From Nitratireductor indicus C115 (GTDB lineage: Bacteria > Pseudomonadota > Alphaproteobacteria > Rhizobiales > Rhizobiaceae): a DNA stretch of 64,000 nt. This document shows, in pieces, positions 1 through 64,000 of this stretch. Positions within the stretch are counted from its first letter, which is position 1. Every line of letters begins with the position of its first letter. A program made the position numbers and the translations under genes. The notes under the pieces are model-generated. The model made no database searches and was not told where the DNA came from. It saw only the letters and a list, made by a program, of their open reading frames with translations. Location: NCBI RefSeq assembly GCF_000300515.1, contig NZ_AMSI01000004.1, positions 186,001 to 250,000 of the forward strand, read 5' to 3'.

Positions 1-287
1 AGCCAATAGGCAAGCGGATAGCCGAGAAGCAACGAGAAGAAGGCGGTCAAACCCGCGATCCGGAACGTGATGATTAGGATACGCCAGTACACCTCCGTGT
101 GGAGGAGGCGCGAATAGTGCTCCGCAGTCAGATTGCCGGTGTCCCCCTGAACGCTCAGGAAAAGAAGCCGGCCCACGGGAATGAGGAAGAAGACGATCAG
201 GAACGCTATCGCGGGCGCGGCGAGCCACAATGCGTTGGCGCGCAGACGGAGGTTTCGTGGCGAGGCGGAAAGGCTGGCGGCAGTCAT
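1..287 (-). CDS. ABC transporter permease, PotB-like (N-terminal part, runs off the window)
   Basis: Only the first 95 codons are present; the rest lies beyond position 1. The N-terminus has a short cytosolic tail, then a long hydrophobic segment (ALWLAAPAIAFLIVFFLIPV) typical of the first helix of PotB/CysT-type inner-membrane permeases. A second hydrophobic stretch begins near residue 75. The ATG overlaps the TGA of the upstream ATPase gene (ATGA at 284-287), so the two are translationally coupled. With the ATPase and the Tat-exported binding protein it should form a polyamine/iron-type importer. Substrate cannot be read from this fragment. Confidence 0.85.
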   Translation of the reverse strand, partial: MTAASLSASPRNLRLRANALWLAAPAIAFLIVFFLIPVGRLLFLSVQGDTGNLTAEHYSRLLHTEVYWRILIITFRIAGLTAFFSLLLGYPLAYW

Positions 288-1372
288 GAAACAACCACCG
301 CAACATCGATGGGCCAGTGATAGGTGAGGGAATCGCCGAGCGCCGGTAGCGTTGCTGCCGGATCATGGCGCACCGACAGGGTTTCACCGTCTTGCAAAGT
401 CAGTACCAGACGCGTGTCAGAGCCGACATAAATGATTTCCGTGACCGTTCCGGTGATGTCGTTCTCGCCAGCTCCCGCCGGGCCGGGACGCAATTGCTCG
501 GGCCGCAGAACGAGCCCGGCCTTGCCATTGACAAGCGGTCCGCAATTCTCCTGCCGCGCCTCGAAGCTGCCATTGGAATTGGCCACCACGATACGGCCGT
601 CGCCGGCATCGGAAACCTTGCCGACGAACAGGTTCGAAAGCCCGATGAAACGGGCGGAGAAAATGCTCTTCGGACGCGAATAGATTTCGCGCGGCGTGCC
701 GATCTGCTCGACGCGTGCATGGTTCATCAGGCAGATGCGATCTGAAAGGACCAGCGCTTCCTCCTGATCGTGAGTCACATAGATGACGGTGGTGCCGAAT
801 TCCCGATGCAGCCGCTTGATCTCGAATTGCATATGCTCGCGAAGGTTCTTGTCGAGGGCGCCCAGCGGCTCATCCATGAGAACGACCTGCGGGCGATAGA
901 CGAAGCAACGGGCCAGCGCGACGCGTTGCTGCTGACCGCCGGAAAGTTCACGCGGGAAGCGATCCCCGTATTGTTCAAGCTGCACCTTCGCCAAGGTCTC
1001 GCGGACGCGTTCGCGGACCTCGCTCGCCGGCGTTCCACGCATCTTCAACGGAAAGGCTATGTTCTCCCCGACTGTCATGTGGGGAAAGAGAGCGTAGTGC
1101 TGGAACACCAGTCCCATGTCGCGCCGATGTACGGGCGTTGCCGTCTCGTCGCGGCCGTCCACATGCAGGGTTCCCGTGGTCGGTTCGGTCAAACCCGAAA
1201 TCATCTGCAACAGCGTCGTCTTGCCTGACCCCGAGGGTCCAAGCAGCGTCACGAATTCCCCCGCATCCACCGTAAGGTCGGTCGGCTCCAGCGCGACAAC
1301 CTCACCATAGCGCTTGCCAAGTCCGCTGATCTTCAGCTTCGGCTGCACATTTGTCGTGTCCACATTCACCAT
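284..1372 (-). CDS. ABC transporter ATP-binding protein, PotA-like
   Basis: 362-residue ATPase that would energise import by the neighbouring permease and binding protein. Walker A GPSGSGKTT lies near residue 45, the LSGGQQQR signature near 143 and Walker B VVLMDEP just after, followed by the H-loop VTHDQEEA. The C-terminal ~120 residues form a TOBE-like regulatory domain (VLRPEQLRPG), as in the PotA/MalK/CysA group, and the total length fits that group. The start is ATG at 1372, preceded by AGGA. The gene follows the binding-protein gene after a 95-bp spacer holding a strong hairpin, which usually lowers ATPase expression relative to binding protein. PotA-like grouping is firm; substrate is unknown. 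Confidence 0.93.
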   Translation of the reverse strand: MVNVDTTNVQPKLKISGLGKRYGEVVALEPTDLTVDAGEFVTLLGPSGSGKTTLLQMISGLTEPTTGTLHVDGRDETATPVHRRDMGLVFQHYALFPHMTVGENIAFPLKMRGTPASEVRERVRETLAKVQLEQYGDRFPRELSGGQQQRVALARCFVYRPQVVLMDEPLGALDKNLREHMQFEIKRLHREFGTTVIYVTHDQEEALVLSDRICLMNHARVEQIGTPREIYSRPKSIFSARFIGLSNLFVGKVSDAGDGRIVVANSNGSFEARQENCGPLVNGKAGLVLRPEQLRPGPAGAGENDITGTVTEIIYVGSDTRLVLTLQDGETLSVRHDPAATLPALGDSLTYHWPIDVAVVVS

Positions 1373-1396
1373 CGTTCATCCTGAATAGGTCAAGGC

Positions 1397-1418
1397 GCAC
1401 GCCCGGGCTCGGGCGTGC
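1397..1418 (-). terminator. Intercistronic hairpin between binding-protein and ATPase genes
   Basis: Perfect 9-bp inverted repeat GCACGCCCG / CGGGCGTGC around a GGCT loop. There is no T-run after it, so it is more likely an RNA-stabilising or attenuating hairpin that sets a high binding-protein to ATPase ratio than a full terminator. Confidence 0.55.
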
Positions 1419-1467
1419 CCATGCGCGACCGGCGCAATGCTTGCCGGCCGCTCACCAGAAGCAGATG

Positions 1468-2529
1468 CTAGATCAGAAGCCAGGCGTTGAAACGCTCGGT
1501 CACATCCGCACGGTTCTCGCTCCACCAGTCCTCGCTCGCCAGCCGCATCTGCGAGATGTTCGCGGGCGCGGTCGGCAGAACCTTGGCGCGTTCCGCATCG
1601 ATGCTGTCATAGGCTTTCTGGTTCGTGGGCCCATATGCGAGCTCGCTCGTATAGAGCGCCTGCTGTTCAGGCCGCGTGCAGAACTTGACGAATTCGCGCG
1701 CGGCGTCGGCCTTCGGATTCCCCTTGGGAATGCCCCAGCCCTCAACCGAATAGAGCCCCTGGTTCCAGACCAGTTCGGCCGGCGCTCCGCCATCAATGGC
1801 CGCCTGAAGGCGCGCGTTCCAACCGGAAATCAAGTCCACTTCGCCGCTTTGGAGCAGCTGCGTCGATTGCGCGCCACCTGTCCACCACACGTCGACATGC
1901 GGCTTGATCTTGTCGAGGCTGGCAAAAGCCCGATCCAGATCGAGGGGGTACAACTCTTCAAGCGGCACACCGTCGGCCAGAAGTGCCTGCTCCAGCGTGT
2001 CGATGGGGTTCTTGCGCAGGGAACGGCGCCCCGGGAAAGATTCGACATTCCAGAAATCCGTCCAGGACTTCGGCCCATTGTCCTTCAGCTTGTCCGTGCG
2101 GTAGGCAAAAATCGTCGAATAGACGTCCGTGCCCACGAAATTGGAGAACAGCGCTTCCTTCATCATGCCCGGAGCATCCGCAGCCTCCACGCCGGTCGGC
2201 TCCAGCAGATCCTGTTTTTCCAGGATCATCCGTGCCGAGAGCGTGAGGGTGCACACATCCCAGATGAAGGTTCCCGTCTCGACGATCGATTTGAACTGCG
2301 CCGTCGGCTCGGCCTCGCGGGCCACATTGGCAATCGTCATGCCGGTTTCCTTTTCGAAAGGCGCATAGAACGCCTTGCGGAAAGCCGGGCTGAACGGACC
2401 GCCCGGGTCGGCCACCGTAAGAGTGGTCGACCCGTAGGCCGGGCGCAGGATCGCCGGTGCGGCCAGTGCCGCGCCTGCTCCCAGAAGCACGGTACGGCGG
2501 GTCAAAGAGATGTTGTTATACTTGTTCAT
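1468..2529 (-). CDS. Extracellular solute-binding protein, PotD/spermidine-putrescine type, Tat-exported
   Basis: 353-residue periplasmic receptor for the PotABC-like importer. The N-terminus MNKYNNISLTRRTVLLGAG carries a twin-arginine motif (TRRTVLL), a hydrophobic stretch and an AYG-type cleavage site near residue 33, so it is probably exported folded by Tat. The mature part has the features of family 1/PotD binding proteins, such as WDVCTLT, SWTDFWNV and a GWGIPKGNPK segment near the hinge. It lies 41 bp downstream of the crotonase gene in the same orientation, so the crotonase is likely the first gene of this transporter operon. The ligand is probably a carboxylate or amine, but no residue pattern decides this. 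Confidence 0.92.
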   Translation of the reverse strand: MNKYNNISLTRRTVLLGAGAALAAPAILRPAYGSTTLTVADPGGPFSPAFRKAFYAPFEKETGMTIANVAREAEPTAQFKSIVETGTFIWDVCTLTLSARMILEKQDLLEPTGVEAADAPGMMKEALFSNFVGTDVYSTIFAYRTDKLKDNGPKSWTDFWNVESFPGRRSLRKNPIDTLEQALLADGVPLEELYPLDLDRAFASLDKIKPHVDVWWTGGAQSTQLLQSGEVDLISGWNARLQAAIDGGAPAELVWNQGLYSVEGWGIPKGNPKADAAREFVKFCTRPEQQALYTSELAYGPTNQKAYDSIDAERAKVLPTAPANISQMRLASEDWWSENRADVTERFNAWLLI

Positions 2530-2570
2530 TTCGTTCCCCTTTTTTCTCCAGTTAAGCAGGTTTTTGCGCT

Positions 2571-3332
2571 TCAGGCCCTGCGTTTTGCGAGAAACGCCTC
2601 CATCATGCGGGCGGGCTCTCCCGTGGCATAGGCTTCGCGCTGGATGCGAATGCCCGCACTCAACGCATCCTGCAGGCCCGCTTCCGTCATCTCGCGGAAC
2701 CGCTGACGATCAAGCCGCATCGCCACGGGCGGTTTCGATGCCAGTTCCAAGGCAAGCTTCGTGGCTTCTTCGGCCACCTTGTCCTGCGGAACCAGCCGGT
2801 TGATGAGACCGATCCGCTCGGCTTCGTCCGCATTCATCAGGCGGCCGGTCAGCGTCAGGTCGATCGTACGCGCCATGCCCAGCATTTCCCGCATGATCCA
2901 CGGGCCGGTCGTGCTGGGAATTCCGGAGTTGATCTCCGGCTGCCCCATGCGCACGCCGGCGTGCCCTATCCGCAGATCGCAAAGCAGGGCGACCTGGAAC
3001 GCCGAACCCGCCGCGACACCGTTCAATGCCGCAATGATCGGCTTTGAAAGCGTGCGGAAGCGGACATAGAGCTTCTCCCATTCGCCGATCCAGACCTCCG
3101 CGCGATCCGCATCAAACGTCTTCGTCTCGTTCAGGTCCTGCCCGGCGCCAAACGCACGGTCTCCCGCTCCGGTCAGGATGACCGCACGGACCGCGTCATT
3201 GTCTTCGGCTTCCGTCAACGCATCGATCAGCTCTTCCCGCATGGCCGCGTTCCAGGCGTTCAGAACCTGCGGACGATTCAGCGTGATTTTGAAGACGGGA
3301 CCCTCGACCTCGGTGAGGATGAATTCGCGCAT
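2571..3332 (-). CDS. Enoyl-CoA hydratase/isomerase family protein (crotonase fold), one catalytic Glu replaced
   Basis: 253-residue crotonase. The oxyanion-hole segment reads AGDRAFGAGQDL and the second segment NGVAAGSAFQVALLCDLR. Counting from the retained Glu in MGQPEINSG (Glu164 of rat hydratase) places a Gln where Glu144 normally sits (AFQVAL). This is therefore probably not a simple hydratase; an isomerase, lyase or hydrolase of the superfamily is possible. The start at ATG 3332 is chosen because GGGAG lies 6-10 nt upstream; an in-frame ATG 27 nt earlier would overlap the operator-like element. It is the first gene of the minus-strand transporter operon and divergent from the IclR gene. 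Confidence 0.88.
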   Translation of the reverse strand: MREFILTEVEGPVFKITLNRPQVLNAWNAAMREELIDALTEAEDNDAVRAVILTGAGDRAFGAGQDLNETKTFDADRAEVWIGEWEKLYVRFRTLSKPIIAALNGVAAGSAFQVALLCDLRIGHAGVRMGQPEINSGIPSTTGPWIMREMLGMARTIDLTLTGRLMNADEAERIGLINRLVPQDKVAEEATKLALELASKPPVAMRLDRQRFREMTEAGLQDALSAGIRIQREAYATGEPARMMEAFLAKRRA

Positions 3333-3354
3333 TCGCTGCTCCCAACTATTTCTA

Positions 3355-3369
3355 TGCAATAATTATTAT
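3355..3369. promoter_or_regulatory. Candidate IclR operator, copy 1 (upstream of crotonase/transporter operon)
   Basis: The 15-mer TGCAATAATTATTAT contains the 10-bp palindrome AATAATTATT. Its exact reverse complement recurs at 4330-4344 in front of the dehydrogenase operon. Both copies have the same orientation relative to their downstream gene, and both flank the IclR gene at 3501-4280. Confidence 0.6.
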
Positions 3370-3500
3370 TGTATTTTGAATGGAATGTTTTCATTCTGTC
3401 AAGCTCGCTTCCCGTTTTTTGCCGAATGGGCTAGAGGGCCTATTCGGCATCCGCACCGCGTCCGGTCGAAATTCGACGTCTGGCAAGAGGACCCACCCTG

Positions 3501-4280
3501 GTGACAAGCAGAGAAAAACCATCGAAGACCGACCCGCTGATGGTGCGTTCCGTCGAGAAGGCCTTCCGCGTTCTCTCCGCATTCAACGCGGAGCGTTCCA
3601 CCATGAACCTGTCGCAGATCGCGGCAGAGACCGACCTGGACATGAGCGCGGCGCAACGCTTCACACACACGCTCGTGAAACTGGGATATCTGAACAAGAA
3701 CCCGACAACGCGGCAGTTCGAGCTCAGCGTGAGAACGCTTGATCTCGGCTATCACTTCACGCGCGCCAACCGGCTGATGGAAAGAGCGCTGCCTTATCTG
3801 CAGCACCTGAGCAAGGAAACCGAGGAAACGGTGAACTTGACGATACCGGACGGCACTGAGGTGGTTTTCGTCTCACGCTTCCTCAGCCGGCACGTGCTCA
3901 ACACCGATGTCATCGTGGGGACCAGGCTTCCTGCCTACTGCACGGCACCCGGGCTTGCCATCCTCTCACGACTGCCCGCCGGGGAAGCAGCAGCCATCAT
4001 CGAGGCTTCGGACCTGCGCCCCTTTACGCCACACACGGTCTGGGACAAGACGCAGATCGAGGCACGAATCGTAGAGGCCGGCCAATCCGGCTTTGCCGTC
4101 GCATGCGAGGAAATCTATCATGGCGACGGCTCCGTTGCCGCAGCCATCCTCGATACGGTCGGCCACCCGATTGCCGCGATCAACATAGCGACATCGCTGG
4201 CGCGCTACACCCGCTCCGAACTCGTCGAGCGTTTCGCCCCGCTCGTCGTTGCCGCCGCCAGGTCCATCTCGAAGCTGTGA
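3501..4280 (+). CDS. IclR-family transcriptional regulator
   Basis: 259-residue regulator. An N-terminal winged helix-turn-helix (LSQIAAETDLDMSAAQRFTH, residues ~33-52) is followed by the IclR effector domain, including the GTRLPAYCTAPGLAILS segment that contributes to the ligand pocket. GTG at 3501 is the chosen start, with GAGG about 10 nt upstream; an ATG 13 codons later is possible. It stands between the divergent crotonase/transporter operon and the co-oriented dehydrogenase operon, and identical 15-bp elements precede both. It most likely controls both in response to the imported compound or a CoA derivative. Confidence 0.93.
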   Translation: MTSREKPSKTDPLMVRSVEKAFRVLSAFNAERSTMNLSQIAAETDLDMSAAQRFTHTLVKLGYLNKNPTTRQFELSVRTLDLGYHFTRANRLMERALPYLQHLSKETEETVNLTIPDGTEVVFVSRFLSRHVLNTDVIVGTRLPAYCTAPGLAILSRLPAGEAAAIIEASDLRPFTPHTVWDKTQIEARIVEAGQSGFAVACEEIYHGDGSVAAAILDTVGHPIAAINIATSLARYTRSELVERFAPLVVAAARSISKL

Positions 4281-4329
4281 ACGCGCTCTATTGACAATCC
4301 GTCGATTGCATTCAATCATTTTCATAACG

Positions 4330-4344
4330 ATAATAATTATTGCA
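4330..4344. promoter_or_regulatory. Candidate IclR operator, copy 2 (upstream of dehydrogenase operon)
   Basis: ATAATAATTATTGCA, the exact reverse complement of the element at 3355-3369, ending 11 bp before the ATG at 4356. This position would block transcription or initiation of the downstream operon. The region is strikingly AT-rich against the local background. Confidence 0.6.
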
Positions 4345-4355
4345 ATACGATAGAT

Positions 4356-4715
4356 ATGTCTTCCAGCGACCGAGCTGCGGCCAGTGACGTTCAAAGTGAC
4401 GCTCAATTCGTAGCGGTGGGGCGCCGCAAGGGTGCAGCCATACGGTTTCGCATCGACGGACACGCCATATCGGCCCATTCGGGAGAAAGCGTTCTGTCTG
4501 CCGCGCTCCAGAGCCGTCACATATTGCGCCGTTCGGAATTCACTGGGGAGCCGCGTGCCGGCTTCTGCCTGATGAGCGCCTGTCAGGATTGCTGGATGTG
4601 GAGCGCCGAAGGGAAACGCCTGAGAGCGTGTTCGACACCGATCACTTCCGGTCTCGATCTCTACACCTCGCCGCCGACGCACCTGAAAGGAGGCAAGCCT
4701 TGCGCCAAATCCTGA
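4356..4715 (+). CDS. (2Fe-2S)-binding small subunit, HcnA / opine oxidase C-like
   Basis: 119-residue protein with a plant-type ferredoxin fold, homologous in layout to HcnA and the N-terminal part of sarcosine oxidase alpha. It has a G-x-x-I-SAHSGESVLSAAL segment and clustered cysteines: FCLMSACQDCWMW supplies three and RACSTP a fourth, so a 2Fe-2S centre is plausible. It would pass electrons between the two flavoprotein subunits encoded next. No convincing Shine-Dalgarno precedes the ATG at 4356, which lies directly behind the operator-like element. The 3' end overlaps the next gene by 16 bp. Confidence 0.88.
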   Translation: MSSSDRAAASDVQSDAQFVAVGRRKGAAIRFRIDGHAISAHSGESVLSAALQSRHILRRSEFTGEPRAGFCLMSACQDCWMWSAEGKRLRACSTPITSGLDLYTSPPTHLKGGKPCAKS

Positions 4716-6067
4716 TCATAGGCGCGGGGCCGGCCGGGATGAGCGCCGCCATGGCATTGGCGGAAGCCGGCATTCGACCAATCGTGATCGATGAGAACAC
4801 TCTGGCTGGCGGGCAGGGATTTCGGCAAACCAACCCCGACATCGATCTCGATGCCGATGCGATCTACGGACGCGAATACGGCAGATACCGAGATCTTCAT
4901 TCCAGGTTTCGCAGCTGCCTCGACAAGATCGACCATCGTTCTTCAACGCTCGTCTGGGCCATTCACGACCGAAAGGCGCACACGTTCAACGACAAAGGCT
5001 TCTCCGAAATCGCCTTTGACGGGCTTATCCTTGCTCCCGGCGCCACCGACAGGTTGATGCCCCTCCCCGGCTGGACACTTCCCGGCGTCTTCTCGCTTGG
5101 CGCCGCTCAGGTCGCGCTCAAGGACCAGGGCTGCTTTATCGGTCGCCGGATCGTGTTTGCCGGCAGTTCGCCTCTGCTCCTTCTGGCCGCCCTGCAATAC
5201 CACAAACTTGGCGCACGGCAGCTTTGTGTGCTCGATACCACCCCTTTGCATCACAAGCTCCGCGCCGCGCCGGGGCTTCTCAATTCCGGCCGGACTTTCC
5301 TGCAGGGCCTGTCCTATCTGTGGGCTTTGAAGAAACGCGGCGTGCCCATCCACAATGGTGTCGAGCTACGGGAAATCGAAGGGCAGGACCGGGTGACGGC
5401 AATCCGCTTTTGCGATGCGTCGGGCACCGAACACCGTCTGACCTGCGATGCCGTTGCGCTCGGATATGGGCTGCGCGCCGAAACGCAGCTGGCCGAACTT
5501 GCCGGTGCCGATTTCCGGTTCGACCACCGCCTTCGGCAGTGGCTGCCAAGGGTCGACGAAAACGGTCGCGCCGGTGACTGCCTGTATATCGCCGGCGACG
5601 GCGCTGCGACCGGTGGCGCGTACGCCGCCATCGCCAGCGGCACCCTTGCCGCCACGGCATTGCTGGGCGAACTCGGCATGTCGCAGGCGGGCAAGAACGG
5701 AGCGCACCTTCAAACTCAGGTCGGCAAACTGCGCAGGTTCCAGCATCATCTAGCAACGGCTTTCCGCTGGCCCCATGAAACCGCACAGACCCTGCCCGGC
5801 CATACAATCGTCTGCCGTTGCGAGAACGTAACAGCGGACGACATCCGCACAGCGGCCACACAGGCGTTTGGTCCCGTCGAACTCAACCGCATGAAAGCCA
5901 TAACGCGCTGCGGCATGGGCCGTTGCCAGGGGCGCTTCTGCAGCGCGGCGCTTGCGGAAATCACCGCCGCGGCCTGCGGCAAGCCAATCGACGCCGTGGG
6001 CCGGTTGCGCGCTCAGGCGCCGGTGAAGCCGGTGCCGATATCCACCACGGAAACCGCTCTCCGATGA
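4700..6067 (+). CDS. FAD/NAD(P)-dependent oxidoreductase with BFD-like 2Fe-2S domain, HcnB / opine oxidase A-like
   Basis: 455-residue flavoprotein. The dinucleotide fold ILIIGAGPAGMSAAM opens the protein and a second NAD(P)/FAD region follows near residue 155. The C-terminus carries a BFD-like 2Fe-2S domain with cysteines in IVCRCENV and TRCGMGRCQGRFC. This arrangement is that of HcnB, opine oxidase A and D-hydroxyproline dehydrogenase alpha-type subunits. The start is placed at TTG 4700, in frame and directly behind AAAGGAGG; the longer in-frame reading from 4589 overlaps the previous gene by over 100 bp and lacks family similarity. It is translationally coupled to both neighbours. Confidence 0.9.
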   Translation: MRQILIIGAGPAGMSAAMALAEAGIRPIVIDENTLAGGQGFRQTNPDIDLDADAIYGREYGRYRDLHSRFRSCLDKIDHRSSTLVWAIHDRKAHTFNDKGFSEIAFDGLILAPGATDRLMPLPGWTLPGVFSLGAAQVALKDQGCFIGRRIVFAGSSPLLLLAALQYHKLGARQLCVLDTTPLHHKLRAAPGLLNSGRTFLQGLSYLWALKKRGVPIHNGVELREIEGQDRVTAIRFCDASGTEHRLTCDAVALGYGLRAETQLAELAGADFRFDHRLRQWLPRVDENGRAGDCLYIAGDGAATGGAYAAIASGTLAATALLGELGMSQAGKNGAHLQTQVGKLRRFQHHLATAFRWPHETAQTLPGHTIVCRCENVTADDIRTAATQAFGPVELNRMKAITRCGMGRCQGRFCSAALAEITAAACGKPIDAVGRLRAQAPVKPVPISTTETALR

Positions 6068-7239
6068 CGCAGGAAACAGAGACGATCATCATTGGCGGCG
6101 GTCTGATCGGTGCGTTCACCGCTTATTTCCTTGCCCGTGAGGGGCACCCGGTCACAGTACTTGAGAAGGGTTTCGTGGGGGCACAATCCAGCGGCGCAAA
6201 TTTCGGCAATCTGCGCCTTCAAGGCCGCGATCCGCGCCAATATCCACTCTCCCTCAGGGCGCAGGCCATCTGGGAGGCATTCGAGACGATCGCCGGGGAG
6301 AGCTTCGAATATGATCGCACCGGTCATCTCTACATCGCCCGGAACGAAAAGGAACTCGCCAAGCTCGAGCACCACGCCGAGATTGCACGGCAACACGGCC
6401 TCGACATCGAGATGCTGGCAACGGCAGCCTTGACACAACGCTTTCCCTATCTGGCCACCGACACGCTCGCCGCCACCTTCTGCGGCCGCGACGCGACCGC
6501 CAATCCGCGGCTCGCCACGCCGGTCGTCATGCGCGCGGCGCTTCGGCTCGGCGCAAGGATCGTCGAGCATTGCGAAGCGCTTTCAACCGTGTACACCGGC
6601 TCGCGCTTCGAGGTGGAAACCGCGCAAGGACGGTTCATGTCGAAGACTCTGGTCAACGCGGCGGGTGCCTGGGGCGGTGCTATCGCAGCGCATTTCGGCG
6701 AGCCGGTGCCCGTGTTTTCCGCAGGACCGCCACAATTCGTGACCGAGCCATTTCCGCATGTGATCCGGCCTTCCATGCAGATGGTGAACGGCAGCGTGAT
6801 CTTCCGCCAGATACCGAGGGGCAATGTCATTGTTGCAGGCTATCCGCGCACGGCCAGCGAGGCGGATGGCAATCGCACATTCGTTCCCCCCGGCAAAACG
6901 CTCGCCGGAATGGAAGCGCTCGGTGCCATCGTTCCTCTCCTGCGGGATGCGCATGTCATCCGCGTCTGGTCGGGCGTCGAGGGTTATCTGCCCGACATGC
7001 GCCCGGTCATCGGGCCAAGCCGGACCCAAGACGGGCTCTTTCACGCCTTTGCCTGCTGCGGCCACGGATTTCAAATCGCTCCGGGAATAGGCGCCGTGCT
7101 TGGCGAACTGATCCGCACGGGACAAACGAATACGCCGATTGACGCCTACGATATCGCGCGCTTCAGGGACCAGGTGCCCGACAGCGAGAAATTCATCCAG
7201 GAATTCGACAATCGGGCAATCATCCCTGCCGCCAGATAA
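6064..7239 (+). CDS. FAD-dependent oxidoreductase (DAO family), HcnC / opine oxidase B-like
   Basis: 391-residue DAO-family flavoenzyme with the N-terminal FAD motif IIIGGGLIGAFTAYFLA and the C-terminal CCGHGFQIAPGIG segment typical of D-amino-acid dehydrogenase/glycine oxidase relatives. It should hold the substrate-oxidising site, acting on an amino or imino acid C-N bond, with electrons passing to the HcnA/HcnB-like subunits. ATG at 6064 overlaps the preceding TGA (ATGA). The three genes form one operon at 4356-7239. The substrate is not evident; opine, D-hydroxyproline and glycine-type substrates are all known for this architecture. Confidence 0.9.
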   Translation: MTQETETIIIGGGLIGAFTAYFLAREGHPVTVLEKGFVGAQSSGANFGNLRLQGRDPRQYPLSLRAQAIWEAFETIAGESFEYDRTGHLYIARNEKELAKLEHHAEIARQHGLDIEMLATAALTQRFPYLATDTLAATFCGRDATANPRLATPVVMRAALRLGARIVEHCEALSTVYTGSRFEVETAQGRFMSKTLVNAAGAWGGAIAAHFGEPVPVFSAGPPQFVTEPFPHVIRPSMQMVNGSVIFRQIPRGNVIVAGYPRTASEADGNRTFVPPGKTLAGMEALGAIVPLLRDAHVIRVWSGVEGYLPDMRPVIGPSRTQDGLFHAFACCGHGFQIAPGIGAVLGELIRTGQTNTPIDAYDIARFRDQVPDSEKFIQEFDNRAIIPAAR

Positions 7240-7263
7240 ATGAGCATGGCTATCCTGGCGGCT

Positions 7264-8193
7264 TCAGGCCTTGGCGATCCTGGTGCGAAATCGCTCCGTG
7301 CCCCGCTCTATATGATCCAGCAGATCAGCGGCGGCCCAGTGCCGCTCCAGCGGATCGTAATCCACCACCCGGGAATGAGCGCTCGCGAAGGTTCCAAGCC
7401 GCAAATGCCAGAGCTTGGCGAGCTTGGGATACCCCATTCCTTCCGCCATGCCGGAAAGAGCCAGAAAGACCGCGAGATCCCGCATCAGCTCCGTGTCCTC
7501 GTCCCTGTGATCGTACATCCAGGCATAGAGGTCGGGATGGAAATTGCCGAACACGCCGCCGAACCCGCGCGAGCCCGCACGCATGGCGGCAAGCGCAATC
7601 GCCGCATTGGCGTTGACGATGGCAAAGGGCGTGCCGGCCGTCATCGCGGCCCTGCGGGCTACCGTCGGCAGATCGCAACTGACATCCTTCAAGACGGCGA
7701 AGCGGCCAGTGTCCATGCACAGTTTCAGCTCATCGTCGCTGAGCAGGCGGCGATAAGGTGCGGGGCATTCATAGAGCCCGAGCGGCAAATCGGCGGGCAG
7801 AGCCTTCATGATCGCTTCGAGCGCATGCCGGAACGCCTCGGAACCTGCATTTTTCGGGTCCAGCCTGTTGGTCACCAGAACCAGCGCATCGACGCCGGTT
7901 TCGGCCATGGCCTTCAATTCGACCAGCTGATCCTCCAGCGCCTCTGAGATGTGCCCTGAAGCAATGACGGGCAACCGCCCCCGCGCGAACTCCAGCGTAT
8001 GGCGCGCCAGGAGAACGCGCTCTTCAAGGCTCAGCCTCTGCATTTCGCTCGACTGGCACGCGGCGAACAATGTCTGCGCGCCGCCTTCGACATACCAGTC
8101 CGTCAGTCGCGCAAGCCCATCCTCGTCGATGCGGTCCGCCGGTGTGAATGGCGTGAGCATCACCGGCACGAGACCGTCAATCCTGATCTTCAT
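7264..8193 (-). CDS. Dihydrodipicolinate synthase/N-acetylneuraminate lyase (DapA) family protein
   Basis: 309-residue TIM-barrel class I aldolase. The Schiff-base lysine is in FAVLKDVS (near residue 170) and the conserved tyrosine in LGLYECPAPY. The usual GTTGE carboxylate-binding loop is replaced by ACQSSEMQ, which argues against lysine biosynthesis and for a catabolic aldolase or dehydratase acting on a 2-oxo acid. The start at ATG 8193 (MKIRIDGLVPVML) fits the family; MKPADG 24 nt upstream is an alternative. It is divergent from the VCBS-protein gene, and the shared promoter region contains the 17-bp palindrome also found before the IclR gene at 16340-17176. Confidence 0.9.
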   Translation of the reverse strand: MKIRIDGLVPVMLTPFTPADRIDEDGLARLTDWYVEGGAQTLFAACQSSEMQRLSLEERVLLARHTLEFARGRLPVIASGHISEALEDQLVELKAMAETGVDALVLVTNRLDPKNAGSEAFRHALEAIMKALPADLPLGLYECPAPYRRLLSDDELKLCMDTGRFAVLKDVSCDLPTVARRAAMTAGTPFAIVNANAAIALAAMRAGSRGFGGVFGNFHPDLYAWMYDHRDEDTELMRDLAVFLALSGMAEGMGYPKLAKLWHLRLGTFASAHSRVVDYDPLERHWAAADLLDHIERGTERFRTRIAKA

Positions 8194-8245
8194 TTCGCGT
8201 CCATCTGCAGGTTTCATTTGCCACGCTATATGATACGAGATGAAA

Positions 8246-8262
8246 TTGGAATAGGATTCCAA
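8246..8262. promoter_or_regulatory. 17-bp palindromic operator, copy 1 (DapA/VCBS divergent promoter)
   Basis: TTGGAATAGGATTCCAA, perfect 7-bp arms around AGG. An identical 17-mer lies at 17223-17239 in front of the IclR gene. Here it ends 4 bp before the Shine-Dalgarno GGAGGAG of the VCBS gene and 53 bp from the DapA-family start. IclR-type binding sites of the TGGAAAT-N-ATTTCCA kind are similar in size and sequence. Confidence 0.75.
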
Positions 8263-8280
8263 AAACGGAGGAGAAGCATT

Positions 8281-10251
8281 TTGAGCGTGACCCGGTGGGA
8301 GGATGACGCGTCGGTCTGGACCGGCCCGTCCTATGTGGATCAGGCAATCGCCTATCATCCCGATGTCAGTTCGGCCCCGGTCGCAGGCCGCATCATCACC
8401 TGTGTCGACGTGGTTGACTGGGATGGCGACGGCGGTCGCGATCTGCTCCTGTCCAGTTGGGACACCTGCTATGAGGGCCGCGTCTTTGTCTATCCACAGA
8501 TCGGGACGAAACCGGATGGCACGCCGATCCTGGGCGGCGAACAGATTGTCGAGGGCGTGCGTGGCTATGTCACCGCCGTACGCGATGGCGACCGCTTCCA
8601 TCTCCTCTCCGTGTCGCGGATGCGCCGGCAGATCTATCTGTTTCCCAATACCGGCACCGCGCGCGAGCCGCGCTTTGGTAATCCGGTGGTTCTCGATCTC
8701 GAGGCGGACTGGGTCAAGGGCAACGAATATTTCCACATGGCCCGCTTTCACGATATCGACGGCGACGGCGTTCCCGAACTCGTCGTGGGCACCGATTCAT
8801 GGGACGATTACTGGCCGAACGGCCTGGAATGGAACGATGTCGGCTATCGCGCCTACGATGCGGCGGGCCGCTGGCTGGGCGGGCCGCTGCGCGGTTTCCT
8901 ATATGCCTTCAAGAACACGGGAACGCTGAGCGCACCGGTGCTCGGGCGCGGCAGACCGGTCCTCGGGGGAGAGACCCCGCTTGAGGTCTACGGGCAATGC
9001 GCGCCGGCCTTCGGAGATTTCACCGGCGATGGGCGCGACGCAGTGATATGCGGCGAATTCTGGAACATCCTGCACTTCGCGCGCCAGACCGGGCCCAGCG
9101 CCTTTGAGCAGCCGAAGCTGGTGGCCGATACCGCCGGCGCTCCGGTGCTTCTCGATCAGTGCATCCATCTGCCCTGCGCCGTCGACTGGGACGGCGACGG
9201 GCGGCTCGACATTCTGGTCGGCGCCGAGGACGGCTATGTGACATTCCTCCGCAACATAGGCACCGGCCCCGATGGGCGACCGGCCTTCGAAAAGATCGGG
9301 CGCGTGGAAGGCGTTGAGCCCTCGATACATGCCGGCGTCCTGCCCTCGCCCGCCGCCCACGACTTTTCCGGCAACGGCCTGCCCGACCTCGTGGTCGGCA
9401 ACAGCACCGGCGAGCTTCTATTCTACGAGAATCTCGGCCCGCGCGAAGCACCGGGACTTGCACGGGAAGTCATGATCGAGGCGGGCGGAAAACCGGTGCG
9501 CATCGCCGCCGGCCTGACGGGCTCGATCCAGGGGCCGTCGGAAAAGATGTTCGGCTATTCCTGCCCCACGATTGCCGACTGGGATGGCGACGGTCTGCCC
9601 GATCTTCTCGTCAGCGACGTCAACGGCCACCACAATTTCTACCGCAATGACGGAGGAAGGGTGCCACCGCGTTTCGAAGCGCCGCGCCCGCTGACCTGGC
9701 AGGGCAAGCCGCTGAAGACGGTCTGGCGGGTGCGCCCGGCCGTGATCGACTGGCTCGGCGACGGCCAGCTTCATTATCTCGCGCTGGATGAAGATGGCGT
9801 GTTGTCGGATTTCCGCCGTGCGTCCGACACCGAACTTGCCGATAAACGGCATCTGCGGTGGGAAGACGGCACCCAAATGCGCTTCACGCAGGATGTCGGC
9901 GGCGGTCGCGGACGCGTGAAACTGTGCGCCGTGGACTGGACCGGCGATGGCCGGATCGATCTCGTTATCGGTACGCATGCGCGCGCCTCCGTGCCGCCCG
10001 GTCCCGCCGGCCAGCCGCGCAACACGACCGGTCAAGCAGGCATATTCCTGCTCAAGAACATCGGCTCCAACGCTGAGCCGGCTTTCGCCTTCCCGAAGGC
10101 GTTCAGGTTTCGCGGCGAAACGATCCAGATGGCGATGCATGTCGCCTCCCCCGAAGCCGTCGATTGGGACGGCAGCGGCAAGCTCGGCCTGCTGGTCGGC
10201 GTGGAAGACGGCAGTCTGGTGTGGCTGAAGCGGGATGACCTCTCATGGTAG
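8281..10251 (+). CDS. Cytosolic VCBS/FG-GAP repeat protein (predicted beta-propeller), function unknown
   Basis: 656-residue protein with nine D-x-[DTSL]-G-[DNS]-G motifs, for example VDWDGDGGRDLL near residue 44, HDIDGDGVPELV near 157, VDWDGDGRLDILV near 301, ADWDGDGLPDLLV near 432 and VDWTGDGRIDLVIG near 551. These are calcium-binding loops of FG-GAP/VCBS blades, so a seven- or eight-bladed propeller is likely. Most such proteins are secreted, but no signal peptide or membrane segment is present. TTG at 8281 is the start, 8 nt after GGAGGAG. The gene overlaps the next one by 7 bp. Its place among an aldolase, two AroE-like dehydrogenases and an isomerase suggests an enzyme (lyase, lactonase or isomerase) acting inside the cell; that is inference. 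Confidence 0.85.
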   Translation: MSVTRWEDDASVWTGPSYVDQAIAYHPDVSSAPVAGRIITCVDVVDWDGDGGRDLLLSSWDTCYEGRVFVYPQIGTKPDGTPILGGEQIVEGVRGYVTAVRDGDRFHLLSVSRMRRQIYLFPNTGTAREPRFGNPVVLDLEADWVKGNEYFHMARFHDIDGDGVPELVVGTDSWDDYWPNGLEWNDVGYRAYDAAGRWLGGPLRGFLYAFKNTGTLSAPVLGRGRPVLGGETPLEVYGQCAPAFGDFTGDGRDAVICGEFWNILHFARQTGPSAFEQPKLVADTAGAPVLLDQCIHLPCAVDWDGDGRLDILVGAEDGYVTFLRNIGTGPDGRPAFEKIGRVEGVEPSIHAGVLPSPAAHDFSGNGLPDLVVGNSTGELLFYENLGPREAPGLAREVMIEAGGKPVRIAAGLTGSIQGPSEKMFGYSCPTIADWDGDGLPDLLVSDVNGHHNFYRNDGGRVPPRFEAPRPLTWQGKPLKTVWRVRPAVIDWLGDGQLHYLALDEDGVLSDFRRASDTELADKRHLRWEDGTQMRFTQDVGGGRGRVKLCAVDWTGDGRIDLVIGTHARASVPPGPAGQPRNTTGQAGIFLLKNIGSNAEPAFAFPKAFRFRGETIQMAMHVASPEAVDWDGSGKLGLLVGVEDGSLVWLKRDDLSW

Positions 10252-11063
10252 CCCCGGCCCTGGCAGTCAACGGATCGACGAAGATCATGGGCGTGATCGG
10301 GGACCCGATCGCACAGGTGATGACCCCGACGACGATCAATCCGATCTTCGCGGCCCGGGGGGCCAACATCGTGTGCGTGCCGCTGCACATAGACGCCCGC
10401 GAGCTCGACACGGCCTGGGCGGGCCTCAAGGCGCTCAGAAATCTGATCGGTTTCGGCATCACCCTGCCGCACAAACAGGCGGCACTGGCGCTTTGCGACA
10501 GTCTCGACCCGCTCGCTAAACGGGTCGGGGCGGTCAATCTCGTACGGCGGGAAGCCGACGGCACCTTCAGGGGTTACCAGTTCGACGGCAAGGGCTTCGT
10601 GCGCGGTTTGAAGGCACAAGGCCACACGCTTTCCGGCAGCCATTGTCTCATGGTCGGTGCAGGCGGCGCGGCGATAGCGATAGCCTTCGCCCTTGCCGAG
10701 GAAGGGGCCGCTTCGCTGACCATTGCCAACCGCACCCGCACAAAAGCCGAGGAACTGGCAGACGCCGTGAACCGCGCGATGGGCCGATCCTTCGCGCGGG
10801 CCGGAGACCCGCGGCCCACGCCCGGAGAGATCATCATCAACGCAACTTCGCTCGGCCTTTCCGCAAGCGATCCCCTGCCCATCGACGCGAGCCTTGTGGA
10901 CGAAACGATGCTGGTCGCGGAGGTAATCGCCAAGCCTGAAGTGACGCCGCTGCTTCAAGCCGCGCACGCCCGCGGCGCACGCGTCCATTCGGGCATTCAC
11001 ATGATCCGCGGGCAGGTCGACCTCATTGCCGCTCACATAGCCGAAGTACAGACGGACAGCTGA
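10245..11063 (+). CDS. Shikimate dehydrogenase-like protein (AroE family), paralogue 1
   Basis: 272-residue NADP-type dehydrogenase. The catalytic lysine is in ITLPHKQAA and the partner Asp in GYQFDGKGFVRGL; the nucleotide fold is MVGAGGAAIAIAFAL near residue 140, with NRTRTK in the 2'-phosphate-binding position. The usual shikimate-contacting serines (HSxSP) are replaced by AQVMTP, so the substrate may be a quinate-, aminoshikimate- or unrelated hydroxy acid. ATG 10245 overlaps the VCBS stop by 7 bp, so the two are co-translated. It converges with paralogue 2, ending 3 bp away. Confidence 0.9.
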   Translation: MVAPALAVNGSTKIMGVIGDPIAQVMTPTTINPIFAARGANIVCVPLHIDARELDTAWAGLKALRNLIGFGITLPHKQAALALCDSLDPLAKRVGAVNLVRREADGTFRGYQFDGKGFVRGLKAQGHTLSGSHCLMVGAGGAAIAIAFALAEEGAASLTIANRTRTKAEELADAVNRAMGRSFARAGDPRPTPGEIIINATSLGLSASDPLPIDASLVDETMLVAEVIAKPEVTPLLQAAHARGARVHSGIHMIRGQVDLIAAHIAEVQTDS

Positions 11064-11065
11064 AA

Positions 11066-11890
11066 TCAGAGCGGCGTTCCGGCCTCGCACCCGGCCGCAA
11101 AGCCCGCGATCAGCGCGATCTGCGCCTCGAGCATGTCGCGGCCATCGCTTGTTGCAGCCCCCCGCTGGCGGGCGAGCTTCAGAAGTTCCGTATCCCGCGC
11201 CAGCGCTGCGATGTCGGCCACCAGCATATGCGGTCCGACCCCATCGAGATCGACCGGGAAAGCATCCGTGGATTTCAATCCGATCGGCGTCGCGTTGATC
11301 AGCACGTCGATACCCGCGAGACCACCGGAAGCACGCTGCGCGACCGGTTCTTCCAGCACACGATTGACCATGCCGATGGTAAATTCGACTGCGCTCTCAT
11401 CGACATCGATCACCGACAGCCGGCCTATCCGTTCGCCGGCCAAAGCGTGGGCGATGGCGCGTCCCGCGCCGCCGGCACCGACAAGCAGCACCGATGCTCC
11501 CGCAAGGCGGCCCCGGTTGCCGGCCAGCCCACGCACGAAGCCCAGCCCATCGAAAAGCGCGCCATGCATGGAGCCGTCGCCCCGGCGCTGGATGGAGTTC
11601 ACCGCACCGACAGCGGCGGCGGCAGGGGTCAGCTCATCGCACAGGCGAGCGGCCGCGATCTTGTGCGGCACCGTCACGCCGATGCCCGCCACATTGTCCA
11701 TCGCCGCGAAAACACGCCAGGCGGCCTCGAAATTCTCGCGGGTCACATGGAAAGGGACGGCATAGAGATCGACGCCCTTTGCCGCGAACATCGGATTGAT
11801 GAGGGTGGGTGTCTGGACCTGGGCCACAGGATCGCCGAACACCGCATAGATGCGCGAGGCGCCGCCCAGATTTGGAATGGTGTCGCTCAT
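11066..11890 (-). CDS. Shikimate dehydrogenase-like protein (AroE family), paralogue 2
   Basis: 274-residue paralogue of the gene at 10245-11063. It has VTVPHKIAA with the catalytic Lys, FDGLGFVRGL with the Asp, and LLVGAGGAGRAIAHAL as nucleotide fold; VIDVDES follows instead of NRT, pointing to NAD rather than NADP. The substrate loop reads AQVQTPTLINP, again lacking the SxS serines. The start at ATG 11890 has GGGGAGGA about 9 nt upstream. It is the last gene of the minus-strand operon that begins with the IclR gene, immediately after the TIM-barrel isomerase. Two paralogues with different cofactor signatures suggest an oxidation/reduction (epimerising) pair; this is inference. Confidence 0.9.
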   Translation of the reverse strand: MSDTIPNLGGASRIYAVFGDPVAQVQTPTLINPMFAAKGVDLYAVPFHVTRENFEAAWRVFAAMDNVAGIGVTVPHKIAAARLCDELTPAAAAVGAVNSIQRRGDGSMHGALFDGLGFVRGLAGNRGRLAGASVLLVGAGGAGRAIAHALAGERIGRLSVIDVDESAVEFTIGMVNRVLEEPVAQRASGGLAGIDVLINATPIGLKSTDAFPVDLDGVGPHMLVADIAALARDTELLKLARQRGAATSDGRDMLEAQIALIAGFAAGCEAGTPL

Positions 11891-11897
11891 GATCTCG

Positions 11898-12740
11898 TCA
11901 TCCTCCCCAAAAGATGCTCCGGCATCGCGCGAGAGCCGTATCGAGGACAAGGTCGGGGTCTTCCGCCCACCATCGATCCGAGAATATCTCGATCTCGACA
12001 GGACCGTCGTAGCCGGCAGCCCGGACCTGACGCCACATTCCGGCCAGGTCGATGATGCCATCCCCCATCATGCCGCGATCGCGCAGGACATGCTTCGTCG
12101 GCACCAGCCAGTCGCTGACATGGAAACCCAGTATCCTGCCGGCGGCACCGGCGCGGGAGAGCTCCGTCTCCAGGCGCTCATCCCACCATATGTGATAGGC
12201 ATCGGCCACGATGCCGATCCCCTCGCCCAGCTGTTCGCAGATGGCATTGGCGTGACTGAGGCTCAGGATTACCGCGCGGTCGCCGGCGACCATGGGATGC
12301 AGCGGCTCCAGCGCCAGCGTCATCCCCACAGAGCGCGCATGATCGAGAAGCGCGCCGATCGCATCCTCGGTCTGCGCCCGTGCGCCGGCGAGATCACGGC
12401 TTCCCTCAGCGAGACCGCCGGAGAAAACCAGAACGTGGTCCGCCGCGAGTTCGGCGGCCATGTCCACGGCGCGCCGCGCACGGTCGAGACATTCCGCCCG
12501 ACCGGCGGCCCCCGCCGCCAGAAGCGGCCCTGCCCGGTTGAAACCGAACGTGGAGATGCCCGTGCGGGAGAGCATCCTGCGGGCCTCTTCAAGCCCGGCC
12601 TTGTCGACCTCCTCGCCCCACAGGGACGCTCGCGACAAGCCACGCGCGGCGCATCCTTCAAGGAAAGGTTCAAGCCCCCATCTCTCGCGAACGGTCGCTT
12701 CATTGAAGATGAATTCGGGCGATTGCAGCGCTTCGACCAT
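11898..12740 (-). CDS. Sugar phosphate isomerase/epimerase-like TIM-barrel protein
   Basis: 280-residue xylose-isomerase-like (AP endonuclease family 2) barrel. Likely metal ligands are Glu in LALEPLHP, Asp/His in VADAYHIWW, His in GFHVSDW and Glu in VEIEIFSDRWW. This family includes hydroxypyruvate isomerases, inosose isomerases and 3-dehydroshikimate dehydratases (AsbF/QuiC types). Next to two AroE-like dehydrogenases, a dehydroshikimate-dehydratase-like role is possible but unproven. It begins 9 bp after the ABC ATPase stop and ends 7 bp before the AroE-2 start, so it belongs to the same operon. Confidence 0.88.
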   Translation of the reverse strand: MVEALQSPEFIFNEATVRERWGLEPFLEGCAARGLSRASLWGEEVDKAGLEEARRMLSRTGISTFGFNRAGPLLAAGAAGRAECLDRARRAVDMAAELAADHVLVFSGGLAEGSRDLAGARAQTEDAIGALLDHARSVGMTLALEPLHPMVAGDRAVILSLSHANAICEQLGEGIGIVADAYHIWWDERLETELSRAGAAGRILGFHVSDWLVPTKHVLRDRGMMGDGIIDLAGMWRQVRAAGYDGPVEIEIFSDRWWAEDPDLVLDTALARCRSIFWGG

Positions 12741-12749
12741 GATGCTGCG

Positions 12750-13601
12750 CTAGAATTTGTAGACGCCGAGCTTCTCGAAAATCCGATAGATTCTTTCGGC
12801 GTATTTCGAGAACTCGGGATACTCGCCCAGATGCGCCGGGCGCGGGCGCGGCAGATCGATGATGATTTCTTCTACAATCGTGCCAGGGCTCTTCGACATC
12901 ACCAGAACGCGATCCGACAGACCCACGGCCTCCTCGATGGAGTGGGTGATGAACAGCACCGTTTTGCGTGTCTCCAACCAGAGCATTTCCAGATCATGTC
13001 GAATTTGCGTGCGCGTGATCGCGTCGAGCGCGCCGAAAGGCTCGTCCATCAAGAGCATCGAGGGATCGTGAACCAGAGCGCGCGCAATCGACACGCGCTG
13101 GCGCATACCGCCGGAGAGCTGCCACGGATACCGGTTTTCCGCGCCAGAGAGACCGAGCCGTGCGAAGAGAGCGTCAGCACGCTCCCTGAGCGTGGCCCTG
13201 TCGAGCCCCCGGATCTCCTGCTGCAGCATGACATTGTTGATGGCAGTGCGAAAATCCAGAAGCAGGTGGTCCTGGAAAACAATGCCTATCTCTGAAATGG
13301 GGGCGGTGAGCGGTTTCCCGTCAATCTCCACCGTGCCGGCGCTCGACGGCTCCAGCCCCGTCACCAGAAGCATGGTCGTGCTCTTGCCGCATCCTGACGG
13401 GCCGATGATGGAGACGAACTCCCCCGGCTTGATATCCAGATCGATGGGCCCCAGCGCGTGAAAGGCATTTTCTCCGCTGCCGAAAACCTTCGTCAGCCCG
13501 CGCGCGTTGATAGAGGCGCCCGCAGCGCTCGCGCCACCGACCGGATGCACCAGACCGGAAGAAGTTCGGGCTTTCATGTCTGCCATGGTCATGTCCATCA
13601 T
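12750..13601 (-). CDS. ABC transporter ATP-binding protein, NitT/TauT (SsuB) family
   Basis: About 283 residues. Walker A GPSGCGKSTT, Q-loop IVFQDHLLLDF, signature LSGGMRQRVSIARAL, Walker B MLLMDEPFGALD and H-loop FITHSIEEA are all present, as in SsuB/TauB/ThiZ ATPases. The start is uncertain among clustered in-frame ATGs at 13601, 13598, 13592, 13586 and 13577; 13601 gives a 17-bp gap to the permease stop. It energises the two permeases at 13619 and 15570 with the binding protein at 14517. The substrate is probably a small organic anion or aromatic acid linked to the adjacent catabolic genes. Confidence 0.9.
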   Translation of the reverse strand: MMDMTMADMKARTSSGLVHPVGGASAAGASINARGLTKVFGSGENAFHALGPIDLDIKPGEFVSIIGPSGCGKSTTMLLVTGLEPSSAGTVEIDGKPLTAPISEIGIVFQDHLLLDFRTAINNVMLQQEIRGLDRATLRERADALFARLGLSGAENRYPWQLSGGMRQRVSIARALVHDPSMLLMDEPFGALDAITRTQIRHDLEMLWLETRKTVLFITHSIEEAVGLSDRVLVMSKSPGTIVEEIIIDLPRPRPAHLGEYPEFSKYAERIYRIFEKLGVYKF

Positions 13602-13618
13602 TGTCGCTTTGTCCGGGT

Positions 13619-14440
13619 TCAGTGTCTGGACCACGGCATCAGCCATTGCCCGATAATGCTCATCGCACCGTTGAACATCAGCGCCACGATCGCCGCGGCC
13701 ACCAGCCCGGAGAACATCAGCGTCATGTCCATGAATGCCGAGGCACGCACGATCATGAAGCCCAGCCCTTTGTTGGAGGCGATGAACTCGGCGATGATGA
13801 CGCCCTCGACCGCCTTCACCACGCCGATCTTCATGCCCGAGAAGATATGCGGCATGGCGGCCGGCAGCCTGACCTTCCAGAAGGTCTGCCACGGGTTCGC
13901 TCCCATGGACCGCGAAATATAGAAGAGCCTGCGGTCGACCAGCCGGAAACCCGACATGGAATCGACCAGAACCGGAAAGAAACTCATCAGGAAAACGATC
14001 AGCGCGGCAACCAGCGGGCCGATGCCGAACCAGATGATCAGGATGGGTCCGATCACCGTCTTGGGCATGATGTTGAGAAACACGATAACGGGATAAAGTC
14101 CCCGCTCCAGCGCTCCGACCGAAACGATTGCCAAGGCCAGCGGGATTGCCACCAGCACGCCAAGGGTGAAGCCCTCCACGATTGTAAGGGAAGTCCAGAA
14201 TGCGTGGCCGGCGATCAATGCCCTGTCCGTATAAAGCCGCACCAGGAAATCCGATGGCTTGGGCGCAAGCCATACGGGCACTTCGAAGTAACGAAGGGCG
14301 GCTTCCCACAATCCCAGCAGCAACAGCACCGCCACCGTCCCAATCAGGACGGAAGAAAAATACGAGCCACCGAACGCCGCCATGAGACGGGCACGCGTGC
14401 CGGATTGTGCTGGCACCATGGCAGAAGCTGTTTGCGACAT
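13619..14440 (-). CDS. ABC transporter permease, NitT/TauT (SsuC) family, permease 2
   Basis: 273-residue inner-membrane permease with about six hydrophobic helices (SVLIGTVAVLLLLGLWEAAL; LGVLVAIPLALAIVSV; ALIVFLMSFFPVLVDS) and an EAA-type ATPase-docking loop before helix 5 (YISRSMGANPWQTFWKV). The N-terminal 28 residues are a cytosolic tail. It lies between the binding-protein and ATPase genes of the same operon. A second, distinct permease gene at 15570-16328 suggests a heterodimeric pore rather than the homodimer usual for this family. Confidence 0.92.
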   Translation of the reverse strand: MSQTASAMVPAQSGTRARLMAAFGGSYFSSVLIGTVAVLLLLGLWEAALRYFEVPVWLAPKPSDFLVRLYTDRALIAGHAFWTSLTIVEGFTLGVLVAIPLALAIVSVGALERGLYPVIVFLNIMPKTVIGPILIIWFGIGPLVAALIVFLMSFFPVLVDSMSGFRLVDRRLFYISRSMGANPWQTFWKVRLPAAMPHIFSGMKIGVVKAVEGVIIAEFIASNKGLGFMIVRASAFMDMTLMFSGLVAAAIVALMFNGAMSIIGQWLMPWSRH

Positions 14441-14516
14441 GCCTACGAAACTTTCCGCGTGAGATTGATGTCCGGGCGTCTTGCACGCCCGGACAGGATC
14501 CTGCGACCAACCAGCC

Positions 14517-15518
14517 TCAGGGGCAGGTAACCGGCGTTTCCGGCAAATAGTCGAGCGTATAGTAATCCGTCACCGGCTTGGTGCCGGGAAGGTTCATCGC
14601 CGAGGTCATGACGCTGTACATCTTTTCCCAGGTCTCGGCGTCCGTCACGCCGATAGCGTCACCCGAACCGCCGGGGCAGACCGATGCGAAGCTGAACTTT
14701 GCCGACTGAAGGAGGTTCTCCTTCGAATGCGCCGTCTCCGGGAATATCTCGAGCAGAGCATCAACTGCCGCTTCGGGGTCCTTCATCGCTTCCTGCCAGC
14801 CCAGCGCCGTCGCTTCGACAAAACGCTTGTAGACATCCGGATTGGCCTGGAGCTTGTCCTCACGCGCCACCAGGGCGAGGCTCGCGATGGGAACGCCGTT
14901 GTTGTAGAAGTACATATTGCCGGCCTCGATACCCTGGGCAGCGAGCGGCACCACGATGTTCTCAGGCGTCTGCGACACCGCATCGACCTGCTTGGACGTC
15001 AGAAGGCCGATAAAAGCACTTTCCGCCGCCGAAACGATCTCCACCTGGGACTCCTCGATGCCGTTGGCACGCAGGAAAACCGGAATGAGCGGCAGCATGG
15101 CCGACCCCGGAGACACCGCCAGCTTCTTGCCGATGAGATCCTTCGGTTCCTTGATGCCGGAATCGGCCAGATACTGGATGCCGAACTGGCCAGACTTCCA
15201 GATTGTCGCGATGATCCTGATTGGCGCGCCCTGCGCGGCGACATTGAGCGTCGCGCCCGTGTCGGCATAGCCGAGCTCGGTCTGCCCAGTCGCCACAAGC
15301 TGCGCGGCCACGGCAGATCCGCGCCCCTCGGTCAGGGTGACATCGAGATCATGGTCCTTGTAGATGCCCTTGGCCTGAGCCACCGCGAATCCGAGATGCG
15401 CGGAATCGGCCGTCCAGTTCATCTGCATCTGGAGCTTGTCCTGCGCCAGCGCGGGAACGCCTCCTGCAAGCAATGCGAACATTGCCCCCGCCGCCACATG
15501 CCTCAATTTGAACTGCAT
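14517..15518 (-). CDS. ABC transporter substrate-binding protein, SsuA/NMT1-THI5-like
   Basis: 333-residue periplasmic binding protein. A Sec signal peptide (HVAAGAMFALLAGGVPALAQ, cleavage near residue 25) precedes the NMT1/THI5-like start DKLQMQMNWTADSAHLGFAV. This family binds aromatic or alkyl sulfonates, nitrate, thiamine precursors and phthalate-like acids. The WTADSAHLGFAVAQAKG segment resembles the pyrimidine/aromatic-binding subgroup. Start ATG 15518 has AGGGAGGAA directly upstream. It is located between the two permease genes. Confidence 0.92.
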   Translation of the reverse strand: MQFKLRHVAAGAMFALLAGGVPALAQDKLQMQMNWTADSAHLGFAVAQAKGIYKDHDLDVTLTEGRGSAVAAQLVATGQTELGYADTGATLNVAAQGAPIRIIATIWKSGQFGIQYLADSGIKEPKDLIGKKLAVSPGSAMLPLIPVFLRANGIEESQVEIVSAAESAFIGLLTSKQVDAVSQTPENIVVPLAAQGIEAGNMYFYNNGVPIASLALVAREDKLQANPDVYKRFVEATALGWQEAMKDPEAAVDALLEIFPETAHSKENLLQSAKFSFASVCPGGSGDAIGVTDAETWEKMYSVMTSAMNLPGTKPVTDYYTLDYLPETPVTCP

Positions 15519-15569
15519 TCCTTCCTCCCTTTGTTTTTTCGTGATGCTTGTTCCTCGATCACGAACCGG

Positions 15570-16328
15570 TCAGCGCCGCCGCCAGGGCAGCAATGTCCTT
15601 TCAGCCAGTTCCATCCCCCAACTGAGCAAAACGCCGATCATCGAGCCCACCACGAGCACCGCGAAGATCAGCGACGTGTCGGAATCGTCCATTCCCCGAA
15701 GAACCAGATAGCCAAGTCCGTTCTGCGAATTCATCCACTCCACGACGATCACCACCGTGACCGCGATGACGACCGTGATCTTGAAACCGGAAAAGATGCT
15801 TGGCGCGGCGGACGGCAGCTCGAAGAGGCGGAATGTCTGCCACCACGAGGCCCCCACCGAGCGGCTCAGATAATACTGCCGGGGGTCGATGGATTTGAAA
15901 CCGGTGACGCTGTCGACCAGGATCGGAAAGAAAGTGATCAGCGCGGTGAGCAGGATTTTCGGAAAATCCGCGAAGCCGAACCAGACCAGCATCAGCGGCG
16001 CAAGCGTGATCTTCGGCAGACCCTGGATGAAGACGACGAGCGGATAGAGCACCTGCTCGGCGAGCCGGAATTTCGCGATCAGATAACCAAGCACGACGCC
16101 GGGAATGGCGCCCGCGACGAAGCCGTAGATGATCAGTCGCGTCGTCACCAGCGCATGGTAGCCCAGCCTCTGATAATCCTCGACAATGCGCGACAGGAAT
16201 TGCGACGGTGCCGGCAACACGTAGATCGGCACATGGAGTGCCCTGACCAGCACCTCCCAGATCAGCAGCAGGCCGGCGAACCAGAGGATCGGTTCCAAAA
16301 AACGCTGCAAGATCGGAATGCGCCGCAT
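15570..16328 (-). CDS. ABC transporter permease, NitT/TauT (SsuC) family, permease 1
   Basis: 252-residue permease with about six helices (WFAGLLLIWEVLVRAL; LLTALITFFPILVDSV; LIFAVLVVGSMIGVLLSW) and the ATPase-docking loop YYLSRSVGASWWQTFRL. It starts 11 bp after the IclR stop, so the regulator gene is the first gene of this operon. It is paralogous to the permease at 13619-14440 but shares only the general fold and loop pattern. Confidence 0.92.
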   Translation of the reverse strand: MRRIPILQRFLEPILWFAGLLLIWEVLVRALHVPIYVLPAPSQFLSRIVEDYQRLGYHALVTTRLIIYGFVAGAIPGVVLGYLIAKFRLAEQVLYPLVVFIQGLPKITLAPLMLVWFGFADFPKILLTALITFFPILVDSVTGFKSIDPRQYYLSRSVGASWWQTFRLFELPSAAPSIFSGFKITVVIAVTVVIVVEWMNSQNGLGYLVLRGMDDSDTSLIFAVLVVGSMIGVLLSWGMELAERTLLPWRRR

Positions 16329-16339
16329 CGCCCGTTACC

Positions 16340-17176
16340 TCAAACTTCCGCAGGTGCCTGCGGACGCGGTGCCGTCACAGCAGGCTGATATCCGCGCTGG
16401 CGACTTCGCAAAGACCAGATTTCGGCAACCTCCACGGCAGCCTTCTTGAGAGCGGTCGCAAGCTCCTCGTAGCGTTCGGGCGTGATCCGCACCAGGGGAC
16501 CGGCAACGCTCATCGTGCCGGCGACAGGCGCATCCGGCCCAACCCCATTGAAGAAGGGCACCGCCACGGCACCCGTCCCAGCCTCTGCCTCCTCGATGGA
16601 GGTGCCATATCCACGCTCACGCGTTTCGACGAGCCGCGCGCGAAATTCGTCGACATTGGTCGCGCTATTGGGTCCCAGAGGCCGGCGCGCGCCGAAACCG
16701 CGGGCGCAGACAATGCGCAACGCCTCGGATTCCGGAAGCGTGGAGAGCCAGGCCTTTCCGTTGGCCGTGGCATGCAGAACGATCTCCTGCCCCATCTCGG
16801 GATCGTAGCGCAGGCCCGTGACGGCCCCCTGCGCACGGGCGACCCAGACGAGATCCTCGCCCTCGACAATGGCCAGCCGGCAATATTCACGCGTTTCGCG
16901 TGCCAGCTTGTCCAGAACCGACTGGACCACATCGGGCACCGCACGGACATCGAGATTGCGGAAGGCAAGCGTGCTCATGCGAAGCGAGAGTGCATAGCGC
17001 TGGGTTCCGCTGTGCTGCAGTACCCATCCACGCGAGACGAGCGTCGTCAACGTGCGGTGAACCGCACTTGCCGGCATGCCCAGCCGGTTGGCGAGATCCG
17101 TCAATTCGATCGGTTCGCGCTCGCCGGCAAGCGCCTCCAATATCGTCAGACAGCGGTCTATTGCGGCAACGGTCAA
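16340..17176 (-). CDS. IclR-family transcriptional regulator of the DapA/VCBS/AroE/ABC locus
   Basis: 278 residues. The winged helix-turn-helix is ELTDLANRLGMPASAVHRTL (residues ~24-43); the effector domain includes VLHATANGKAWLSTL and YGTSIEEAEAGTGAVAVP. The start is taken as TTG 17176, 5 nt after GGGAGG. An in-frame ATG at 17254 would place the palindrome at 17223-17239 inside the coding region, where it would encode LESYSN-type residues with no family similarity. The operator then lies 47-63 bp upstream of the start, fitting autoregulation. It is first in a seven-gene operon ending with the AroE-like gene at 11066. Confidence 0.9.
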   Translation of the reverse strand: MTVAAIDRCLTILEALAGEREPIELTDLANRLGMPASAVHRTLTTLVSRGWVLQHSGTQRYALSLRMSTLAFRNLDVRAVPDVVQSVLDKLARETREYCRLAIVEGEDLVWVARAQGAVTGLRYDPEMGQEIVLHATANGKAWLSTLPESEALRIVCARGFGARRPLGPNSATNVDEFRARLVETRERGYGTSIEEAEAGTGAVAVPFFNGVGPDAPVAGTMSVAGPLVRITPERYEELATALKKAAVEVAEIWSLRSRQRGYQPAVTAPRPQAPAEV

Positions 17177-17214
17177 CCATTCCTCCCTGGTCAGAACAGA
17201 ATATACAACAGCTA

Positions 17215-17239
17215 ATTCCAAATTGGAATAGGATTCCAA
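17215..17239. promoter_or_regulatory. 17-bp palindromic operator, copy 2, with an extra half-site (IclR operon promoter)
   Basis: The perfect palindrome TTGGAATAGGATTCCAA (17223-17239) is identical to the one at 8246-8262 and extends to 9-bp arms. A third half-site ATTCCAA begins at 17215, so the order is ATTCCAA-A-TTGGAAT-AGG-ATTCCAA. Triple half-sites are known for some IclR regulators (PcaU/PobR type). Confidence 0.75.
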
Positions 17240-17468
17240 TTTTGATGAAATCATATGAAAGGCGAGCCTATCACATCAACGCCCGGTCAGGCGCTTACAG
17301 GATCGGTCGATGAGAATGAAGGCGCGTGCCATAATGCCAATGCGGCGAAGGTTCCGGCAGGTTTCCGATCCGGATCGAACGGTTGCTTCCGTGTCACCGT
17401 TTTCGGCCTCGCTGCCAGGACGCGCGGGGTGCATGAGGAGCGCACGGACCAAGCATGAGATTCAGCCA

Positions 17469-17500
17469 TTGCAAATAATAGACCGAATAGTCTATTATTT
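17469..17500 (+). promoter_or_regulatory. acuI promoter with AcuR-type inverted-repeat operator
   Basis: Perfect 11-bp arms AAATAATAGAC and GTCTATTATTT (17473-17500) around CGAATA. A -35-like TTGCAA (17469-17474) and -10-like TATTAT (17493-17498), 18 bp apart, bracket it, so a bound TetR dimer would block the polymerase. The regulator is most likely the AcuR-like protein at 19189-19863. Confidence 0.7.
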
Positions 17501-17546
17501 TCCCGAGCAGCAGCATCCTTGTTCTCGTTTCCCCGAAAGGCATCCA

Positions 17547-18536
17547 ATGTTCCAGGCAATCCTGATTGAAAAGAGCGAAACGGGGCAGATGGCCCGCCTC
17601 ACAGAAGTGGACGAGAAGGACTTGCCGGAGGGTGATGTGACGGTTCGCGTTGGGTGGTCCACTCTCAACTACAAGGATGCCCTTGCCATCACCGGCAAAG
17701 GACCGGTCGTCCGCCGGTTCCCCATGATACCGGGTATTGACCTTGCTGGCGTAGTCGAAGCTTCGGACAATCCGGATTGGAAACCGGGCGACAAGGTCGT
17801 CCTGAACGGTTGGGGTGTCGGCGAAACCCATTGGGGCGGGCTCGCGAAGAAAGCCCGTCTGCGCGGCGACTGGCTCGTCCCGCTGGAACCCGCCTTCACC
17901 ACGCGCCAGGCAATGGCGATCGGCACAGCCGGCTATACGGCAATGCTCTGCGTCATGGCTCTGGAACGCCACGGCGTGTCACCGGGCGAAGGTCCGGTTC
18001 TTGTCACGGGCGCTGCTGGCGGTGTCGGAAGTGTCGCGGTCGCGCTTCTATCGAAACTCGGCCACGAGGTCGTAGCGGTCACGGGCCGCGAGGAAGAAAC
18101 CGATTATCTGAAGCGGCTGGGCGCTTCAGATGTTCTTCCACGTTCCGAATTCACCGAGCCGGGCCGCCCGCTCGCGAAGGAACGATGGGCCGGCGCGGTG
18201 GATGTGGCCGGCGGGCAGGTGCTGGCAAATGTCTGCGCGTCGATGCGCTATCGCGGCACGGTCGCCGCGTGCGGACTTGCTGCCGGGATGTCGTTTCCGG
18301 CCACGGTCGCCCCTTTCATCCTGCGCGGCGTCACGCTGGTCGGCATCGACAGTGTCATGTGCCCGCAGCCGGAACGCCGTGAGGCATGGCGGCGGCTGGC
18401 TGTGGACCTCGACACCGCCTTGCTTGAAGGTCTCTGCCAGACCGTAGAGCTTGCCGAATGCATTCCTGCGGCAGACCGCTTGCTGGCAGGTCAGGTGCGC
18501 GGTCGCGTCGTGGTTCCGCTCGAGGGCGGCGAATAA
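17547..18536 (+). CDS. acuI: Acrylyl-CoA reductase AcuI-like, MDR family NADPH oxidoreductase
   Basis: 329-residue zinc-free medium-chain dehydrogenase/reductase that reduces acryloyl-CoA to propionyl-CoA with NADPH in the cytosol. Family marks are [18 protein letters not shown] near residue 39, [25 protein letters not shown] and the nucleotide fold [16 protein letters not shown] near 155. Length matches AcuI/YhdH. ATG at 17547 begins MFQAILIEK; the longer in-frame reading would run through the operator. It heads an apparent operon with the AhpD-like and AcuR-like genes. No DMSP lyase gene was recognised nearby, so detoxification of acrylate or other electrophilic acyl-CoAs is the safer role. 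Confidence 0.93.
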
Positions 18537-18593
18537 GCAGACCTGCCCTTTTGCCGGCTTCACCGTCCCGTCATCCTTCCCAGGGAGTTTTCC

Positions 18594-19172
18594 ATGTCAG
18601 CGAATGATCTGCCCATCAGCCGCTTCCCCGTTCCCAGCCTTGCCGATATGCCTGCGGATATTCGCGAGCGCATCGAGGCCGTACAGGAGAAGTCCGGCTT
18701 CATTCCCAACGTGTTTCTGGTCCTGGCGCACCGCCCGGATGAGTTTCGCGCATTCTTTGCCTATCATGACGCACTGATGGATAAGCCCGGCAATCTGACG
18801 AAGGCCGAGCGTGAAATGATCGTCGTAGCGACCTCCAACATGAACCAGTGCCAGTATTGCGTCGTCGCGCATGGCGCTATCCTGCGCATTCGCGCCAAGA
18901 ACCCGCTGATCGCGGACCAGGTCGCCGTCAACTATCGCAAGGCGGACATCACGGAGCGGCAAAAGGCAATGCTCGACTTCGCGGTAAGGGTGAGCCAGTC
19001 TGCACAGCTCGTCGGCGATGCCGATCTGGAGACCCTGGCAAAACACGGCTTCAATGAGGAAGACGCCTGGGATATTGCCGCGATAGCAGCGTTCTTCGGC
19101 CTCTCGAACCGGCTGGCGAACGTCACCAGCATGCGCCCCAATCCGGAATTCTATGCCTTGGGGCGCGCATGA
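18594..19172 (+). CDS. Peroxidase-related AhpD-like (carboxymuconolactone decarboxylase fold) protein
   Basis: 192-residue all-helical AhpD-fold protein. The redox pair is in NQCQYCVVAHG (residues ~83-93) with the nearby His, as in AhpD alkylhydroperoxidases. The N-terminus SRFPVPSLADMPADI and the C-terminal FFGLSNRLANVTSMRPNPEFY match the peroxidase-related subfamily. It lies 57 bp behind acuI and 16 bp ahead of the TetR gene, so it probably belongs to the same electrophile- or peroxide-response operon. Activity and electron donor are unknown. Confidence 0.9.
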   Translation: MSANDLPISRFPVPSLADMPADIRERIEAVQEKSGFIPNVFLVLAHRPDEFRAFFAYHDALMDKPGNLTKAEREMIVVATSNMNQCQYCVVAHGAILRIRAKNPLIADQVAVNYRKADITERQKAMLDFAVRVSQSAQLVGDADLETLAKHGFNEEDAWDIAAIAAFFGLSNRLANVTSMRPNPEFYALGRA

Positions 19173-19188
19173 AACCGCAAGCGAGGCC

Positions 19189-19863
19189 ATGAACGACGCC
19201 GCTGAAGACAATGTGAACCGCGCCACCTCGCAGGAGCCATTTGCGCCTCGCCGCCGGGGACGGCCGCCGCGCGCCGAAGCCCGTCTTGCCGATGCGCGCG
19301 AGCGGCTGTTGCGCGAAGGCGTCGCGATGTTGACCGAGCGGGGTTTCAGCGCCGTGGGTCTTGACGAGATCTTGTCCGCTGTCGGTGTTCCAAAAGGCTC
19401 ATTCTATCACTATTTCGGTAGCAAGGCGGAGTTCGGCCTGGCATTGATCGACGCCTACGCCGCCTTCTTTGCCAACAAGCTCGACCGCTGGTTCCTGGAC
19501 GAAACCCTTTCTCCGCTGGCCCGCCTTGGAGCCTTTGTCGAGGACGCGCGGGCGGGCATGGCGCGCTACGGCTACCGGCGGGGTTGCTTGGTCGGGAATC
19601 TCGGGCAGGAAATCAGCGCGCTGCCGGACAATTTCCGCGAGCGCCTCAACAGCGTCTTCGTCGATTGGGAAGCAAGGACCGCGCTCTGCCTGGAAGCTGC
19701 AAAGGAAGCCGGAGAAATCGACCCCGAAGCCGATTGCGCTCGCCTTGCCACTTTTTTCTGGATCGGCTGGGAAGGCGCCGTGCTTCGCGCAAAGCTCGAG
19801 CACAGCCCAGCTCCTCTTGAGCGCTTCGCAAGCGGTTTCTTTGCCCTGATCAAGCGCCCGTGA
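19189..19863 (+). CDS. acuR: TetR-family regulator, AcuR-like
   Basis: 224 residues. A basic RRGRPPRAEAR tail is followed by a TetR helix-turn-helix (AVGLDEILSAVGVPKGSFYH YFGSK) and the C-terminal domain with the AcuR hallmark YRRGCLVGNLGQE, containing a conserved Cys near residue 130, and FFWIGWEGAVLRAKLE. AcuR of Rhodobacter represses acuI and responds to acrylate or acryloyl-CoA. The start at ATG 19189 (MNDAAEDN) follows GCGAGG. The inverted repeat at 17473-17500 in the acuI promoter is the likely operator, giving negative feedback on its own operon. Confidence 0.9.
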   Translation: MNDAAEDNVNRATSQEPFAPRRRGRPPRAEARLADARERLLREGVAMLTERGFSAVGLDEILSAVGVPKGSFYHYFGSKAEFGLALIDAYAAFFANKLDRWFLDETLSPLARLGAFVEDARAGMARYGYRRGCLVGNLGQEISALPDNFRERLNSVFVDWEARTALCLEAAKEAGEIDPEADCARLATFFWIGWEGAVLRAKLEHSPAPLERFASGFFALIKRP

Positions 19864-19915
19864 GGCGAGGAAACGTCTTCGGCGAACATGCGGCTGTTCT
19901 CACCCAGCCGCCCGG

Positions 19916-20305
19916 TCAGCCTGAAGAAGGTTCACGACCAGCTCCGAAATCCTCCGGCCGCGCTGCATAAAAGCGCTCGGGCGCGGCCCACCGGTCGGGC
20001 AGATGCGCCTCGCCCCAGCGCGCGAGTTCCTGAAGAGCGGGAAGCAGTGCGGCACCTCTTTCGGTCAGCGCATAGACGCCCCGGTTGGACCCGTGACGCG
20101 GATGCACCCGCACGATGAGACCAGCCGCTTCAAGACGACGCAGGCGCTCCGCAAGAATATTGGTCGATATCTTTTCCGGAGCAGCAAGAAAATCCGAATA
20201 GCTGGTCGCGCCAACCACCATCGCCCGCAGCAGCAGCAAGGACCATTTATCGCCGACAATGTCGAGCGTAGAGGCAATGGGGCATCCGGAACGATAATGT
20301 GTCAT
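19916..20305 (-). CDS. HxlR-family transcriptional regulator
   Basis: 129-residue winged-helix regulator. The N-terminal conserved Cys is in RSGCPIASTLDIVGDKWSLL, followed by the wing YSDFLAAPEKISTNILAERL and RGVYALTERG. HxlR proteins sense thiol-reactive or aldehyde compounds through this Cys and bind as dimers. The start at ATG 20305 (MTHYRSG) fits the family; a longer in-frame start at 20332 would lie inside the 12-bp inverted repeat at 20320-20346. It is divergent from the MAPEG gene and probably represses it. Confidence 0.9.
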   Translation of the reverse strand: MTHYRSGCPIASTLDIVGDKWSLLLLRAMVVGATSYSDFLAAPEKISTNILAERLRRLEAAGLIVRVHPRHGSNRGVYALTERGAALLPALQELARWGEAHLPDRWAAPERFYAARPEDFGAGREPSSG

Positions 20306-20319
20306 GGCCGCATTATGGA

Positions 20320-20346
20320 TTCTTACTTGCATTTTGCAAGTAAGAA
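20320..20346. promoter_or_regulatory. Inverted-repeat operator in the HxlR/MAPEG divergent promoter
   Basis: Perfect 12-bp arms TTCTTACTTGCA and TGCAAGTAAGAA around TTT. It lies 15 bp upstream of the HxlR start and 36 bp upstream of the MAPEG start, the expected place for a regulator controlling both directions. Confidence 0.7.
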
Positions 20347-20381
20347 CGGATAGATTGATGGCACACGGTGGAGGAAAAGCG

Positions 20382-20756
20382 ATGTTGCCTGTCACGTCCC
20401 TGGTTGCCGCCGGAGCGGCAATCGCGCTGATCGCATTGAGCATCTCCGTCAGTCTTCAGCGCATGAAGGCAGGCGTGGGACTGGGCTTTGGCGACAATGC
20501 AGCTCTCATGCGCCGAATTCGTGCCCAGGGAAACTTCATCGAATATGTGCCGCTTGCGCTCATCCTGCTTGGCCTGGCGGAATATCGCGATGCATCGACA
20601 GCCCTGCTGTGGTCGATAGCCGGGCTTCTGGCGGCAGGCCGTATCCTCCATTTCATCGGCATCATGAGCGGCAAAACAGCCATCCGGGCGCCAGGCATGC
20701 TGGGAACCTATGGTGCCCTCCTTCTGGGGGCAGGTACGCTGCTCTTCATGTCTTAG
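20382..20756 (+). CDS. MAPEG-family membrane protein
   Basis: 124-residue integral membrane protein with four hydrophobic helices (VTSLVAAGAAIALIALSISV; YVPLALILLGLAEY; ALLWSIAGLLAAG; GTYGALLLGAGTLLFMS). The family signature region is MRRIRAQGNFIEYVPLALIL (residues ~45-64). MAPEG proteins are glutathione-linked membrane transferases or peroxidases acting on lipophilic electrophiles. The start at ATG 20382 has GGAGGA 7 nt upstream; ATG 20358 is less likely. It is divergent from the HxlR regulator, which fits a detoxification response. Confidence 0.9.
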   Translation: MLPVTSLVAAGAAIALIALSISVSLQRMKAGVGLGFGDNAALMRRIRAQGNFIEYVPLALILLGLAEYRDASTALLWSIAGLLAAGRILHFIGIMSGKTAIRAPGMLGTYGALLLGAGTLLFMS

Positions 20757-20774
20757 CTCAAGACCGCGCCCCGA

Positions 20775-20803
20775 CCTCCAAGACAGGCGCCCTGTCTTGG
20801 AGG
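20775..20803. terminator. Bidirectional hairpin between MAPEG and HpaB-type genes
   Basis: Perfect 13-bp inverted repeat CCTCCAAGACAGG / CCTGTCTTGGAGG with a 3-nt loop, located between convergent genes ending at 20756 and 20828. No clear T-run on either side, so termination efficiency is uncertain. Confidence 0.6.
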
Positions 20804-20827
20804 AAGATAATCACCCGTAGTTCCAGA

Positions 20828-22390
20828 TCACATCGCGGCGAATGTGTGCAGGGCCGACACATCGTTCGGATTGATCAGGTCCTTGCTGACCCAGCCTTTC
20901 AGATCGTATTCCGACATGCAGCGGCGCGCCATGTCCTGCAGGATCTCCAGTTCGCCCGTCGCCTGCGCGGTCAGAAGCGTCTCGATCCGCAGATTGTCCT
21001 GATTGCCCGCGTAATTGCGCTCGTAAAGCTCGTGCCGTCCGCCGAATTCGGAGCCTATTGCATCCCACAGAAGCTTCAGCAGCTTCACGCGGTCGATGGC
21101 CGCGTAACCGTTCGAGCCGCGCACGAAACGGTCGAGATAGGGCCGGATTGCCGGGCTCTCGAAATCCGCAGCCGAAGACGGCAGATAGATCAGACCGGAC
21201 GCGACATTCTGCTCGATCAGTTCCTTGATGCGCGGATAGGCGAGAGGCGCCAGAACCCGGTATGCGAGGCCATAATTCACGTTCGGCAGATTGTATCCGT
21301 CCGTCCCCTGCCAGGGTATCGGCGATTTGACCATCGCGTCCGCCAGCCCATGGAAGGTGTTGCGCCAGGCCAGCGCCTCGCCGACCGCCGCCTGAACCCC
21401 GCGGAAGGAAGCCGATCCGGTTGCATCGACCGCCATGGAAAACAGTCCGGCGATGAAGTCGAGCTTCACCGCGAAGCGCGACACACCGTGAAGCGTGAAG
21501 CGCGGCACGAAACCGGAGGCCGGGAAAAAGGCATTCACCTTCTCAGCATCGCCATAGATGAAGATGTTTTCCCAAGGCACCAGCACCTTGTCGAAGACGA
21601 GAATGGAATCATTCTCGTCGAGCCGGCTGGAAAGCGGATAGTCGAAGGGGCTGCCCATCACGGCCGCCTGAGCCTCGTAGGACTGGCGGGCGATGAGTTT
21701 CACGCCCTCGGCCCCCATGGGCACCGTGAAAATCAGGGCAAACTTCTTATCCTTGATGGGAATGCCGTAATGGGCGATGAAATTGTAATGGGTGAGCGCC
21801 GAGCCGGTGGCCACGACCTTGGCACCCGAGACGATCACCCCCGCATCCGTTTCGCGCTCCACATGCATGAACACATCCGCCACTTCCTCTATCGGGCGAT
21901 CGCGATCGATCGGCGGATTGACGATGGCATGGTTCCAGTAGTCGAGTCGCTGCTGCGTCCGGTCGTACCAGCTGCGGGCATTTCCGGCATATTCACCGTA
22001 GAAGGCAGAATTGGCCCCGAGCGTGCCGAGAAAGCTTGCCTTGTAATCGGGTGAACGTCCCATCCAGCCGAATGCGGGCTGCTGCAGATCCATGATCGCC
22101 TGCTTGGACTTCACCAGATCCTCGGACGTGCGCGAACCGAGGAAGAAGGGGTGGGTGAGCTTGCTCGAGCCGTTGTCGCAGGGAACGCCGATCTCAGCCG
22201 CATTCTGGTGAAAGCGGTCATACCATCGCGCAACCATCCGCGCCGAATTGCGAAAGGCCGGATGCGTGGTCACATCCTTGACCCGCTCGCCATAGATGTA
22301 GATTTCGCGGCCATCACGAATGCTCTCGAGAAAGGCATCGCCGGTATAGGCGTCCGTAATCGCGTCAGCGTTGACGTTGATCTGATCCAA
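20828..22390 (-). CDS. HpaB-family FADH2-dependent aromatic monooxygenase, large component
   Basis: 520 residues, the normal length for 4-hydroxyphenylacetate 3-monooxygenase (HpaB) and phenol hydroxylases of this group. The N-terminus [18 protein letters not shown] and the central [20 protein letters not shown] are family hallmarks. It would hydroxylate a phenolic ring ortho or para to the OH using FADH2 from a separate reductase. Start is TTG 22390, 5 nt after GGGAGGA. The divergent operon supplies both a flavin reductase and a FAD synthetase domain. The next enzymes nearby are an intradiol dioxygenase and a muconate cycloisomerase, so the product is probably a catechol or hydroxyquinol. 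HPA itself is not implied. Confidence 0.92.
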
Positions 22391-22447
22391 GGTTTCCTCC
22401 CATGCTTGATCGAAGGGAACTGTCTCACCGCCATGCTTCTTTCATAA

Positions 22448-22463
22448 GGTATCGTGCCTTACC
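22448..22463. promoter_or_regulatory. GGTAT-type LysR site in the hpaB/FAD-synthetase divergent promoter
   Basis: GGTATCGTGCCTTACC matches 13 of 16 positions of the perfect palindrome GGTATCGTTCGATACC at 27871-27886 before the dioxygenase gene. Another GGTAT lies at 22506-22510. The intergenic interval 22391-22550 would serve both directions. Confidence 0.45.
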
Positions 22464-22550
22464 TGCACCGGCATTGCCGCGAACAGGCTTCTTCACCAAG
22501 CTGACGGTATTCGGTCAATGAGCCGCGAGCGTCGGGAAGGAGGAGTCCGG

Positions 22551-23162
22551 ATGCGAATACAGTCTTCGCACACCCAGAATGCCGGGAGTGCGTCCACCGG
22601 CGCATGCATCGCCATAGGCGCCTTCGATGGCGTTCATCTCGGCCACCAGGCCCTCATCGAGACGATGCTGCGCCGCGCCAGATCGCGTGGCGTGGCCGCT
22701 CTGGTTCAGACCTTCGATCCATTGCCCAAGGTCGTCTTTGGACGCGAACGCCCCATCGGCACACTGGCGGAACGCAAAGCCCGTCTTTATGCCCTTGGCG
22801 TTGACCGGGTGCATGTGGCGCATTTCACACCCGACTACGCCGCCAGATCGCCGGAAGCCTTTCTCGACGATCTGGAAGCGCTTGACGTCAGCGAGATCTT
22901 TGTTGGCGAGGACTTCCGCTTCGGACGAGGCCGGGCCGGCGATCTCGAACTGCTGGCCACGCGCTTCAAGGTGACGACCGCCGACTGCGTGACCTGTTCG
23001 GACGGCGAGCGCATCTCATCGACCCGCATACGCCATCTGCGCGCCAGCGGCAGGGCCGGTGCCGCCCGTGCCCTGCTCGGACTTTTGCCGGGGGCCATCG
23101 CCCTTGCCCGCGATACGGCTTCCGCTCCCATATCTCCCCTCACCCCGGAGACGTTGTCATGA
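22551..23162 (+). CDS. Stand-alone FAD synthetase (RibF N-terminal, FMN adenylyltransferase) domain
   Basis: 203-residue nucleotidyltransferase. GAFDGVHLGHQALIETML near residue 20 is the HxGH-type ATP-binding motif, FDPLPKVVFG the flavin-binding loop, and ISSTRIRHL the conserved C-terminal motif, as in the FMN adenylyltransferase half of bifunctional RibF. The riboflavin kinase half is missing: the protein ends about 100 residues short of RibF and no kinase motif follows. The start at ATG 22551 is set by AAGGAGGAG 7 nt upstream. The stop overlaps the flavin-reductase ATG (ATGA). It presumably raises the local FAD supply for the FAD-dependent monooxygenase; it would need FMN from a separate kinase. 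Confidence 0.88.
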   Translation: MRIQSSHTQNAGSASTGACIAIGAFDGVHLGHQALIETMLRRARSRGVAALVQTFDPLPKVVFGRERPIGTLAERKARLYALGVDRVHVAHFTPDYAARSPEAFLDDLEALDVSEIFVGEDFRFGRGRAGDLELLATRFKVTTADCVTCSDGERISSTRIRHLRASGRAGAARALLGLLPGAIALARDTASAPISPLTPETLS

Positions 23163-23650
23163 CCACAATGGCCCCGACGCTCGACGCGCGTGCATTCCGC
23201 AACGCCTGCGGCGGCTTCAGCACCGGCGTAACCATCATCTCCACACGCTCCGGCGAGAACGATCATGCGATGACGGCCAACGCGTTCATGTCGGTTTCGC
23301 TCGATCCGCCGCTCATTGCCATTTCCCTGGCCAACACGGCCCGCATGCTCCCAAGACTGCGCGCTGCCGGAGGCTTTGCTGTCAGCGTGCTGCGGGCCGG
23401 AATGGAGGACATCGCCTGGCATTTCGCCGGCAGGACGAGAGCCGGCGGCCCGCCGCCCTTCACCGAACTCGCGGGCCTGCCGACCATTCGCGACGCCGCT
23501 TCCACCTTCGTCGCCGACGTGCACAGCGAAGTGACGGCGGGCGATCATGTAATCGTCATCGGCCATGTCCACACCATGCATTGCGACCCGCAGGCCCGGC
23601 CGCTTCTGTTCCATAGCGGCCGTTTCGCAAATCTGCCCGAAACGGCCTAG
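23159..23650 (+). CDS. Flavin reductase, HpaC-like small component
   Basis: 163-residue flavin reductase-like protein with a split-barrel FMN-binding fold. It reduces free flavin with NAD(P)H and hands FADH2 to the HpaB-type oxygenase. Family features are RNACGGFSTGVTIISTRS near the N-terminus, MTANAFMSVSLDPPLIAISL, and GDHVIVIGHVHTM near residue 125. It overlaps the FAD synthetase gene by 4 bp, so the flavin-making and flavin-reducing proteins are translationally coupled. Confidence 0.92.
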   Translation: MTTMAPTLDARAFRNACGGFSTGVTIISTRSGENDHAMTANAFMSVSLDPPLIAISLANTARMLPRLRAAGGFAVSVLRAGMEDIAWHFAGRTRAGGPPPFTELAGLPTIRDAASTFVADVHSEVTAGDHVIVIGHVHTMHCDPQARPLLFHSGRFANLPETA

Positions 23651-23665
23651 AGCCAGAGGCAAACG

Positions 23666-24610
23666 ATGAGCGCCGGGGACGCCACAATCAGCGCACAACC
23701 CTTCGAGATGCGACGCCTGCGCTATTTTCTGGCGGTCGCTCGTGAGCTGCATTTCGGGCGCGCCGCCGACCGTCTGGGCATTGCCCAGCCGCCCTTATCC
23801 CGCATGATCGCCCAACTCGAACGCGATCTCGACGTGCAGCTTTTCGACAGAAGCCGCAGCCAGATCGCGCTGACGCAGGCAGGCGAGCTCCTGAAAACGC
23901 GCGCGAGCTATATCGCGGAAGAACTGGAGCGCGCGGTGCGCGACGCCCGACTGGTCGGCAAGGGCAGCTCCGGCGTGCTGCGCGTTTCCTTTGTCGGTTC
24001 GGCCACGCATGGCCCCTTTCCCTCGCTCATCAAGCGCTTTCGCAGCACCTATCCGGAAGTCGATCTGCGCCTGAGCGCGATGAACAATGCCGAGTCCCAT
24101 GAACAGCTGATCACCCGCGCCATCGATGTGGCCCTGGTGCGGCCGCGCCTGGACGACGCCACATTGCGGCAATTGCTTTTCGTCGAGGAACCGCTGGTAG
24201 CCGCAGTGCACGAAAGCATCGCGAAGGACCTGGGCGGCTCCATCCGCCTGGCCGCATTGAAGGACCACCCCTTCGTGCTGTTTCCGCGCAAGCCGCGCCC
24301 CTGTTTCGCCGACATGGTGCTGGAACTTTGCGCCACCGCGGACTTTCAGCCGCCGGACATTCTCTGGGCACCCGACTATCAGACAGCGATCAGCCTTGTC
24401 GCCGTTGGCGAAGGCATCTCCATCGTGCCAGCCTGTTGCGAAGCAGCGCACCGACCCGGCATCAGCTTCTGCCACCTCGCCGACGAGGGCGCGCGCACAC
24501 AACTCTCGATCTGTGCCCGCACGGACAACCAAAGCCCGCAGGTGTTCAAGTTTCTGGACTTCGCGCGAGGTTTCGCACGCAGCATCGCCAATGGCCAGCC
24601 ACCGGTATGA
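23666..24610 (+). CDS. LysR-family regulator (CatR/BenM-like)
   Basis: 314 residues. Helix-turn-helix HFGRAADRLGIAQPPLSRMI lies near residues 30-49, followed by a LysR effector domain with FVGSATHGPFPSLIKRF and the C-terminal DYQTAISLVAVGEGISIVP. This N-terminal pattern is typical of CatR/CatM/BenM regulators responding to muconate or benzoate. ATG at 23666 is used; the more usual short LysR N-terminus would begin at ATG 23708, but no Shine-Dalgarno precedes that. It sits between the flavin-reductase gene and the cycloisomerase gene, and GGTAT repeats begin at its 3' end. Confidence 0.9.
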   Translation: MSAGDATISAQPFEMRRLRYFLAVARELHFGRAADRLGIAQPPLSRMIAQLERDLDVQLFDRSRSQIALTQAGELLKTRASYIAEELERAVRDARLVGKGSSGVLRVSFVGSATHGPFPSLIKRFRSTYPEVDLRLSAMNNAESHEQLITRAIDVALVRPRLDDATLRQLLFVEEPLVAAVHESIAKDLGGSIRLAALKDHPFVLFPRKPRPCFADMVLELCATADFQPPDILWAPDYQTAISLVAVGEGISIVPACCEAAHRPGISFCHLADEGARTQLSICARTDNQSPQVFKFLDFARGFARSIANGQPPV

Positions 24611-24644
24611 TGCAGTGCGGTATCGCGTCAGACCTGCCGGGTAT
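24604..24644. promoter_or_regulatory. Three GGTAT repeats upstream of the cycloisomerase gene
   Basis: GGTAT occurs at 24604, 24619 and 24640, start-to-start spacing 15 and 21 bp. The same pentamer forms the arms of the LysR-like sites at 22448 and 27871, suggesting common control of the three transcription units. Confidence 0.4.
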
Positions 24645-24707
24645 TAGACAACCGGCTGCCGTCCGTCGACAATCCGGCCATCAGCGCATTTGAAAAACGG
24701 ACGTGCA

Positions 24708-25859
24708 GTGACCACCACCATCGACCATATCGAGAGCATCATCATCGACGTACCGACCGTGCGCGGTCACGTCCTTTCGATGACGACCATGATGACCCAA
24801 TCCGTGGTGCTGGTGCATATCCGGTTTTCGGACGGCTCGGAGGGCTGGGGAGAAGGCGCCTCCATCGGCGGCCTCTCCTACGGCCCCGAGAGCGTCGAGA
24901 GCATCAAGCTCGCCATCGACACCTATATCGCACCTATTCTGCTTGGAAAGAATGGCGACCGTATCGCGGATGCTTCCGAGCTGATGTCGCGCGCGATCAA
25001 GGGCAACCACGCCGCGCGCTCCGCGGTGGAAACCGCGCTCTGGGACGGGCTTGCCCGTCGTCTTGGCGTCTCTGTCGCCCAGCTCTTCGGCGGGCGCATC
25101 CACGACCGATTGCCGGTTGCCTGGACACTTGCCTCCGGCAACAGCGAGACCGATATCGCCGAGGCAGAGCGCATGATTGCCGAGCGCCGGCACCGCGACT
25201 TCAAGCTCAAGATCGGCAAGCGCAAGGTGAAGGACGACCTCGCCCATGTCGCGGCAATCGCCCGCGCGGTCGGTGATCGCGGCACATTGCGGGTCGACGT
25301 GAACCAGGCCTGGAACCTGACAGAAGCCCGCTACGGCGTGAGAGGATTGCAGGAGATCGGCTGCGTGCTCGTGGAACAGCCTGTGCCCCGCGATCAGCTC
25401 AGCAATCTTCGCGCCCTGTCCTACGCCTATGAAATCGCCATCATGGCCGACGAGGTGCTGCAGGGTCCGGCCGACGCCATGCGCGTGGCAGCCGACCGCA
25501 GCGCCGACGTGTTTGCCGTCAAGGTCTGCCAGTCGGGCGGGCTTGCGCCAGCGGCGCAAGTGATCGCCATCGCCCGCGCTGCAGGAATAGAGCTTTACGC
25601 AGGCACCATGCTGGAAACCGGGCTGGGCACCGCCGCAGCCACACAGCTCTTTGCCACCGTTCCGGAATTGCAGTGGGGCACGGAGCTTTTCGGCCCGTTG
25701 CTGCTGACGGAGGAAATCCTGCTCGATCCGCTGGATTATGCCGATTTCTCCGTCGCCGTGCCGAAGGGCCCCGGCATAGGAGCCGAGCCCGATCCCGACA
25801 AGCTCAACTTCTACCGTCGCGACCGCCCCGGAATGCTTAAGGCGGTCAGCGCCACCTGA
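24708..25859 (+). CDS. Muconate cycloisomerase-like enzyme (enolase superfamily)
   Basis: 383 residues. Catalytic features of the muconate-lactonising subgroup are present: the KxK pair in FKLKIGKRK near residue 165, metal ligands Asp in RVDVNQAW, Glu in LVEQPVP and Asp in IMADEVLQGP, Lys in FAVKVCQSGG and Glu in GTMLETGLGT. It should convert a cis,cis-muconate to a muconolactone in the cytosol. GTG 24708 (MTTTIDHIES) is the preferred start; TTG 24690 is an in-frame alternative. The paired intradiol dioxygenase lies at 26902-27777. Confidence 0.9.
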   Translation: MTTTIDHIESIIIDVPTVRGHVLSMTTMMTQSVVLVHIRFSDGSEGWGEGASIGGLSYGPESVESIKLAIDTYIAPILLGKNGDRIADASELMSRAIKGNHAARSAVETALWDGLARRLGVSVAQLFGGRIHDRLPVAWTLASGNSETDIAEAERMIAERRHRDFKLKIGKRKVKDDLAHVAAIARAVGDRGTLRVDVNQAWNLTEARYGVRGLQEIGCVLVEQPVPRDQLSNLRALSYAYEIAIMADEVLQGPADAMRVAADRSADVFAVKVCQSGGLAPAAQVIAIARAAGIELYAGTMLETGLGTAAATQLFATVPELQWGTELFGPLLLTEEILLDPLDYADFSVAVPKGPGIGAEPDPDKLNFYRRDRPGMLKAVSAT

Positions 25860-25890
25860 AACAGGTGCGGTTGCCTTTCGCGTAACTTCT

Positions 25891-26778
25891 TCAAACGACC
25901 TTGCGGGCAACCTTCTGCGCCAGCGTCACGAAATTGTGCACGTGGACGCCCTGCTCGTCGATGCGATGGTTGACCGAGATACCGGTATGCGCCTGCATGC
26001 CGCCGATCTTGAGATAGCGCACGCCATTGCGCTGTGCGGTGCCGACCGAGGCGGGCACCAGCGCCACCCCTTCCCCAACGGCGACCAGCGCTATCGCAGT
26101 CTGGAAGTCCATGGTGAAGATTCGTCTTGAGGTGTCGGCTCCCACACTTTCGCAGGCGGCGATGACGACATCGGCGAAGGATGGCCGGGGATATTCTGGA
26201 TAAAGGATAAGGGTCAGCGGCCCGAGATCGGGCAGCGAGACTGCATCATGCGAGGCGACGAGCGTATCCGGAACAGCGAGAACCAGCTCTTCCTCCACGA
26301 GTTTTCTGGTGACGATCTCACTGTCGTTGAGAGACGGCCGCGCAATGGCGATGTCGATATCGCGGCGGATGAGGGCGCGTTGCAACTGGGCATTGTTCAT
26401 CGGCGCCAGCGACAGATTGACCTCCGGATAGGACATGCGGAACGATTTGAGGATGGTTGGCAAGATGCCGTATGTCGCCGAGCCGACAAAGCCGATGCGC
26501 AGCCGCCCCTCCGCGCCCTGACCGATGCGGCGGATTTCCAGCTTGATGTCATTCAGCTCGGCCAGAAGCGCCGAACCGCGCTCGTAAAACCGCTCTCCGG
26601 CCTGGGTCAGCGAAATGGCATTGCGTCCGCGATTGATCAACTGGGCGCCGAGATCGCTTTCGATCTGTTGTATCTGGCGCGACAAGGGCGGCTGCGCCAT
26701 GCCCAGCCGTTCGGCAGCGCGCCCGAAATGCAGCTCCTCCGCCAGGGCGATGAAATATTCCAGCTGCTTCAGATTCAT
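25891..26778 (-). CDS. LysR-family regulator (CatR-like), second copy
   Basis: 295 residues. MNLKQLEYFIALAEELHFGR starts the protein at ATG 26778, 3 nt after GGGAGGGG, followed by the helix-turn-helix RAAERLGMAQPPLSRQIQQI. The effector domain includes FVGSATYGILPTILKSF and MDFQTAIALVAVGEGVALVP. It is clearly paralogous to the LysR at 23666-24610, so two CatR/BenM-type regulators govern one module. It lies downstream of the dioxygenase gene in the same orientation, separated by a terminator-like hairpin, and converges with the cycloisomerase gene. Confidence 0.92.
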   Translation of the reverse strand: MNLKQLEYFIALAEELHFGRAAERLGMAQPPLSRQIQQIESDLGAQLINRGRNAISLTQAGERFYERGSALLAELNDIKLEIRRIGQGAEGRLRIGFVGSATYGILPTILKSFRMSYPEVNLSLAPMNNAQLQRALIRRDIDIAIARPSLNDSEIVTRKLVEEELVLAVPDTLVASHDAVSLPDLGPLTLILYPEYPRPSFADVVIAACESVGADTSRRIFTMDFQTAIALVAVGEGVALVPASVGTAQRNGVRYLKIGGMQAHTGISVNHRIDEQGVHVHNFVTLAQKVARKVV

Positions 26779-26848
26779 TGCCCCTCCCGCAATCTCGCCG
26801 TCGCTCACCAATGCGTAGCGCAAGCGCATCGGGGATTGCCAATGCAAA

Positions 26849-26877
26849 ATGCCGCGCCCCGGAAAAGGACGCGGCAT
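26849..26877 (-). terminator. Rho-independent terminator-like hairpin after the intradiol dioxygenase gene
   Basis: 8-bp arms ATGCCGCG / CGCGGCAT with a 13-nt loop. On the minus strand the stem is followed by TTTGCATT, giving a short T-run. It is placed 25 bp after the stop codon at 26902. Confidence 0.55.
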
Positions 26878-26901
26878 GGAGCGCGTTTTCGGATGAAGGG
26901 C

Positions 26902-27777
26902 CTATTCGGCCGCGATCCTCTGCTCGTTTACCTGCGGCTTGAGCGTGAAGTCGAAGCGGACATAAAGATCGGTATCGTCTTCCGCCCGGCCCGGCAGGAA
27001 TTTCGCGACGAGGCTGTTCTTCACCGCAAAGACCGCGTCTTCATCCAGCCAGGCGCTGTCGGCATCGAATACCTGGCTGACCAGCGTGCGGTAGCCGGGC
27101 TTTGCAAGTATGAAATGAAGATGCCCCGGGCGGTTCGGGTGATGTCCCATATAGCGGATCAACTGGCCCGCAGTCTCGTTGTCCGGAATCGGATAGGGAA
27201 CCGGGCGCACCGCACGTAAGGCGAAATGACCACTCTCGTCGGTCTCGAAACGGCCACGGAGATTGTACTCCGGCTGATCGGGATCGTGGTTTTCGTAAAG
27301 GCCGTTCGGGGCATCCTCCCAGATGTCGAGCGTGACACCTTCCAGCGGCTTTCCGTCCGTGTCGGTGATATAACCCTCCACCAGAATGCTCTCTTCGCCC
27401 TCGAAATGCTTTTGCACCGTGGATGCACCCTTGGGCAGCACCGGTGGATTTTCGCGATAGAATGGTCCGAGAACGGTGGATTCGCTTTCCTCGCCTTCAA
27501 TCGGGTTGCTGAGCATGTCGACCAGCACCTCGACGCCGAGAATATCGCCGAGCAGAATGAACTCCTGGCGCTTGTCGTCGCAGACCTTGCCGGCCCGGGC
27601 CAGAAAATCGCATGCCTGGAGAAACTCGTGATGCTGCAGTTTCACCTCACGGCAGAAGCCGTGAAGGTGCTGGAGCAGGGACGTCATGATTTCGCGTTGG
27701 CGCGGCGAAACATCGCCATGCCTTCCAAGCGATTGAATTACTGCATCTGTTACATTGTCGATGGTTACGTTGCGCAT
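26902..27777 (-). CDS. Intradiol ring-cleavage dioxygenase (hydroxyquinol/catechol 1,2-dioxygenase type)
   Basis: 291 residues. The Fe(III) ligands are visible as Tyr in PNGLYENHD, Tyr in RPVPYPIPD, and both His in NRPGHLHFIL. The N-terminal helical linker domain spans about residues 1-100. The ESTVLGPFYRENPP, VPYPIPDNE and FAVKNSLVAKF segments are closer to hydroxyquinol 1,2-dioxygenases than to Pseudomonas CatA. It cleaves a catechol or hydroxyquinol between the hydroxyls to a muconate or maleylacetate. Start ATG 27777 follows GGGAGGAAA. A 16-bp LysR-type palindrome lies 94 bp upstream. No maleylacetate reductase gene is nearby, while a muconate cycloisomerase is. Confidence 0.92.
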   Translation of the reverse strand: MRNVTIDNVTDAVIQSLGRHGDVSPRQREIMTSLLQHLHGFCREVKLQHHEFLQACDFLARAGKVCDDKRQEFILLGDILGVEVLVDMLSNPIEGEESESTVLGPFYRENPPVLPKGASTVQKHFEGEESILVEGYITDTDGKPLEGVTLDIWEDAPNGLYENHDPDQPEYNLRGRFETDESGHFALRAVRPVPYPIPDNETAGQLIRYMGHHPNRPGHLHFILAKPGYRTLVSQVFDADSAWLDEDAVFAVKNSLVAKFLPGRAEDDTDLYVRFDFTLKPQVNEQRIAAE

Positions 27778-27870
27778 GTCTTTCCTCCCGGTGAGCGACA
27801 GGGGAGCCCTGCCTGCTCCCCGAACCGATCCCACTATCCACGCCCGCAGCGCCGGGCCAATGCGCCGTCC

Positions 27871-27903
27871 GGTATCGTTCGATACCCCTTTGCCCTCCGG
27901 TAT
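27871..27903. promoter_or_regulatory. LysR-type site upstream of the dioxygenase gene
   Basis: Perfect palindrome GGTATCGTTCGATACC (27871-27886) followed 12 bp later by a third GGTAT (27899-27903). Two CatR-like regulators are encoded in the module. The 299-bp gap 27778-28076 holds this site and the hairpin at 28010-28030; no gene was seen in it. Confidence 0.6.
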
Positions 27904-28009
27904 CAGCGCGCACTTCAGCGAACATCACCCATGGGCCGCTCGTGCCGAAACAGCATATCACGGCCGCCTCCGATCAGGGGACCGGAGACCGCACGGAGAA
28001 AGCCTTGTC

Positions 28010-28030
28010 GGCGCTGCCTGTGGCAGCGCC
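28010..28030 (-). terminator. Hairpin downstream of the Liv transporter operon
   Basis: Perfect 9-bp arms GGCGCTGCC / GGCAGCGCC around TGT, 47 bp after the ATPase stop at 28077. The T-run is poor, so it may be a Rho-assisted terminator or 3' stabiliser. Confidence 0.45.
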
Positions 28031-28076
28031 CGACTTTATGAAGCGGCCCTGGACAGCACTGTCACTGACCCGGAAA

Positions 28077-28787
28077 TCAGAAGAACTCTATGAGTTTTGC
28101 GTGATCGTGAAGCGGTTCGGGATCGCCCGCATAGACGACGCCTCCCGTTTTAAGAACCATCACCCGATCGGCTATGGGGAGAGAGTATTTGATGTTCTGC
28201 TCGACAATGACGATGGACGCATCGAAACGCGCCTTGATTTCGGCAATGGATTCCATCACCCGGCCCACCAGATTGGGAGCAAGGCCGATGGAAGGCTCGT
28301 CGAGGATCAGGACGCTCGGCCCATGCATGAGCGCCATCCCAATGGCGAGCATCTGCTTCTGGCCGCCCGAGAAGGTGCCCGCCACCTGACCTGCCCGGTC
28401 CTTCAGGATAGGGAACATGTCGTACACGTCTTCCAGATGCTTCCGCGCGCGCTCGGAGGACGGCTCGACGAATGCTCCGAGTTCGAGATTGTCGCGAACG
28501 GTCAGGCTCGGGAAGATGCCGTGCCCCTGCGGCACGAAAGCGATACCTTCGGCCACGTTGATCGCCGGGTTGCGCCCCGTGATGTCGCGCGTCGCATAAT
28601 GCACGGTCCCCGCCATTGGCGCATTGAGGCCGAAGATCGCCCGCATCAACGTCGTCTTGCCGGCTCCGTTGTGGCCCAGCACCAACAGGGTCTCGCCCTT
28701 GGTCAGGGACAAATCGATGCCGTGGATCGCCTGCTTCTTGCCATAACCCGCAACCAGCCCGCGGGTTTCGAGGATCGGCTGTGTCAT
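28077..28787 (-). CDS. Branched-chain amino-acid-type ABC transporter ATPase, LivF-like
   Basis: 236-residue ATPase with Walker A GHNGAGKTTLM near residue 36, the signature FSGGQKQMLAIGMAL and Walker B VLILDEPSIGLAP, as in LivF. HAA-type transporters with these components also import aromatic and dicarboxylic acids. ATG 28787 overlaps the stop of the fused permease-ATPase gene by 4 bp. It is last in the operon SBP - LivH - LivMG - LivF. Confidence 0.95.
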   Translation of the reverse strand: MTQPILETRGLVAGYGKKQAIHGIDLSLTKGETLLVLGHNGAGKTTLMRAIFGLNAPMAGTVHYATRDITGRNPAINVAEGIAFVPQGHGIFPSLTVRDNLELGAFVEPSSERARKHLEDVYDMFPILKDRAGQVAGTFSGGQKQMLAIGMALMHGPSVLILDEPSIGLAPNLVGRVMESIAEIKARFDASIVIVEQNIKYSLPIADRVMVLKTGGVVYAGDPEPLHDHAKLIEFF

Positions 28788-30487
28788 TTGAAATACCTTT
28801 CGGCAAGCTCTGGATCGGACATCAGTTCGGCCGGGCTTCCCACCGCCATTGTGCGCCCTTCATCAAGGAAAAACACCTCGTCACAGATGCCCGTTATGAC
28901 ATCGAGATTGTGCTCGATGATGCAGATTGCCTTGCCGCGCTCCGCCAGCCGCCGCAAGACGGGGAGGATTTCGCGCAACGTCGTCTGGTCGAGACCAGAC
29001 ATCGGCTCGTCGAACAGAAGAACTTCGGCGCCGGTGGCCAAAAGGCGCGCAACGACGAGAAGCTTTTCTTCCGCGTAGGAGAGATCAGCGGCGGTCTCAT
29101 GCGCCTTGCCATCGAGTTCCACGAAACGGAGTATCTGCATGGCGAGCGCCGTATTTTCCCGCTCCTGGGCACGCACGGTCAGCGGCTTGAGAAACAGGTT
29201 CGAAATCCGGTGCCCCGCCTGGTTCGGCAATGCGACCACCACATTCTCGATCACCGTCATGTTCGTAAAGAGCCGCAGGTCCTGAAATGACCGGGCGACA
29301 CCCGACGCCACGAGATGGTGCGGCTTCTTTCCGAGAATGCTTTTGCCGCGCAGGTCTATCTGCCCGTCGGTTGGCTTCAGAAAGCCGGTCAGAAGGTTGA
29401 ACGCCGTCGTCTTGCCCGCGCCATTGGGGCCGATAAGCCCGGTGATCCTGTGGCTGCGCAATGCAATGGAGAAATCCGAAATCGCCGTGATGCCACCGAA
29501 ACGCTTGCATAGATTGCGCCCCTCGAGAACGGTCTCGGAAGTGGCTCCGGTCTCACCGTCGAGCAGCTTTGCGGTATCGGCCTCATCCCTCTCCGCATCG
29601 GTCTGGACAAACATGGCTTTCTTGCCGCGCAGCTCGGGCAGCAGGCCCTGGGGCCGGAACACCAGAACCGCCATCAGCACACAGCCATAGATGATCAGCC
29701 GCATCTTGTCGGCAATATCGACGGGCATGGGGAGGAACTTGAGCAGCTCCGGCAGCACCACAAGAATTGCCGCTCCCAGAACCGCGCCGCGAAGGTTCCC
29801 CGTCCCCCCCAGAATGACCATGGCGAGGATGTAGATGGTTTCGTTGATGGAGAAACTGTCCGCGCCGACATAAGAGAAATAGCGCGCGAAGAGCGAACCG
29901 GCCACGGCGGCAAGCCCTGCCGAGATCGCGAAGACGGACACTTTCATATAGAGAATGTCGAGGCCGACCGACTGGGCTGCGGATTCATTCTCGCGCATGG
30001 CGCGCAGCGCTCGTCCGAAGGGTGAGCGGGTGAGACGCCAAGCAACCCAATAGCAGGCCGCAAGACCAAGCATGGCGGCAATGAGGAACCGCGCCGGCGT
30101 GTCCAGCGCGAAGCTCCCGAAGGAATAGGTCGGAACGCCGCTGATGCCGTCCGTTCCGCCGGTGAGCGACTTCCAGTTCACGATGACCTGCAGGACGATG
30201 ACCTGCAACGCCAGCGAAACGATGACGAGATAATGCCCGCTGACACGCAGGGCAGGCACCGCGATGACGATGCTCAAGAGCGCCGCAAACAGGATTGAAG
30301 CGATGAGCGGGACGGGAAAGGGCAGCCCGAGCGTCGTGGTCAGGATCGCCGTCGTATAGGCGCCGATGGCATAGAGCGCGGCATGCGAAAGCGCGAACAG
30401 GCCTGCGAAGCCGACGAGCAGGTTGAAGGAAGTGGCGAGGATCGCGTAAAGGCAGAAGAGCACCGCGACGTGATAGATATATTCCAT
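28784..30487 (-). CDS. Fused LivM permease-LivG ATPase of an HAA-type ABC transporter
   Basis: 567 residues joining two usually separate proteins. Residues 1 to ~300 are a LivM permease with eight or nine helices (VLFCLYAILATSFNLLVGFA near residue 8; LTGGTDGISGVP loop; ILAMVILGGTGNLRGAVLG). After a ~35-residue linker, residues ~335-567 are a LivG ATPase with Walker A GPNGAGKTTAF, the Liv-type signature region LSYAEEKLLVVARLLA, and Walker B VLLFDEPMSGLD. The reading frame is continuous through the junction. ATG 30487 follows GAAGGG. It pairs with LivH (30505-31371) and LivF (28077-28787). Confidence 0.93.
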   Translation of the reverse strand: MEYIYHVAVLFCLYAILATSFNLLVGFAGLFALSHAALYAIGAYTTAILTTTLGLPFPVPLIASILFAALLSIVIAVPALRVSGHYLVIVSLALQVIVLQVIVNWKSLTGGTDGISGVPTYSFGSFALDTPARFLIAAMLGLAACYWVAWRLTRSPFGRALRAMRENESAAQSVGLDILYMKVSVFAISAGLAAVAGSLFARYFSYVGADSFSINETIYILAMVILGGTGNLRGAVLGAAILVVLPELLKFLPMPVDIADKMRLIIYGCVLMAVLVFRPQGLLPELRGKKAMFVQTDAERDEADTAKLLDGETGATSETVLEGRNLCKRFGGITAISDFSIALRSHRITGLIGPNGAGKTTAFNLLTGFLKPTDGQIDLRGKSILGKKPHHLVASGVARSFQDLRLFTNMTVIENVVVALPNQAGHRISNLFLKPLTVRAQERENTALAMQILRFVELDGKAHETAADLSYAEEKLLVVARLLATGAEVLLFDEPMSGLDQTTLREILPVLRRLAERGKAICIIEHNLDVITGICDEVFFLDEGRTMAVGSPAELMSDPELAERYFK

Positions 30488-30504
30488 GATTGCCGGGCCC
30501 TTCG

Positions 30505-31371
30505 CTACTTGCGCGCCATGCTGAACAGGCCTTGCGGGCGCAGCATGATCATCAGGAACAGGACGACGAAGGAAATCGAGCCCTGCCACTCGGTGGGGAT
30601 CTGCCAGAGGCCGAGGCTTTCCACGAGACCGACCAGATAACCGCCGGCGATCGCCCCGCGCAGAGACCCGACCCCACCGACAATCACCGCGACAAAGCCC
30701 ATGAACACAGCTGCAAACCCCATATGCGTGCTCGCGCCGTCCTTCAGGAGAACCATCACGGCCGGCACCGCCGATATGGCTGAACCCAACGCAAAGACGA
30801 TGATGGACACCTTCAGCGTGTCGATGCCGATCACGCGGGCCATTTCCGGATCGTCGGTCATGGCGAGAATGGCGCGGCCATAGCGCGTGCGGCGCAGAAA
30901 AGCCCCCAGCGCCACGGCGATGACGACAAAACTCACAACCTGCCAGACATGGATCGATGTGAAGAAGACGGGGCCTAGAAAATGCACGGAACTGTCGACA
31001 TCAAGAGTCCGCACACCCGTTCCGAACAGGACGCCCACGAGATTTTCCAGGACGATTGTCAGGCCGAGCGAGGCAATCAGCGGAATGAGTGGCGGCGCCC
31101 CGTTGCGCTCCAGCGCACGATAAAGGGTCAGATACGAGCCCGTTCCCAGGAGAGCCGCGACAAGAACCGCACCCGCAATGCCCACGATGAGCGGAAGCCC
31201 CATGCTTCCCGATATGAGCCAGGCCGTATAGGCGGCAAAGGTGACGATCGGCCCATAGGCGAAATGCACGATACGTGTTGTCGAGAAGATCAGCCCGAAG
31301 CCGAGCCCCAGGAGGGCGTAGTGGCTGCCGTTGATCAACCCGTTGGCAAGCAGTTGCAGGAACAGGTCCAT
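30505..31371 (-). CDS. Branched-chain amino-acid-type ABC transporter permease, LivH-like
   Basis: 288-residue permease with about eight helices. It begins LFLQLLANGLINGSHYALLG, the LivH opening, followed by FGLIFSTTRIVHFAYG and, near residue 220, FAAVFMGFVAVIVGGVGSLR. It forms the membrane pore with the LivM half of the fused protein. It ends 17 bp before the next start, within one operon with the binding protein upstream (81 bp gap). Confidence 0.95.
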   Translation of the reverse strand: MDLFLQLLANGLINGSHYALLGLGFGLIFSTTRIVHFAYGPIVTFAAYTAWLISGSMGLPLIVGIAGAVLVAALLGTGSYLTLYRALERNGAPPLIPLIASLGLTIVLENLVGVLFGTGVRTLDVDSSVHFLGPVFFTSIHVWQVVSFVVIAVALGAFLRRTRYGRAILAMTDDPEMARVIGIDTLKVSIIVFALGSAISAVPAVMVLLKDGASTHMGFAAVFMGFVAVIVGGVGSLRGAIAGGYLVGLVESLGLWQIPTEWQGSISFVVLFLMIMLRPQGLFSMARK

Positions 31372-31452
31372 TTGGCTCTCTATCGATGAACAGGAAACAT
31401 CTGGCCCCGGCGCCGGGTGGTCCAGCGCCAGGAACGACCGGCCAGTGCCCGA

Positions 31453-32607
31453 TCAGTTGAGCGTGACATATTCGACGAACTTGCCTTCGCCGTTCTCGAC
31501 CTTGAAAATCGCCACGCGCTTCTTGGCAACGCCATTGTCCTGATAGGTCATGGAGCCGCCATAAACGCTGTCGAAGGTCGGGTTCTCGCGGATCGCCTCC
31601 GCCAGTTTGCGCCCATCCCAGTAATCGCCACCCTTGGCGCGGGCCCGGCGGATCGCCTCCGCGAGCACATAGACGTTCTCGTAGTAATTCGCCGCATAGA
31701 ACTCGGCCTTCTCGCCGAAGCGCGCCTCATAGGCATCCGCGAAACGCTTCGACCAGGGATAGTCGTCGGAGGGGATGAAATAGTCCGAGGCGTATTCGTA
31801 GCCCTCGGCATATTTGCCGGCGATCTCTTTCACGTCGCCGGTGTATTCGATGCCGATCAGGGGCACATCCACGCCGAATTCGCGCAGCTTGCGAATGCCA
31901 AGCCCGCTCTCCGGGCTGAACAGCCAGAGGCCTACCCAGTCAGGCCGGGAAGCGCGAATCTTGGCCACCTGGGTATCGATATTCGACGCGCCGAGTTCAA
32001 CGAACTCCGTGGCGACAACCTTGTGCCCCTCCTTCTCCCAGTAGGGAGCGGCAGCGGCCACGACACTGTCGCCGGCATCGTTCTTCCACACGAGTTGCGC
32101 CATGTCGCCAAGGCCTTCCTTCTTCGCGCGCTGGACAGCCGCCAGACCGAGGTCGGAAGCAAGCGAGCGATTGTGAAACATCATGTTGGTTGCGCCCACC
32201 AGCGCCGCGCTCGTACCGCCGCCGTTGAGCAGCAGAATGCCCTTCTCATCGGCGATAGGGGCGATTGCCAGCGTTGGCGGAGAAAAGGACGTCAACACCG
32301 CCTTCACGTCGTAGATGTTGATCAGGCGGTTCATCGCGGAAACGCCTTCCTTGGCGATACCGCTCTTGTGATCCTCGATGATGACCTCGAGGGGGATGCC
32401 CTCAATGCCGCCCGCCTCGTTGATTTCATCCACGGCAAGCTGGATGGCGCGGCTCATGACCTTGCCATACCAATCCGCCTTGCCACTCATGGCGAGTATG
32501 GCGCCAGCGCGATACTTGTCCGGGTCCTTCGGCGCATTCTGCGCCGCCGCGCTTCCCCCAAAGGCAACGGCCGTCGCCGCAATAGCGGCTGCTATCAGCT
32601 TTCTCAT
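31453..32607 (-). CDS. HAA-type ABC transporter substrate-binding protein (LivK/aromatic-acid family)
   Basis: 384 residues with a Sec signal peptide (KLIAAAIAATAVAFGGSAAAQ, cleavage near residue 22). The mature protein has the type I periplasmic fold; AGAILAMSGKADWYGKVMSR and FSPPTLAIAPIADEKGILLLNGG are characteristic. ATG 32607 has GGGAGGAGCC just upstream; a start five codons earlier is possible. It is first in the Liv operon. A TGTTCG-N5-CGAACA operator lies 18 bp upstream, shared in pattern with the PcaIJ-like operon, so the ligand is probably the aromatic or carboxylic acid degraded by that operon rather than leucine. Confidence 0.93.
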   Translation of the reverse strand: MRKLIAAAIAATAVAFGGSAAAQNAPKDPDKYRAGAILAMSGKADWYGKVMSRAIQLAVDEINEAGGIEGIPLEVIIEDHKSGIAKEGVSAMNRLINIYDVKAVLTSFSPPTLAIAPIADEKGILLLNGGGTSAALVGATNMMFHNRSLASDLGLAAVQRAKKEGLGDMAQLVWKNDAGDSVVAAAAPYWEKEGHKVVATEFVELGASNIDTQVAKIRASRPDWVGLWLFSPESGLGIRKLREFGVDVPLIGIEYTGDVKEIAGKYAEGYEYASDYFIPSDDYPWSKRFADAYEARFGEKAEFYAANYYENVYVLAEAIRRARAKGGDYWDGRKLAEAIRENPTFDSVYGGSMTYQDNGVAKKRVAIFKVENGEGKFVEYVTLN

Positions 32608-32624
32608 AATGGCTCCTCCCAAAA

Positions 32625-32641
32625 TGTTCGACTAGCGAACA
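32625..32641. promoter_or_regulatory. TGTTCG-N5-CGAACA operator upstream of the Liv-type importer
   Basis: Perfect 6-bp arms around ACTAG, followed by TATGTCC. The gene-distal extension CGAACATATGTCC matches CGAACATTTGTCC of the site at 33799-33823 (read on the minus strand) in the same orientation relative to its operon. GTTCG-N5-CGAAC resembles sites of PcaR/PcaU-type IclR regulators. Confidence 0.65.
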
Positions 32642-32760
32642 TATGTCCATTTAACAAACCGGACGCAACTTTGCAACCCTGCACCGGGCGTATAGGACGA
32701 TCCGGCGTCGCCGTTGAGAGCCGGTCGGAAGCGAAAGGCAGATCGGAGAGCAGGCCGGGA

Positions 32761-32781
32761 CAGGCGGGAGAAGCCCGCCTG
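32761..32781 (-). terminator. Hairpin at the 3' end of the PcaR-like gene
   Basis: 8-bp arms CAGGCGGG / CCCGCCTG with a 5-nt loop, starting 3 bp after the stop of the IclR gene. No T-run follows on the minus strand. Confidence 0.4.
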
Positions 32782-32784
32782 CCC

Positions 32785-33600
32785 CTACCAGTTCATGGTT
32801 CTGGACAGCTTTTCGGCGGCAAGCCGCAGTTCGGGGAGGAAATTTTGCTCCAGGTCCTCCACGGAATGACGGGCCGTGGAGGTCGAATTGTTGAGGGCAG
32901 CCACCACGCGTCCGTTTTCGCCGATGATCGGAACCGCGATGGAACGAATGCCGATTTCCAGTTCCTCGTCGATTACGGAATAGCCGCGCTCGCGCACGCG
33001 CCCGATCTCGGCCACGAAGGCTTTGCGGTCGGTGATGGTGTGCGGCGTGAGAGGGCGGAGCGGGTACTTGTCGAGCCAGCGCTCGAGCTTGACGTCGGAC
33101 AGCCCGCCAAGAAGAACCCTGCCGATGGACGAGCAGAACGCCGGCAGCCTCGTGCCGTTGACGATGCGCGAGGAATAGATGCGCCGCACCTCCACCCGCT
33201 CGATATAGACGATCTCTTCCTCATCGAGGATGCCGACGGACGCCGATTCGTCGACACGCTGGGTGAGCTCCTGCAGGATGGCCGCGGAAGCGTCACCAAG
33301 CCCGAGAGGCGTCATGAAACCATTGGCCAGCCCCAGGATCTTGGGCGTCAGCCAGAAGTGCTTCCCGTCGGAATCGAGATAATGCAACTCCTTCAGCGTC
33401 AGCAGAAGGCGCCTGGCCGTTCCCCGCGTCAGGCCGGTCAGTTTGCCGGCATCGGTAAGCGTCAACCGACCGCGCTGACGCACCGAAACTGGGTCGGAAT
33501 AACATTCCAATATGCTCAGGCCGCGCGCCACGGCCTCGACGAAATCCGAGCTCTGCCGGATTGTCTCCTCGCCTTCCTCGTTGCCATCCGGGCCGGTCAT
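32785..33600 (-). CDS. IclR-family regulator, PcaR/PcaU-like
   Basis: 271 residues. Helix-turn-helix LTDAGKLTGLTRGTARRLLL (residues ~43-62). The effector domain has VYIERVEVRRIYSSRIVNGT, FCSSIGRVLLGGL and VIDEELEIGIRSIAVPI, matching the PcaR/PobR/PcaU group that responds to protocatechuate or beta-ketoadipate. Start ATG 33600 has GGAAGG 4 nt upstream. It is divergent from the PcaIJ-like operon and downstream-adjacent to the Liv operon. Both carry TGTTCG-N5-CGRACA sites, so it probably controls uptake and degradation together. Confidence 0.92.
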   Translation of the reverse strand: MTGPDGNEEGEETIRQSSDFVEAVARGLSILECYSDPVSVRQRGRLTLTDAGKLTGLTRGTARRLLLTLKELHYLDSDGKHFWLTPKILGLANGFMTPLGLGDASAAILQELTQRVDESASVGILDEEEIVYIERVEVRRIYSSRIVNGTRLPAFCSSIGRVLLGGLSDVKLERWLDKYPLRPLTPHTITDRKAFVAEIGRVRERGYSVIDEELEIGIRSIAVPIIGENGRVVAALNNSTSTARHSVEDLEQNFLPELRLAAEKLSRTMNW

Positions 33601-33769
33601 CGCGCCTTCCACATCTTGAGCCCGGCGTGGTCGCAAGGCCATGCATTCTTCTTGTCCCGCTTCCCTGGGTGGGGAAAGCGCCAACCTATCGGGCAGGTTC
33701 CTCGCCAGCAAGTGCCACCCCAGCAGGTGCCCCAGCAAGTGCCACGGAGCACCGTCGTTATCAACCCGC

Positions 33770-33798
33770 TTGACAGCACCGTCTCATGCCTCATATTT
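33770..33798 (+). promoter_or_regulatory. Sigma70-like promoter of the PcaIJ-like operon
   Basis: -35 TTGACA at 33770-33775 and a CATATT/ATATTT -10 region at 33792-33798, spacing 16-17 bp. The operator at 33799-33823 begins just after the -10, the position of a repressor overlapping the transcription start. Confidence 0.55.
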
Positions 33799-33823
33799 TG
33801 GACAAATGTTCGCTGAACGGACA
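33799..33823. promoter_or_regulatory. TGTTCG-N5-CGGACA operator upstream of the PcaIJ-like operon
   Basis: TGTTCG (33807-33812), spacer CTGAA, CGGACA (33818-33823), preceded by GGACAAA as a third half-site. It aligns with the element at 32625-32648, including the outer half-site, in the same orientation relative to the regulated operon. Confidence 0.65.
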
Positions 33824-33878
33824 TTAACACTGAATTTGCAGCGATGAAAGGGCCGCGTCGGGCGGTCGGGAGCGATAT

Positions 33879-34559
33879 ATGATCGACAAGCTGGCGGCCT
33901 CGGTCGCCGAAGCCCTGACGGGCCTGGAGGACGGAGCGACATTGCTGCTAGGAGGGTTTGGCGCCGTCGGGCAGGCCACGCATCTGATCGAGGGCGTGAT
34001 CGAGACCGGCGCCCGCGACCTCACCGTCGTCGCCAACAATGCCGGCTATGGACAGGTCGGCCTTGCCCGCCTGCTGAAGGAAGGGCGTGTGCGCAAGCTC
34101 ATCTGCTCCTACCCGCGTATCGCCGGCTCGACCATTTTCGAGGAACTCTACAGCGCTGGAGGCCTGGAGCTCGAACTCGTGCCGCAGGGCACACTGGCCG
34201 AGCGCATGCGCGCCGCAGGCGCCGGTGTCCCGGCCTTCTTCACTCCCACGGGCGCAGACACGTCCCTTGCGCGCGGCCGTGAAATCCGCCGCTTCGGAAA
34301 CCGCGATTGCGTTCTTGAGGAAGCGCTTTACGGCGACGTGGCCCTGATCGAGGCCTGGGAGGCCGACCGCTGGGGGAACCTGACATATCGGGCCGCCGGG
34401 CGGAACTTCAACCCGGTCTGCGCCATGGCCGCACGCCTGACCATCGCCCAGACCCAGCACCTGCGCAGGGACGAACCGCTCGACCCCGAAACGATCGTCA
34501 CGCCAGGCATCTTCGTCGACCGCGTCGTGCACCTCGCCTATGGCGACCCGATCACCTGA
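33879..34559 (+). CDS. 3-oxoacid CoA-transferase subunit A, PcaI-like
   Basis: 226 residues, type I CoA transferase alpha subunit. LLGGFGAVGQATHLIEGVIE and VVANNAGYGQVGLARLLKEG near the N-terminus and FFTPTGADTSLARG near residue 125 match 3-oxoadipate CoA-transferase A (PcaI) closely. With subunit B it moves CoA from succinyl-CoA to 3-oxoadipate or a related 3-oxoacid. First gene of an operon on the plus strand, 56 bp behind the operator at 33799-33823. Confidence 0.92.
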   Translation: MIDKLAASVAEALTGLEDGATLLLGGFGAVGQATHLIEGVIETGARDLTVVANNAGYGQVGLARLLKEGRVRKLICSYPRIAGSTIFEELYSAGGLELELVPQGTLAERMRAAGAGVPAFFTPTGADTSLARGREIRRFGNRDCVLEEALYGDVALIEAWEADRWGNLTYRAAGRNFNPVCAMAARLTIAQTQHLRRDEPLDPETIVTPGIFVDRVVHLAYGDPIT

Positions 34560-34568
34560 GGACAAGCA

Positions 34569-35237
34569 ATGGCCACCGCAACAACCGAATGGGTTCCGCT
34601 CAGCCGGCACCAGATCGCCGCGCGCATCGCGCAGGACATTCCCGAGGGCTGGTATGTAAATCTCGGAATCGGGGTCCCGACCCTCGTCGCTGATAACGTG
34701 CCCAAGGAAAGGGAGGTCGTTTTCCACTCCGAAAACGGCATTCTCGGCATCGGGCCGGCCCCGGAAAAGGCGGATCTCGATCCCTGGCTCATCAATGCGG
34801 GAAAGGAATATGTGACGCTTCTTCCGGGTGGCTCCTTTTTTCATCACGCCGACAGTTTCGCGATGATCCGCGGGCGTCATCTCGACCTGTGCGTGCTCGG
34901 CGCCTACGAGGTTTCGTCGCGCGGCGACCTGGCCAACTGGGCGCGCTCCGACGATGACACGGCCCCCGCCGTCGGCGGGGCAATGGATCTCGCCGTCGGT
35001 GCGCAGCGTGTCTGGGTGGCGATGCAACATGTCACCAAATCTGGCGAGCCACGCATCGTGGAAACCTGCCGCTATCCCCTTACCGCCCGCGCCTCCGTTA
35101 CCCGCATCTACACCGATCTTGCGGTTCTCGACGTGACACCCGATGGACTGCAGGTGCGCGAAATGGTGGCGGGACTTTCACTGGAAGCGCTACAGGAAAA
35201 GACTGCCGCACCATTGCGATTGGCGGCGGACCGCTGA
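34569..35237 (+). CDS. 3-oxoacid CoA-transferase subunit B, PcaJ-like
   Basis: 222 residues. The catalytic Glu that forms the glutamyl-CoA thioester is in FHSENGILGIGPAP (near residue 58). LLPGGSFFHHADSFAMIRG and VGGAMDLAVGAQRVWV are PcaJ hallmarks. It starts 9 bp after subunit A. Assignment to 3-oxoadipate is likely from the sequence pattern and PcaR-like regulator, but closely related 3-oxoacids cannot be excluded. Confidence 0.92.
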   Translation: MATATTEWVPLSRHQIAARIAQDIPEGWYVNLGIGVPTLVADNVPKEREVVFHSENGILGIGPAPEKADLDPWLINAGKEYVTLLPGGSFFHHADSFAMIRGRHLDLCVLGAYEVSSRGDLANWARSDDDTAPAVGGAMDLAVGAQRVWVAMQHVTKSGEPRIVETCRYPLTARASVTRIYTDLAVLDVTPDGLQVREMVAGLSLEALQEKTAAPLRLAADR

Positions 35238-35267
35238 ACCACGCAAATCGCGGCAAGGGAGGACACC

Positions 35268-35771
35268 ATGAGTGATTTTGAACAGCGCCTGCGCAGGATC
35301 GAGGACCGGCAGGCCATTGCCGAACTGCGCGCGCACTATTGCCATGTTCTCGATGACAGGAACTGGGAGCAGCTTGCGCAGCTCTTCACCGAGGATGGAG
35401 AATTCCAGGGGCTGGCCCATGTCATCGGCCGCGACGCGATCCTGCGCTTCTTCCGCGACACCGTGAGCGGAATAGCCGAAGGCTTCTGGCATTTCTGCAC
35501 CAACGCTACTGTTTCTCTCGATGGAGACCGCGCCACGGGCCGTATCTCCATGCAATATCTGTCGGTGAAGAAGGGCGTGTCCTATGTCTCCGCGGGCCAC
35601 TATGACGACGAGCTGACCCGTGAGGGGGGCATCTGGCGCTTTCGCAAACGCAAGATCACCTTCTACTATTTCGCGCCCTTGTCCGAGGGTTTTACCGGTC
35701 GTCCGACATACATCACCCCGGAAGGAAAGCCTCTTGACCCGGCGCTGCTGGCGGCGGAGGTGACCCGATGA
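35268..35771 (+). CDS. NTF2-like (SnoaL-type) protein, possible isomerase or dehydratase
   Basis: 167 residues with the alpha+beta cone fold pattern of the SnoaL/ketosteroid-isomerase superfamily: ERQAIAELRAHYCHVLDDRNW-like opening helices (DRQAIAELRAHYCHVLDDRN), then LAQLFTEDGEFQG and a C-terminal strand pair GIWRFRKRKITFYYF. Asp and His residues in HYCHVLDD could act as acid/base groups. It overlaps the MBL-hydrolase start by 4 bp. In this operon it could take the place of a muconolactone isomerase, but that is inference from position only. Confidence 0.85.
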   Translation: MSDFEQRLRRIEDRQAIAELRAHYCHVLDDRNWEQLAQLFTEDGEFQGLAHVIGRDAILRFFRDTVSGIAEGFWHFCTNATVSLDGDRATGRISMQYLSVKKGVSYVSAGHYDDELTREGGIWRFRKRKITFYYFAPLSEGFTGRPTYITPEGKPLDPALLAAEVTR

Positions 35772-36682
35772 TCCTCAGCCGCACGATAGGCGATGCCCGC
35801 ATCACCAGCGTGATCGAATATGCCGCGCCGACGCACGATCCCGCCTTTCTGTTCCCGGACCTGCCGCAACATGAACTGGATGCGCTCGCAGACGCGTTGA
35901 CGCCTCATCATTACGTGCCTGCAATGAACCGGCTCATCATATCGATCCGCCTTTGGGTCCTGCAGATCGATGACAAGGTGATCGTGGTCGACACCGGCGT
36001 CGGCAATGCGAAACCACGAGCCGCCGCGCGCATGGACCGCCTCAACAACCGCGTCCCGGAATGGCTGGAAGCCGCCGGGGCCGGGTTCGATCGGGTGACC
36101 CATGTACTGCAGACGCATCTGCATATGGACCATACCGGCTGGAACACGGTGCCCGGCAAGGATGGCAACTGGCTTCCAGCCTTCCCCAATGCGCGCTACC
36201 TGATGCCCGCGCGCGACTTCGCGCATTATGAAAACGCGCTGCGCCAGGGCCCGGACGCGGTGATGGACAGCAGTTGGACCGACAGCGTCCTGCCGATCGC
36301 GGATGCGGGACTGCTCGATCTCGTTACCGAAACGACGGGCCCCGCCGCCGGCTGCCTGGACGTCGTGCCCTTGCCCGGCCACACGCCGGGCATGGTGGGC
36401 TATCGCCTTGAAACCGGCGGCGAGGAAATCCTCTTTTGCGGCGACGTCTTTCATTCTCCGCTGCAAATCCTCCGGCCGGAGATCAACACGGCCTATTGCG
36501 CCCTGCCCGACATTGCCCGCCAGACGCGTGCCCGCGTACTCGATGAAGCGGCAGAGCGCGGAACGCTGCTGTGCCCGATGCATTTCGGCGCGCCGCATTG
36601 CGGATACATCCGCCGCGAAGGCCAGTCATATCGCTTCGAAGGGTCCGAATGGCCCGCACTGACCCTTCCGCCAATCCGTTGA
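35768..36682 (+). CDS. MBL-fold metallo-hydrolase (lactonase-like)
   Basis: 304 residues. The zinc-binding motif is TLHMDH-type: HLHMDHTGWN near residue 118, with further ligands His in LPGHTPGMVGY, Asp in FCGDVFHSP and His in CPMHFGAPH. This full set is found in AiiA-like lactonases and related hydrolases. It overlaps the upstream NTF2-like gene by 4 bp and the following region of the acyl-CoA dehydrogenase is adjacent. A lactone or enol-lactone substrate fits the ligands and the pathway context; the specific substrate is unknown. Confidence 0.9.
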   Translation: MILSRTIGDARITSVIEYAAPTHDPAFLFPDLPQHELDALADALTPHHYVPAMNRLIISIRLWVLQIDDKVIVVDTGVGNAKPRAAARMDRLNNRVPEWLEAAGAGFDRVTHVLQTHLHMDHTGWNTVPGKDGNWLPAFPNARYLMPARDFAHYENALRQGPDAVMDSSWTDSVLPIADAGLLDLVTETTGPAAGCLDVVPLPGHTPGMVGYRLETGGEEILFCGDVFHSPLQILRPEINTAYCALPDIARQTRARVLDEAAERGTLLCPMHFGAPHCGYIRREGQSYRFEGSEWPALTLPPIR

Positions 36683-36693
36683 TGGAGCACTCG

Positions 36694-37863
36694 ATGCCCG
36701 ATTTCATGAACGACGCGATCGACCATGGCGAAATCCGCGATGCGGTGCGCAAACTCTGCAGCCGTTTCGACGGGGAATATTGGCGCGCGCTCGACAGGGA
36801 AATGGCCTATCCCACCGAATTCGTCGCCGAACTGACGCACTCCGGCTTTCTGGGCGTGCTGATCCCCGAGGAATATGGCGGCTCGGGCCTCGGCCTTTCG
36901 GCAGCAGCGGCGATCATGGAGGAAATCCAGCGCTCCGGCTGCAATGGCGGAGCCTGCCACGCCCAGATGTATGTCATGGGCACCATCCTGCGCCATGGTT
37001 CGGAAGAACAGAAAAGTCACTGGCTGCCGCAGGTCGCCGAAGGCAAGATCCGTCTTCAGGCCTTCGGGGTCACCGAACCGACGTCCGGCACCGACACGGC
37101 GGCGCTGCGCACGGTCGCGCGCCGCGATGGCGACCATTGGGTGATCGACGGCCAGAAAATCTGGACGAGCCGCGCGGAACATTCGGACCTGATGGTTCTG
37201 CTTGCGCGAACCACGCCTATAGAACAATGCGCCAAGCGTACGGACGGGCTGTCGGTCTTTCTGGTCGACATGCGGGCAGCACTGGGCAACGGGCTCAGCA
37301 TCCGCCCCATCCGCACCATGATGAACCATGCCACCACCGAGGTCTTCTTCGACAAGCTGCGGGTTCCGGCGGGCAATCTGGTCGGCGAGGAAGGAAAAGG
37401 CTTCCGCTACATCCTTTCCGGCATGAACGCCGAGCGCATTCTCATCGCTTCGGAATGCGTCGGCGATGCGAAATGGCTCATCGAGAAGGCGCGCAACTAT
37501 GCCTGCGAGCGAACGGTTTTCGGCCGCGCCATCGGCGCCAACCAGGGCATCCAGTTTCCCATCGCCCGCGCCTACGCGAACATGCGGGCGGCCGAACTGA
37601 TGGTGCGGGAAGCGCTGCGCCGCTACGAGGCCGGTGAGAACCCCGGCGCGGAGGCCAACATGGCAAAGATGCTCGCCGCCGACGCCTCCAACGAGGCGGC
37701 CAATGTCTGCATCCAGACCCATGGTGGTTTTGGCTTCGCGGAGGAATACGACGTCGAGCGCAAATTCCGCGAAACCCGGCTCTACCAGGTCGCCCCGATC
37801 TCCACGAACCTCATCCTTTCCTTTCTCGCGGAGCATGTACTTGCCATGCCCCGCTCCTATTGA
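36694..37863 (+). CDS. Acyl-CoA dehydrogenase
   Basis: 389 residues of the FAD-dependent acyl-CoA dehydrogenase fold: N-terminal helices, the FAD-binding FGVTEPTSGTDTAALRT strand segment near residue 125, and the C-terminal AERILIASECVGDAKWLIEK helices. The NVCIQTHGGFGFAEEYDVER end segment carries Glu-rich residues near the usual catalytic position. It introduces an alpha,beta double bond into an acyl-CoA and passes electrons to ETF. Start ATG 36694 follows GGAG at a 7-nt spacing; ATG 36682, overlapping the previous stop, is the alternative. Confidence 0.93.
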   Translation: MPDFMNDAIDHGEIRDAVRKLCSRFDGEYWRALDREMAYPTEFVAELTHSGFLGVLIPEEYGGSGLGLSAAAAIMEEIQRSGCNGGACHAQMYVMGTILRHGSEEQKSHWLPQVAEGKIRLQAFGVTEPTSGTDTAALRTVARRDGDHWVIDGQKIWTSRAEHSDLMVLLARTTPIEQCAKRTDGLSVFLVDMRAALGNGLSIRPIRTMMNHATTEVFFDKLRVPAGNLVGEEGKGFRYILSGMNAERILIASECVGDAKWLIEKARNYACERTVFGRAIGANQGIQFPIARAYANMRAAELMVREALRRYEAGENPGAEANMAKMLAADASNEAANVCIQTHGGFGFAEEYDVERKFRETRLYQVAPISTNLILSFLAEHVLAMPRSY

Positions 37864-37877
37864 AGGGAACCGCTGCC

Positions 37878-39077
37878 ATGAAACGTGCAGCCATCGTCGC
37901 TCCATTGCGCAGTCCCGTCGGTGCTTTCGGCGGCGCACTGCGGCCTGTTGCAGCCGAGGTTCTGGGCGCCACGGTCGCCAGGGCGGTTGTCGCAAAGGCT
38001 GGTCTCGATCCTGAGCGCATAGACGATGTCGTCTTTGCCCAGTCCTATGCCAATTCGGAAGCGCCCTGCATCGGACGCTGGATCGCGCTGGAAGCCGATT
38101 TCCCGATTGAAGTGCCGGGCATGCAGCTCGATCGTCGCTGCGGCGGCGGTCTCCAGGCGCTCGTCACCGCCGCCATGATGGTGCAGACCGGCGCCGCCGA
38201 CGTGGTGCTGGCCGGCGGCGTGGAATCGATGAGCAATATCGAGTTCTACACGACCCAGATGCGCTGGGGCGCCCGCGCGGGCAACACCCAGCTCTATGAC
38301 CGGCTGGACCGTGGACGCGAGCGCTCGCAGCCCGAAAGACGCTTCGGACGCATCTCCGGGATGATCGAGACGGCCGAAACACTTGCCCGCGAGAACAACA
38401 TCAGCCGCGGGGACGCCGATGCTTACGCCGCCCGCAGTCAGCAGCGAGCGGCGACAGCCTGGGCAAACGGCCTGTTCGCCGACGAGGTGGTCCCCATCAG
38501 CGTGCCGCAACGAAGAGGCGAGCCTGTGCTGGTCGAGCGGGACGAGGGCGTACGCCCCGAAACGACGACGGAAACGCTTGCCCGTCTGCGCAGCGTGGTT
38601 CCCGGCGGCACCGTGACCGCAGGCAATGCCGCCCAGCAGAACGATGCCGCCGCCGCCTGCCTGGTAGTGGCCGAAGACAGGCTGGAAGAGCTCGGGCTCA
38701 CACCGATGGCCTATCTGCGCGGCTGGGCCGTAGCAGGCTGTGACCCGGCGCGCATGGGGCTCGGCCCGGTGCCGGCCGTCGCCAGGCTTTTCGCCCGCAC
38801 GGGACTTGGCTTCGACGACATGGACCTGGTGGAACTGAACGAAGCCTTTGCGGCTCAGGTCCTGTCCGTTCTGAAGGGCTGGAACTGGAACGATCCCGAC
38901 CGTCTCAATCCCAACGGTTCGGGCATTTCGCTGGGGCATCCGGTTGGTGCGACCGGCGTCAGGATCGCTGTGAGCCTCCTCCACGAACTGCAGCGCCGGC
39001 AAGGGCGCTACGGGCTCGAAACCATGTGCATCGGCGGCGGACAGGGCATGGCGGCCATCTTCGAAAGGGCCACATGA
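37878..39077 (+). CDS. Thiolase (acetyl-CoA C-acyltransferase, PcaF/FadA-like)
   Basis: 399 residues. The nucleophilic Cys is in [12 protein letters not shown] (near residue 88); [21 protein letters not shown] and CIGGGQGMA with the second Cys complete the active site. It cleaves a 3-oxoacyl-CoA, for example 3-oxoadipyl-CoA, to acetyl-CoA and a shortened acyl-CoA. Start ATG 37878 ([13 protein letters not shown]) follows GAAGGGAA. It lies 14 bp after the acyl-CoA dehydrogenase stop in the operon begun by PcaIJ-like genes. Confidence 0.93.
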
Positions 39078-39078
39078 G

Positions 39079-40326
39079 ATGAAACGCGCCGGCAGGGAAA
39101 TTCCCCTCGACCAGCTTCGCATGGCAGATTTCGTGCGCCGTGGCGATATGGTCGTCTGGCCGCAGGCCGGTGCGGAGCCATTGGCTCTTACCGGGATTCT
39201 CATGCGCGAACGGGCAGAAATCGGCGGCTTTCGCGCTGGAATCGGCCTCAGCCTGTCGGAAACCCCCGCACCCGCCCACGCGGATTTCGTGGAATTCGTC
39301 TCCTATTGTGGAAGCGGCACGAACACCACGCTGGCCCGCGCCGGCCTGCTGGAAATCCTGCCTGTCCCCTACAGCCGTTTTGCGGAAGCGCTTTGCCCGG
39401 TCGACGTGCTTCTGCTGCATATCGCCCCCTGCGATGCAGACGGACATTACACACTCGGGCTCGCCGAGGAATATATCGCCCCGCTCATCGCATCTGCGCG
39501 CACAATCATCGCACAGGTCAATGACCGGCTACCCCGCATGGCCGGCGGACAGGTGCTTTCGCGGGAAGACATCGATATCCTCGTCGCCTCCTCGCATGCG
39601 CCGCTCTGCCTTCCCCCGGCGCGCGCCGGAACCGTGGAAACCCGCATTGCCGGACATGTCGCGGCGTTGGTTGAGGATCGCTCGGTGCTACAGGCTGGAC
39701 TCGGCAAACTGCCTGAAACGATCCTCGCCGCCCTTGCCGACCGCCGCGATCTCGGCGTTCATTCGGGCGCGCTCGGCGACTGGCTCATGACGCTTACGCA
39801 GGCAGGCGCTCTGACCAATGCAGCGAAGGTCCGCGACACCGGCGTCAGCATCGGCGGGCTTTTGATGGGAGGTGAGGCTCTCTACCGCTTCGCGCATGAG
39901 AACAAGGCCATTCGTCTTGCTCCAACGAGCTACACCCACGACCCGCAAATTCTGGCTGCTCACGACCGCTTTGTCGCCGTGAACTCGGCCCTGGAAGTGG
40001 ACCTCACGGGGCAGATCAATGCCGAGACCGCCGGCGGCATCTATGTCGGTGCAGTCGGCGGGGCGAGCGAATTTCTGAGCGGCGCTCATCGCTCGCGCGG
40101 CGGCTTGCCCATCGTCGCACTGCCCGCAACTGTCGCGAAGACGGGAGCACCCCGCATCGTCGGCACTCTGTCCGGTCCGGTCAGCACACCGCGCAGCGAA
40201 GCCGGCATCATTGTAACCGAACATGGTGTGGCCGATCTTAGAGGCCGCTCCCTGAAGGAGCGTCGCAGGCTGATGCTGGATATCGCCGCCCCCGAACATC
40301 GCGCTGCGCTCGACCGCGCGGCCTGA
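39079..40326 (+). CDS. Acetyl-CoA hydrolase/transferase family protein (4-hydroxybutyrate CoA-transferase-like)
   Basis: 415 residues, class I CoA transferase of the Cat1/AbfT group. The GVADLRGRSLKERRRLMLDI C-terminal signature is present, preceded by IVALPATVAKTGAPRIVGTL. The catalytic Glu is probably within the VNSALEVDLTGQINAET segment near residue 310. It begins 1 bp after the thiolase stop. This is a second, unrelated CoA transferase in the operon and suggests that a product such as acetyl-CoA donates CoA to a further acid, or that two acids are activated. Confidence 0.88.
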   Translation: MKRAGREIPLDQLRMADFVRRGDMVVWPQAGAEPLALTGILMRERAEIGGFRAGIGLSLSETPAPAHADFVEFVSYCGSGTNTTLARAGLLEILPVPYSRFAEALCPVDVLLLHIAPCDADGHYTLGLAEEYIAPLIASARTIIAQVNDRLPRMAGGQVLSREDIDILVASSHAPLCLPPARAGTVETRIAGHVAALVEDRSVLQAGLGKLPETILAALADRRDLGVHSGALGDWLMTLTQAGALTNAAKVRDTGVSIGGLLMGGEALYRFAHENKAIRLAPTSYTHDPQILAAHDRFVAVNSALEVDLTGQINAETAGGIYVGAVGGASEFLSGAHRSRGGLPIVALPATVAKTGAPRIVGTLSGPVSTPRSEAGIIVTEHGVADLRGRSLKERRRLMLDIAAPEHRAALDRAA

Positions 40327-40385
40327 AACTTTCTGCAGTCAGGTGAAGTCGCCTGACATCCGCATAGAAGAGAGGTCGCCTGACC

Positions 40386-41174
40386 ATGAATTTCGAAACG
40401 ATCCTCGTCGAAAACCCCGAGCAGCATGTGGTGCTCGTCACCTTGAACCGACCTGAGGCACGCAACGCATTCAACACGCGCATGGCGGAAGAGCTCGTGG
40501 CGCTTTTCGAAGGCTTCCGGCTCGACCCCGTGGAGCCGCGCTGCATCGTTCTGACAGGGGCCGGCGACCGCGCCTTCTGCGCGGGCGGAGACCTCAAGGA
40601 ACGCCGTGGCATGAGCGACGATCAGTGGCGCCGGCAGCATCTCGTGTTCGAACGCATGGCGCGGGCGGTGATCTTCTGTCCCGTCCCCGTCATCGCCGCC
40701 GTCAATGGCGCTGCCTTCGGCGGTGGCTGCGAACTCGCGGGCGCCTGCGATTTCATCTACGCCTCGCAGACGGCACGTTTCGCCCTGACCGAAGTCACGC
40801 TCGGCATCATCCCCGGCGCCGGCGGCACGCAGACGCTGCCGAGGGCCGTGGGAACGCGCCGCGCCAAGGAGGTCATTTTCACCGGTGAACCCTTCGATGC
40901 TCAGGCAGCACTCGAATGGGGCTTTGCCAATCGGGTCTGCGCGCCAGACACTCTGTTGCCCGAGGCTATCGCGACGGCAACGCGGATCGCCGCCAACGCG
41001 CCGATTTCCATCCGGCAGGCAAAGCAGGCCATAGCGCGGGGCTGCGAAATGAGCCTCGCCGACGGGCTGGCCTTCGAGATCGAGGCCTATAACCGCACGG
41101 TTCCTTCCGCCGACAGGCAGGAGGGCATCGAAGCCTTCAACGAAAAGCGCAAACCCCGCTTCAAAGGGGTCTGA
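40386..41174 (+). CDS. Enoyl-CoA hydratase
   Basis: 262 residues with both catalytic glutamates of true hydratases: Glu in GGGCELAGACD (position of rat Glu144) and Glu in ALTEVTLGIIPGAGG, exactly 20 residues later. The oxyanion loop is RAFCAGGDLKER. It would hydrate the enoyl-CoA made by the acyl-CoA dehydrogenase, feeding the HMG-CoA lyase or thiolase step. Start ATG 40386 has AGAGAGG upstream and a 59-bp gap to the previous gene. It differs from the crotonase at 2571-3332, which lacks Glu144. Confidence 0.93.
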   Translation: MNFETILVENPEQHVVLVTLNRPEARNAFNTRMAEELVALFEGFRLDPVEPRCIVLTGAGDRAFCAGGDLKERRGMSDDQWRRQHLVFERMARAVIFCPVPVIAAVNGAAFGGGCELAGACDFIYASQTARFALTEVTLGIIPGAGGTQTLPRAVGTRRAKEVIFTGEPFDAQAALEWGFANRVCAPDTLLPEAIATATRIAANAPISIRQAKQAIARGCEMSLADGLAFEIEAYNRTVPSADRQEGIEAFNEKRKPRFKGV

Positions 41175-41193
41175 TTCAGCCGGGAGAATTGAG

Positions 41194-42126
41194 ATGGCGG
41201 AAAAGGCATCGGTTCGCGAAGTGGGCCTGCGCGACGGTCTACAGCTTGCGAAGGACTTTCTGGACACACAGATAAAGCTGGAATGGGCGCGCGCAGAGGC
41301 GGCGGCAGGCGTTCGGGAAATCGAGGTGACCTCCTTCGTCCCGCCTCATGTCATCGCGCAGTTTTCCGACGCGGGAACGGTCGCCTCGACAGCGCTCACC
41401 ATTCCCGGTCTGCTGGCTTCCGCGCTCATTCCAAACCTGCGCGGCGCGCAGACGGGTTTCGATCTGGGCGTTGCAAAGCTGAACTTCGTCTGCTCGGCCA
41501 GCGAAGCGCACAATCAGGCCAATGTCCGGCGCAGCACGGATGAGTCCCTGGCCGATTTCGACCGCATCATGGACGAGCGCAAGGCGCGCGGGCTTGACGG
41601 GAAGACGGCAATCGCCGGCGGCATAGCAACGAGCTTCGGCTGCACCATACAGGGAGCCGTGCCGGAAGAGCGGGTTCTCGCCATCGCCTCGGCCTATGCG
41701 GAAGCCGGCGCCGACGAGATCATGGTTGCCGACACGGTCGGCTATGCGAACCCGAACCAGGTCCGGCGCATTCTGGCCGCCGTCGTGCGCGAGGTCGCCC
41801 CCCTGCCGGTCGCCGCCCATTTCCACGACACACGCGGGCTGGGCCTTGCCAATGTCGTCGCCGCGCTCGATGCCGGGGTCAGATTGTTCGACAGTTCTCT
41901 TGCGGGGCTGGGCGGATGCCCGTTCGCACCCGGGGCGAGCGGCAACATCAACACAGAGGATTGTGTCTATCTGCTGGAATCGATGGGGTTCGATACCGGC
42001 GTTGATCTGGATGCGCTGCTGCGCCTGCGCGAAAGATTGCCGCAATGGCTGCCCCAGGAGAAGCTGACCGGCGCCATAGAGCGGGCCGGACTGCCGAAGA
42101 CATTCGTTTGCGCACACGCCGCCTGA
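41194..42126 (+). CDS. Hydroxymethylglutaryl-CoA lyase family protein
   Basis: 310 residues, HMGL-like TIM barrel. REVGLRDGLQ at the N-terminus holds the metal-binding Asp, HFHDTRGLGLANV the two metal His region, and GLGGCPFAPGASGN the catalytic Cys loop near residue 245. It cleaves a 3-hydroxy-acyl-CoA to acetyl-CoA and a ketone body or oxo acid. Its presence with dehydrogenase and hydratase suggests a branched intermediate. It ends 30 bp before the GST gene. Confidence 0.92.
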   Translation: MAEKASVREVGLRDGLQLAKDFLDTQIKLEWARAEAAAGVREIEVTSFVPPHVIAQFSDAGTVASTALTIPGLLASALIPNLRGAQTGFDLGVAKLNFVCSASEAHNQANVRRSTDESLADFDRIMDERKARGLDGKTAIAGGIATSFGCTIQGAVPEERVLAIASAYAEAGADEIMVADTVGYANPNQVRRILAAVVREVAPLPVAAHFHDTRGLGLANVVAALDAGVRLFDSSLAGLGGCPFAPGASGNINTEDCVYLLESMGFDTGVDLDALLRLRERLPQWLPQEKLTGAIERAGLPKTFVCAHAA

Positions 42127-42156
42127 GCGGTGCCGAATTACTGGAGGACTACATAC

Positions 42157-42801
42157 ATGCCGCTGCTACACTGGTCTCCCCGCTCGCCCTATGTTCGAAA
42201 GGTCATGGTGGCATTCCATGAGAAGGGCCTCGCCGACACCATTCAAACCACACGAACCACGGCGGACCCCATGGTCCCGCATGAAGAATTGATGCTGGTG
42301 AACCCGCTCAGCAAGATTCCAACGCTCGAGCGCGAGGACGGTCCTCCCCTTTGGGACAGCCGCGTGATCATGGAATGGGCCGACAGAACCGGAGAAAGCG
42401 GTCCCCGCCTCTTTCCGGAAGCGCCGGAACAGCGTGAAATCGCACTGCGCGACGAAGCGCTCGGTACGGGCATGCTGGATATCGCATTGCCATGGCTGGT
42501 GGAGCTCTATATGCGCCCGCCCGAACAGCGCTCCGAAATCCAGATCGCGGCCTGGCGCAGAAAGCTGGCCAGTACCCTCGACTGGCTCGAAAGCCATATC
42601 GCCGAAATCGATGCCCGTTCCTTCGATGCCGGGCATCTGAGCATCGGTGTGGCCCTTTGCTATCTGAATTTCCGGTTCTCCTCGGAGGGCTGGCCGAACA
42701 ACCGTCCCACGCTTGCCGCATGGCACGCCCGTTTCCGCGAGCGGCCTTCCGTCATCGCCACCGAATTTCGCGACGATCCCCGCCCGCAAGCCGCCGGCTG
42801 A
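42157..42801 (+). CDS. Glutathione S-transferase
   Basis: 214 residues. A thioredoxin-like N-terminal domain (LLHWSPRSPYVRKVMVAFHE, with LSKIPTLEREDG and the GSH-binding WDSRVIMEW) is followed by an all-helical domain. A Ser/Pro motif at the start suggests a beta- or zeta-like bacterial GST. Start ATG 42157 has GGAGGA 9 nt upstream; GTG 42130 is a weaker choice. As the last gene of the catabolic operon it may isomerise or detoxify an intermediate. Confidence 0.9.
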   Translation: MPLLHWSPRSPYVRKVMVAFHEKGLADTIQTTRTTADPMVPHEELMLVNPLSKIPTLEREDGPPLWDSRVIMEWADRTGESGPRLFPEAPEQREIALRDEALGTGMLDIALPWLVELYMRPPEQRSEIQIAAWRRKLASTLDWLESHIAEIDARSFDAGHLSIGVALCYLNFRFSSEGWPNNRPTLAAWHARFRERPSVIATEFRDDPRPQAAG

Positions 42802-42816
42802 CGGCCAATCGCGATT

Positions 42817-44541
42817 TCACGCGCCCGACTGGGCGGCATGAAGCTGGCGATACCGTCCATCCGAGGCGACGAGAACGGCATGATTGCCCTCCTCGACAAT
42901 GCGGCCGTCTTCCACCACCAGGATGCGGTCTGCATTGGCGATGGTTGCAAGCCGATGGGCGATAACCAGCGTGGTGCGCCCCTCGGACAGATCCGACAGG
43001 GATTGCTGTATCGCGCGCTCCGTTTCGGTATCGAGCGCCGAGGTCGCCTCGTCCAGGATGAGGATCGGCGGATTTTTCAGGAAGATGCGGGCAATCGCCA
43101 GACGTTGCTTCTGGCCACCCGATAGCTTGACGCCGCGTTCGCCGATCACCGTGTCCAGGCCTGAAGGCAGGGCCGCAATCACGCTTTCAAGCCGTGCGCG
43201 CCGCGCCGCCTCAAGAATCTCGTTCTCGCTGGCGTCCAGCCGTCCGTAGGCGATGTTCTCCCTGATGGTGCCCGCAAACAGAAAGACGTCCTGCTGCACG
43301 ATCCCGATGTTGGAGCGCAGCGACTTCATCGTCATGTCGCGGATATCCATGCCATCAATGCTGATCGAGCCTTCGCTGACTTCATAGAAGCGCGGCAACA
43401 GCGAGCATATGGTGGTCTTGCCGGCACCCGATGGTCCAACCAGGGCAACCGTTTCCCCCGCTTTCACCGCAAGGTTCAAGCCGGATAAAACCCGCCGCCC
43501 GGTTCCGTAGTCGAAGGCCACATCGCGATAGACGATATCGCCCTTCAGACGGTCGACGACGCCCGCTCCCGGCCGATCGGCGATATCCGGCTCCGTTTCC
43601 AGAAACTTCCGATAGCGTTCGAAGCCGGCGAGCCCTTTCGGATACATCTCGATCACCGTATTGATCATGTCGAGGGGGCGAAAGAACACATTGACCAGGA
43701 GCAGGAAGCCGACAAAACCGCCGGCGGTCAGCTCGCCATGGACGACAAACCACGCTCCGACCAGCATCACCACCACCTGCACAAAGCGCATCGACAGGTA
43801 GGAAAGCGATATGGACGCCGCCATCACCTTGTAGGCTGCAAGCTTGGTCGTCAGGTAATTTTGATTGTTCTCGGCAAACAGCTTGCGCTCATGATCCTCA
43901 TTGGCAAATGCCTGGACCACGCGAATGCCCCCGACATTTTCCTCGATGCGCGCATTGAACTCGGCGACGCGACGATAGATGGCGCGCCATGTCCGGGTCA
44001 TGCGGCTTCCATAGTAAAGGGTGATGAACGCCGACAGGGGCAACACCACGGCGGTGACCAGCGCCAGCGGCACATGCACCCACAGCATCAGAACGAAAGC
44101 ACAGATCAACGTCATTACGGCTATGAACAAATCCTCGGGACCGTGATGCGCGACTTCGCCGATCTCCTCCAGGTCCTTGGTCAGACGGGCCACCAGATGG
44201 CCGGTCTTCTCATTATCGAAGAACCCGAAAGACAGTTTCTGCAGGTGATCGAAGGCCTTGCGCCGCATCTCGGTCTCGATGCGAATTCCAAGCATGTGCC
44301 CCCAATAGGTGACGATGACACGCAAGGCCGCATTGACGAGATAGACGAGCAGAAGCCCCGTTGCGGCAAGCGCTATCAAACCGAGCTGGCCCGTCGGCAA
44401 CAGCCGGTCGATGAACAGCGTGACGGCAATGGGAAAGGCCAGTTCCAGCATCCCGGCCACAACCGCGCTGGAGAAATCGAGCCAGAACAGGCCGCGATGC
44501 GGTCTGTAGTAAACTGCGAAACGTTTGAGGGTGTCGATCAT
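42817..44541 (-). CDS. ABC exporter-fold transporter (MsbA-like fused permease/ATPase)
   Basis: 574-residue half-transporter. Six helices occupy residues ~15-310 and the ATPase follows: Walker A GPSGAGKTTICSLL, signature LSGGQKQRLAIARIFL, Walker B ILILDEATSALD, H-loop IAHRLATI. It lies 62 bp after the siderophore-binding-protein gene in the same direction, so it is probably part of the iron operon. Exporter-fold half-transporters in such loci either export siderophores or, as in YbtPQ/IrtAB, import them. Which applies here cannot be told. Confidence 0.93.
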   Translation of the reverse strand: MIDTLKRFAVYYRPHRGLFWLDFSSAVVAGMLELAFPIAVTLFIDRLLPTGQLGLIALAATGLLLVYLVNAALRVIVTYWGHMLGIRIETEMRRKAFDHLQKLSFGFFDNEKTGHLVARLTKDLEEIGEVAHHGPEDLFIAVMTLICAFVLMLWVHVPLALVTAVVLPLSAFITLYYGSRMTRTWRAIYRRVAEFNARIEENVGGIRVVQAFANEDHERKLFAENNQNYLTTKLAAYKVMAASISLSYLSMRFVQVVVMLVGAWFVVHGELTAGGFVGFLLLVNVFFRPLDMINTVIEMYPKGLAGFERYRKFLETEPDIADRPGAGVVDRLKGDIVYRDVAFDYGTGRRVLSGLNLAVKAGETVALVGPSGAGKTTICSLLPRFYEVSEGSISIDGMDIRDMTMKSLRSNIGIVQQDVFLFAGTIRENIAYGRLDASENEILEAARRARLESVIAALPSGLDTVIGERGVKLSGGQKQRLAIARIFLKNPPILILDEATSALDTETERAIQQSLSDLSEGRTTLVIAHRLATIANADRILVVEDGRIVEEGNHAVLVASDGRYRQLHAAQSGA

Positions 44542-44603
44542 GCTTCTTGCCGGAGGTCAGGATATGGGAATGCAGCACTCAAAGCCCTGGTCATAGACCG
44601 TGG

Positions 44604-45590
44604 TCAGCGCTTGCTCCATTGCTCGAATGCCGAAAGTGTGTGCAGCGCGCTCTGGATCGTGGGCGTGGCGACCTGGGCGGAGTTGAGGAATATGATCTGG
44701 TCCTCCTTCGCCACCCGCATGAACCGGCTCCAGCCGGGAGCGATGGCATCGAGCCGTGCACGTATGCCTTCCTCGCTCTGGTCGGTGCTCATATAGCTGT
44801 TCATGACGACCAGAAGATCGGGGTCGAGACGAGCGAATTCCTCAGAGCTCAGCGGTACCGCAAAGCCGCGCCCCCTCGCCGGTTCGCTGGTAACGCGGTC
44901 TGCCCAGTCATATTGCTTGTAACCCAGATCGCGGATCGCCTGTATCGCGCCCGAGACATCGCGCACCGCACTGATCTGGTCGAAGACGATGATCGCGAGA
45001 TAGGTTTTCTCGCGCGGATCCTCCGGAAGACCGGAGCGGACCTCGTCGACACGCTCCATATAAGAAGCACGCTTGGCCTCGAACACCTCCGAACGACCAA
45101 GGACTTCGGCCAATTGCTTCTCGATGGAAAACCCTGCTTCGCCCACCGACATCGTCGCCTGAAGGTAGACAGGCGCGATCTCCGAAAGGACATCGGACTG
45201 GGCCGTTTGCTGACCCATGCCGACGATCAGATCGGGTTTCAAAGCGCGCAGCTTCTCAAGGTCGATGTTTCCCACGGGGCCGATCCCGCCGATACGCAGG
45301 GACGGATCATCGCCAAAGACGCTTTTTATGAAATCGACATCATAGATGCTGGCTCCATTTTCCGCCCGGCCATAGACCCCAACCACGTCGAAACCCAATT
45401 CGATCAGAGGCAGGGCAATGAGCGCCTCGTGCAAGGCAACGATGCGGTTGGGCGTATCGGGTATCCGCAAGGTCCGACCGGCGTCGTCGACAACCTCGCG
45501 CGACTGGACCGCAGACTGGACCGCAGACTCGGCCACGGCCAGGCCACCGCTCAGCAACAAGACCACGACAGCCGTCATGAGCTTTCTCAT
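44604..45590 (-). CDS. Iron-siderophore ABC transporter substrate-binding protein, FecB/FepB-like
   Basis: 328 residues. The Sec signal peptide LMTAVVVLLLSGGLAVAES ends near residue 21. The mature type III fold has REVVDDAGRTLRIPDTPNRI and LEKLRALKPDLIVGMGQQ, typical of FecB/FhuD/FepB. A 12-bp tandem duplication just after the signal peptide encodes SAVQSAVQSR. It delivers a ferric chelate from the periplasm to the FecCD-like permeases at 45602-47682. It begins 11 bp after the second permease gene. Confidence 0.92.
   Translation of the reverse strand: MRKLMTAVVVLLLSGGLAVAESAVQSAVQSREVVDDAGRTLRIPDTPNRIVALHEALIALPLIELGFDVVGVYGRAENGASIYDVDFIKSVFGDDPSLRIGGIGPVGNIDLEKLRALKPDLIVGMGQQTAQSDVLSEIAPVYLQATMSVGEAGFSIEKQLAEVLGRSEVFEAKRASYMERVDEVRSGLPEDPREKTYLAIIVFDQISAVRDVSGAIQAIRDLGYKQYDWADRVTSEPARGRGFAVPLSSEEFARLDPDLLVVMNSYMSTDQSEEGIRARLDAIAPGWSRFMRVAKEDQIIFLNSAQVATPTIQSALHTLSAFEQWSKR
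45502..45525 (+). repeat. 12-bp tandem repeat just after the FecB-like signal peptide
   Basis: GACTGGACCGCA is repeated twice in tandem and then followed by GACTC. In frame it duplicates AVQS at the mature N-terminus, a probable slippage product without effect on reading frame. Confidence 0.7.
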
Positions 45591-45601
45591 ATCCGTTTCC
45601 C

Positions 45602-46666
45602 TTATTGGCGCCGCATGCGGCGCATGGCGCGCAAGCGCAGTGTGAGAATGAACATCGGCACACCCAGCATGACGATGGCGAGACCGGTCGGCAGCGGGAT
45701 GTCCCCCGCAAAGGCGCGCGTCATCATGTCTGCGCATATGACGAGCAGGGACCCGACCGCCGCAGAAAGGACCAGCCTGCCCCGGCCCGATGTCGGGCTT
45801 ATGAAGTTTGCGAGATGCGGTGCCATCACCCCCAGGAAGGCAAGCGGCCCGACAGCGGATACGGCCGCCGAAGTCAACAGAACGGCGGTGACGAGAATGA
45901 CGGGCTTCGACAAGGGAAGATTCTCGCCCAGCGACATCGCCATCTGATCGCCCATGTCGTAGCTGCGCAGCGAACGGCCAAGCAGCAGAATGGCCGGCAC
46001 ACCCAGGGCGAACCATGGAGTGAAGGTCGCAAGGCTGTTCCAGGAGGAGCGGAAAAGCGACCCGGCCATCCAGTCTGCCAGAGCCAGCGAGACTTCAGGC
46101 GGCGTGTAGAGCACCAGGACTGAGGTCACCGAGGACAGGGTCGTCTCGACCGCAATTCCCATCAGGAGGATCGCCATGCCGCCGGCATTTCCACGTCCCA
46201 CAAGCAGGAGCAACAGGATGCCCACCGCGAGACCGCCGCCAAGCGCCGCCAACGGCAAAACGCCCTGCGGCATCGTCGGAAACAGAACGAAGATCAGCAT
46301 GAGCGCCGTCATCGATCCCTGGCTGAGCCCCAGCAGTCCGGGATCGGCCAAAGGGTTCTGCGATAGCGACTGAAGCATTGCACCGGTCAATGCGATCGAC
46401 CCGCCGACCAGCACCCCCATCAGGATACGCGGCAGGCGCACCTCCCAGATCGCAAAAGCCAGATCGCCGCCGCCCGGTCCACGCCGCAGCGTAGCCGCAG
46501 CATCGCCAAGCGTTATCGGCGTGGTGCCGACGGTCAGTGAAACGATTGCCGCAATCAGTATTGCAACGAGAAGACACGCAAGCGTCGTCAAGTCCCCGAC
46601 GCGAATCTGGAGGCCGCCGGAGAGCCTCACGACACGACGACCGTCGAGTGCCCGGGCAAGGATCAT
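45602..46666 (-). CDS. FecCD-family iron-siderophore ABC permease (second)
   Basis: 354 residues with about nine to ten helices. RLPRILMGVLVGGSIALTGA and LSQNPLADPGLLGLSQGS near residues 80-115 are FecCD signatures, and GPLAFLGVMAPHLANFI is the conserved ATPase-coupling loop. ATG 46666 overlaps the stop of the first permease gene (ATGA). It forms a heterodimeric pore with the permease at 46663-47682. Confidence 0.94.
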   Translation of the reverse strand: MILARALDGRRVVRLSGGLQIRVGDLTTLACLLVAILIAAIVSLTVGTTPITLGDAAATLRRGPGGGDLAFAIWEVRLPRILMGVLVGGSIALTGAMLQSLSQNPLADPGLLGLSQGSMTALMLIFVLFPTMPQGVLPLAALGGGLAVGILLLLLVGRGNAGGMAILLMGIAVETTLSSVTSVLVLYTPPEVSLALADWMAGSLFRSSWNSLATFTPWFALGVPAILLLGRSLRSYDMGDQMAMSLGENLPLSKPVILVTAVLLTSAAVSAVGPLAFLGVMAPHLANFISPTSGRGRLVLSAAVGSLLVICADMMTRAFAGDIPLPTGLAIVMLGVPMFILTLRLRAMRRMRRQ

Positions 46667-47682
46667 CGGCTTGCCTCCCTTACGCCAGGCGACAGGTAGT
46701 AGCGTTTGACGATGATGGCGAAGACGAGGCCACCGAGCAGATCCATCATGATGCCGGTGTGCAATATGTGCGGCGCGAAGACTGTTCGAGCGGCCAGATC
46801 GGCAAGCAGGCAGATCGCAGCGCCGATCAGCGCATTTGCCGGCAAAGCGCGCGCAAAGGATGCGCCGACAAAGGGGCGCACGATATGGGGCGTCACCAGC
46901 CCGACGAAGCCGATAGGACCGCAAATGGCAACAGCCGAACTGACCGACACCACGACGGCACCAACCGATATCCAGGTGACCCGCGAAACATCGACACCCG
47001 CCGAAGCCGCTTTCTCGCGGCCGAATGTCACCAGCGTCAGGGGTCTGGCAAGCACCATGAGCAGGCCAAGCCCCAGCGCGCCGAGCCACCAGAAATCCAT
47101 CAGGCGCTCGACATAGACATGATTGATATTGCCCGACGCCCAGCTCAGAAAATCGCTGCGGCGCGACGGACTTGCCAGCATGATGGCATTTGCGACACTT
47201 CCGTAGAGCATCGAGAGGACGGCGCCCGACAGGATAAGCGCCAGACCGCGCGGGTCCTTCGACATGCCGGTCATGCGGGTCACGAAAAGACAACTCACGA
47301 AGCCGAACAATCCGCCTGCAATGGCAGCAACGCCCTGCCATTCCATGGGCAGGTTGAAGATGAATGCCCCCACGATGACAAAAAGCATCGCCCCGGAATT
47401 GATGCCCAGGATGCCCGGCGAGGCAAGCGGATTGCGCGTCAGCCCCTGCAGGACAGCGCCGCCGCAAGCCATCGTCGCGCCCAGAAAGACTGCGATCAGC
47501 GCGCGCGGCAAACGCTGATAGACGACGACGAAATGATCGTAATCATCGGCATCGAAGGCAAGCAGCGCTCGGACAACGCTGCGCAGATCGATGGAAGTCG
47601 CGCCGAATGCGAGGTTTGCAAGCAGGGCTGCGAGCACAACCGTCGCACCGGCCAGCATCGCGGGATAGCGATATCGGATCAT
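46663..47682 (-). CDS. FecCD-family iron-siderophore ABC permease (first)
   Basis: 339 residues, nine to ten helices. RLPRALIAVFLGATMACGGA and LTRNPLASPGILGINSGAML are FecCD signatures; GPIGFVGLVTPHIVRPFVGA is the coupling loop. Start ATG 47682 overlaps the ATPase stop by 4 bp. It is paralogous to the adjacent permease and together they import a ferric chelate. Confidence 0.94.
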   Translation of the reverse strand: MIRYRYPAMLAGATVVLAALLANLAFGATSIDLRSVVRALLAFDADDYDHFVVVYQRLPRALIAVFLGATMACGGAVLQGLTRNPLASPGILGINSGAMLFVIVGAFIFNLPMEWQGVAAIAGGLFGFVSCLFVTRMTGMSKDPRGLALILSGAVLSMLYGSVANAIMLASPSRRSDFLSWASGNINHVYVERLMDFWWLGALGLGLLMVLARPLTLVTFGREKAASAGVDVSRVTWISVGAVVVSVSSAVAICGPIGFVGLVTPHIVRPFVGASFARALPANALIGAAICLLADLAARTVFAPHILHTGIMMDLLGGLVFAIIVKRYYLSPGVREASR

Positions 47683-48470
47683 GTGACGACGTCTGTCCTG
47701 TTTCGCGGCAGGCAGACCAGACGCTCGTCACGGATGAAGACGTCGGCATCGAAATCGAAGACCCGGCGGACATTGTCGGCGGTGATCGTGGTTCTTGTGT
47801 CGCTGTGCGAGACAACCTTTCCATCGTGCATCATCACCACCTCGTCCGCGAATGCAGACGTCAGGTTGAGGTCGTGCAGAACCGCGACGATGGTCTTGCC
47901 ACGCTGCGTCAAAGACCGGATCAGGGCGAGGATCGCGTATTGATAGTGAACATCAAGATGATTAACCGGCTCATCAAGCAGGATGGTGTCGGCATCCTGT
48001 GCGAGGATCATGGCTATCCAGGCGCGTTGACGTTGCCCGCCAGACAGCGCGTTGACCGGCTTCGAAGCCATGCCCTCAAGTCCGACAGTGGCAAGGGCAT
48101 CCATGAACAGGGCACGGTCTCTTTCGCCCGGCCCGCCGAACAGCGAATAGCGCGCATAACCGCCGAGCTCGACCAGTTCACCGAGCGTGATGTAGTCGGG
48201 GCAATAATTTTCCTGCGGCAGATAAGCCACCCGTTTCGCCAATTCCCTTCTGCCGATCCCATGGAGCGGCGTATCGTTCAGCAATACGCTTCCCGACGAT
48301 GCCGGAAGAAACCCCATGATCGCCTTGATGAGGGTCGATTTCCCGCACCCATTCGGGCCCACCAGCGCCGTGAAACGACCGTCGGCGAATTGAACCGACA
48401 CGCCGTCAACCACAGGCTTGGCTGAAGGAGCATAGGAAACAGTCAGATCGTTGCAGGTAAGCAGGGGCAC
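47679..48470 (-). CDS. Iron-siderophore ABC transporter ATPase, FecE/FhuC-like
   Basis: 263 residues. Walker A GPNGCGKSTLIKAI, Q-loop YLPQENYCPD, signature LSGGQRQRAWIAMILAQ and Walker B ILLDEPVNHLD are those of FecE/FhuC ATPases. It is the first gene of the ATPase-permease-permease-binding-protein set, 171 bp downstream of the TonB receptor. No iron box was found directly upstream, so it may be transcribed from the receptor promoter. Confidence 0.95.
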   Translation of the reverse strand: MPLLTCNDLTVSYAPSAKPVVDGVSVQFADGRFTALVGPNGCGKSTLIKAIMGFLPASSGSVLLNDTPLHGIGRRELAKRVAYLPQENYCPDYITLGELVELGGYARYSLFGGPGERDRALFMDALATVGLEGMASKPVNALSGGQRQRAWIAMILAQDADTILLDEPVNHLDVHYQYAILALIRSLTQRGKTIVAVLHDLNLTSAFADEVVMMHDGKVVSHSDTRTTITADNVRRVFDFDADVFIRDERLVCLPRNRTDVVT

Positions 48471-48641
48471 GATAAATCCGGTTGGGTCCTGGTTGCGACG
48501 GTCATCAGGGAACAGCGCGGCTTTCGTTTCACGAGGCGGTCACCACCTGCGCTATCGGGCAATGCCCGCGCAGGGCGCCTTCGCGATCCGGGCCATCTCT
48601 CCAGTATGGCCCGGCGTGCAACATGCCTCTCCCGACGGGGT

Positions 48642-50705
48642 CTAGAAATCGACACGCATGCCCGCGCCGAATGTGCGCGGTTGCACGATGCTTGCGCTTA
48701 TGACGCTGCCGCGCCCACCGATCGATGTCGCTGCCCTTTCGTCGAAAATGTTCTTCACGTAGCCGAAGATCTTGATGTTGTCTTTTGGCCGGTAGGACAT
48801 GTTCACATTCGCGACGGTGTATGGCTCGACCGCATAGGCGACGGTGTTTGCGTCGTCGGAGAAATAACCGTCGACATGACGGATATTGCCTCCGAAATTC
48901 CACCGCTCCGTGATGTCCCAGTCGAAGCCGAAGCCGATCATGTAGCCGGGCGACTTCGCGAATTCGTTGCCCTCGAAATCAGCGCTCGAATCGGTGAACT
49001 TCGTGATCTTGGTACGCAGCAAGCCAAGCGAGCCGTTGAGCCGCAGGCTGTCCGAGACGCTCCACGTCGCACCCAGTTCGACACCATAGGAATGCGCGCG
49101 ATCCGCATTCAGCGTCGCGCTCGTCTGCAGGTCGAGTTCGGGAATATAGGTCCGCGAATAGCGATGCGCATCGCGGAAATCGCTGTAGAAGAGATTTCCG
49201 GTAAGTATGAGGTCGCCGTCGAGCAGGCTGGCGCGGCTGAACAACTCGTAATTCCAGACCGTTTCCTTGCGGAAGGGAACGAACATTTCACGCGTCGTGT
49301 CGAGCGAGACGCCGCCCGGATTGTAACCGCGATTGACAAGCGCACCGACCGTCAGATCGGGCGTGATATTATAGGACACCGAAATCTTGGGCAGTATGTC
49401 ATCGAAAGTGCCGTCGAAGGAGACGGGAGTTCCCGCATAACTTCCCGTACGGGTCATCGTGTCGCGCTGATAGCGAAGGCCGCCGGTCACGGACCATTTG
49501 TCGGTCAGTCGGTAGGTCAGCTCGGAATATATGCCAAGGCTTTCCTTGCTGTCGCGAAAATCGATTCCGCCCAGGAAGTGCAGCGCTTCGTCTGCCTTGA
49601 CATTGCGATAGAACGCGCCGGCGACGCCCGTCAAACGACCGTCCATCGCTTCGAAAGTGGCCCGGGTCTCATTCGAGAAATCGGTCTGGTCGATCTCGGC
49701 AGAGCCATTGTCGGAAGGATTATAAAGCCGGCGGATATCCGACACCGAATACTGCGTCTGGTTGAACAGCGTGACACCATTCTCCATCTCGTAGCTCAGA
49801 TCCAGAATACCTGTATCCGTCTTGTTGTCCCAACTGACGACCGCAGTCGAATTGCTTTCATATCCGTTGAATGGATAGGGGATGGATTCCGACTGCGGAC
49901 CGTTCGATTCAGTATGGCTGTATGTGAACTTCGCCTCCAGGCCGGGGATCGCCGAGGGCTTCCATAACAGTTTTCCCCTGCCGTTCTTCACCGAGATATT
50001 GGGGTCTGCGTCACCCGGATCGAAGGCGGGGTTCACGAAATCGATAATGCTGTCACGACCGTAGAAATCGAGCGCCAGACGGCCGGCAAGCTCATCCTGA
50101 ATAAGCGGGCCGGAAGCCATCAGGGAAAGTCGCCGCCCCTCATTGCTGCTCACGCTGCCCTGGATGGATGCCTCCGGCGTCCATGTGGGGTCGTTCGTGT
50201 TGATGATGATCGCACCGGCAATGCTGTTTGCGCCTTGAGAAGTGGTTTGCGGCCCACGAAACACTTCCATCGCGCCAACATCCCACACCGACGTGTCGCC
50301 GAAATAGAGCTCGTTGAAACTGATATATCGCCCATCAACATTGATCGTGGCACGGGGAACGGTCCCCCCGTAAAATGCGGTGGCGCCCGTGTTCGGCCCC
50401 TCGATTGCCTGACCGCGTATCGTGCCTGCTCCAACGGTGTTCGGCACAAAGACATTGGGAATGTCATTGAGAACATCCTTGGCGGTGTTTTCCTGCACAT
50501 TCTTTTCAAGCTCTTCCTCCGTCACGACCGTGACCGAAGAAGCGGTGTCGAAAATGCTGCGCACCATGCGCTCGCCCGTGACCGTAATCGTTTCGAGCAC
50601 CGTGGCATTCTGCTGATCCTGCGCGGATGCAGTAAGCGTCAAGGCAGCAAGGATGGATAATCCGCTCGCAGTGCGCAGCAGAAGATTGGAAGAAATATGT
50701 GACAT
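48642..50705 (-). CDS. TonB-dependent siderophore receptor
   Basis: 687-residue outer-membrane receptor. The signal peptide (LLRTASGLSILAALTLTASA, ~28 residues) is followed by a TonB box-like ATVLETITVTGER, a plug domain (ENTAKDVLNDIPNV, GTIRGQAIEGPNTG) and a ~500-residue beta-barrel with alternating residues. It ends GMRVDF with the C-terminal Phe needed for barrel insertion. Start ATG 50705 follows a GGGGG stretch. It is divergent from the IclR gene at 51002, which may regulate it. The intergenic 296 bp contain repeated ATTCCA half-sites but no clear iron box; TGACTTTTGGAATCC is a poor TGA-N9-TCA match. Confidence 0.93.
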   Translation of the reverse strand: MSHISSNLLLRTASGLSILAALTLTASAQDQQNATVLETITVTGERMVRSIFDTASSVTVVTEEELEKNVQENTAKDVLNDIPNVFVPNTVGAGTIRGQAIEGPNTGATAFYGGTVPRATINVDGRYISFNELYFGDTSVWDVGAMEVFRGPQTTSQGANSIAGAIIINTNDPTWTPEASIQGSVSSNEGRRLSLMASGPLIQDELAGRLALDFYGRDSIIDFVNPAFDPGDADPNISVKNGRGKLLWKPSAIPGLEAKFTYSHTESNGPQSESIPYPFNGYESNSTAVVSWDNKTDTGILDLSYEMENGVTLFNQTQYSVSDIRRLYNPSDNGSAEIDQTDFSNETRATFEAMDGRLTGVAGAFYRNVKADEALHFLGGIDFRDSKESLGIYSELTYRLTDKWSVTGGLRYQRDTMTRTGSYAGTPVSFDGTFDDILPKISVSYNITPDLTVGALVNRGYNPGGVSLDTTREMFVPFRKETVWNYELFSRASLLDGDLILTGNLFYSDFRDAHRYSRTYIPELDLQTSATLNADRAHSYGVELGATWSVSDSLRLNGSLGLLRTKITKFTDSSADFEGNEFAKSPGYMIGFGFDWDITERWNFGGNIRHVDGYFSDDANTVAYAVEPYTVANVNMSYRPKDNIKIFGYVKNIFDERAATSIGGRGSVISASIVQPRTFGAGMRVDF

Positions 50706-50773
50706 GAAGCCCCCAGGAAATCGGCTGTATACGCTGGCTGGGACTAGAGCCTTGGCTTGCTGAATGTGCTTTA

Positions 50774-50798
50774 ATTCCACATTGCAAAATGGATTCCA
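50774..50798. promoter_or_regulatory. Direct ATTCCA half-sites between TonB receptor and IclR genes
   Basis: ATTCCA at 50774-50779 and 50793-50798, 19 bp apart. The half-site resembles that of the IclR palindromes at 8246 and 17223 but does not form a palindrome. This 296-bp gap (50706-51001) is otherwise without features I can support. Confidence 0.25.
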
Positions 50799-51001
50799 AA
50801 AGTCAACTTTAAGACATGGATATACGATGCCGAAGCGGCGACTGTATCCGTTCTGCAACAGGTTTGACGGTCCGAGGAGGCATGATATTGCGTTCGAATG
50901 CGGGATACAGGGAGGAGCCGGATGGTATTTGAGACGATGGCGCCTCCGGGAGAGCCGGCTGCCAATCCGCTCTACGAGCGAGCGATCCGGAGCCAGTCCT
51001 C

Positions 51002-51784
51002 ATGACCCGCGATAAAACGGATACAGAGAGAACGCCGCACTCTCCGGGACGCTCGGGCACTATCCAGTCGGTCGCCATTGCAAGCCGGTTTCTGAAGGTT
51101 CTTGCAAGCGCAAGAGGACCGATGGCGCTGAGTGAGGTCGCCAAGGAAACCCGTACGGGTGCATCGACCGCGCATCGTTATCTCAGGAGCCTGATTGCCG
51201 AAGGATTTGCCGCGCAGGATCCGGCCAGCGGCCGCTACGATCTCGGCCCGGCCGCACTCGGCATCGGCATGGGCGCGCTCCGCAGGATCGAGCCGGTGGA
51301 AGTGGCTGCCCGGCATATGAAGAAGCTCGCTGGGTCTCTCGCCGCAAGTGCCGGGGTCGCAATCTGGACGGAGCGCGGGCCGACACTCGTCCGCTGGTAT
51401 CGCAGCGCCTATTTCTCGATCAGCACGGTCATGCTCGGGGATGTCCTTCCGGTGGACAACAGCGCCTGCGGGCTGGTCTTTCAGGCCTTCATGACGCCGA
51501 AGATGGTGGATGCCGCCCGACAACAACAACCGGCAAATTTTCGCGGCACACAACCCGACGCGGCAAGGCTGAGCTTCATCCGCCAGGCAGGTGCCGCCGA
51601 GCTCAATGAACACCTGTTTTCATCGCTCACCGGCAAAGCGGCCGCCATCTTCGATGCCCAGGGCGAAATTGCCTGTGTCGTGACAACGGTGTCACTCATC
51701 GATGCCGCACGGTCTGAGGAGCACTTCAGCCTCTTGGTCGAAGCCGCCAATGCGGCCTCGAAAGAGTGCGGCGGCACCGCCTGA
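51002..51784 (+). CDS. IclR-family regulator, divergent from the TonB receptor
   Basis: 260 residues. Helix-turn-helix LSEVAKETRTGASTAHRYLR near residues 42-61; effector domain with GDVLPVDNSACGLVFQAF in the ligand-pocket position. The N-terminal ~20 residues are polar and unlike the other three IclR proteins here. The 51002 ATG has no strong Shine-Dalgarno. Being divergent from a receptor gene suggests control of the receptor by the chelate or its breakdown product, in place of or beside iron control. Confidence 0.9.
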   Translation: MTRDKTDTERTPHSPGRSGTIQSVAIASRFLKVLASARGPMALSEVAKETRTGASTAHRYLRSLIAEGFAAQDPASGRYDLGPAALGIGMGALRRIEPVEVAARHMKKLAGSLAASAGVAIWTERGPTLVRWYRSAYFSISTVMLGDVLPVDNSACGLVFQAFMTPKMVDAARQQQPANFRGTQPDAARLSFIRQAGAAELNEHLFSSLTGKAAAIFDAQGEIACVVTTVSLIDAARSEEHFSLLVEAANAASKECGGTA

Positions 51785-51812
51785 GCAATCTCAGGCAGCA
51801 TCGCCCTGCACC

Positions 51813-53108
51813 CTATCCGATACCCAGATGCGCGCCCAGGGAGGAGCCCTCATATTCCTTGCGGAACAGCCCCATTTCGCTCAAGCGCGGCATCAGCTCC
51901 TCGAAGAAGAGCTGCATCGATCCCCAAGAACCGCCAGGCAGCGAAATGAACCCGTCGATGGCGCCCGCCTCGTGCCACGTCACGATATCCTGGATGACAT
52001 CGTCAACGGTGCCGACTGAAACCCAATGTGCCGAACCGACCACTTCCGGCCGCGCTAGCAATTCCTCGATGGTGGGTTCGTTCTCGGCGATAAAACGGCG
52101 CAACAGGTCCGCATGAGTCCGGCTGCGCACCGGCGTCTGCGGGTCGGGCAGGAAAGACGCCATGACGCGATCATCATCATCCATCTCGCCAATGTCGAGA
52201 CCAATGATCGACCGGACGGATTCGACGCGCTTTTCGCGTCCGAGATGCGCATGTCCCAATCGATGCAGTTCGCGCGCTTCCTCCCGCGTCCGGGCAAGGA
52301 AGAAATACAATCCCGGCAGCACACGAATATCGTCGGGAGAACGCCCCTTCTGCGCGGCGCGCCGACGCAGGTCACCGCGCAGCTCGATGCCTGCCGCCAG
52401 ATCCGGAATGGCGCCGAAAATGGCATCGGCGACAGAGGCGGCAAAATCGCGACCCGCATCCGAAGCCCCGGCCTGAAACAACGGTATCCGGCCGGCCGGA
52501 TGCGCAGGAATGGCGAGCGGCCCACGCACCGAGAAAAACTCACCCCGATGGTCTATCGGAGCGGCATCGCCGCCGAACTGATTGCTGTTCCAGAGATCGC
52601 GCACGACATCGGTGAATTCGGCCGCACGGCGATAGCGCACTTCGGGGGACGGCAATGGCTCGTCGCTGAAATTCTGCGCGCCATCCATCGAGGTGACGAT
52701 GTTCCAGCCGGCACGCCCATTGCTCATCCAGTTAAGCGATTGGAGCTGGCGGGCAACCTGATAGGGAGGGTTGAACGTGGTCGAGGCCGTGGTGACAAGG
52801 CCGATCTTGTCCGTCTCCTGCGACACGGCGGCAAGCATCAAAAGCGGGTCCAGGCCCACAGCCGCATTCTCCGGCGAAGCCGGCTTGTCGGTCCGCGACC
52901 GCTGCCCCGCACCTGAAGGCGGACCGCCCGTGAAATCGGGTTTGAAGACGAAATCGAGCTTGGCGTTCTCCGCCATCTTCGCCAGCTCCACATTGAAGCC
53001 GATGGTTCCCTTCCTGGAAGCTTCCGCATCCGCTTCATCCAGTGGCCGCGTACCCTTGCGCCATGTGGCAGTCAGGCTGAGGCCAATCGTCAGATGTCGC
53101 GATCCCAT
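51813..53108 (-). CDS. LLM-class flavin-dependent monooxygenase, NtaA/SnaA/DszA family
   Basis: 431 residues with the NtaA-type bacterial luciferase fold. SRHLTIGLSLTATWRKGTRP opens the protein; DPLLMLAAVSQETDKIGLVTTASTTF and SLNWMSNGRAGWNIVTS bind FMNH2. NtaA splits nitrilotriacetate, EDTA or similar N-acyl/sulfur substrates with FMNH2 and O2. Start ATG 53108 lies 8 nt after AAAGG. It follows a siderophore-interacting flavoprotein gene in the same direction and sits in an iron locus, so an iron-chelate-degrading role is possible. A partner flavin reductase gene is not obvious nearby. Confidence 0.9.
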   Translation of the reverse strand: MGSRHLTIGLSLTATWRKGTRPLDEADAEASRKGTIGFNVELAKMAENAKLDFVFKPDFTGGPPSGAGQRSRTDKPASPENAAVGLDPLLMLAAVSQETDKIGLVTTASTTFNPPYQVARQLQSLNWMSNGRAGWNIVTSMDGAQNFSDEPLPSPEVRYRRAAEFTDVVRDLWNSNQFGGDAAPIDHRGEFFSVRGPLAIPAHPAGRIPLFQAGASDAGRDFAASVADAIFGAIPDLAAGIELRGDLRRRAAQKGRSPDDIRVLPGLYFFLARTREEARELHRLGHAHLGREKRVESVRSIIGLDIGEMDDDDRVMASFLPDPQTPVRSRTHADLLRRFIAENEPTIEELLARPEVVGSAHWVSVGTVDDVIQDIVTWHEAGAIDGFISLPGGSWGSMQLFFEELMPRLSEMGLFRKEYEGSSLGAHLGIG

Positions 53109-53297
53109 GGTTTGCACCTTTCTCGTTCAAATGAAGCGGGCGGCGATTTCATGAAAACGCAAACCCACTCGATCTCTTTGTCTTTCCCGGCTTTCAGGAG
53201 CAGCAGACGATCCCGCCCGATCGCAACTCGATCGCCGCACCGCCGCTGGAGCCGAAGGGTTTTCTGCGCAAGGCAAAGCGGAACGGGATGGGAGTGC

Positions 53298-54044
53298 TTA
53301 ATCCTCGACGTGGTCGTGACCGCCGATGCGGCCCGGCCGCCAGTAGCCTTCCGAGGAGATCCGATCACGGGTGAAACCGCGCTCGATCAGGTGGTGGCGC
53401 TGCGAGCGCACATTGCTGGTTTCGCCTATGAGGTAGGCGTGGCCATTTCCTTCCGGAAATTCAAAGCCGGCGATGCGGTCGAGCATGATTGAACTCGGGC
53501 CGGCGTCTCCACCTGGCCGGTGTATCCACTCGATCTTTGCGTCCGCGCGGGTCGATAGTTCCTGCTCGTCCTCGCTCCCCGAAACCTCGATGAAGGCAAA
53601 GGCGCGCGCACCCGCCGGCATATCTTCCAGAATATGCAGGATGGCCGGGATGCAGGTCTCATCGCCGCAAAGCAGGTGCCAGTCTGCCGAGGGCGCGAAT
53701 ACGGTGCGGCCACGTGGACCGCGCGCGACGATCTCGTCGCCAGCCTTTGCGCTGCGTGCCCATGTCGGAGCGGGCGTGTTCCCATGCAGGACGAAATCCA
53801 CCGCAAGCCGCTTTGCGGCCTTGTCGAGTGAACGGATCGTGTAGTCGCGACGGCCCGTTTCTCCATCCGGCAACGGCACCTGCATGACCAAAGCCTGGCC
53901 CGGCCTGTACTCAAATGTGTCGAGATTATCGGCGGTCAGCACCACGCGACGCATGCGCGGCGCAATGTCGAACGTTTCGATGACGGTGAATTTCCACTCC
54001 GCCAGATTGGGGCGCCGTGGAGGTGTTAAAGCTGAAGCGGTCAT
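53298..54044 (-). CDS. Siderophore-interacting protein (NAD(P)H-dependent ferric-siderophore reductase-like)
   Basis: 248 residues of the SIP/ViuB family. An FAD-binding domain (EYRPGQALVMQVPLPDGETG; RRDYTIRSLD near residue 65) precedes the NAD(P)H domain with HLLCGDETCIPAILHILE. The C-terminal AYLIGETSNVRSQRHHL and EGYWRPGRIGGHDH are family-typical. It reduces ferric siderophores in the cytosol to release Fe2+. It is transcribed from a promoter with a TGA-N9-TCA box, 162 bp upstream. Confidence 0.93.
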   Translation of the reverse strand: MTASALTPPRRPNLAEWKFTVIETFDIAPRMRRVVLTADNLDTFEYRPGQALVMQVPLPDGETGRRDYTIRSLDKAAKRLAVDFVLHGNTPAPTWARSAKAGDEIVARGPRGRTVFAPSADWHLLCGDETCIPAILHILEDMPAGARAFAFIEVSGSEDEQELSTRADAKIEWIHRPGGDAGPSSIMLDRIAGFEFPEGNGHAYLIGETSNVRSQRHHLIERGFTRDRISSEGYWRPGRIGGHDHVED

Positions 54045-54170
54045 GAAGGATGCCTTGTGTGCTTGTCGCCGTCACCTCGGCGATACGGCTGTCGAACAGC
54101 ATTATCGATAGCAAGATCGATTGAAGTGAAGCCGAACGAACAGGCATACGCCGCGCGCTCTGGCGGACGA

Positions 54171-54220
54171 CATTTAGCACCCGTATTTTCTCGGTCAAGA
54201 TAAGTTGATATTAAATATCA
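54171..54220 (-). promoter_or_regulatory. Promoter with RirA-type iron box upstream of the siderophore-interacting protein gene
   Basis: On the minus strand TTGACC (54193-54198) and TAAATG (54171-54176), 16 bp apart, form a -35/-10 pair. Immediately upstream is TGATATTAAATATCA (54206-54220), a perfect palindrome matching TGA-N9-TCA, the iron-responsive operator recognised by RirA in rhizobia. Confidence 0.6.
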
Positions 54221-54281
54221 TATTTATGTCGACAGATGAGCGGCGGCATCGCCTGACATCCGCTGAAATGCCGAGAACCAG

Positions 54282-54327
54282 ACGTCCGGGCGCCGGGCGC
54301 CCAACAGGAAGCACGGCGCCCGGACGT
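54282..54327 (-). terminator. Long hairpin after the amino-acid transporter operon
   Basis: Perfect 14-bp arms ACGTCCGGGCGCCG / CGGCGCCCGGACGT separated by 18 nt, abutting the ATPase stop at 54328. No T-run follows on the minus strand. The gap 54045-54327 holds this hairpin and the iron-box promoter only. Confidence 0.5.
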
Positions 54328-55065
54328 TCAGGCGGTAACGAGCTTAGAGAGAAATCTGCGGCTGCGTTCGTCCTGCGGTGCGTCGAAGAACCGGTCAGGC
54401 GGTGCGATCTCCACAATCTCGCCGGCTTCCATATACACCACCAGATCCGCGACCTGCCGTGCAAAGCCCATCTCGTGGGTAACCACCACCATGGTCATAC
54501 CACCCTCGGCAAGATCCACCATCGTATCCAGAACCTCGCGGATCATCTCGGGGTCGAGAGCGGATGTCGGCTCGTCGAAAAGCATGATCCGGGGCTGCAT
54601 GCACAGGGCGCGGGCAATCGCAACACGCTGCTGCTGGCCTCCCGACAACTGCCCGGGATATTTGGTCGCCTGATCGAGTATGTGCACCCTTTCGAGATAT
54701 GCGTGCGCGCGCTCCACCGCATCGCGACGGGCTGTCTTGCGGGACAGCACCTGCGGCATCACGCAGTTTTCCAGAACAGTCATGTGCGGGAAGAGGTTGA
54801 AGTGCTGAAACACCATACCGGCCTCCCGGCGAACCGCATCGAGATCGCGCAGATTGTCGCCCAACTCGATCCCGCCGATGCAGATGCGGCCACCGTCATG
54901 GCGCTCAAGCCTGTTGAGACAACGGATCAGCGTGGATTTTCCGGAACCCGAAGGCCCGCAGATCACGACGCGCTGTCTCTCCTCCACCGAGAAGTCGACG
55001 TCACGCAGTGCATGGTAGTTGCCGTAATATTTGTTCAGCCCGCTAACATCGATGGCGAGGGTCAT
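54328..55065 (-). CDS. aapP: Polar amino-acid ABC transporter ATPase, AapP/GlnQ-like
   Basis: 245 residues. Walker A GPSGSGKSTLIRCLNRLE, signature LSGGQQQRVAIARALC and Walker B IMLFDEPTSALDPE match GlnQ/AapP. It energises the AapQM-like permeases. ATG 55065 overlaps the AapM-like stop by 4 bp. Last gene of the operon, closed by the hairpin at 54282-54327. Confidence 0.93.
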   Translation of the reverse strand: MTLAIDVSGLNKYYGNYHALRDVDFSVEERQRVVICGPSGSGKSTLIRCLNRLERHDGGRICIGGIELGDNLRDLDAVRREAGMVFQHFNLFPHMTVLENCVMPQVLSRKTARRDAVERAHAYLERVHILDQATKYPGQLSGGQQQRVAIARALCMQPRIMLFDEPTSALDPEMIREVLDTMVDLAEGGMTMVVVTHEMGFARQVADLVVYMEAGEIVEIAPPDRFFDAPQDERSRRFLSKLVTA

Positions 55066-56174
55066 GAATGGCTCCTTGCAGTGAGGTCCGTTTCGATGTG
55101 ACGCGAATAGGCGGCGATGCCGTAGCAGATGACGAAATAAATCATCGCAACGAAGAGATAGGCTTCCGCCGAAGGTGCAGGCCACATCGGATCTGTCGCC
55201 GCGCTGCGAGCAGCGCTCAGCATGTCGAACACGCCGACGATCAGAACCAGCGAGGTGTTTTTCACCATGACGATCGCCGTGTTCGTGAGAGGCGGGATCA
55301 CCTTCTGGATGGCCTGCGGCAACACGATGTGCCAGATCGTCCTCCAATAGGGGATACCCAGCGCCTGCGCCGCCTCGGTCTGACCGTAGGGCAGGCCCTG
55401 CAATCCACCACGGATCACTTCGGCGAGATAGGCCGCGGCGAAGATCGTCAGCGCGGCGAGCGTCCTGCCCAACTTGTCGATGTTCCAATCCGGCGGCAGG
55501 AACAGCGGCATGAGGATCGCTGCAACGAAAAGCAGACCGACCAGAGGCAATCCGCGAACCAGCTCGATAACCAGTACGGACAGACCCCGCGTCACGGGTT
55601 GTGCGGATCGCCGACCGAGCGCCAGCACAACCGAAAACGGAAAAGCGAGACCCAGCGAAAGAACCGCCAGAAGCAGGGTCACCGGCAAACCGCCCCATTT
55701 GGAGGTCGGCACGGGAGGAAGTCCCATCACGCCACCACCCATAAGAACAAGCATCACGGCAATGCCCGCTGCCCAGACGAGCAGGAGACGCGCACCCCAG
55801 AAGCGCGGCGAGAGGGTCAGCAGAACAAGCGCCATGATCAGGACGATCACGATCACGGCACGCCACTGTTCCTCCGGCGGATAAAGACCGAACAGGATCA
55901 GCCGCAGCTTGGCACCGATGAAAGCCCAGCAGGCACCGCCGGACTGGCATTCTGCGGGTGAAGCCACGGTCCAATGCGCGCGGATCAAAGCCCAGTCGAT
56001 CACAGGAACGAAAGCATAGATGATCAGAACCGAGATCAATGTCAGCGCGATGGAAAGCCTATCCCCGAACAGAGTTTTCACAAATCCGGACAAGCGGGAC
56101 TGCCGCTCGGGAACCTGTGTCATGGAGCCGCCAGTGTGCAGGCTCGTGAAGGTGGTTTTCTCGGTCGGCATCAT
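55062..56174 (-). CDS. aapM: Polar amino-acid ABC transporter permease, AapM-like
   Basis: 370 residues, longer than GlnP-type permeases, with about eight helices. A polar N-terminus of ~30 residues, then LSIALTLISVLIIYAFVPVI; LPVTLLLAVLSLGLAFPFSV; the FAAAYLAEVIRGGLQGLPYG segment and EAAQALGIPYWRTIWHIVLP is the ATPase-docking loop. Two adjacent ATGs (56174, 56171) overlap the AapQ stop. It forms the pore with AapQ. Confidence 0.92.
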   Translation of the reverse strand: MMPTEKTTFTSLHTGGSMTQVPERQSRLSGFVKTLFGDRLSIALTLISVLIIYAFVPVIDWALIRAHWTVASPAECQSGGACWAFIGAKLRLILFGLYPPEEQWRAVIVIVLIMALVLLTLSPRFWGARLLLVWAAGIAVMLVLMGGGVMGLPPVPTSKWGGLPVTLLLAVLSLGLAFPFSVVLALGRRSAQPVTRGLSVLVIELVRGLPLVGLLFVAAILMPLFLPPDWNIDKLGRTLAALTIFAAAYLAEVIRGGLQGLPYGQTEAAQALGIPYWRTIWHIVLPQAIQKVIPPLTNTAIVMVKNTSLVLIVGVFDMLSAARSAATDPMWPAPSAEAYLFVAMIYFVICYGIAAYSRHIETDLTARSHS

Positions 56175-57313
56175 CGTTCCACCAGCGCAATGCGCGCATT
56201 GAAGTAATTCATCAGGGCCGAGACACTCAGTGAAATGGTCAGGAAAACGCCGAGCATGATGAGAATGCTCTCAAGCGCCTGCCCGGTCTGGTTGATGACA
56301 GTATTCACGACCAGGCCCAGTTCGGGGTATCCCACGGCAACAGCAAGGGTCGTGTTCTTGACGGTCGACAGATATTGCGAGGTCATCGGCGGAACGATGA
56401 CACGCAGCGCCTGCGGCAGGATGATCCTGAACATGATGTGTCGCTCGCTCACGCCGAGCGCCCGACCGCCCTCCCATTGCCCCTTGCCGACCGCTTCAAT
56501 TCCGCCACGAATGATCTCTCCGGTGAACGCAGTGGTGTAGAGCGTAAGTCCGATGATGATGGCGGAGAATTCCGGCGACAAATACAGGCCACCGCGGAAA
56601 TTGAGGCCATGGAGTTGCGGCGCCTCCAATGCAATGGGCCGACCCGCCAGAAGCCAGACCAGCACCAGGGCAGGAAGGAAAATCGCAAATCCCCAAAGCC
56701 ATCTGCGCAATCGACCCTGACCAGCGGCCCAGTGGCGCAGGACTATCAGCAGCACCAGTGCCAGCAGAACCGCAACAGCAATCACGGTTCCACTGCCCGG
56801 CCCCATGACAAGCCCCGGCGCATAGACGCCGCGTAGCGACAGATAGAGTCCCGGCAGAGGGTTCAGCGCCTGCCGTACGGGCGGGAAAAGGGAGGTCGCA
56901 ACGCCGTAAAAGAAAAGCAGCTGCACGATCAGCGGCACATTGCGAAACACGGTCACGTAAATTCCGGCAAGGCGCGACAGAAGCGGATGGCCGGAAAGGC
57001 GGGCGAGGGCCAGAGCCAGCCCGCCGATCGTTGCAAACAGGATTGTGAGGAAAGAGAGCCACAACGTATTCGCCAAGCCGACGACATAGGCCCAGAAAAA
57101 ACTGTCCGATGGCGAATAGCGGAGCACTGTTTCGGAAATGGGGAATCGCGCCGGACGTTGCAGGAACTCATATCCCGTACGGATCCCCCGCTCCGCGAGA
57201 TTCTGGACCGTATTGCCTCCGATCCAGAACAGGAGCCAGATCAGGCCGCCCAGGAGGACCGCCTGGAAAACACCGTTTCGCAGGCGGTCGGAATACCATA
57301 GCTCTCTCAACAT
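56171..57313 (-). CDS. aapQ: Polar amino-acid ABC transporter permease, AapQ-like
   Basis: 380 residues with about eight helices; VFQAVLLGGLIWLLFWIGGN near the start, LALALARLSGHPLLSRLAGI, and ALGVSERHIMFRIILPQALR as the docking loop. Size and the NLAERGIRTGYEFL loop are typical of AapQ. It begins 4 bp before the end of the binding-protein gene region (stop at 57318). It pairs with AapM. Confidence 0.92.
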   Translation of the reverse strand: MLRELWYSDRLRNGVFQAVLLGGLIWLLFWIGGNTVQNLAERGIRTGYEFLQRPARFPISETVLRYSPSDSFFWAYVVGLANTLWLSFLTILFATIGGLALALARLSGHPLLSRLAGIYVTVFRNVPLIVQLLFFYGVATSLFPPVRQALNPLPGLYLSLRGVYAPGLVMGPGSGTVIAVAVLLALVLLIVLRHWAAGQGRLRRWLWGFAIFLPALVLVWLLAGRPIALEAPQLHGLNFRGGLYLSPEFSAIIIGLTLYTTAFTGEIIRGGIEAVGKGQWEGGRALGVSERHIMFRIILPQALRVIVPPMTSQYLSTVKNTTLAVAVGYPELGLVVNTVINQTGQALESILIMLGVFLTISLSVSALMNYFNARIALVER

Positions 57314-57317
57314 GGCG

Positions 57318-58343
57318 CTACTGGAAAGCGAGTGGCAGCATCAATCCGCCGTTCCTGTAAAGCGCGTTGTAGCCGCGTTCGAGTTTGAGCGGGCTGTCCT
57401 TGCCGACATTGCGGTCGAACAGTTCGCCGTAATTGCCGAGCGCCTTGACGATCCGATAGGCGAAATCATCCGTCAGGCCGAGCGCCTTCCCGTTCCCCGG
57501 ATCGGTGCCGAGGAAGCGGCGAATCCGCGGATCCTCGCTTTTCATCATCTCGTCGATATTGGCCTGTGTGATACCGAAATTCTCGGCCGCGATCAGTGCC
57601 TGTACTGACCACCGCACGATATCCATCCACTGGTCGTCTCCCTGGCGAACGGCCGGCGTCAGGGCATCAATGTATGGCGTGGCCGGAAAGATCACATAGT
57701 CGTCCGGCTTGTCGGCCATGCTTGCCCGAACCGATGCGAGAGCACCGGCATCCGTGATCAGCGCATCGCAGCGTCCTGAAAAGAATGCCTGTCGCGCAGC
57801 GGAGGTGTTATCGAAGATGACGGGCTTGAGATCGAGATCGTTCTGGGTGGAAACGTCGTTGACGACCACCTCCGTCGTGGACCCTGTCTGCACGCACACG
57901 GAGGCTCCCGCCATATCCTCGACTTTCGTGATGCCGAGCGCCTTCGGCATCATGAAACCCGTATATTCATAATAGTTGGGCTGGGTGAAGTTGATGCCAT
58001 TGGTGTCGCGCTGAAGGGTCCAGGTCAGCGTACGCGGCAGCATGTCGATTTCACCGGTCTGAAGCGCCGGTATGCGCTGCTGGCCGGAAAGAGGCACGAA
58101 GTCGACGGCATCCTTGTCACCCAGCACGGCAATGGCCACGGCCCGGCAGGTCTCGATGTCGAGGCCTCGCCAATATCCGTTGCCATCCGGGGCACCGAAG
58201 CCGGGCGTTCCCTGACTTGCGCCGCATATCATGCGCCCGCGTTCCTTCACGGTTTCCAGCGTCGTCTTGGCGAATGCGGGAGCCGTGCCCAACAGTCCGG
58301 CCAGGGACAGCGCGATTGCAGCGTATTTCCTGCAGATGCTCAT
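57318..58343 (-). CDS. aapJ: Polar amino-acid ABC transporter substrate-binding protein, AapJ-like
   Basis: 341 residues. Signal peptide AAIALSLAGLLGTAPAFAK, cleavage near residue 25. The mature N-terminus TTLETVKERGRMICGASQ and GVNGFGFPDGNGYWRGLDIE-like region (GFGAPDGNGYWRGLDIETC) are those of AapJ general amino-acid binding proteins. ATG 58343 has GGAGAG upstream. The gene is 74 bp downstream of a cystathionine beta-lyase gene, so cystathionine, cystine or a related sulfur amino acid may be the ligand. Confidence 0.9.
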   Translation of the reverse strand: MSICRKYAAIALSLAGLLGTAPAFAKTTLETVKERGRMICGASQGTPGFGAPDGNGYWRGLDIETCRAVAIAVLGDKDAVDFVPLSGQQRIPALQTGEIDMLPRTLTWTLQRDTNGINFTQPNYYEYTGFMMPKALGITKVEDMAGASVCVQTGSTTEVVVNDVSTQNDLDLKPVIFDNTSAARQAFFSGRCDALITDAGALASVRASMADKPDDYVIFPATPYIDALTPAVRQGDDQWMDIVRWSVQALIAAENFGITQANIDEMMKSEDPRIRRFLGTDPGNGKALGLTDDFAYRIVKALGNYGELFDRNVGKDSPLKLERGYNALYRNGGLMLPLAFQ

Positions 58344-58389
58344 TTTATCTCTCCTCTGATCTTTGTTCTTTTTCATCTGGTTTCGGGAA

Positions 58390-58407
58390 CGCGCGCACAT
58401 TCGCGCG
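58390..58407 (-). repeat. Short GC hairpin between metC-like and aapJ-like genes
   Basis: CGCGCG arms at 58390-58395 and 58402-58407 with a 6-nt loop. It may set relative expression of lyase and transporter. Confidence 0.3.
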
Positions 58408-58417
58408 CATCCGGTTT

Positions 58418-59581
58418 TCAGGCCTGCGTGAGAATTCCAAAAAAGCGGTTCAGGTCGGAGCGCAGATCCTGCGGATCTTCGAGACCGATGCTCAATCTCA
58501 GGATCGTGCGGTCATTGCGCGGATGCGCGGTGGTGCGGTGAGCCGCCACGCTCATTGGCGCGATCAGGCTGCGGGTCCCTCCCCATGAGGCGCCGATGGC
58601 GAAGACTTCCAGCGCATCCAGCGCCCGGTCGAGCCGCGCTTGCCACTCTTCAGGCAACACCACGGAGAAGAGGCCGCTCGCCCCCTTGAAGTCGCGTTGC
58701 CACAATGGATGTCCGGGGCTTGAGGGAAGCACCGGCGAAAGCACTTCTACGGGATAGGATGCATCGATTTCCCGGGCGATTTCGCTTGCGACCTTTCCTG
58801 AATGAGCCAGTCGCACGGCCATCGTTTCCAATCCCCGCAGCACCAGGGAAACGGCATCCGGTGCGGTGTGATATCCCATCATTCGCATGACGTCGCGCAG
58901 CTTCTTGCGCAAGGTGAGATCGTTGACTGTCACCGACCCCATCAGAATGTCGGAGTGGCCGCTGGGATATTTCGTCAGCGCCTGCATGGAAAAATCGATG
59001 CCATGCGCCAGTGGCTTGAACAAAAGCGGCGTAGCCCAGGTATTGTCTATGCCCGTGAGAATACCGCGTTCCCGGGCAATAGCCGCGATGGCAGGGATAT
59101 CCTCGATCTCCATCGTCGTGGAACCGGGGCTTTCGGTCCAGATAAGCTTGGTTTGCGGACGGATATAATCCCCGATCCGGGCGCCGGCTCCCGGCGGGAA
59201 AGTCGACCATTCGATGCCCAGAACGGACAGAAAATTCTCGCATAGGCCGGAGACCGGAGGATAGGCGGTCTCCGTGACCAGCACGTGATCGCCAGGCTTG
59301 AGAGCGCTCAGGAAGATCGCCGCGATGGCAGCCTGCCCCGACGGCAGGATAACCGTCTTCACGCCCCCCTCAAGCGCAGTCAGCTGTGCTTCGAGGACGC
59401 GCTGGGTGGGTGTCCCGTGCATTCCGTAGGAATAACTGTCGAGGTCGCGTGCGCCGCGCTTCGAATAGCTTTCCGCCGTGTCGAACACGATGGTCGAGGC
59501 CCGCTGCGTCGGCGGGCAGAGCGAAGCGAACTCGCTTTCATCGACGAAGGGATGGTGAACGGTAAGGGTCGCGTCACGCAT
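58418..59581 (-). CDS. metC: Cystathionine beta-lyase-like PLP enzyme (MetC family)
   Basis: 387 residues, Cys/Met-metabolism PLP family (fold type I). The PLP lysine is in ALTKYPSGHSDILMGS (near residue 205). SYSYGMHGTPTQRVLEAQLT near residue 47 holds the tyrosine and arginine of the neighbouring subunit, and PSGQAAIAAIFLSAL the phosphate loop; WTESPGSTTMEIEDI and TGIDNTWATPLLF (Asp for the pyridine nitrogen) follow. It cleaves the C-S bond of cystathionine or cystine-like amino acids. ATG 59581 follows GGAG. It is divergent from a LysR gene and upstream of an Aap-type importer. Confidence 0.92.
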   Translation of the reverse strand: MRDATLTVHHPFVDESEFASLCPPTQRASTIVFDTAESYSKRGARDLDSYSYGMHGTPTQRVLEAQLTALEGGVKTVILPSGQAAIAAIFLSALKPGDHVLVTETAYPPVSGLCENFLSVLGIEWSTFPPGAGARIGDYIRPQTKLIWTESPGSTTMEIEDIPAIAAIARERGILTGIDNTWATPLLFKPLAHGIDFSMQALTKYPSGHSDILMGSVTVNDLTLRKKLRDVMRMMGYHTAPDAVSLVLRGLETMAVRLAHSGKVASEIAREIDASYPVEVLSPVLPSSPGHPLWQRDFKGASGLFSVVLPEEWQARLDRALDALEVFAIGASWGGTRSLIAPMSVAAHRTTAHPRNDRTILRLSIGLEDPQDLRSDLNRFFGILTQA

Positions 59582-59647
59582 GGAATTCTCCGGTTCTTGC
59601 CTACCGGTTGTTGCATGATGCGGCTAATAGAAATACTGATATAAAGA

Positions 59648-59659
59648 CATAGTTCTATG
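59648..59659. promoter_or_regulatory. Palindrome in the metC/LysR divergent promoter
   Basis: CATAGTTCTATG, 5-bp arms around TT, 13 bp before the LysR ATG. The 90-bp gap is AT-rich and is the expected place for a LysR T-N11-A site. Confidence 0.4.
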
Positions 59660-59671
59660 CGTTAACCTGAT

Positions 59672-60547
59672 ATGAAGCATCGACAGATCGAAGCCTTCCA
59701 CACGCTCATGATCTCGGGATCGACCGTGCGTGCGGCGGAAATCATGCAGATCACCCAACCGGCCGTGTCGCGATTGATCGCGGAGCTGGAGCATGCGGTG
59801 CAGTTTCCGCTGTTCGACCGGGTAAGGGGGCGGTTGGTTCCCACGCGGGAAGCCCGGCTCTTCTTTCGCGAAGTGGATGCTAGCTTCCGGGGGCTCGATC
59901 GAATCCGCGCGGCGGCTGCGGGTATCCGTGACTTCGGCGAAGGCAGTTTGCGCTTTGGCTGCTTTGCTGCGGGAAGTGCGAGCATCGCACCGCGTGCGAT
60001 CAGGGAGTTTCGCAAGCTCTATCCGGAGACCCGCGTCACCTTCCACGTGAAATCGTCGGCCGATATTCGCAATGGCATAGTGGATGGGCAATATGATATC
60101 GGCCTGGCAGCCGACGAGATCGACCGTTCCGGGATCGATCTGCAGGTCTTTGGAAGTTACGCCGCCGTGATCGCCATGGCTCACGATCACCCGTTGGCCC
60201 GGTACGAAAAGCTGACCCCCGAGATACTGGGAGAAACCCCTTTGTTGGGCCTCGTCCCGGAAGACCGTGCCCGCCAACGCTTTGACAAGCTTCTGGAGGA
60301 ACTGGGAGTAACACCTCGCTACGTTCTTGAAACACCCAATTCCGCGACGATCTGCGCATTGGCGGAAGAAGGGGACGCCGTCGGCATCGTCAACCCCGTA
60401 GTGATCGCATCCTTCAAGGGACGCGACGTGACCTTCCGGCCATTTGAACCGAAGGTCATGTTCCGCTCATTGCTTCTTTATCCGGCGGCGGAACAGAAAT
60501 CGCGACTGATCCGAGAATTCACCAGGGTGCTCCTGGAACAGAGGTGA
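59672..60547 (+). CDS. LysR-family regulator
   Basis: 291 residues. KHRQIEAFHTLMISGSTVRA starts the winged helix; the turn is EIMQITQPAVSRLIAELEHA. The effector domain contains LRFGCFAAGSASIAPRAIRE and ICALAEEGDAVGIVNPVVIA. The pattern is close to regulators of opine or amino-acid catabolism. Divergent from the metC-like gene, it probably activates that gene and the transporter behind it in response to a sulfur amino acid. Confidence 0.92.
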   Translation: MKHRQIEAFHTLMISGSTVRAAEIMQITQPAVSRLIAELEHAVQFPLFDRVRGRLVPTREARLFFREVDASFRGLDRIRAAAAGIRDFGEGSLRFGCFAAGSASIAPRAIREFRKLYPETRVTFHVKSSADIRNGIVDGQYDIGLAADEIDRSGIDLQVFGSYAAVIAMAHDHPLARYEKLTPEILGETPLLGLVPEDRARQRFDKLLEELGVTPRYVLETPNSATICALAEEGDAVGIVNPVVIASFKGRDVTFRPFEPKVMFRSLLLYPAAEQKSRLIREFTRVLLEQR

Positions 60548-60564
60548 AGCTTCAGGCGCTTCAC
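60544..60564 (+). terminator. Hairpin at the end of the LysR gene
   Basis: 7-bp arms GTGAAGC / GCTTCAC with a 7-nt loop, straddling the LysR stop and the 3' end of the kinase pseudogene on the other strand. Weak evidence for termination. Confidence 0.3.
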
Positions 60565-61145
60565 TTCCCGTTCACCCCAACGGACAGACCGAAGGCCGGA
60601 TCGGCCAGCGGCGAACGGTTCCCGTGAAAATCCGGCAGAACATGCAGCCGGGCGGCAAGCTTATATCCTTCCCCAGCGCGCCTGAAGCGGACTGGGCGCC
60701 CTCACCGAACCATCATCCCGGCAAAGCCGCCAAGCACGCCAAGCGCTCCGCCATGGGCATCAATCAGCCCGGCACCGACCCTGCAGCGTTCCGTGAGACC
60801 AAGAGCGCCCGCTGCATTTGTAGTGAGTGGTCCAAGGCCCAGGCCGACGGGGCTTGCCTGTTCCGGTAATTGCCCACGTTCAAGCATATCCGGGATGCCG
60901 ACCGTTTCAAAAAAAATCGTCCTGCCAACCGGTCTTCTCATGCGCAAGATAGGTCCATTTGCGGGTCAGTGTGCATTGCGAACGCGCGAAGGAACCCGAT
61001 GCTTTCCAAGTCAGGAAATCGGCAAGGTCAAAAAATAACGGACCGCGCTCCAGCATTAGGCAGGTTTTGCTTCAGCCACATCAGCCTTGGCGTCTGCATC
61101 TCCGGCGACATGACGCCACCAATATAGTCAAGCACACGCACACCG
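60561..61145 (-). pseudogene. Decayed FGGY-family carbohydrate kinase (ribulokinase-like)
   Basis: Reading the minus strand across frames recovers kinase pieces in the correct order: [20 protein letters not shown], then [86 protein letters not shown], and after a break LHVLPDFHGNRSPLADPAFG. These are conserved blocks of FGGY ribulose/ribitol-type kinases. The N-terminal ATP-binding half and the C-terminus are missing, the frame shifts around 60905-60915, and roughly 100-150 residues are deleted between 60700 and 60665. It fills the 650-bp gap between the LysR and cysG genes. No intact reading frame remains. Confidence 0.8.
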
Positions 61146-61201
61146 TCGCAAGGCCGACATACTATTTGCCTCCACAGTTACAATCCTCACCGTCACCAGC
61201 T

Positions 61202-62653
61202 CTACGCCGCGTTTGCCATGCCAGTGATCGCTCGTTCGCGGAAAACCCGGCCGATGCCGATCAGGACTGGGCTGCCACCAACGGGGACAAGATCTTCCGA
61301 GGCGAGCCGGGCGAGATCGATGGTTATCAGCGACTGCTCCGGGCGGCCGACGGCGAAGGCGATCGCCACTGGCGTCTCGGGAACAAGCCCGAAATCGATC
61401 AAGCGTTTGGCAATCTCTCCTCCTGTCCTCCCGCCCATGTAGAAGATCGTCGTGGCGGAAGGATCGGCCAATGCACGCCAGTCCAGATCACCGGGCAGCC
61501 CGCCATGGCGTGAATGGCCGGTGACAAAACGCACGGATCTGGCGCGGTCGCGATGGGTCAGGGATGTGCCAAGGGCAGCAGCCATGGCACTCGCAGCCGT
61601 GATGCCGGGCACGACGTCGATCGCGATCCCATGCGCCTGCAACTCGGCGATCTCCTCTCCGGCGCGGCCAAAGATCATGGGGTCTCCCGACTTCAGCCTC
61701 ACTACGCGCTTACCTTCCCGGGCGAGCTTGAGCATCAGGGCATTGATGTCATCCTGCCGACAGCTCGCCCGTCCGCCACGCTTGCCGACAAGAATGCGCT
61801 TCGCCTCCCGGCGCGCGAGTTCCAGAACATCGTCCGAAACGAGATCGTCGAACAGGATCACATCCGCCGCCTGCAGCGCGCGCACGGCCTTGAGCGTGAG
61901 GAACTCGGCATCGCCGGGCCCCGCCCCCACGAGGACGACCGTGCCGACCGAAGCCTGTCCGGCACCGGCAATTTGCTCGACTTCACGGGCAACCCCTTCG
62001 ATGTCGTGTTCCGTGGGGGCCGCACGGAAGGCACGGTCGACGAAGGCTTCCCAGAAGGCACGGCGCGGCGTCCCGGGTGCGAGCCTCTGCATCACCGTGG
62101 CGCGCACGCCTGCGGCAAGCTCCGCCCAAGCGCTGAGAAAAGGCGGAAGCAGCGTCTCGATGCGCCGCCGTATCGCCTGTCCCAGAACCGGTGCCGCCCC
62201 CGCCGTGGAGACGCCGACGACCACGGGCGAGCGGTTGACGATAGCGCCGAACTGGAACTGGCAGAAACGCGGCCGGTCGATCACATTGGCCGGCACTCCC
62301 GCGGATTGCGCTGCGTCAAGAAAGCTGGCGGCTTCACCATCATCCTCGGCATCGCAAATCGCAATGGCCGCATCGAGGAGGTCATCCCTCTCCCAGGGCC
62401 GACGGTGAAGGATGAAGGACCCGGCGGAAGCACCTTCTCGCAGAAGATGCTCGAACGTATCGCAAAAGGTCTCCGCATGGACATGCACCACCGCGCCACT
62501 TGCCGCCAGAAGCTCTGCCTTCCACGCGGCCGCTGCCGTGCCGCCCACTACGACTGCCCGTTTTCCCGAAAGATCGAAGAAGACCGGAAGGACTGCGAGC
62601 GGCGCCATGCGCGTCGGAGACTGCTCACTCGGCTGCCTGGAGGCGATGTGCAT
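61202..62653 (-). CDS. cysG: Siroheme synthase CysG (precorrin-2 dehydrogenase/ferrochelatase plus uroporphyrinogen-III methyltransferase)
   Basis: 483 residues. The N-terminal Met8-like domain (LPVFFDLSGKRAVVVGGTAA) carries NAD-dependent dehydrogenase/ferrochelatase activity; the C-terminal SUMT domain has VVLVGAGPGDAEFLTLKAVRA near residue 245, RLKSGDPMIFGRAGEE and VVPGITAASAMAAALG. It makes siroheme for nitrite and sulfite reductases, consistent with nasA next door. ATG 62653 is chosen because AAGGAG lies 8 nt upstream inside the end of nasA, giving a 29-bp overlap; ATG 62608 (MAPLAVLPVFF) is the alternative. Confidence 0.92.
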   Translation of the reverse strand: MHIASRQPSEQSPTRMAPLAVLPVFFDLSGKRAVVVGGTAAAAWKAELLAASGAVVHVHAETFCDTFEHLLREGASAGSFILHRRPWERDDLLDAAIAICDAEDDGEAASFLDAAQSAGVPANVIDRPRFCQFQFGAIVNRSPVVVGVSTAGAAPVLGQAIRRRIETLLPPFLSAWAELAAGVRATVMQRLAPGTPRRAFWEAFVDRAFRAAPTEHDIEGVAREVEQIAGAGQASVGTVVLVGAGPGDAEFLTLKAVRALQAADVILFDDLVSDDVLELARREAKRILVGKRGGRASCRQDDINALMLKLAREGKRVVRLKSGDPMIFGRAGEEIAELQAHGIAIDVVPGITAASAMAAALGTSLTHRDRARSVRFVTGHSRHGGLPGDLDWRALADPSATTIFYMGGRTGGEIAKRLIDFGLVPETPVAIAFAVGRPEQSLITIDLARLASEDLVPVGGSPVLIGIGRVFRERAITGMANAA

Positions 62654-64000
62654 CGATAATCTCCTTGATTTCTGCGCGGCAGGAGCCGCAATTCGTTCCG
62701 GCCGACAGTGACCTGCCGACAGCCTCAACCGTGGTGCAGCCTGTTCGCACGGCTGCGGCGATCTGATTGATGCCGATCCCGAAGCACGAGCAGACCGTGG
62801 CGCCTGCATCCGGGCGGGCTGTCTTGCCCCTCCCCGCGACCACGAGGAAGCGCGAACGCGGGTCCGCATGGCTTTCTGAGAACTGTCCGGTCACCCATTC
62901 CCGGGCGACGGCGACGGGGGTCCGGGAAAGATAGAGAGCGCCAAGAAGCCTCGTGTCTTCGAAGGCGGCCATGCGATGGTCGCCCCGCCGGGCGTCGCGA
63001 TAAGCAAGGATCTCGGCGCCATCGTCGTTTCGGCCCAGTTCCAAGAGGCGGCGGAAAAAGGTTTCATGCTCCGGCATCTCTTCCCTGACAGCTAACTCGA
63101 TCCGCCAGCCGCCATCGGCACGCGCCAGCGCCCAATAGTCCAGGCCTTCTGTGTTCGGTCGCCGCGCACAGATGGCGAAACCGTAGCAACCCGCCTCAAA
63201 CCGTTCGAGGCGTATGGGGACATTCTTGGAAGCCGGCTGCCCCGAAAGCGGGTCCGTCACCGGAGCAACCAGCGCACACACGCGAGCGAGCGCTGCGAAC
63301 TCAGCAGTCCAGTGCATCGGCACGAAGACCGAACCAGGCCTTTGCCTTGCCGTGACGAGCGCCCGCACCACCGCGGCGCCATGCCGGCTCTCGACGCGAA
63401 CCAGGTCGGCGTCGTCGATAGACAGCCGGGCGGCATCCTCCGGATGAATCTCGGCGAAGGGCTCGGCCATATGCGCCGAAAGGCGCGGGCTCTTTCCGGT
63501 GCGTGTCATCGTATGCCAGTGATCGCGCACACGACCCGTGTTGAGGGTCAGTGGATACGCCTCGTCGGCCATGGCGGCACCGGACGGACGGAGCGCCACG
63601 AAACGCGCCCTGCCATCAGCAGTGAAGAACCCTCCGTTCGTAAAGAAGCGCTTCTGTGCCGGCTGCGCTCCCCGTCCCTGGGGCCATTGGAAGGGTCGCA
63701 GATCCCGATAGTCCGCGTCGGGCACATCCTGATAGGCTCCGATGTCGAAATCGCGCTTACCATCGTTCTCGAAAGCAGAAAGTGCGGCGTGTTCCCGGAA
63801 AATGTCGGCCGCGGTGCCGTAGGCAAAAGCCTCACCAAATCCCATTCGTCGGGCCACTTCCGCTAGCTGCCACCAGTCCGCACGCGCCTCGTCGGGAGCC
63901 GGCAGGAAGGCGCGCTGTCGCGAGATACGCCGTTCGGAATTGGTAACCGTGCCATCCTTTTCACCCCAGCCCGTGGACGGCAGTTTCACGTCGGCATGGC
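62625..64000 (-). CDS. nasA: Assimilatory nitrate reductase NasA, C-terminal part (runs off the window)
   Basis: The last 458 codons are visible and the frame stays open to the window edge with HADVKLPSTGWGEKDGTVTN, a conserved molybdopterin-oxidoreductase segment, so the gene continues beyond 64000. Further on are LTLNTGRVRDHWHTMTRTGK and the molydopterin dinucleotide-binding domain (VFVPMHWTAEFAAL). The C-terminus carries a BFD-like 2Fe-2S domain with cysteines in ATVCSCFGIG and GTNCGSCRAEI. This layout is that of ferredoxin/flavodoxin or NADH-type assimilatory nitrate reductases. It is followed by cysG with an overlapping start. Confidence 0.93.
   Translation of the reverse strand, partial: HADVKLPSTGWGEKDGTVTNSERRISRQRAFLPAPDEARADWWQLAEVARRMGFGEAFAYGTAADIFREHAALSAFENDGKRDFDIGAYQDVPDADYRDLRPFQWPQGRGAQPAQKRFFTNGGFFTADGRARFVALRPSGAAMADEAYPLTLNTGRVRDHWHTMTRTGKSPRLSAHMAEPFAEIHPEDAARLSIDDADLVRVESRHGAAVVRALVTARQRPGSVFVPMHWTAEFAALARVCALVAPVTDPLSGQPASKNVPIRLERFEAGCYGFAICARRPNTEGLDYWALARADGGWRIELAVREEMPEHETFFRRLLELGRNDDGAEILAYRDARRGDHRMAAFEDTRLLGALYLSRTPVAVAREWVTGQFSESHADPRSRFLVVAGRGKTARPDAGATVCSCFGIGINQIAAAVRTGCTTVEAVGRSLSAGTNCGSCRAEIKEIIDAHRLQAAE

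Follow-up and report, generated by a model that had tools for sequence, protein, structure and literature searches.

The Iol pathway of myo-inositol catabolism follows a logic in which a cyclic-polyol dehydrogenase, a TIM-barrel step, a PfkB-type kinase, and an aldolase are combined. Among IclR regulators, a three-box arrangement of alternating direction has been described for 32 orthologous groups, and the site centres of three-box regulons lie mostly 20-80 nt before the genes (PMC8222616). VCBS-type blades occur in carbohydrate-active enzymes, namely aldos-2-ulose dehydratase (AUDH) and the RGL11 lyases (PMC8023676), and the Agrobacterium glycoside 3-oxidation/beta-elimination operons (AtOGE) contain a TIM-barrel metal enzyme and Gfo/Idh/MocA genes (PMC10628242). 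The locus described here comprises ten genes of Nitratireductor indicus C115 and lies in a 64,000-nt stretch of DNA that was analysed as a whole and is referred to as the window. It is very likely to be a regulon and likely to have a catabolic role, and the whole reading, that of a mobile, IclR-controlled catabolic regulon importing a cyclic polyol or sugar-acid-like compound, is favoured on balance.

Family searches against Pfam and NCBIfam bore out the gene types assigned in a preliminary description of the sequence (Table 1), and the orientation of the genes is consistent with three units, of which DapA and IclR-to-AroE2 run leftward and VCBS-AroE1 runs rightward. The NitT/TauT ABC importer comprises an NMT1 binding protein, BPD permeases, and an ATPase, and the HTH_IclR and IclR_C domains of the regulator both score above their cut-offs. 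The VCBS gene starts with TTG, preceded by GGAGGAG, and the ATG of AroE1, as listed, overlaps the VCBS stop codon. From Shine-Dalgarno sequences and orthologue alignments, the IclR start appears best placed at TTG 17176 rather than at ATG 17254, which would place the operator within the gene. Elsewhere in the window, at 3501-7239, an IclR gene is followed by genes for Fer2_4, Pyr_redox_2/sarcosine-oxidase-A3, and DAO proteins; this set, which we take to resemble opine- or amino-acid-oxidase sets (ooxAB/hcnABC-like), adjoins ABC importer genes and an enoyl-CoA hydratase gene.

Table 1. Genes and candidate operator sites of the locus, in window coordinates.
Feature	Position	Strand	Evidence
DapA-family class I lyase/aldolase, 309 aa	7264..8193	-	PF00701 E 4.8e-21
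Candidate palindromic operator TTGGAATAGGATTCCAA	8246..8262	.	DapA/VCBS divergent promoter region
VCBS/FG-GAP protein, 656 aa	8281..10251	+	FG-GAP_3 E 9e-29
AroE-like dehydrogenase 1 (AroE1), NADP-type NRT motif	10245..11063	+	domain and alignment
AroE-like dehydrogenase 2 (AroE2), NAD-type acidic motif	11066..11890	-	domain and alignment
TIM-barrel (AP_endonuc_2) isomerase/lyase	11898..12740	-	PF01261 E 3e-32
NitT/TauT-type ABC ATP-binding protein	12750..13577	-	family searches; start inferred
ABC permease B	13619..14440	-	family searches
NMT1-type substrate-binding protein	14517..15518	-	PF09084 E 4.6e-45; PDB 4nmy, 3ix1
ABC permease A	15570..16328	-	family searches
IclR-family regulator	16340..17176	-	HTH_IclR 1.7e-16, IclR_C 2.5e-27; start inferred
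Candidate three-box IclR-type operator: ATTCCAA, A, TTGGAATAGGATTCCAA	17215..17239	.	ahead of IclR gene

An identical 17-mer, TTGGAATAGGATTCCAA, had been reported at 8246-8262 and 17223-17239, and both occurrences were verified. Exact copies of TTGGAATNNNATTCCAA are found at two places in the 5-Mb assembly, which are these two window sites only, and copies with one mismatch at two further places, window position 33494 and contig C8. Within the window, five matches to the 17-mer with up to three mismatches were listed against a mean of 0.10 in window shuffles, the five being the two sites on both strands and one three-mismatch site at 33494. This near-copy, TCGGAATAACATTCCAA at 33494-33510, sits beside another IclR-type gene, which is 29% identical to the IclR gene at 3501-4280, and was left out of the operator count. 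Ahead of the IclR gene, a third box (ATTCCAA, 17215-17221) adjoins the palindrome at 17223, giving a three-box arrangement of alternating direction. By eye, a TGGAA third box is present on the IclR side in 16 of 19 rows, partial in L010 and L018, and absent from L029; the VCBS-side site of the window has no third box. The latter site is preceded at a distance of 11 nt by TATGAT, a spacing as expected for a putative repressor site near a transcription start, and this box was also seen in L005, L007, L010, L018, and L021. A promoter scan listed no sigma-70 promoter at 8100-8400 on the VCBS side and one promoter ahead of IclR, which is not recognisable in relatives. In view of this outcome, and because TATGAT is found in some relatives only, repression is treated below as putative.

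Conservation of the operator was assessed as the best match to its 14 fixed positions in the 120 bp ahead of VCBS and of IclR. The VCBS-side sample consisted of 36 named loci (the window, 26 of 27 sequence-search loci, and nine plasmid loci), of which 35 were usable for the site count, L024 being excluded because its upstream stretch is cut off; the IclR-side sample consisted of 29. A palindrome matching at least 10 of the 14 positions is present in all 35 usable loci on the VCBS side, where it starts 35-49 bp ahead of the gene, and in all 29 on the IclR side, where it starts 44-65 bp ahead. The mean best match was 12.25/14 on the VCBS side (L024 counted) against 8.15 in shuffled sequences, with a top shuffled mean of 8.5, and 12.03/14 on the IclR side against 7.97, with a top shuffled mean of 8.31. 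Shuffles were used as the background, given that local random stretches can hold the site itself, which inflates P values. The loci are not independent and contain 17 distinct 17-mers on the VCBS side (L024 counted) and 27 on the IclR side; the weakest sites, at 10/14, are those of L013, L030, and L068 on the VCBS side and L020 on the IclR side. Among 12 other same-family genomes (L039-L050), nine of which, judged by contig coordinates, are named loci again and three of which are additional (G019, G121, and G046), the VCBS-side match reaches at least 11/14 in 11. The twelfth, G046 (L046), has a VCBS-side best match of 9/14, which is the background level, and the most divergent IclR orthologue, at 57% identity. 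The expectation that the 17-mer would stand upstream of the same genes elsewhere is borne out for a related palindrome on both sides of the usable named loci and fails on the VCBS side of G046. In three Agrobacterium plasmids (L033, L034, and L067), the VCBS site is present and no IclR orthologue was found in the 26-30 kb fetched. Several plasmid versions (L033-L037 and L065-L070) carry more IclR-type palindromes before a second IclR gene or a ugp-type ABC transporter, which are perhaps sites of the second IclR.

Co-occurrence of the genes was examined in 199 same-family genomes, the source genome included. VCBS is present in 13 of these, and AroE1 (59-100%, at least 59% identity) lies directly downstream of it in the same 13, with other matches at 45% or below; a lack of conservation of the neighbourhood had been named beforehand as refuting, and this outcome was not observed, the two genes being adjacent in 13 of 13 genomes. 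The TIM-barrel protein (at least 55%; others at most 48%) and IclR (at least 57%; others at most 46%) are confined to the same 13 genomes, which are also those with DapA at 63% or more. AroE2 (at least 54%) is missing from one, G186, so that the anticipated co-occurrence of VCBS with the AroE pair is complete for AroE1 and nearly so for AroE2 (12/13). Of the ten-gene system as originally framed, the core co-occurs and the NitT importer falls outside: the NMT1 binding protein is present in only eight of the 13 VCBS genomes, and therefore the importer does not define the system. The IclR gene lies approximately 119 kb from VCBS in G019 and approximately 161 kb from it in G121, yet is kept, which argues that the association is not merely one of neighbourhood. 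Pairwise distances of six proteins correlate at 0.82-0.95, a range for which linked or shared inheritance alone could suffice. G040, from the same genus, has no match to VCBS, AroE1, DapA, TIM, or IclR at the co-occurrence thresholds.

The 27 sequence-search loci, many of which are clipped by contig ends or the 10-kb flank, contain AroE1 in 26, IclR in 22, the TIM-barrel gene in 21, DapA in 18, AroE2 in 14 (best hit), and the NMT1 protein in 13. The best full VCBS matches (91-95%) are in Nitratireductor records; three VCBS loci (L009, L025, and L027) are in records with Rhodobacterales names, and 34 plasmid records have some VCBS match, which in 21 of them extends over 80% or more of the protein. 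When 385 genomes of the class were searched with a profile at E 1e-25, the VCBS protein of the source genome alone was recovered. Judged by these sequence searches, the unit is narrow in distribution, patchy, and transferable, and the gene set is shared among soil, marine, and plant-associated bacteria. Two partial matches stand apart. A contig of a Spirochaetales MAG (L024) matches the VCBS protein of the window at 99% identity and is probably mis-binned, and a VCBS stretch of 47% identity at 2017-2729 of a Sinorhizobium terangae locus (L031), beside another IclR-type gene, is perhaps a remnant or paralogue.

The cluster occurs in two main versions. The Nitratireductor-like version is arranged as DapA / VCBS-AroE1 / AroE2-TIM-NitT importer-IclR, and the Rhizobium/Agrobacterium version (L035, L036, and L068-L070) contains a ribokinase-like kinase, a small hypothetical protein (LysE-type once, in L033), IclR, VCBS, and AroE1, together with an SMP-30 lactonase, Gfo/Idh/MocA, usually a second IclR, a ugp-type sugar ABC transporter, and an aldo-keto reductase. 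Where the stretch is long enough, TIM, AroE2, and DapA are also present, as is a gene that is either hypothetical or similar to that of 2-keto-4-pentenoate hydratase. Three Agrobacterium plasmids carry both the NitT-type and the sugar ABC importer, and on plasmid NZ_CP147998.1 the VCBS-adjacent AroE is just 47% identical. By gene content, the constant core is VCBS, AroE1, TIM, IclR, and DapA; AroE2 comes close to being constant, and the importer can be exchanged. Carriage on conjugative agrobacterial plasmids and rhizobial plasmids suggests selection by a plant compound.

Both AroE-like proteins possess the Shikimate_dh_N domain and the catalytic Lys and Asp. SxSP is the shikimate-binding motif of the family, and it is missing from both proteins, which have VMTP/VQTP instead, with NTD replaced by QFD/LFD; the AroE of the same genome on contig C9 has SRSP. 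AroE1 and AroE2 score 166.6 and 146.4 bits with TIGR00507 against a cut-off of 200.2, and neither protein attained the cut-off of any NCBIfam model listed for it (19 and 21 models, respectively). Given that both proteins lack the SxSP that the C9 AroE possesses, quinate and shikimate appear less likely as direct substrates. An ordinary pathway for quinate/shikimate or aromatic acids, in which AroE would act as a quinate dehydrogenase, would be consistent with the family membership of these proteins, with the frequent control of aromatic and quinate/shikimate genes by IclR proteins (PMC8222616), and with the second AroE and HPPD-domain sugar isomerase genes upstream in Rhizobium NXC14. However, the altered motifs and missed cut-offs argue against it, as does the absence among the ten genes of a dehydroquinase or a convincing dehydroshikimate dehydratase (the TIM-barrel protein scores 28.9 bits with the QuiC model, whose cut-off is 1200), and this pathway is very unlikely. 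AroE1 shares its family and the AQVxxP motif with 4k28, at only 138 bits, and its family with 5-ketofructose reductase (7cok), at only 107 bits; the substrate of neither is transferable to AroE1. AroE2 is annotated as a ThiF family adenylyltransferase in L033 and L034 (both 16829-17656), L037 (16818-17648), and L067 (14829-15656), and NCBIfam assigns the L034 protein to the AroE family. Surroundings of further AroE-like genes were fetched for six loci (L059-L064) and the ORFs inspected by eye in L059-L062, where ABC, thiamine-enzyme-like, SDR, TRAP, and CoA-transferase-like genes point to no substrate. The L059 gene (7821-8606), which is 45% identical to AroE1 and comes from the same genome, has as neighbours what seem to be SDR genes, branched-chain-type ABC genes, and genes of the thiamine-enzyme kind.

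In an alignment of 23 sequences, the DapA-like protein conserves LYECPAPYRR and LKDVSCD with the expected Tyr and Lys, presumably the Schiff-base Lys and the Tyr of class I aldolases. It falls under the cut-offs of all six NCBIfam models listed, including that of dihydrodipicolinate synthase (TIGR00674, 62.5 bits; cut-off 206.15). The TIM-barrel protein conserves an E-D-H-E pattern and has PDB relatives 3ju2, 3qc0, and 7vpf. DapA without VCBS was found in 10 of the 199 genomes at 57-62% identity and in two more at 42%, and the surroundings in eight of the 10 (L051-L058) were examined by ORF clustering and a family search of 10 chosen ORFs, two of which had no match. In L052, the surroundings include a DctP-type TRAP binding protein together with a GntR regulator, and other loci have similar ORFs; in L053, they include an MFS transporter and a LacI regulator. 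Such surroundings fit sugar-acid use and name no substrate.

The FG-GAP_3 repeats and calcium-loop-like motifs of the VCBS protein place it in the VCBS/FG-GAP superfamily. Hydropathy and repeat analysis indicated no signal peptide, and its models have ten blades, best read as two five-bladed propellers. Conservation is good along the full length (273 of 656 residues invariant among 21 sequences), with highly conserved stretches at approximately 141-204 and 538-549. No NCBIfam model matched the protein, a sequence search of solved structures gave no match at E up to 1, and a single profile match to a solved structure (E 0.43) was judged to be due to chance. Foldseek TM-scores are low among the matches listed, at most 0.41 for the whole model and 0.48 for a half; AUDH and RGL11 are absent among these matches, which does not exclude them, and the PLL/PVL sugar lectins and KICSTOR subunits are among the best matches of the modelled C-terminal half.

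Propellers are often scaffolds or lectins, and the resemblance of the C-terminal half would suit a protein that is not itself an enzyme and, as a scaffold or by binding sugar, keeps the AroE enzymes organised, all chemistry being performed elsewhere. The gene overlap of VCBS and AroE1 suggests a fixed ratio, and known VCBS propellers include lectins and integrins (PMC8023676). Such a role is nevertheless improbable, given the two highly conserved stretches and that, in more distant loci, VCBS (64-72% identity) is conserved above AroE1 (59-67%), AroE2 (59-64%), and TIM (53-59%). This conservation is weak evidence for catalysis, since the VCBS mean of 69.0% is barely above that of DapA (65.4%) and below those of IclR (71.1%) and the importer. 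A doubtful alternative is that the VCBS protein represents a new family of cytosolic glycosidases or glycoside lyases, in a cluster that degrades an imported glycoside: the five-bladed shape resembles GH43/GH159, and the sugar half could be processed by the plasmid-borne Gfo/Idh/MocA, lactonase, and aldo-keto reductase. However, Pfam gives no GH43 match to the VCBS protein, only FG-GAP-like families, a common propeller shape is no proof of function, and the ten Nitratireductor genes include no Gfo/Idh/MocA or lactonase. The boldest reading, put forward only tentatively, makes the VCBS protein the first member of a new family of cytosolic enzymes: as a tandem of five-bladed propellers, it would carry out ring opening of, or an elimination on, a cyclic polyol oxidised by AroE. 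The protein would then be central to an undescribed catabolic pathway, often carried on plasmids, in alphaproteobacteria of soil, marine, and plant-associated origin.

From the conserved operator, the co-occurrence, the gene families, the AroE and DapA catalytic residues, and the propeller model, all of which are computed, we infer IclR binding, repression, the ligand, the step order, and the enzymatic role of the propeller as follows. The IclR protein would bind the conserved palindrome and be autoregulated, repressing its own operon (two permeases, NMT1 protein, ATPase, TIM barrel, and AroE2) as well as the divergently oriented units of DapA and VCBS-AroE1; binding of the imported compound or a metabolite to IclR would release repression. 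A cyclic polyol or a sugar-acid-like compound would enter the cell through the NitT-type importer, whose place is taken by the sugar-type ABC transporter in many rhizobia and agrobacteria. Ring hydroxyls may then be oxidised or epimerised by the two AroE-like enzymes, one NADP-type and the other NAD-type, the metal-dependent TIM barrel may isomerise or dehydrate, the cytosolic tandem propeller may catalyse elimination or ring opening, and the DapA-like lyase may cleave the resulting 2-oxo acid. The order of oxidation, propeller step, and aldol cleavage, which follows the preliminary description, is plausible, and the particular chemistry of the pathway is put forward only as a possibility. IclR proteins are reported to control chiefly genes for aromatic compounds (PMC8222616), which speaks somewhat against a sugar-like substrate. 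If true, these proposals would add a catabolic pathway in which two non-shikimate AroE enzymes work alongside a cytosolic propeller enzyme, and would give a purpose to conserved genes that plasmid records label as shikimate dehydrogenase, ThiF family, and VCBS repeat protein.

The gene set had initially been described as belonging to no recognised pathway, and this agrees with searches of the open literature for the gene set, which yielded no paper describing it, judged at the title and abstract level; the supplementary regulon tables of PMC8222616 may list the regulator. The likeness to the Iol pathway is in logic only: an AroE-like enzyme stands in place of IolG and a DapA-like enzyme in place of IolJ, a propeller is added, the regulator is of the IclR family, a kinase counterpart is found in the plasmid versions, and family searches identified no IolG, IolD, or IolB among the ten genes. 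The AtOGE operons share the TIM-barrel and Gfo/Idh/MocA themes, and the main text of PMC10628242 does not contain the words VCBS or shikimate. AUDH has a seven-bladed propeller (PMC8023676), whereas the protein described here has ten predicted blades, is cytosolic by prediction, and has no sequence match in the PDB. The locus has an IclR regulator and boxes of alternating direction in common with regulons of the PcaU, PobR, and HmgR type, but its motif is TGGAAT-N3-ATTCCA, compared with the group 2 consensus TGRAACA-N1-2-TGTTYCA (PMC8222616), and its target genes differ from those of these regulons.
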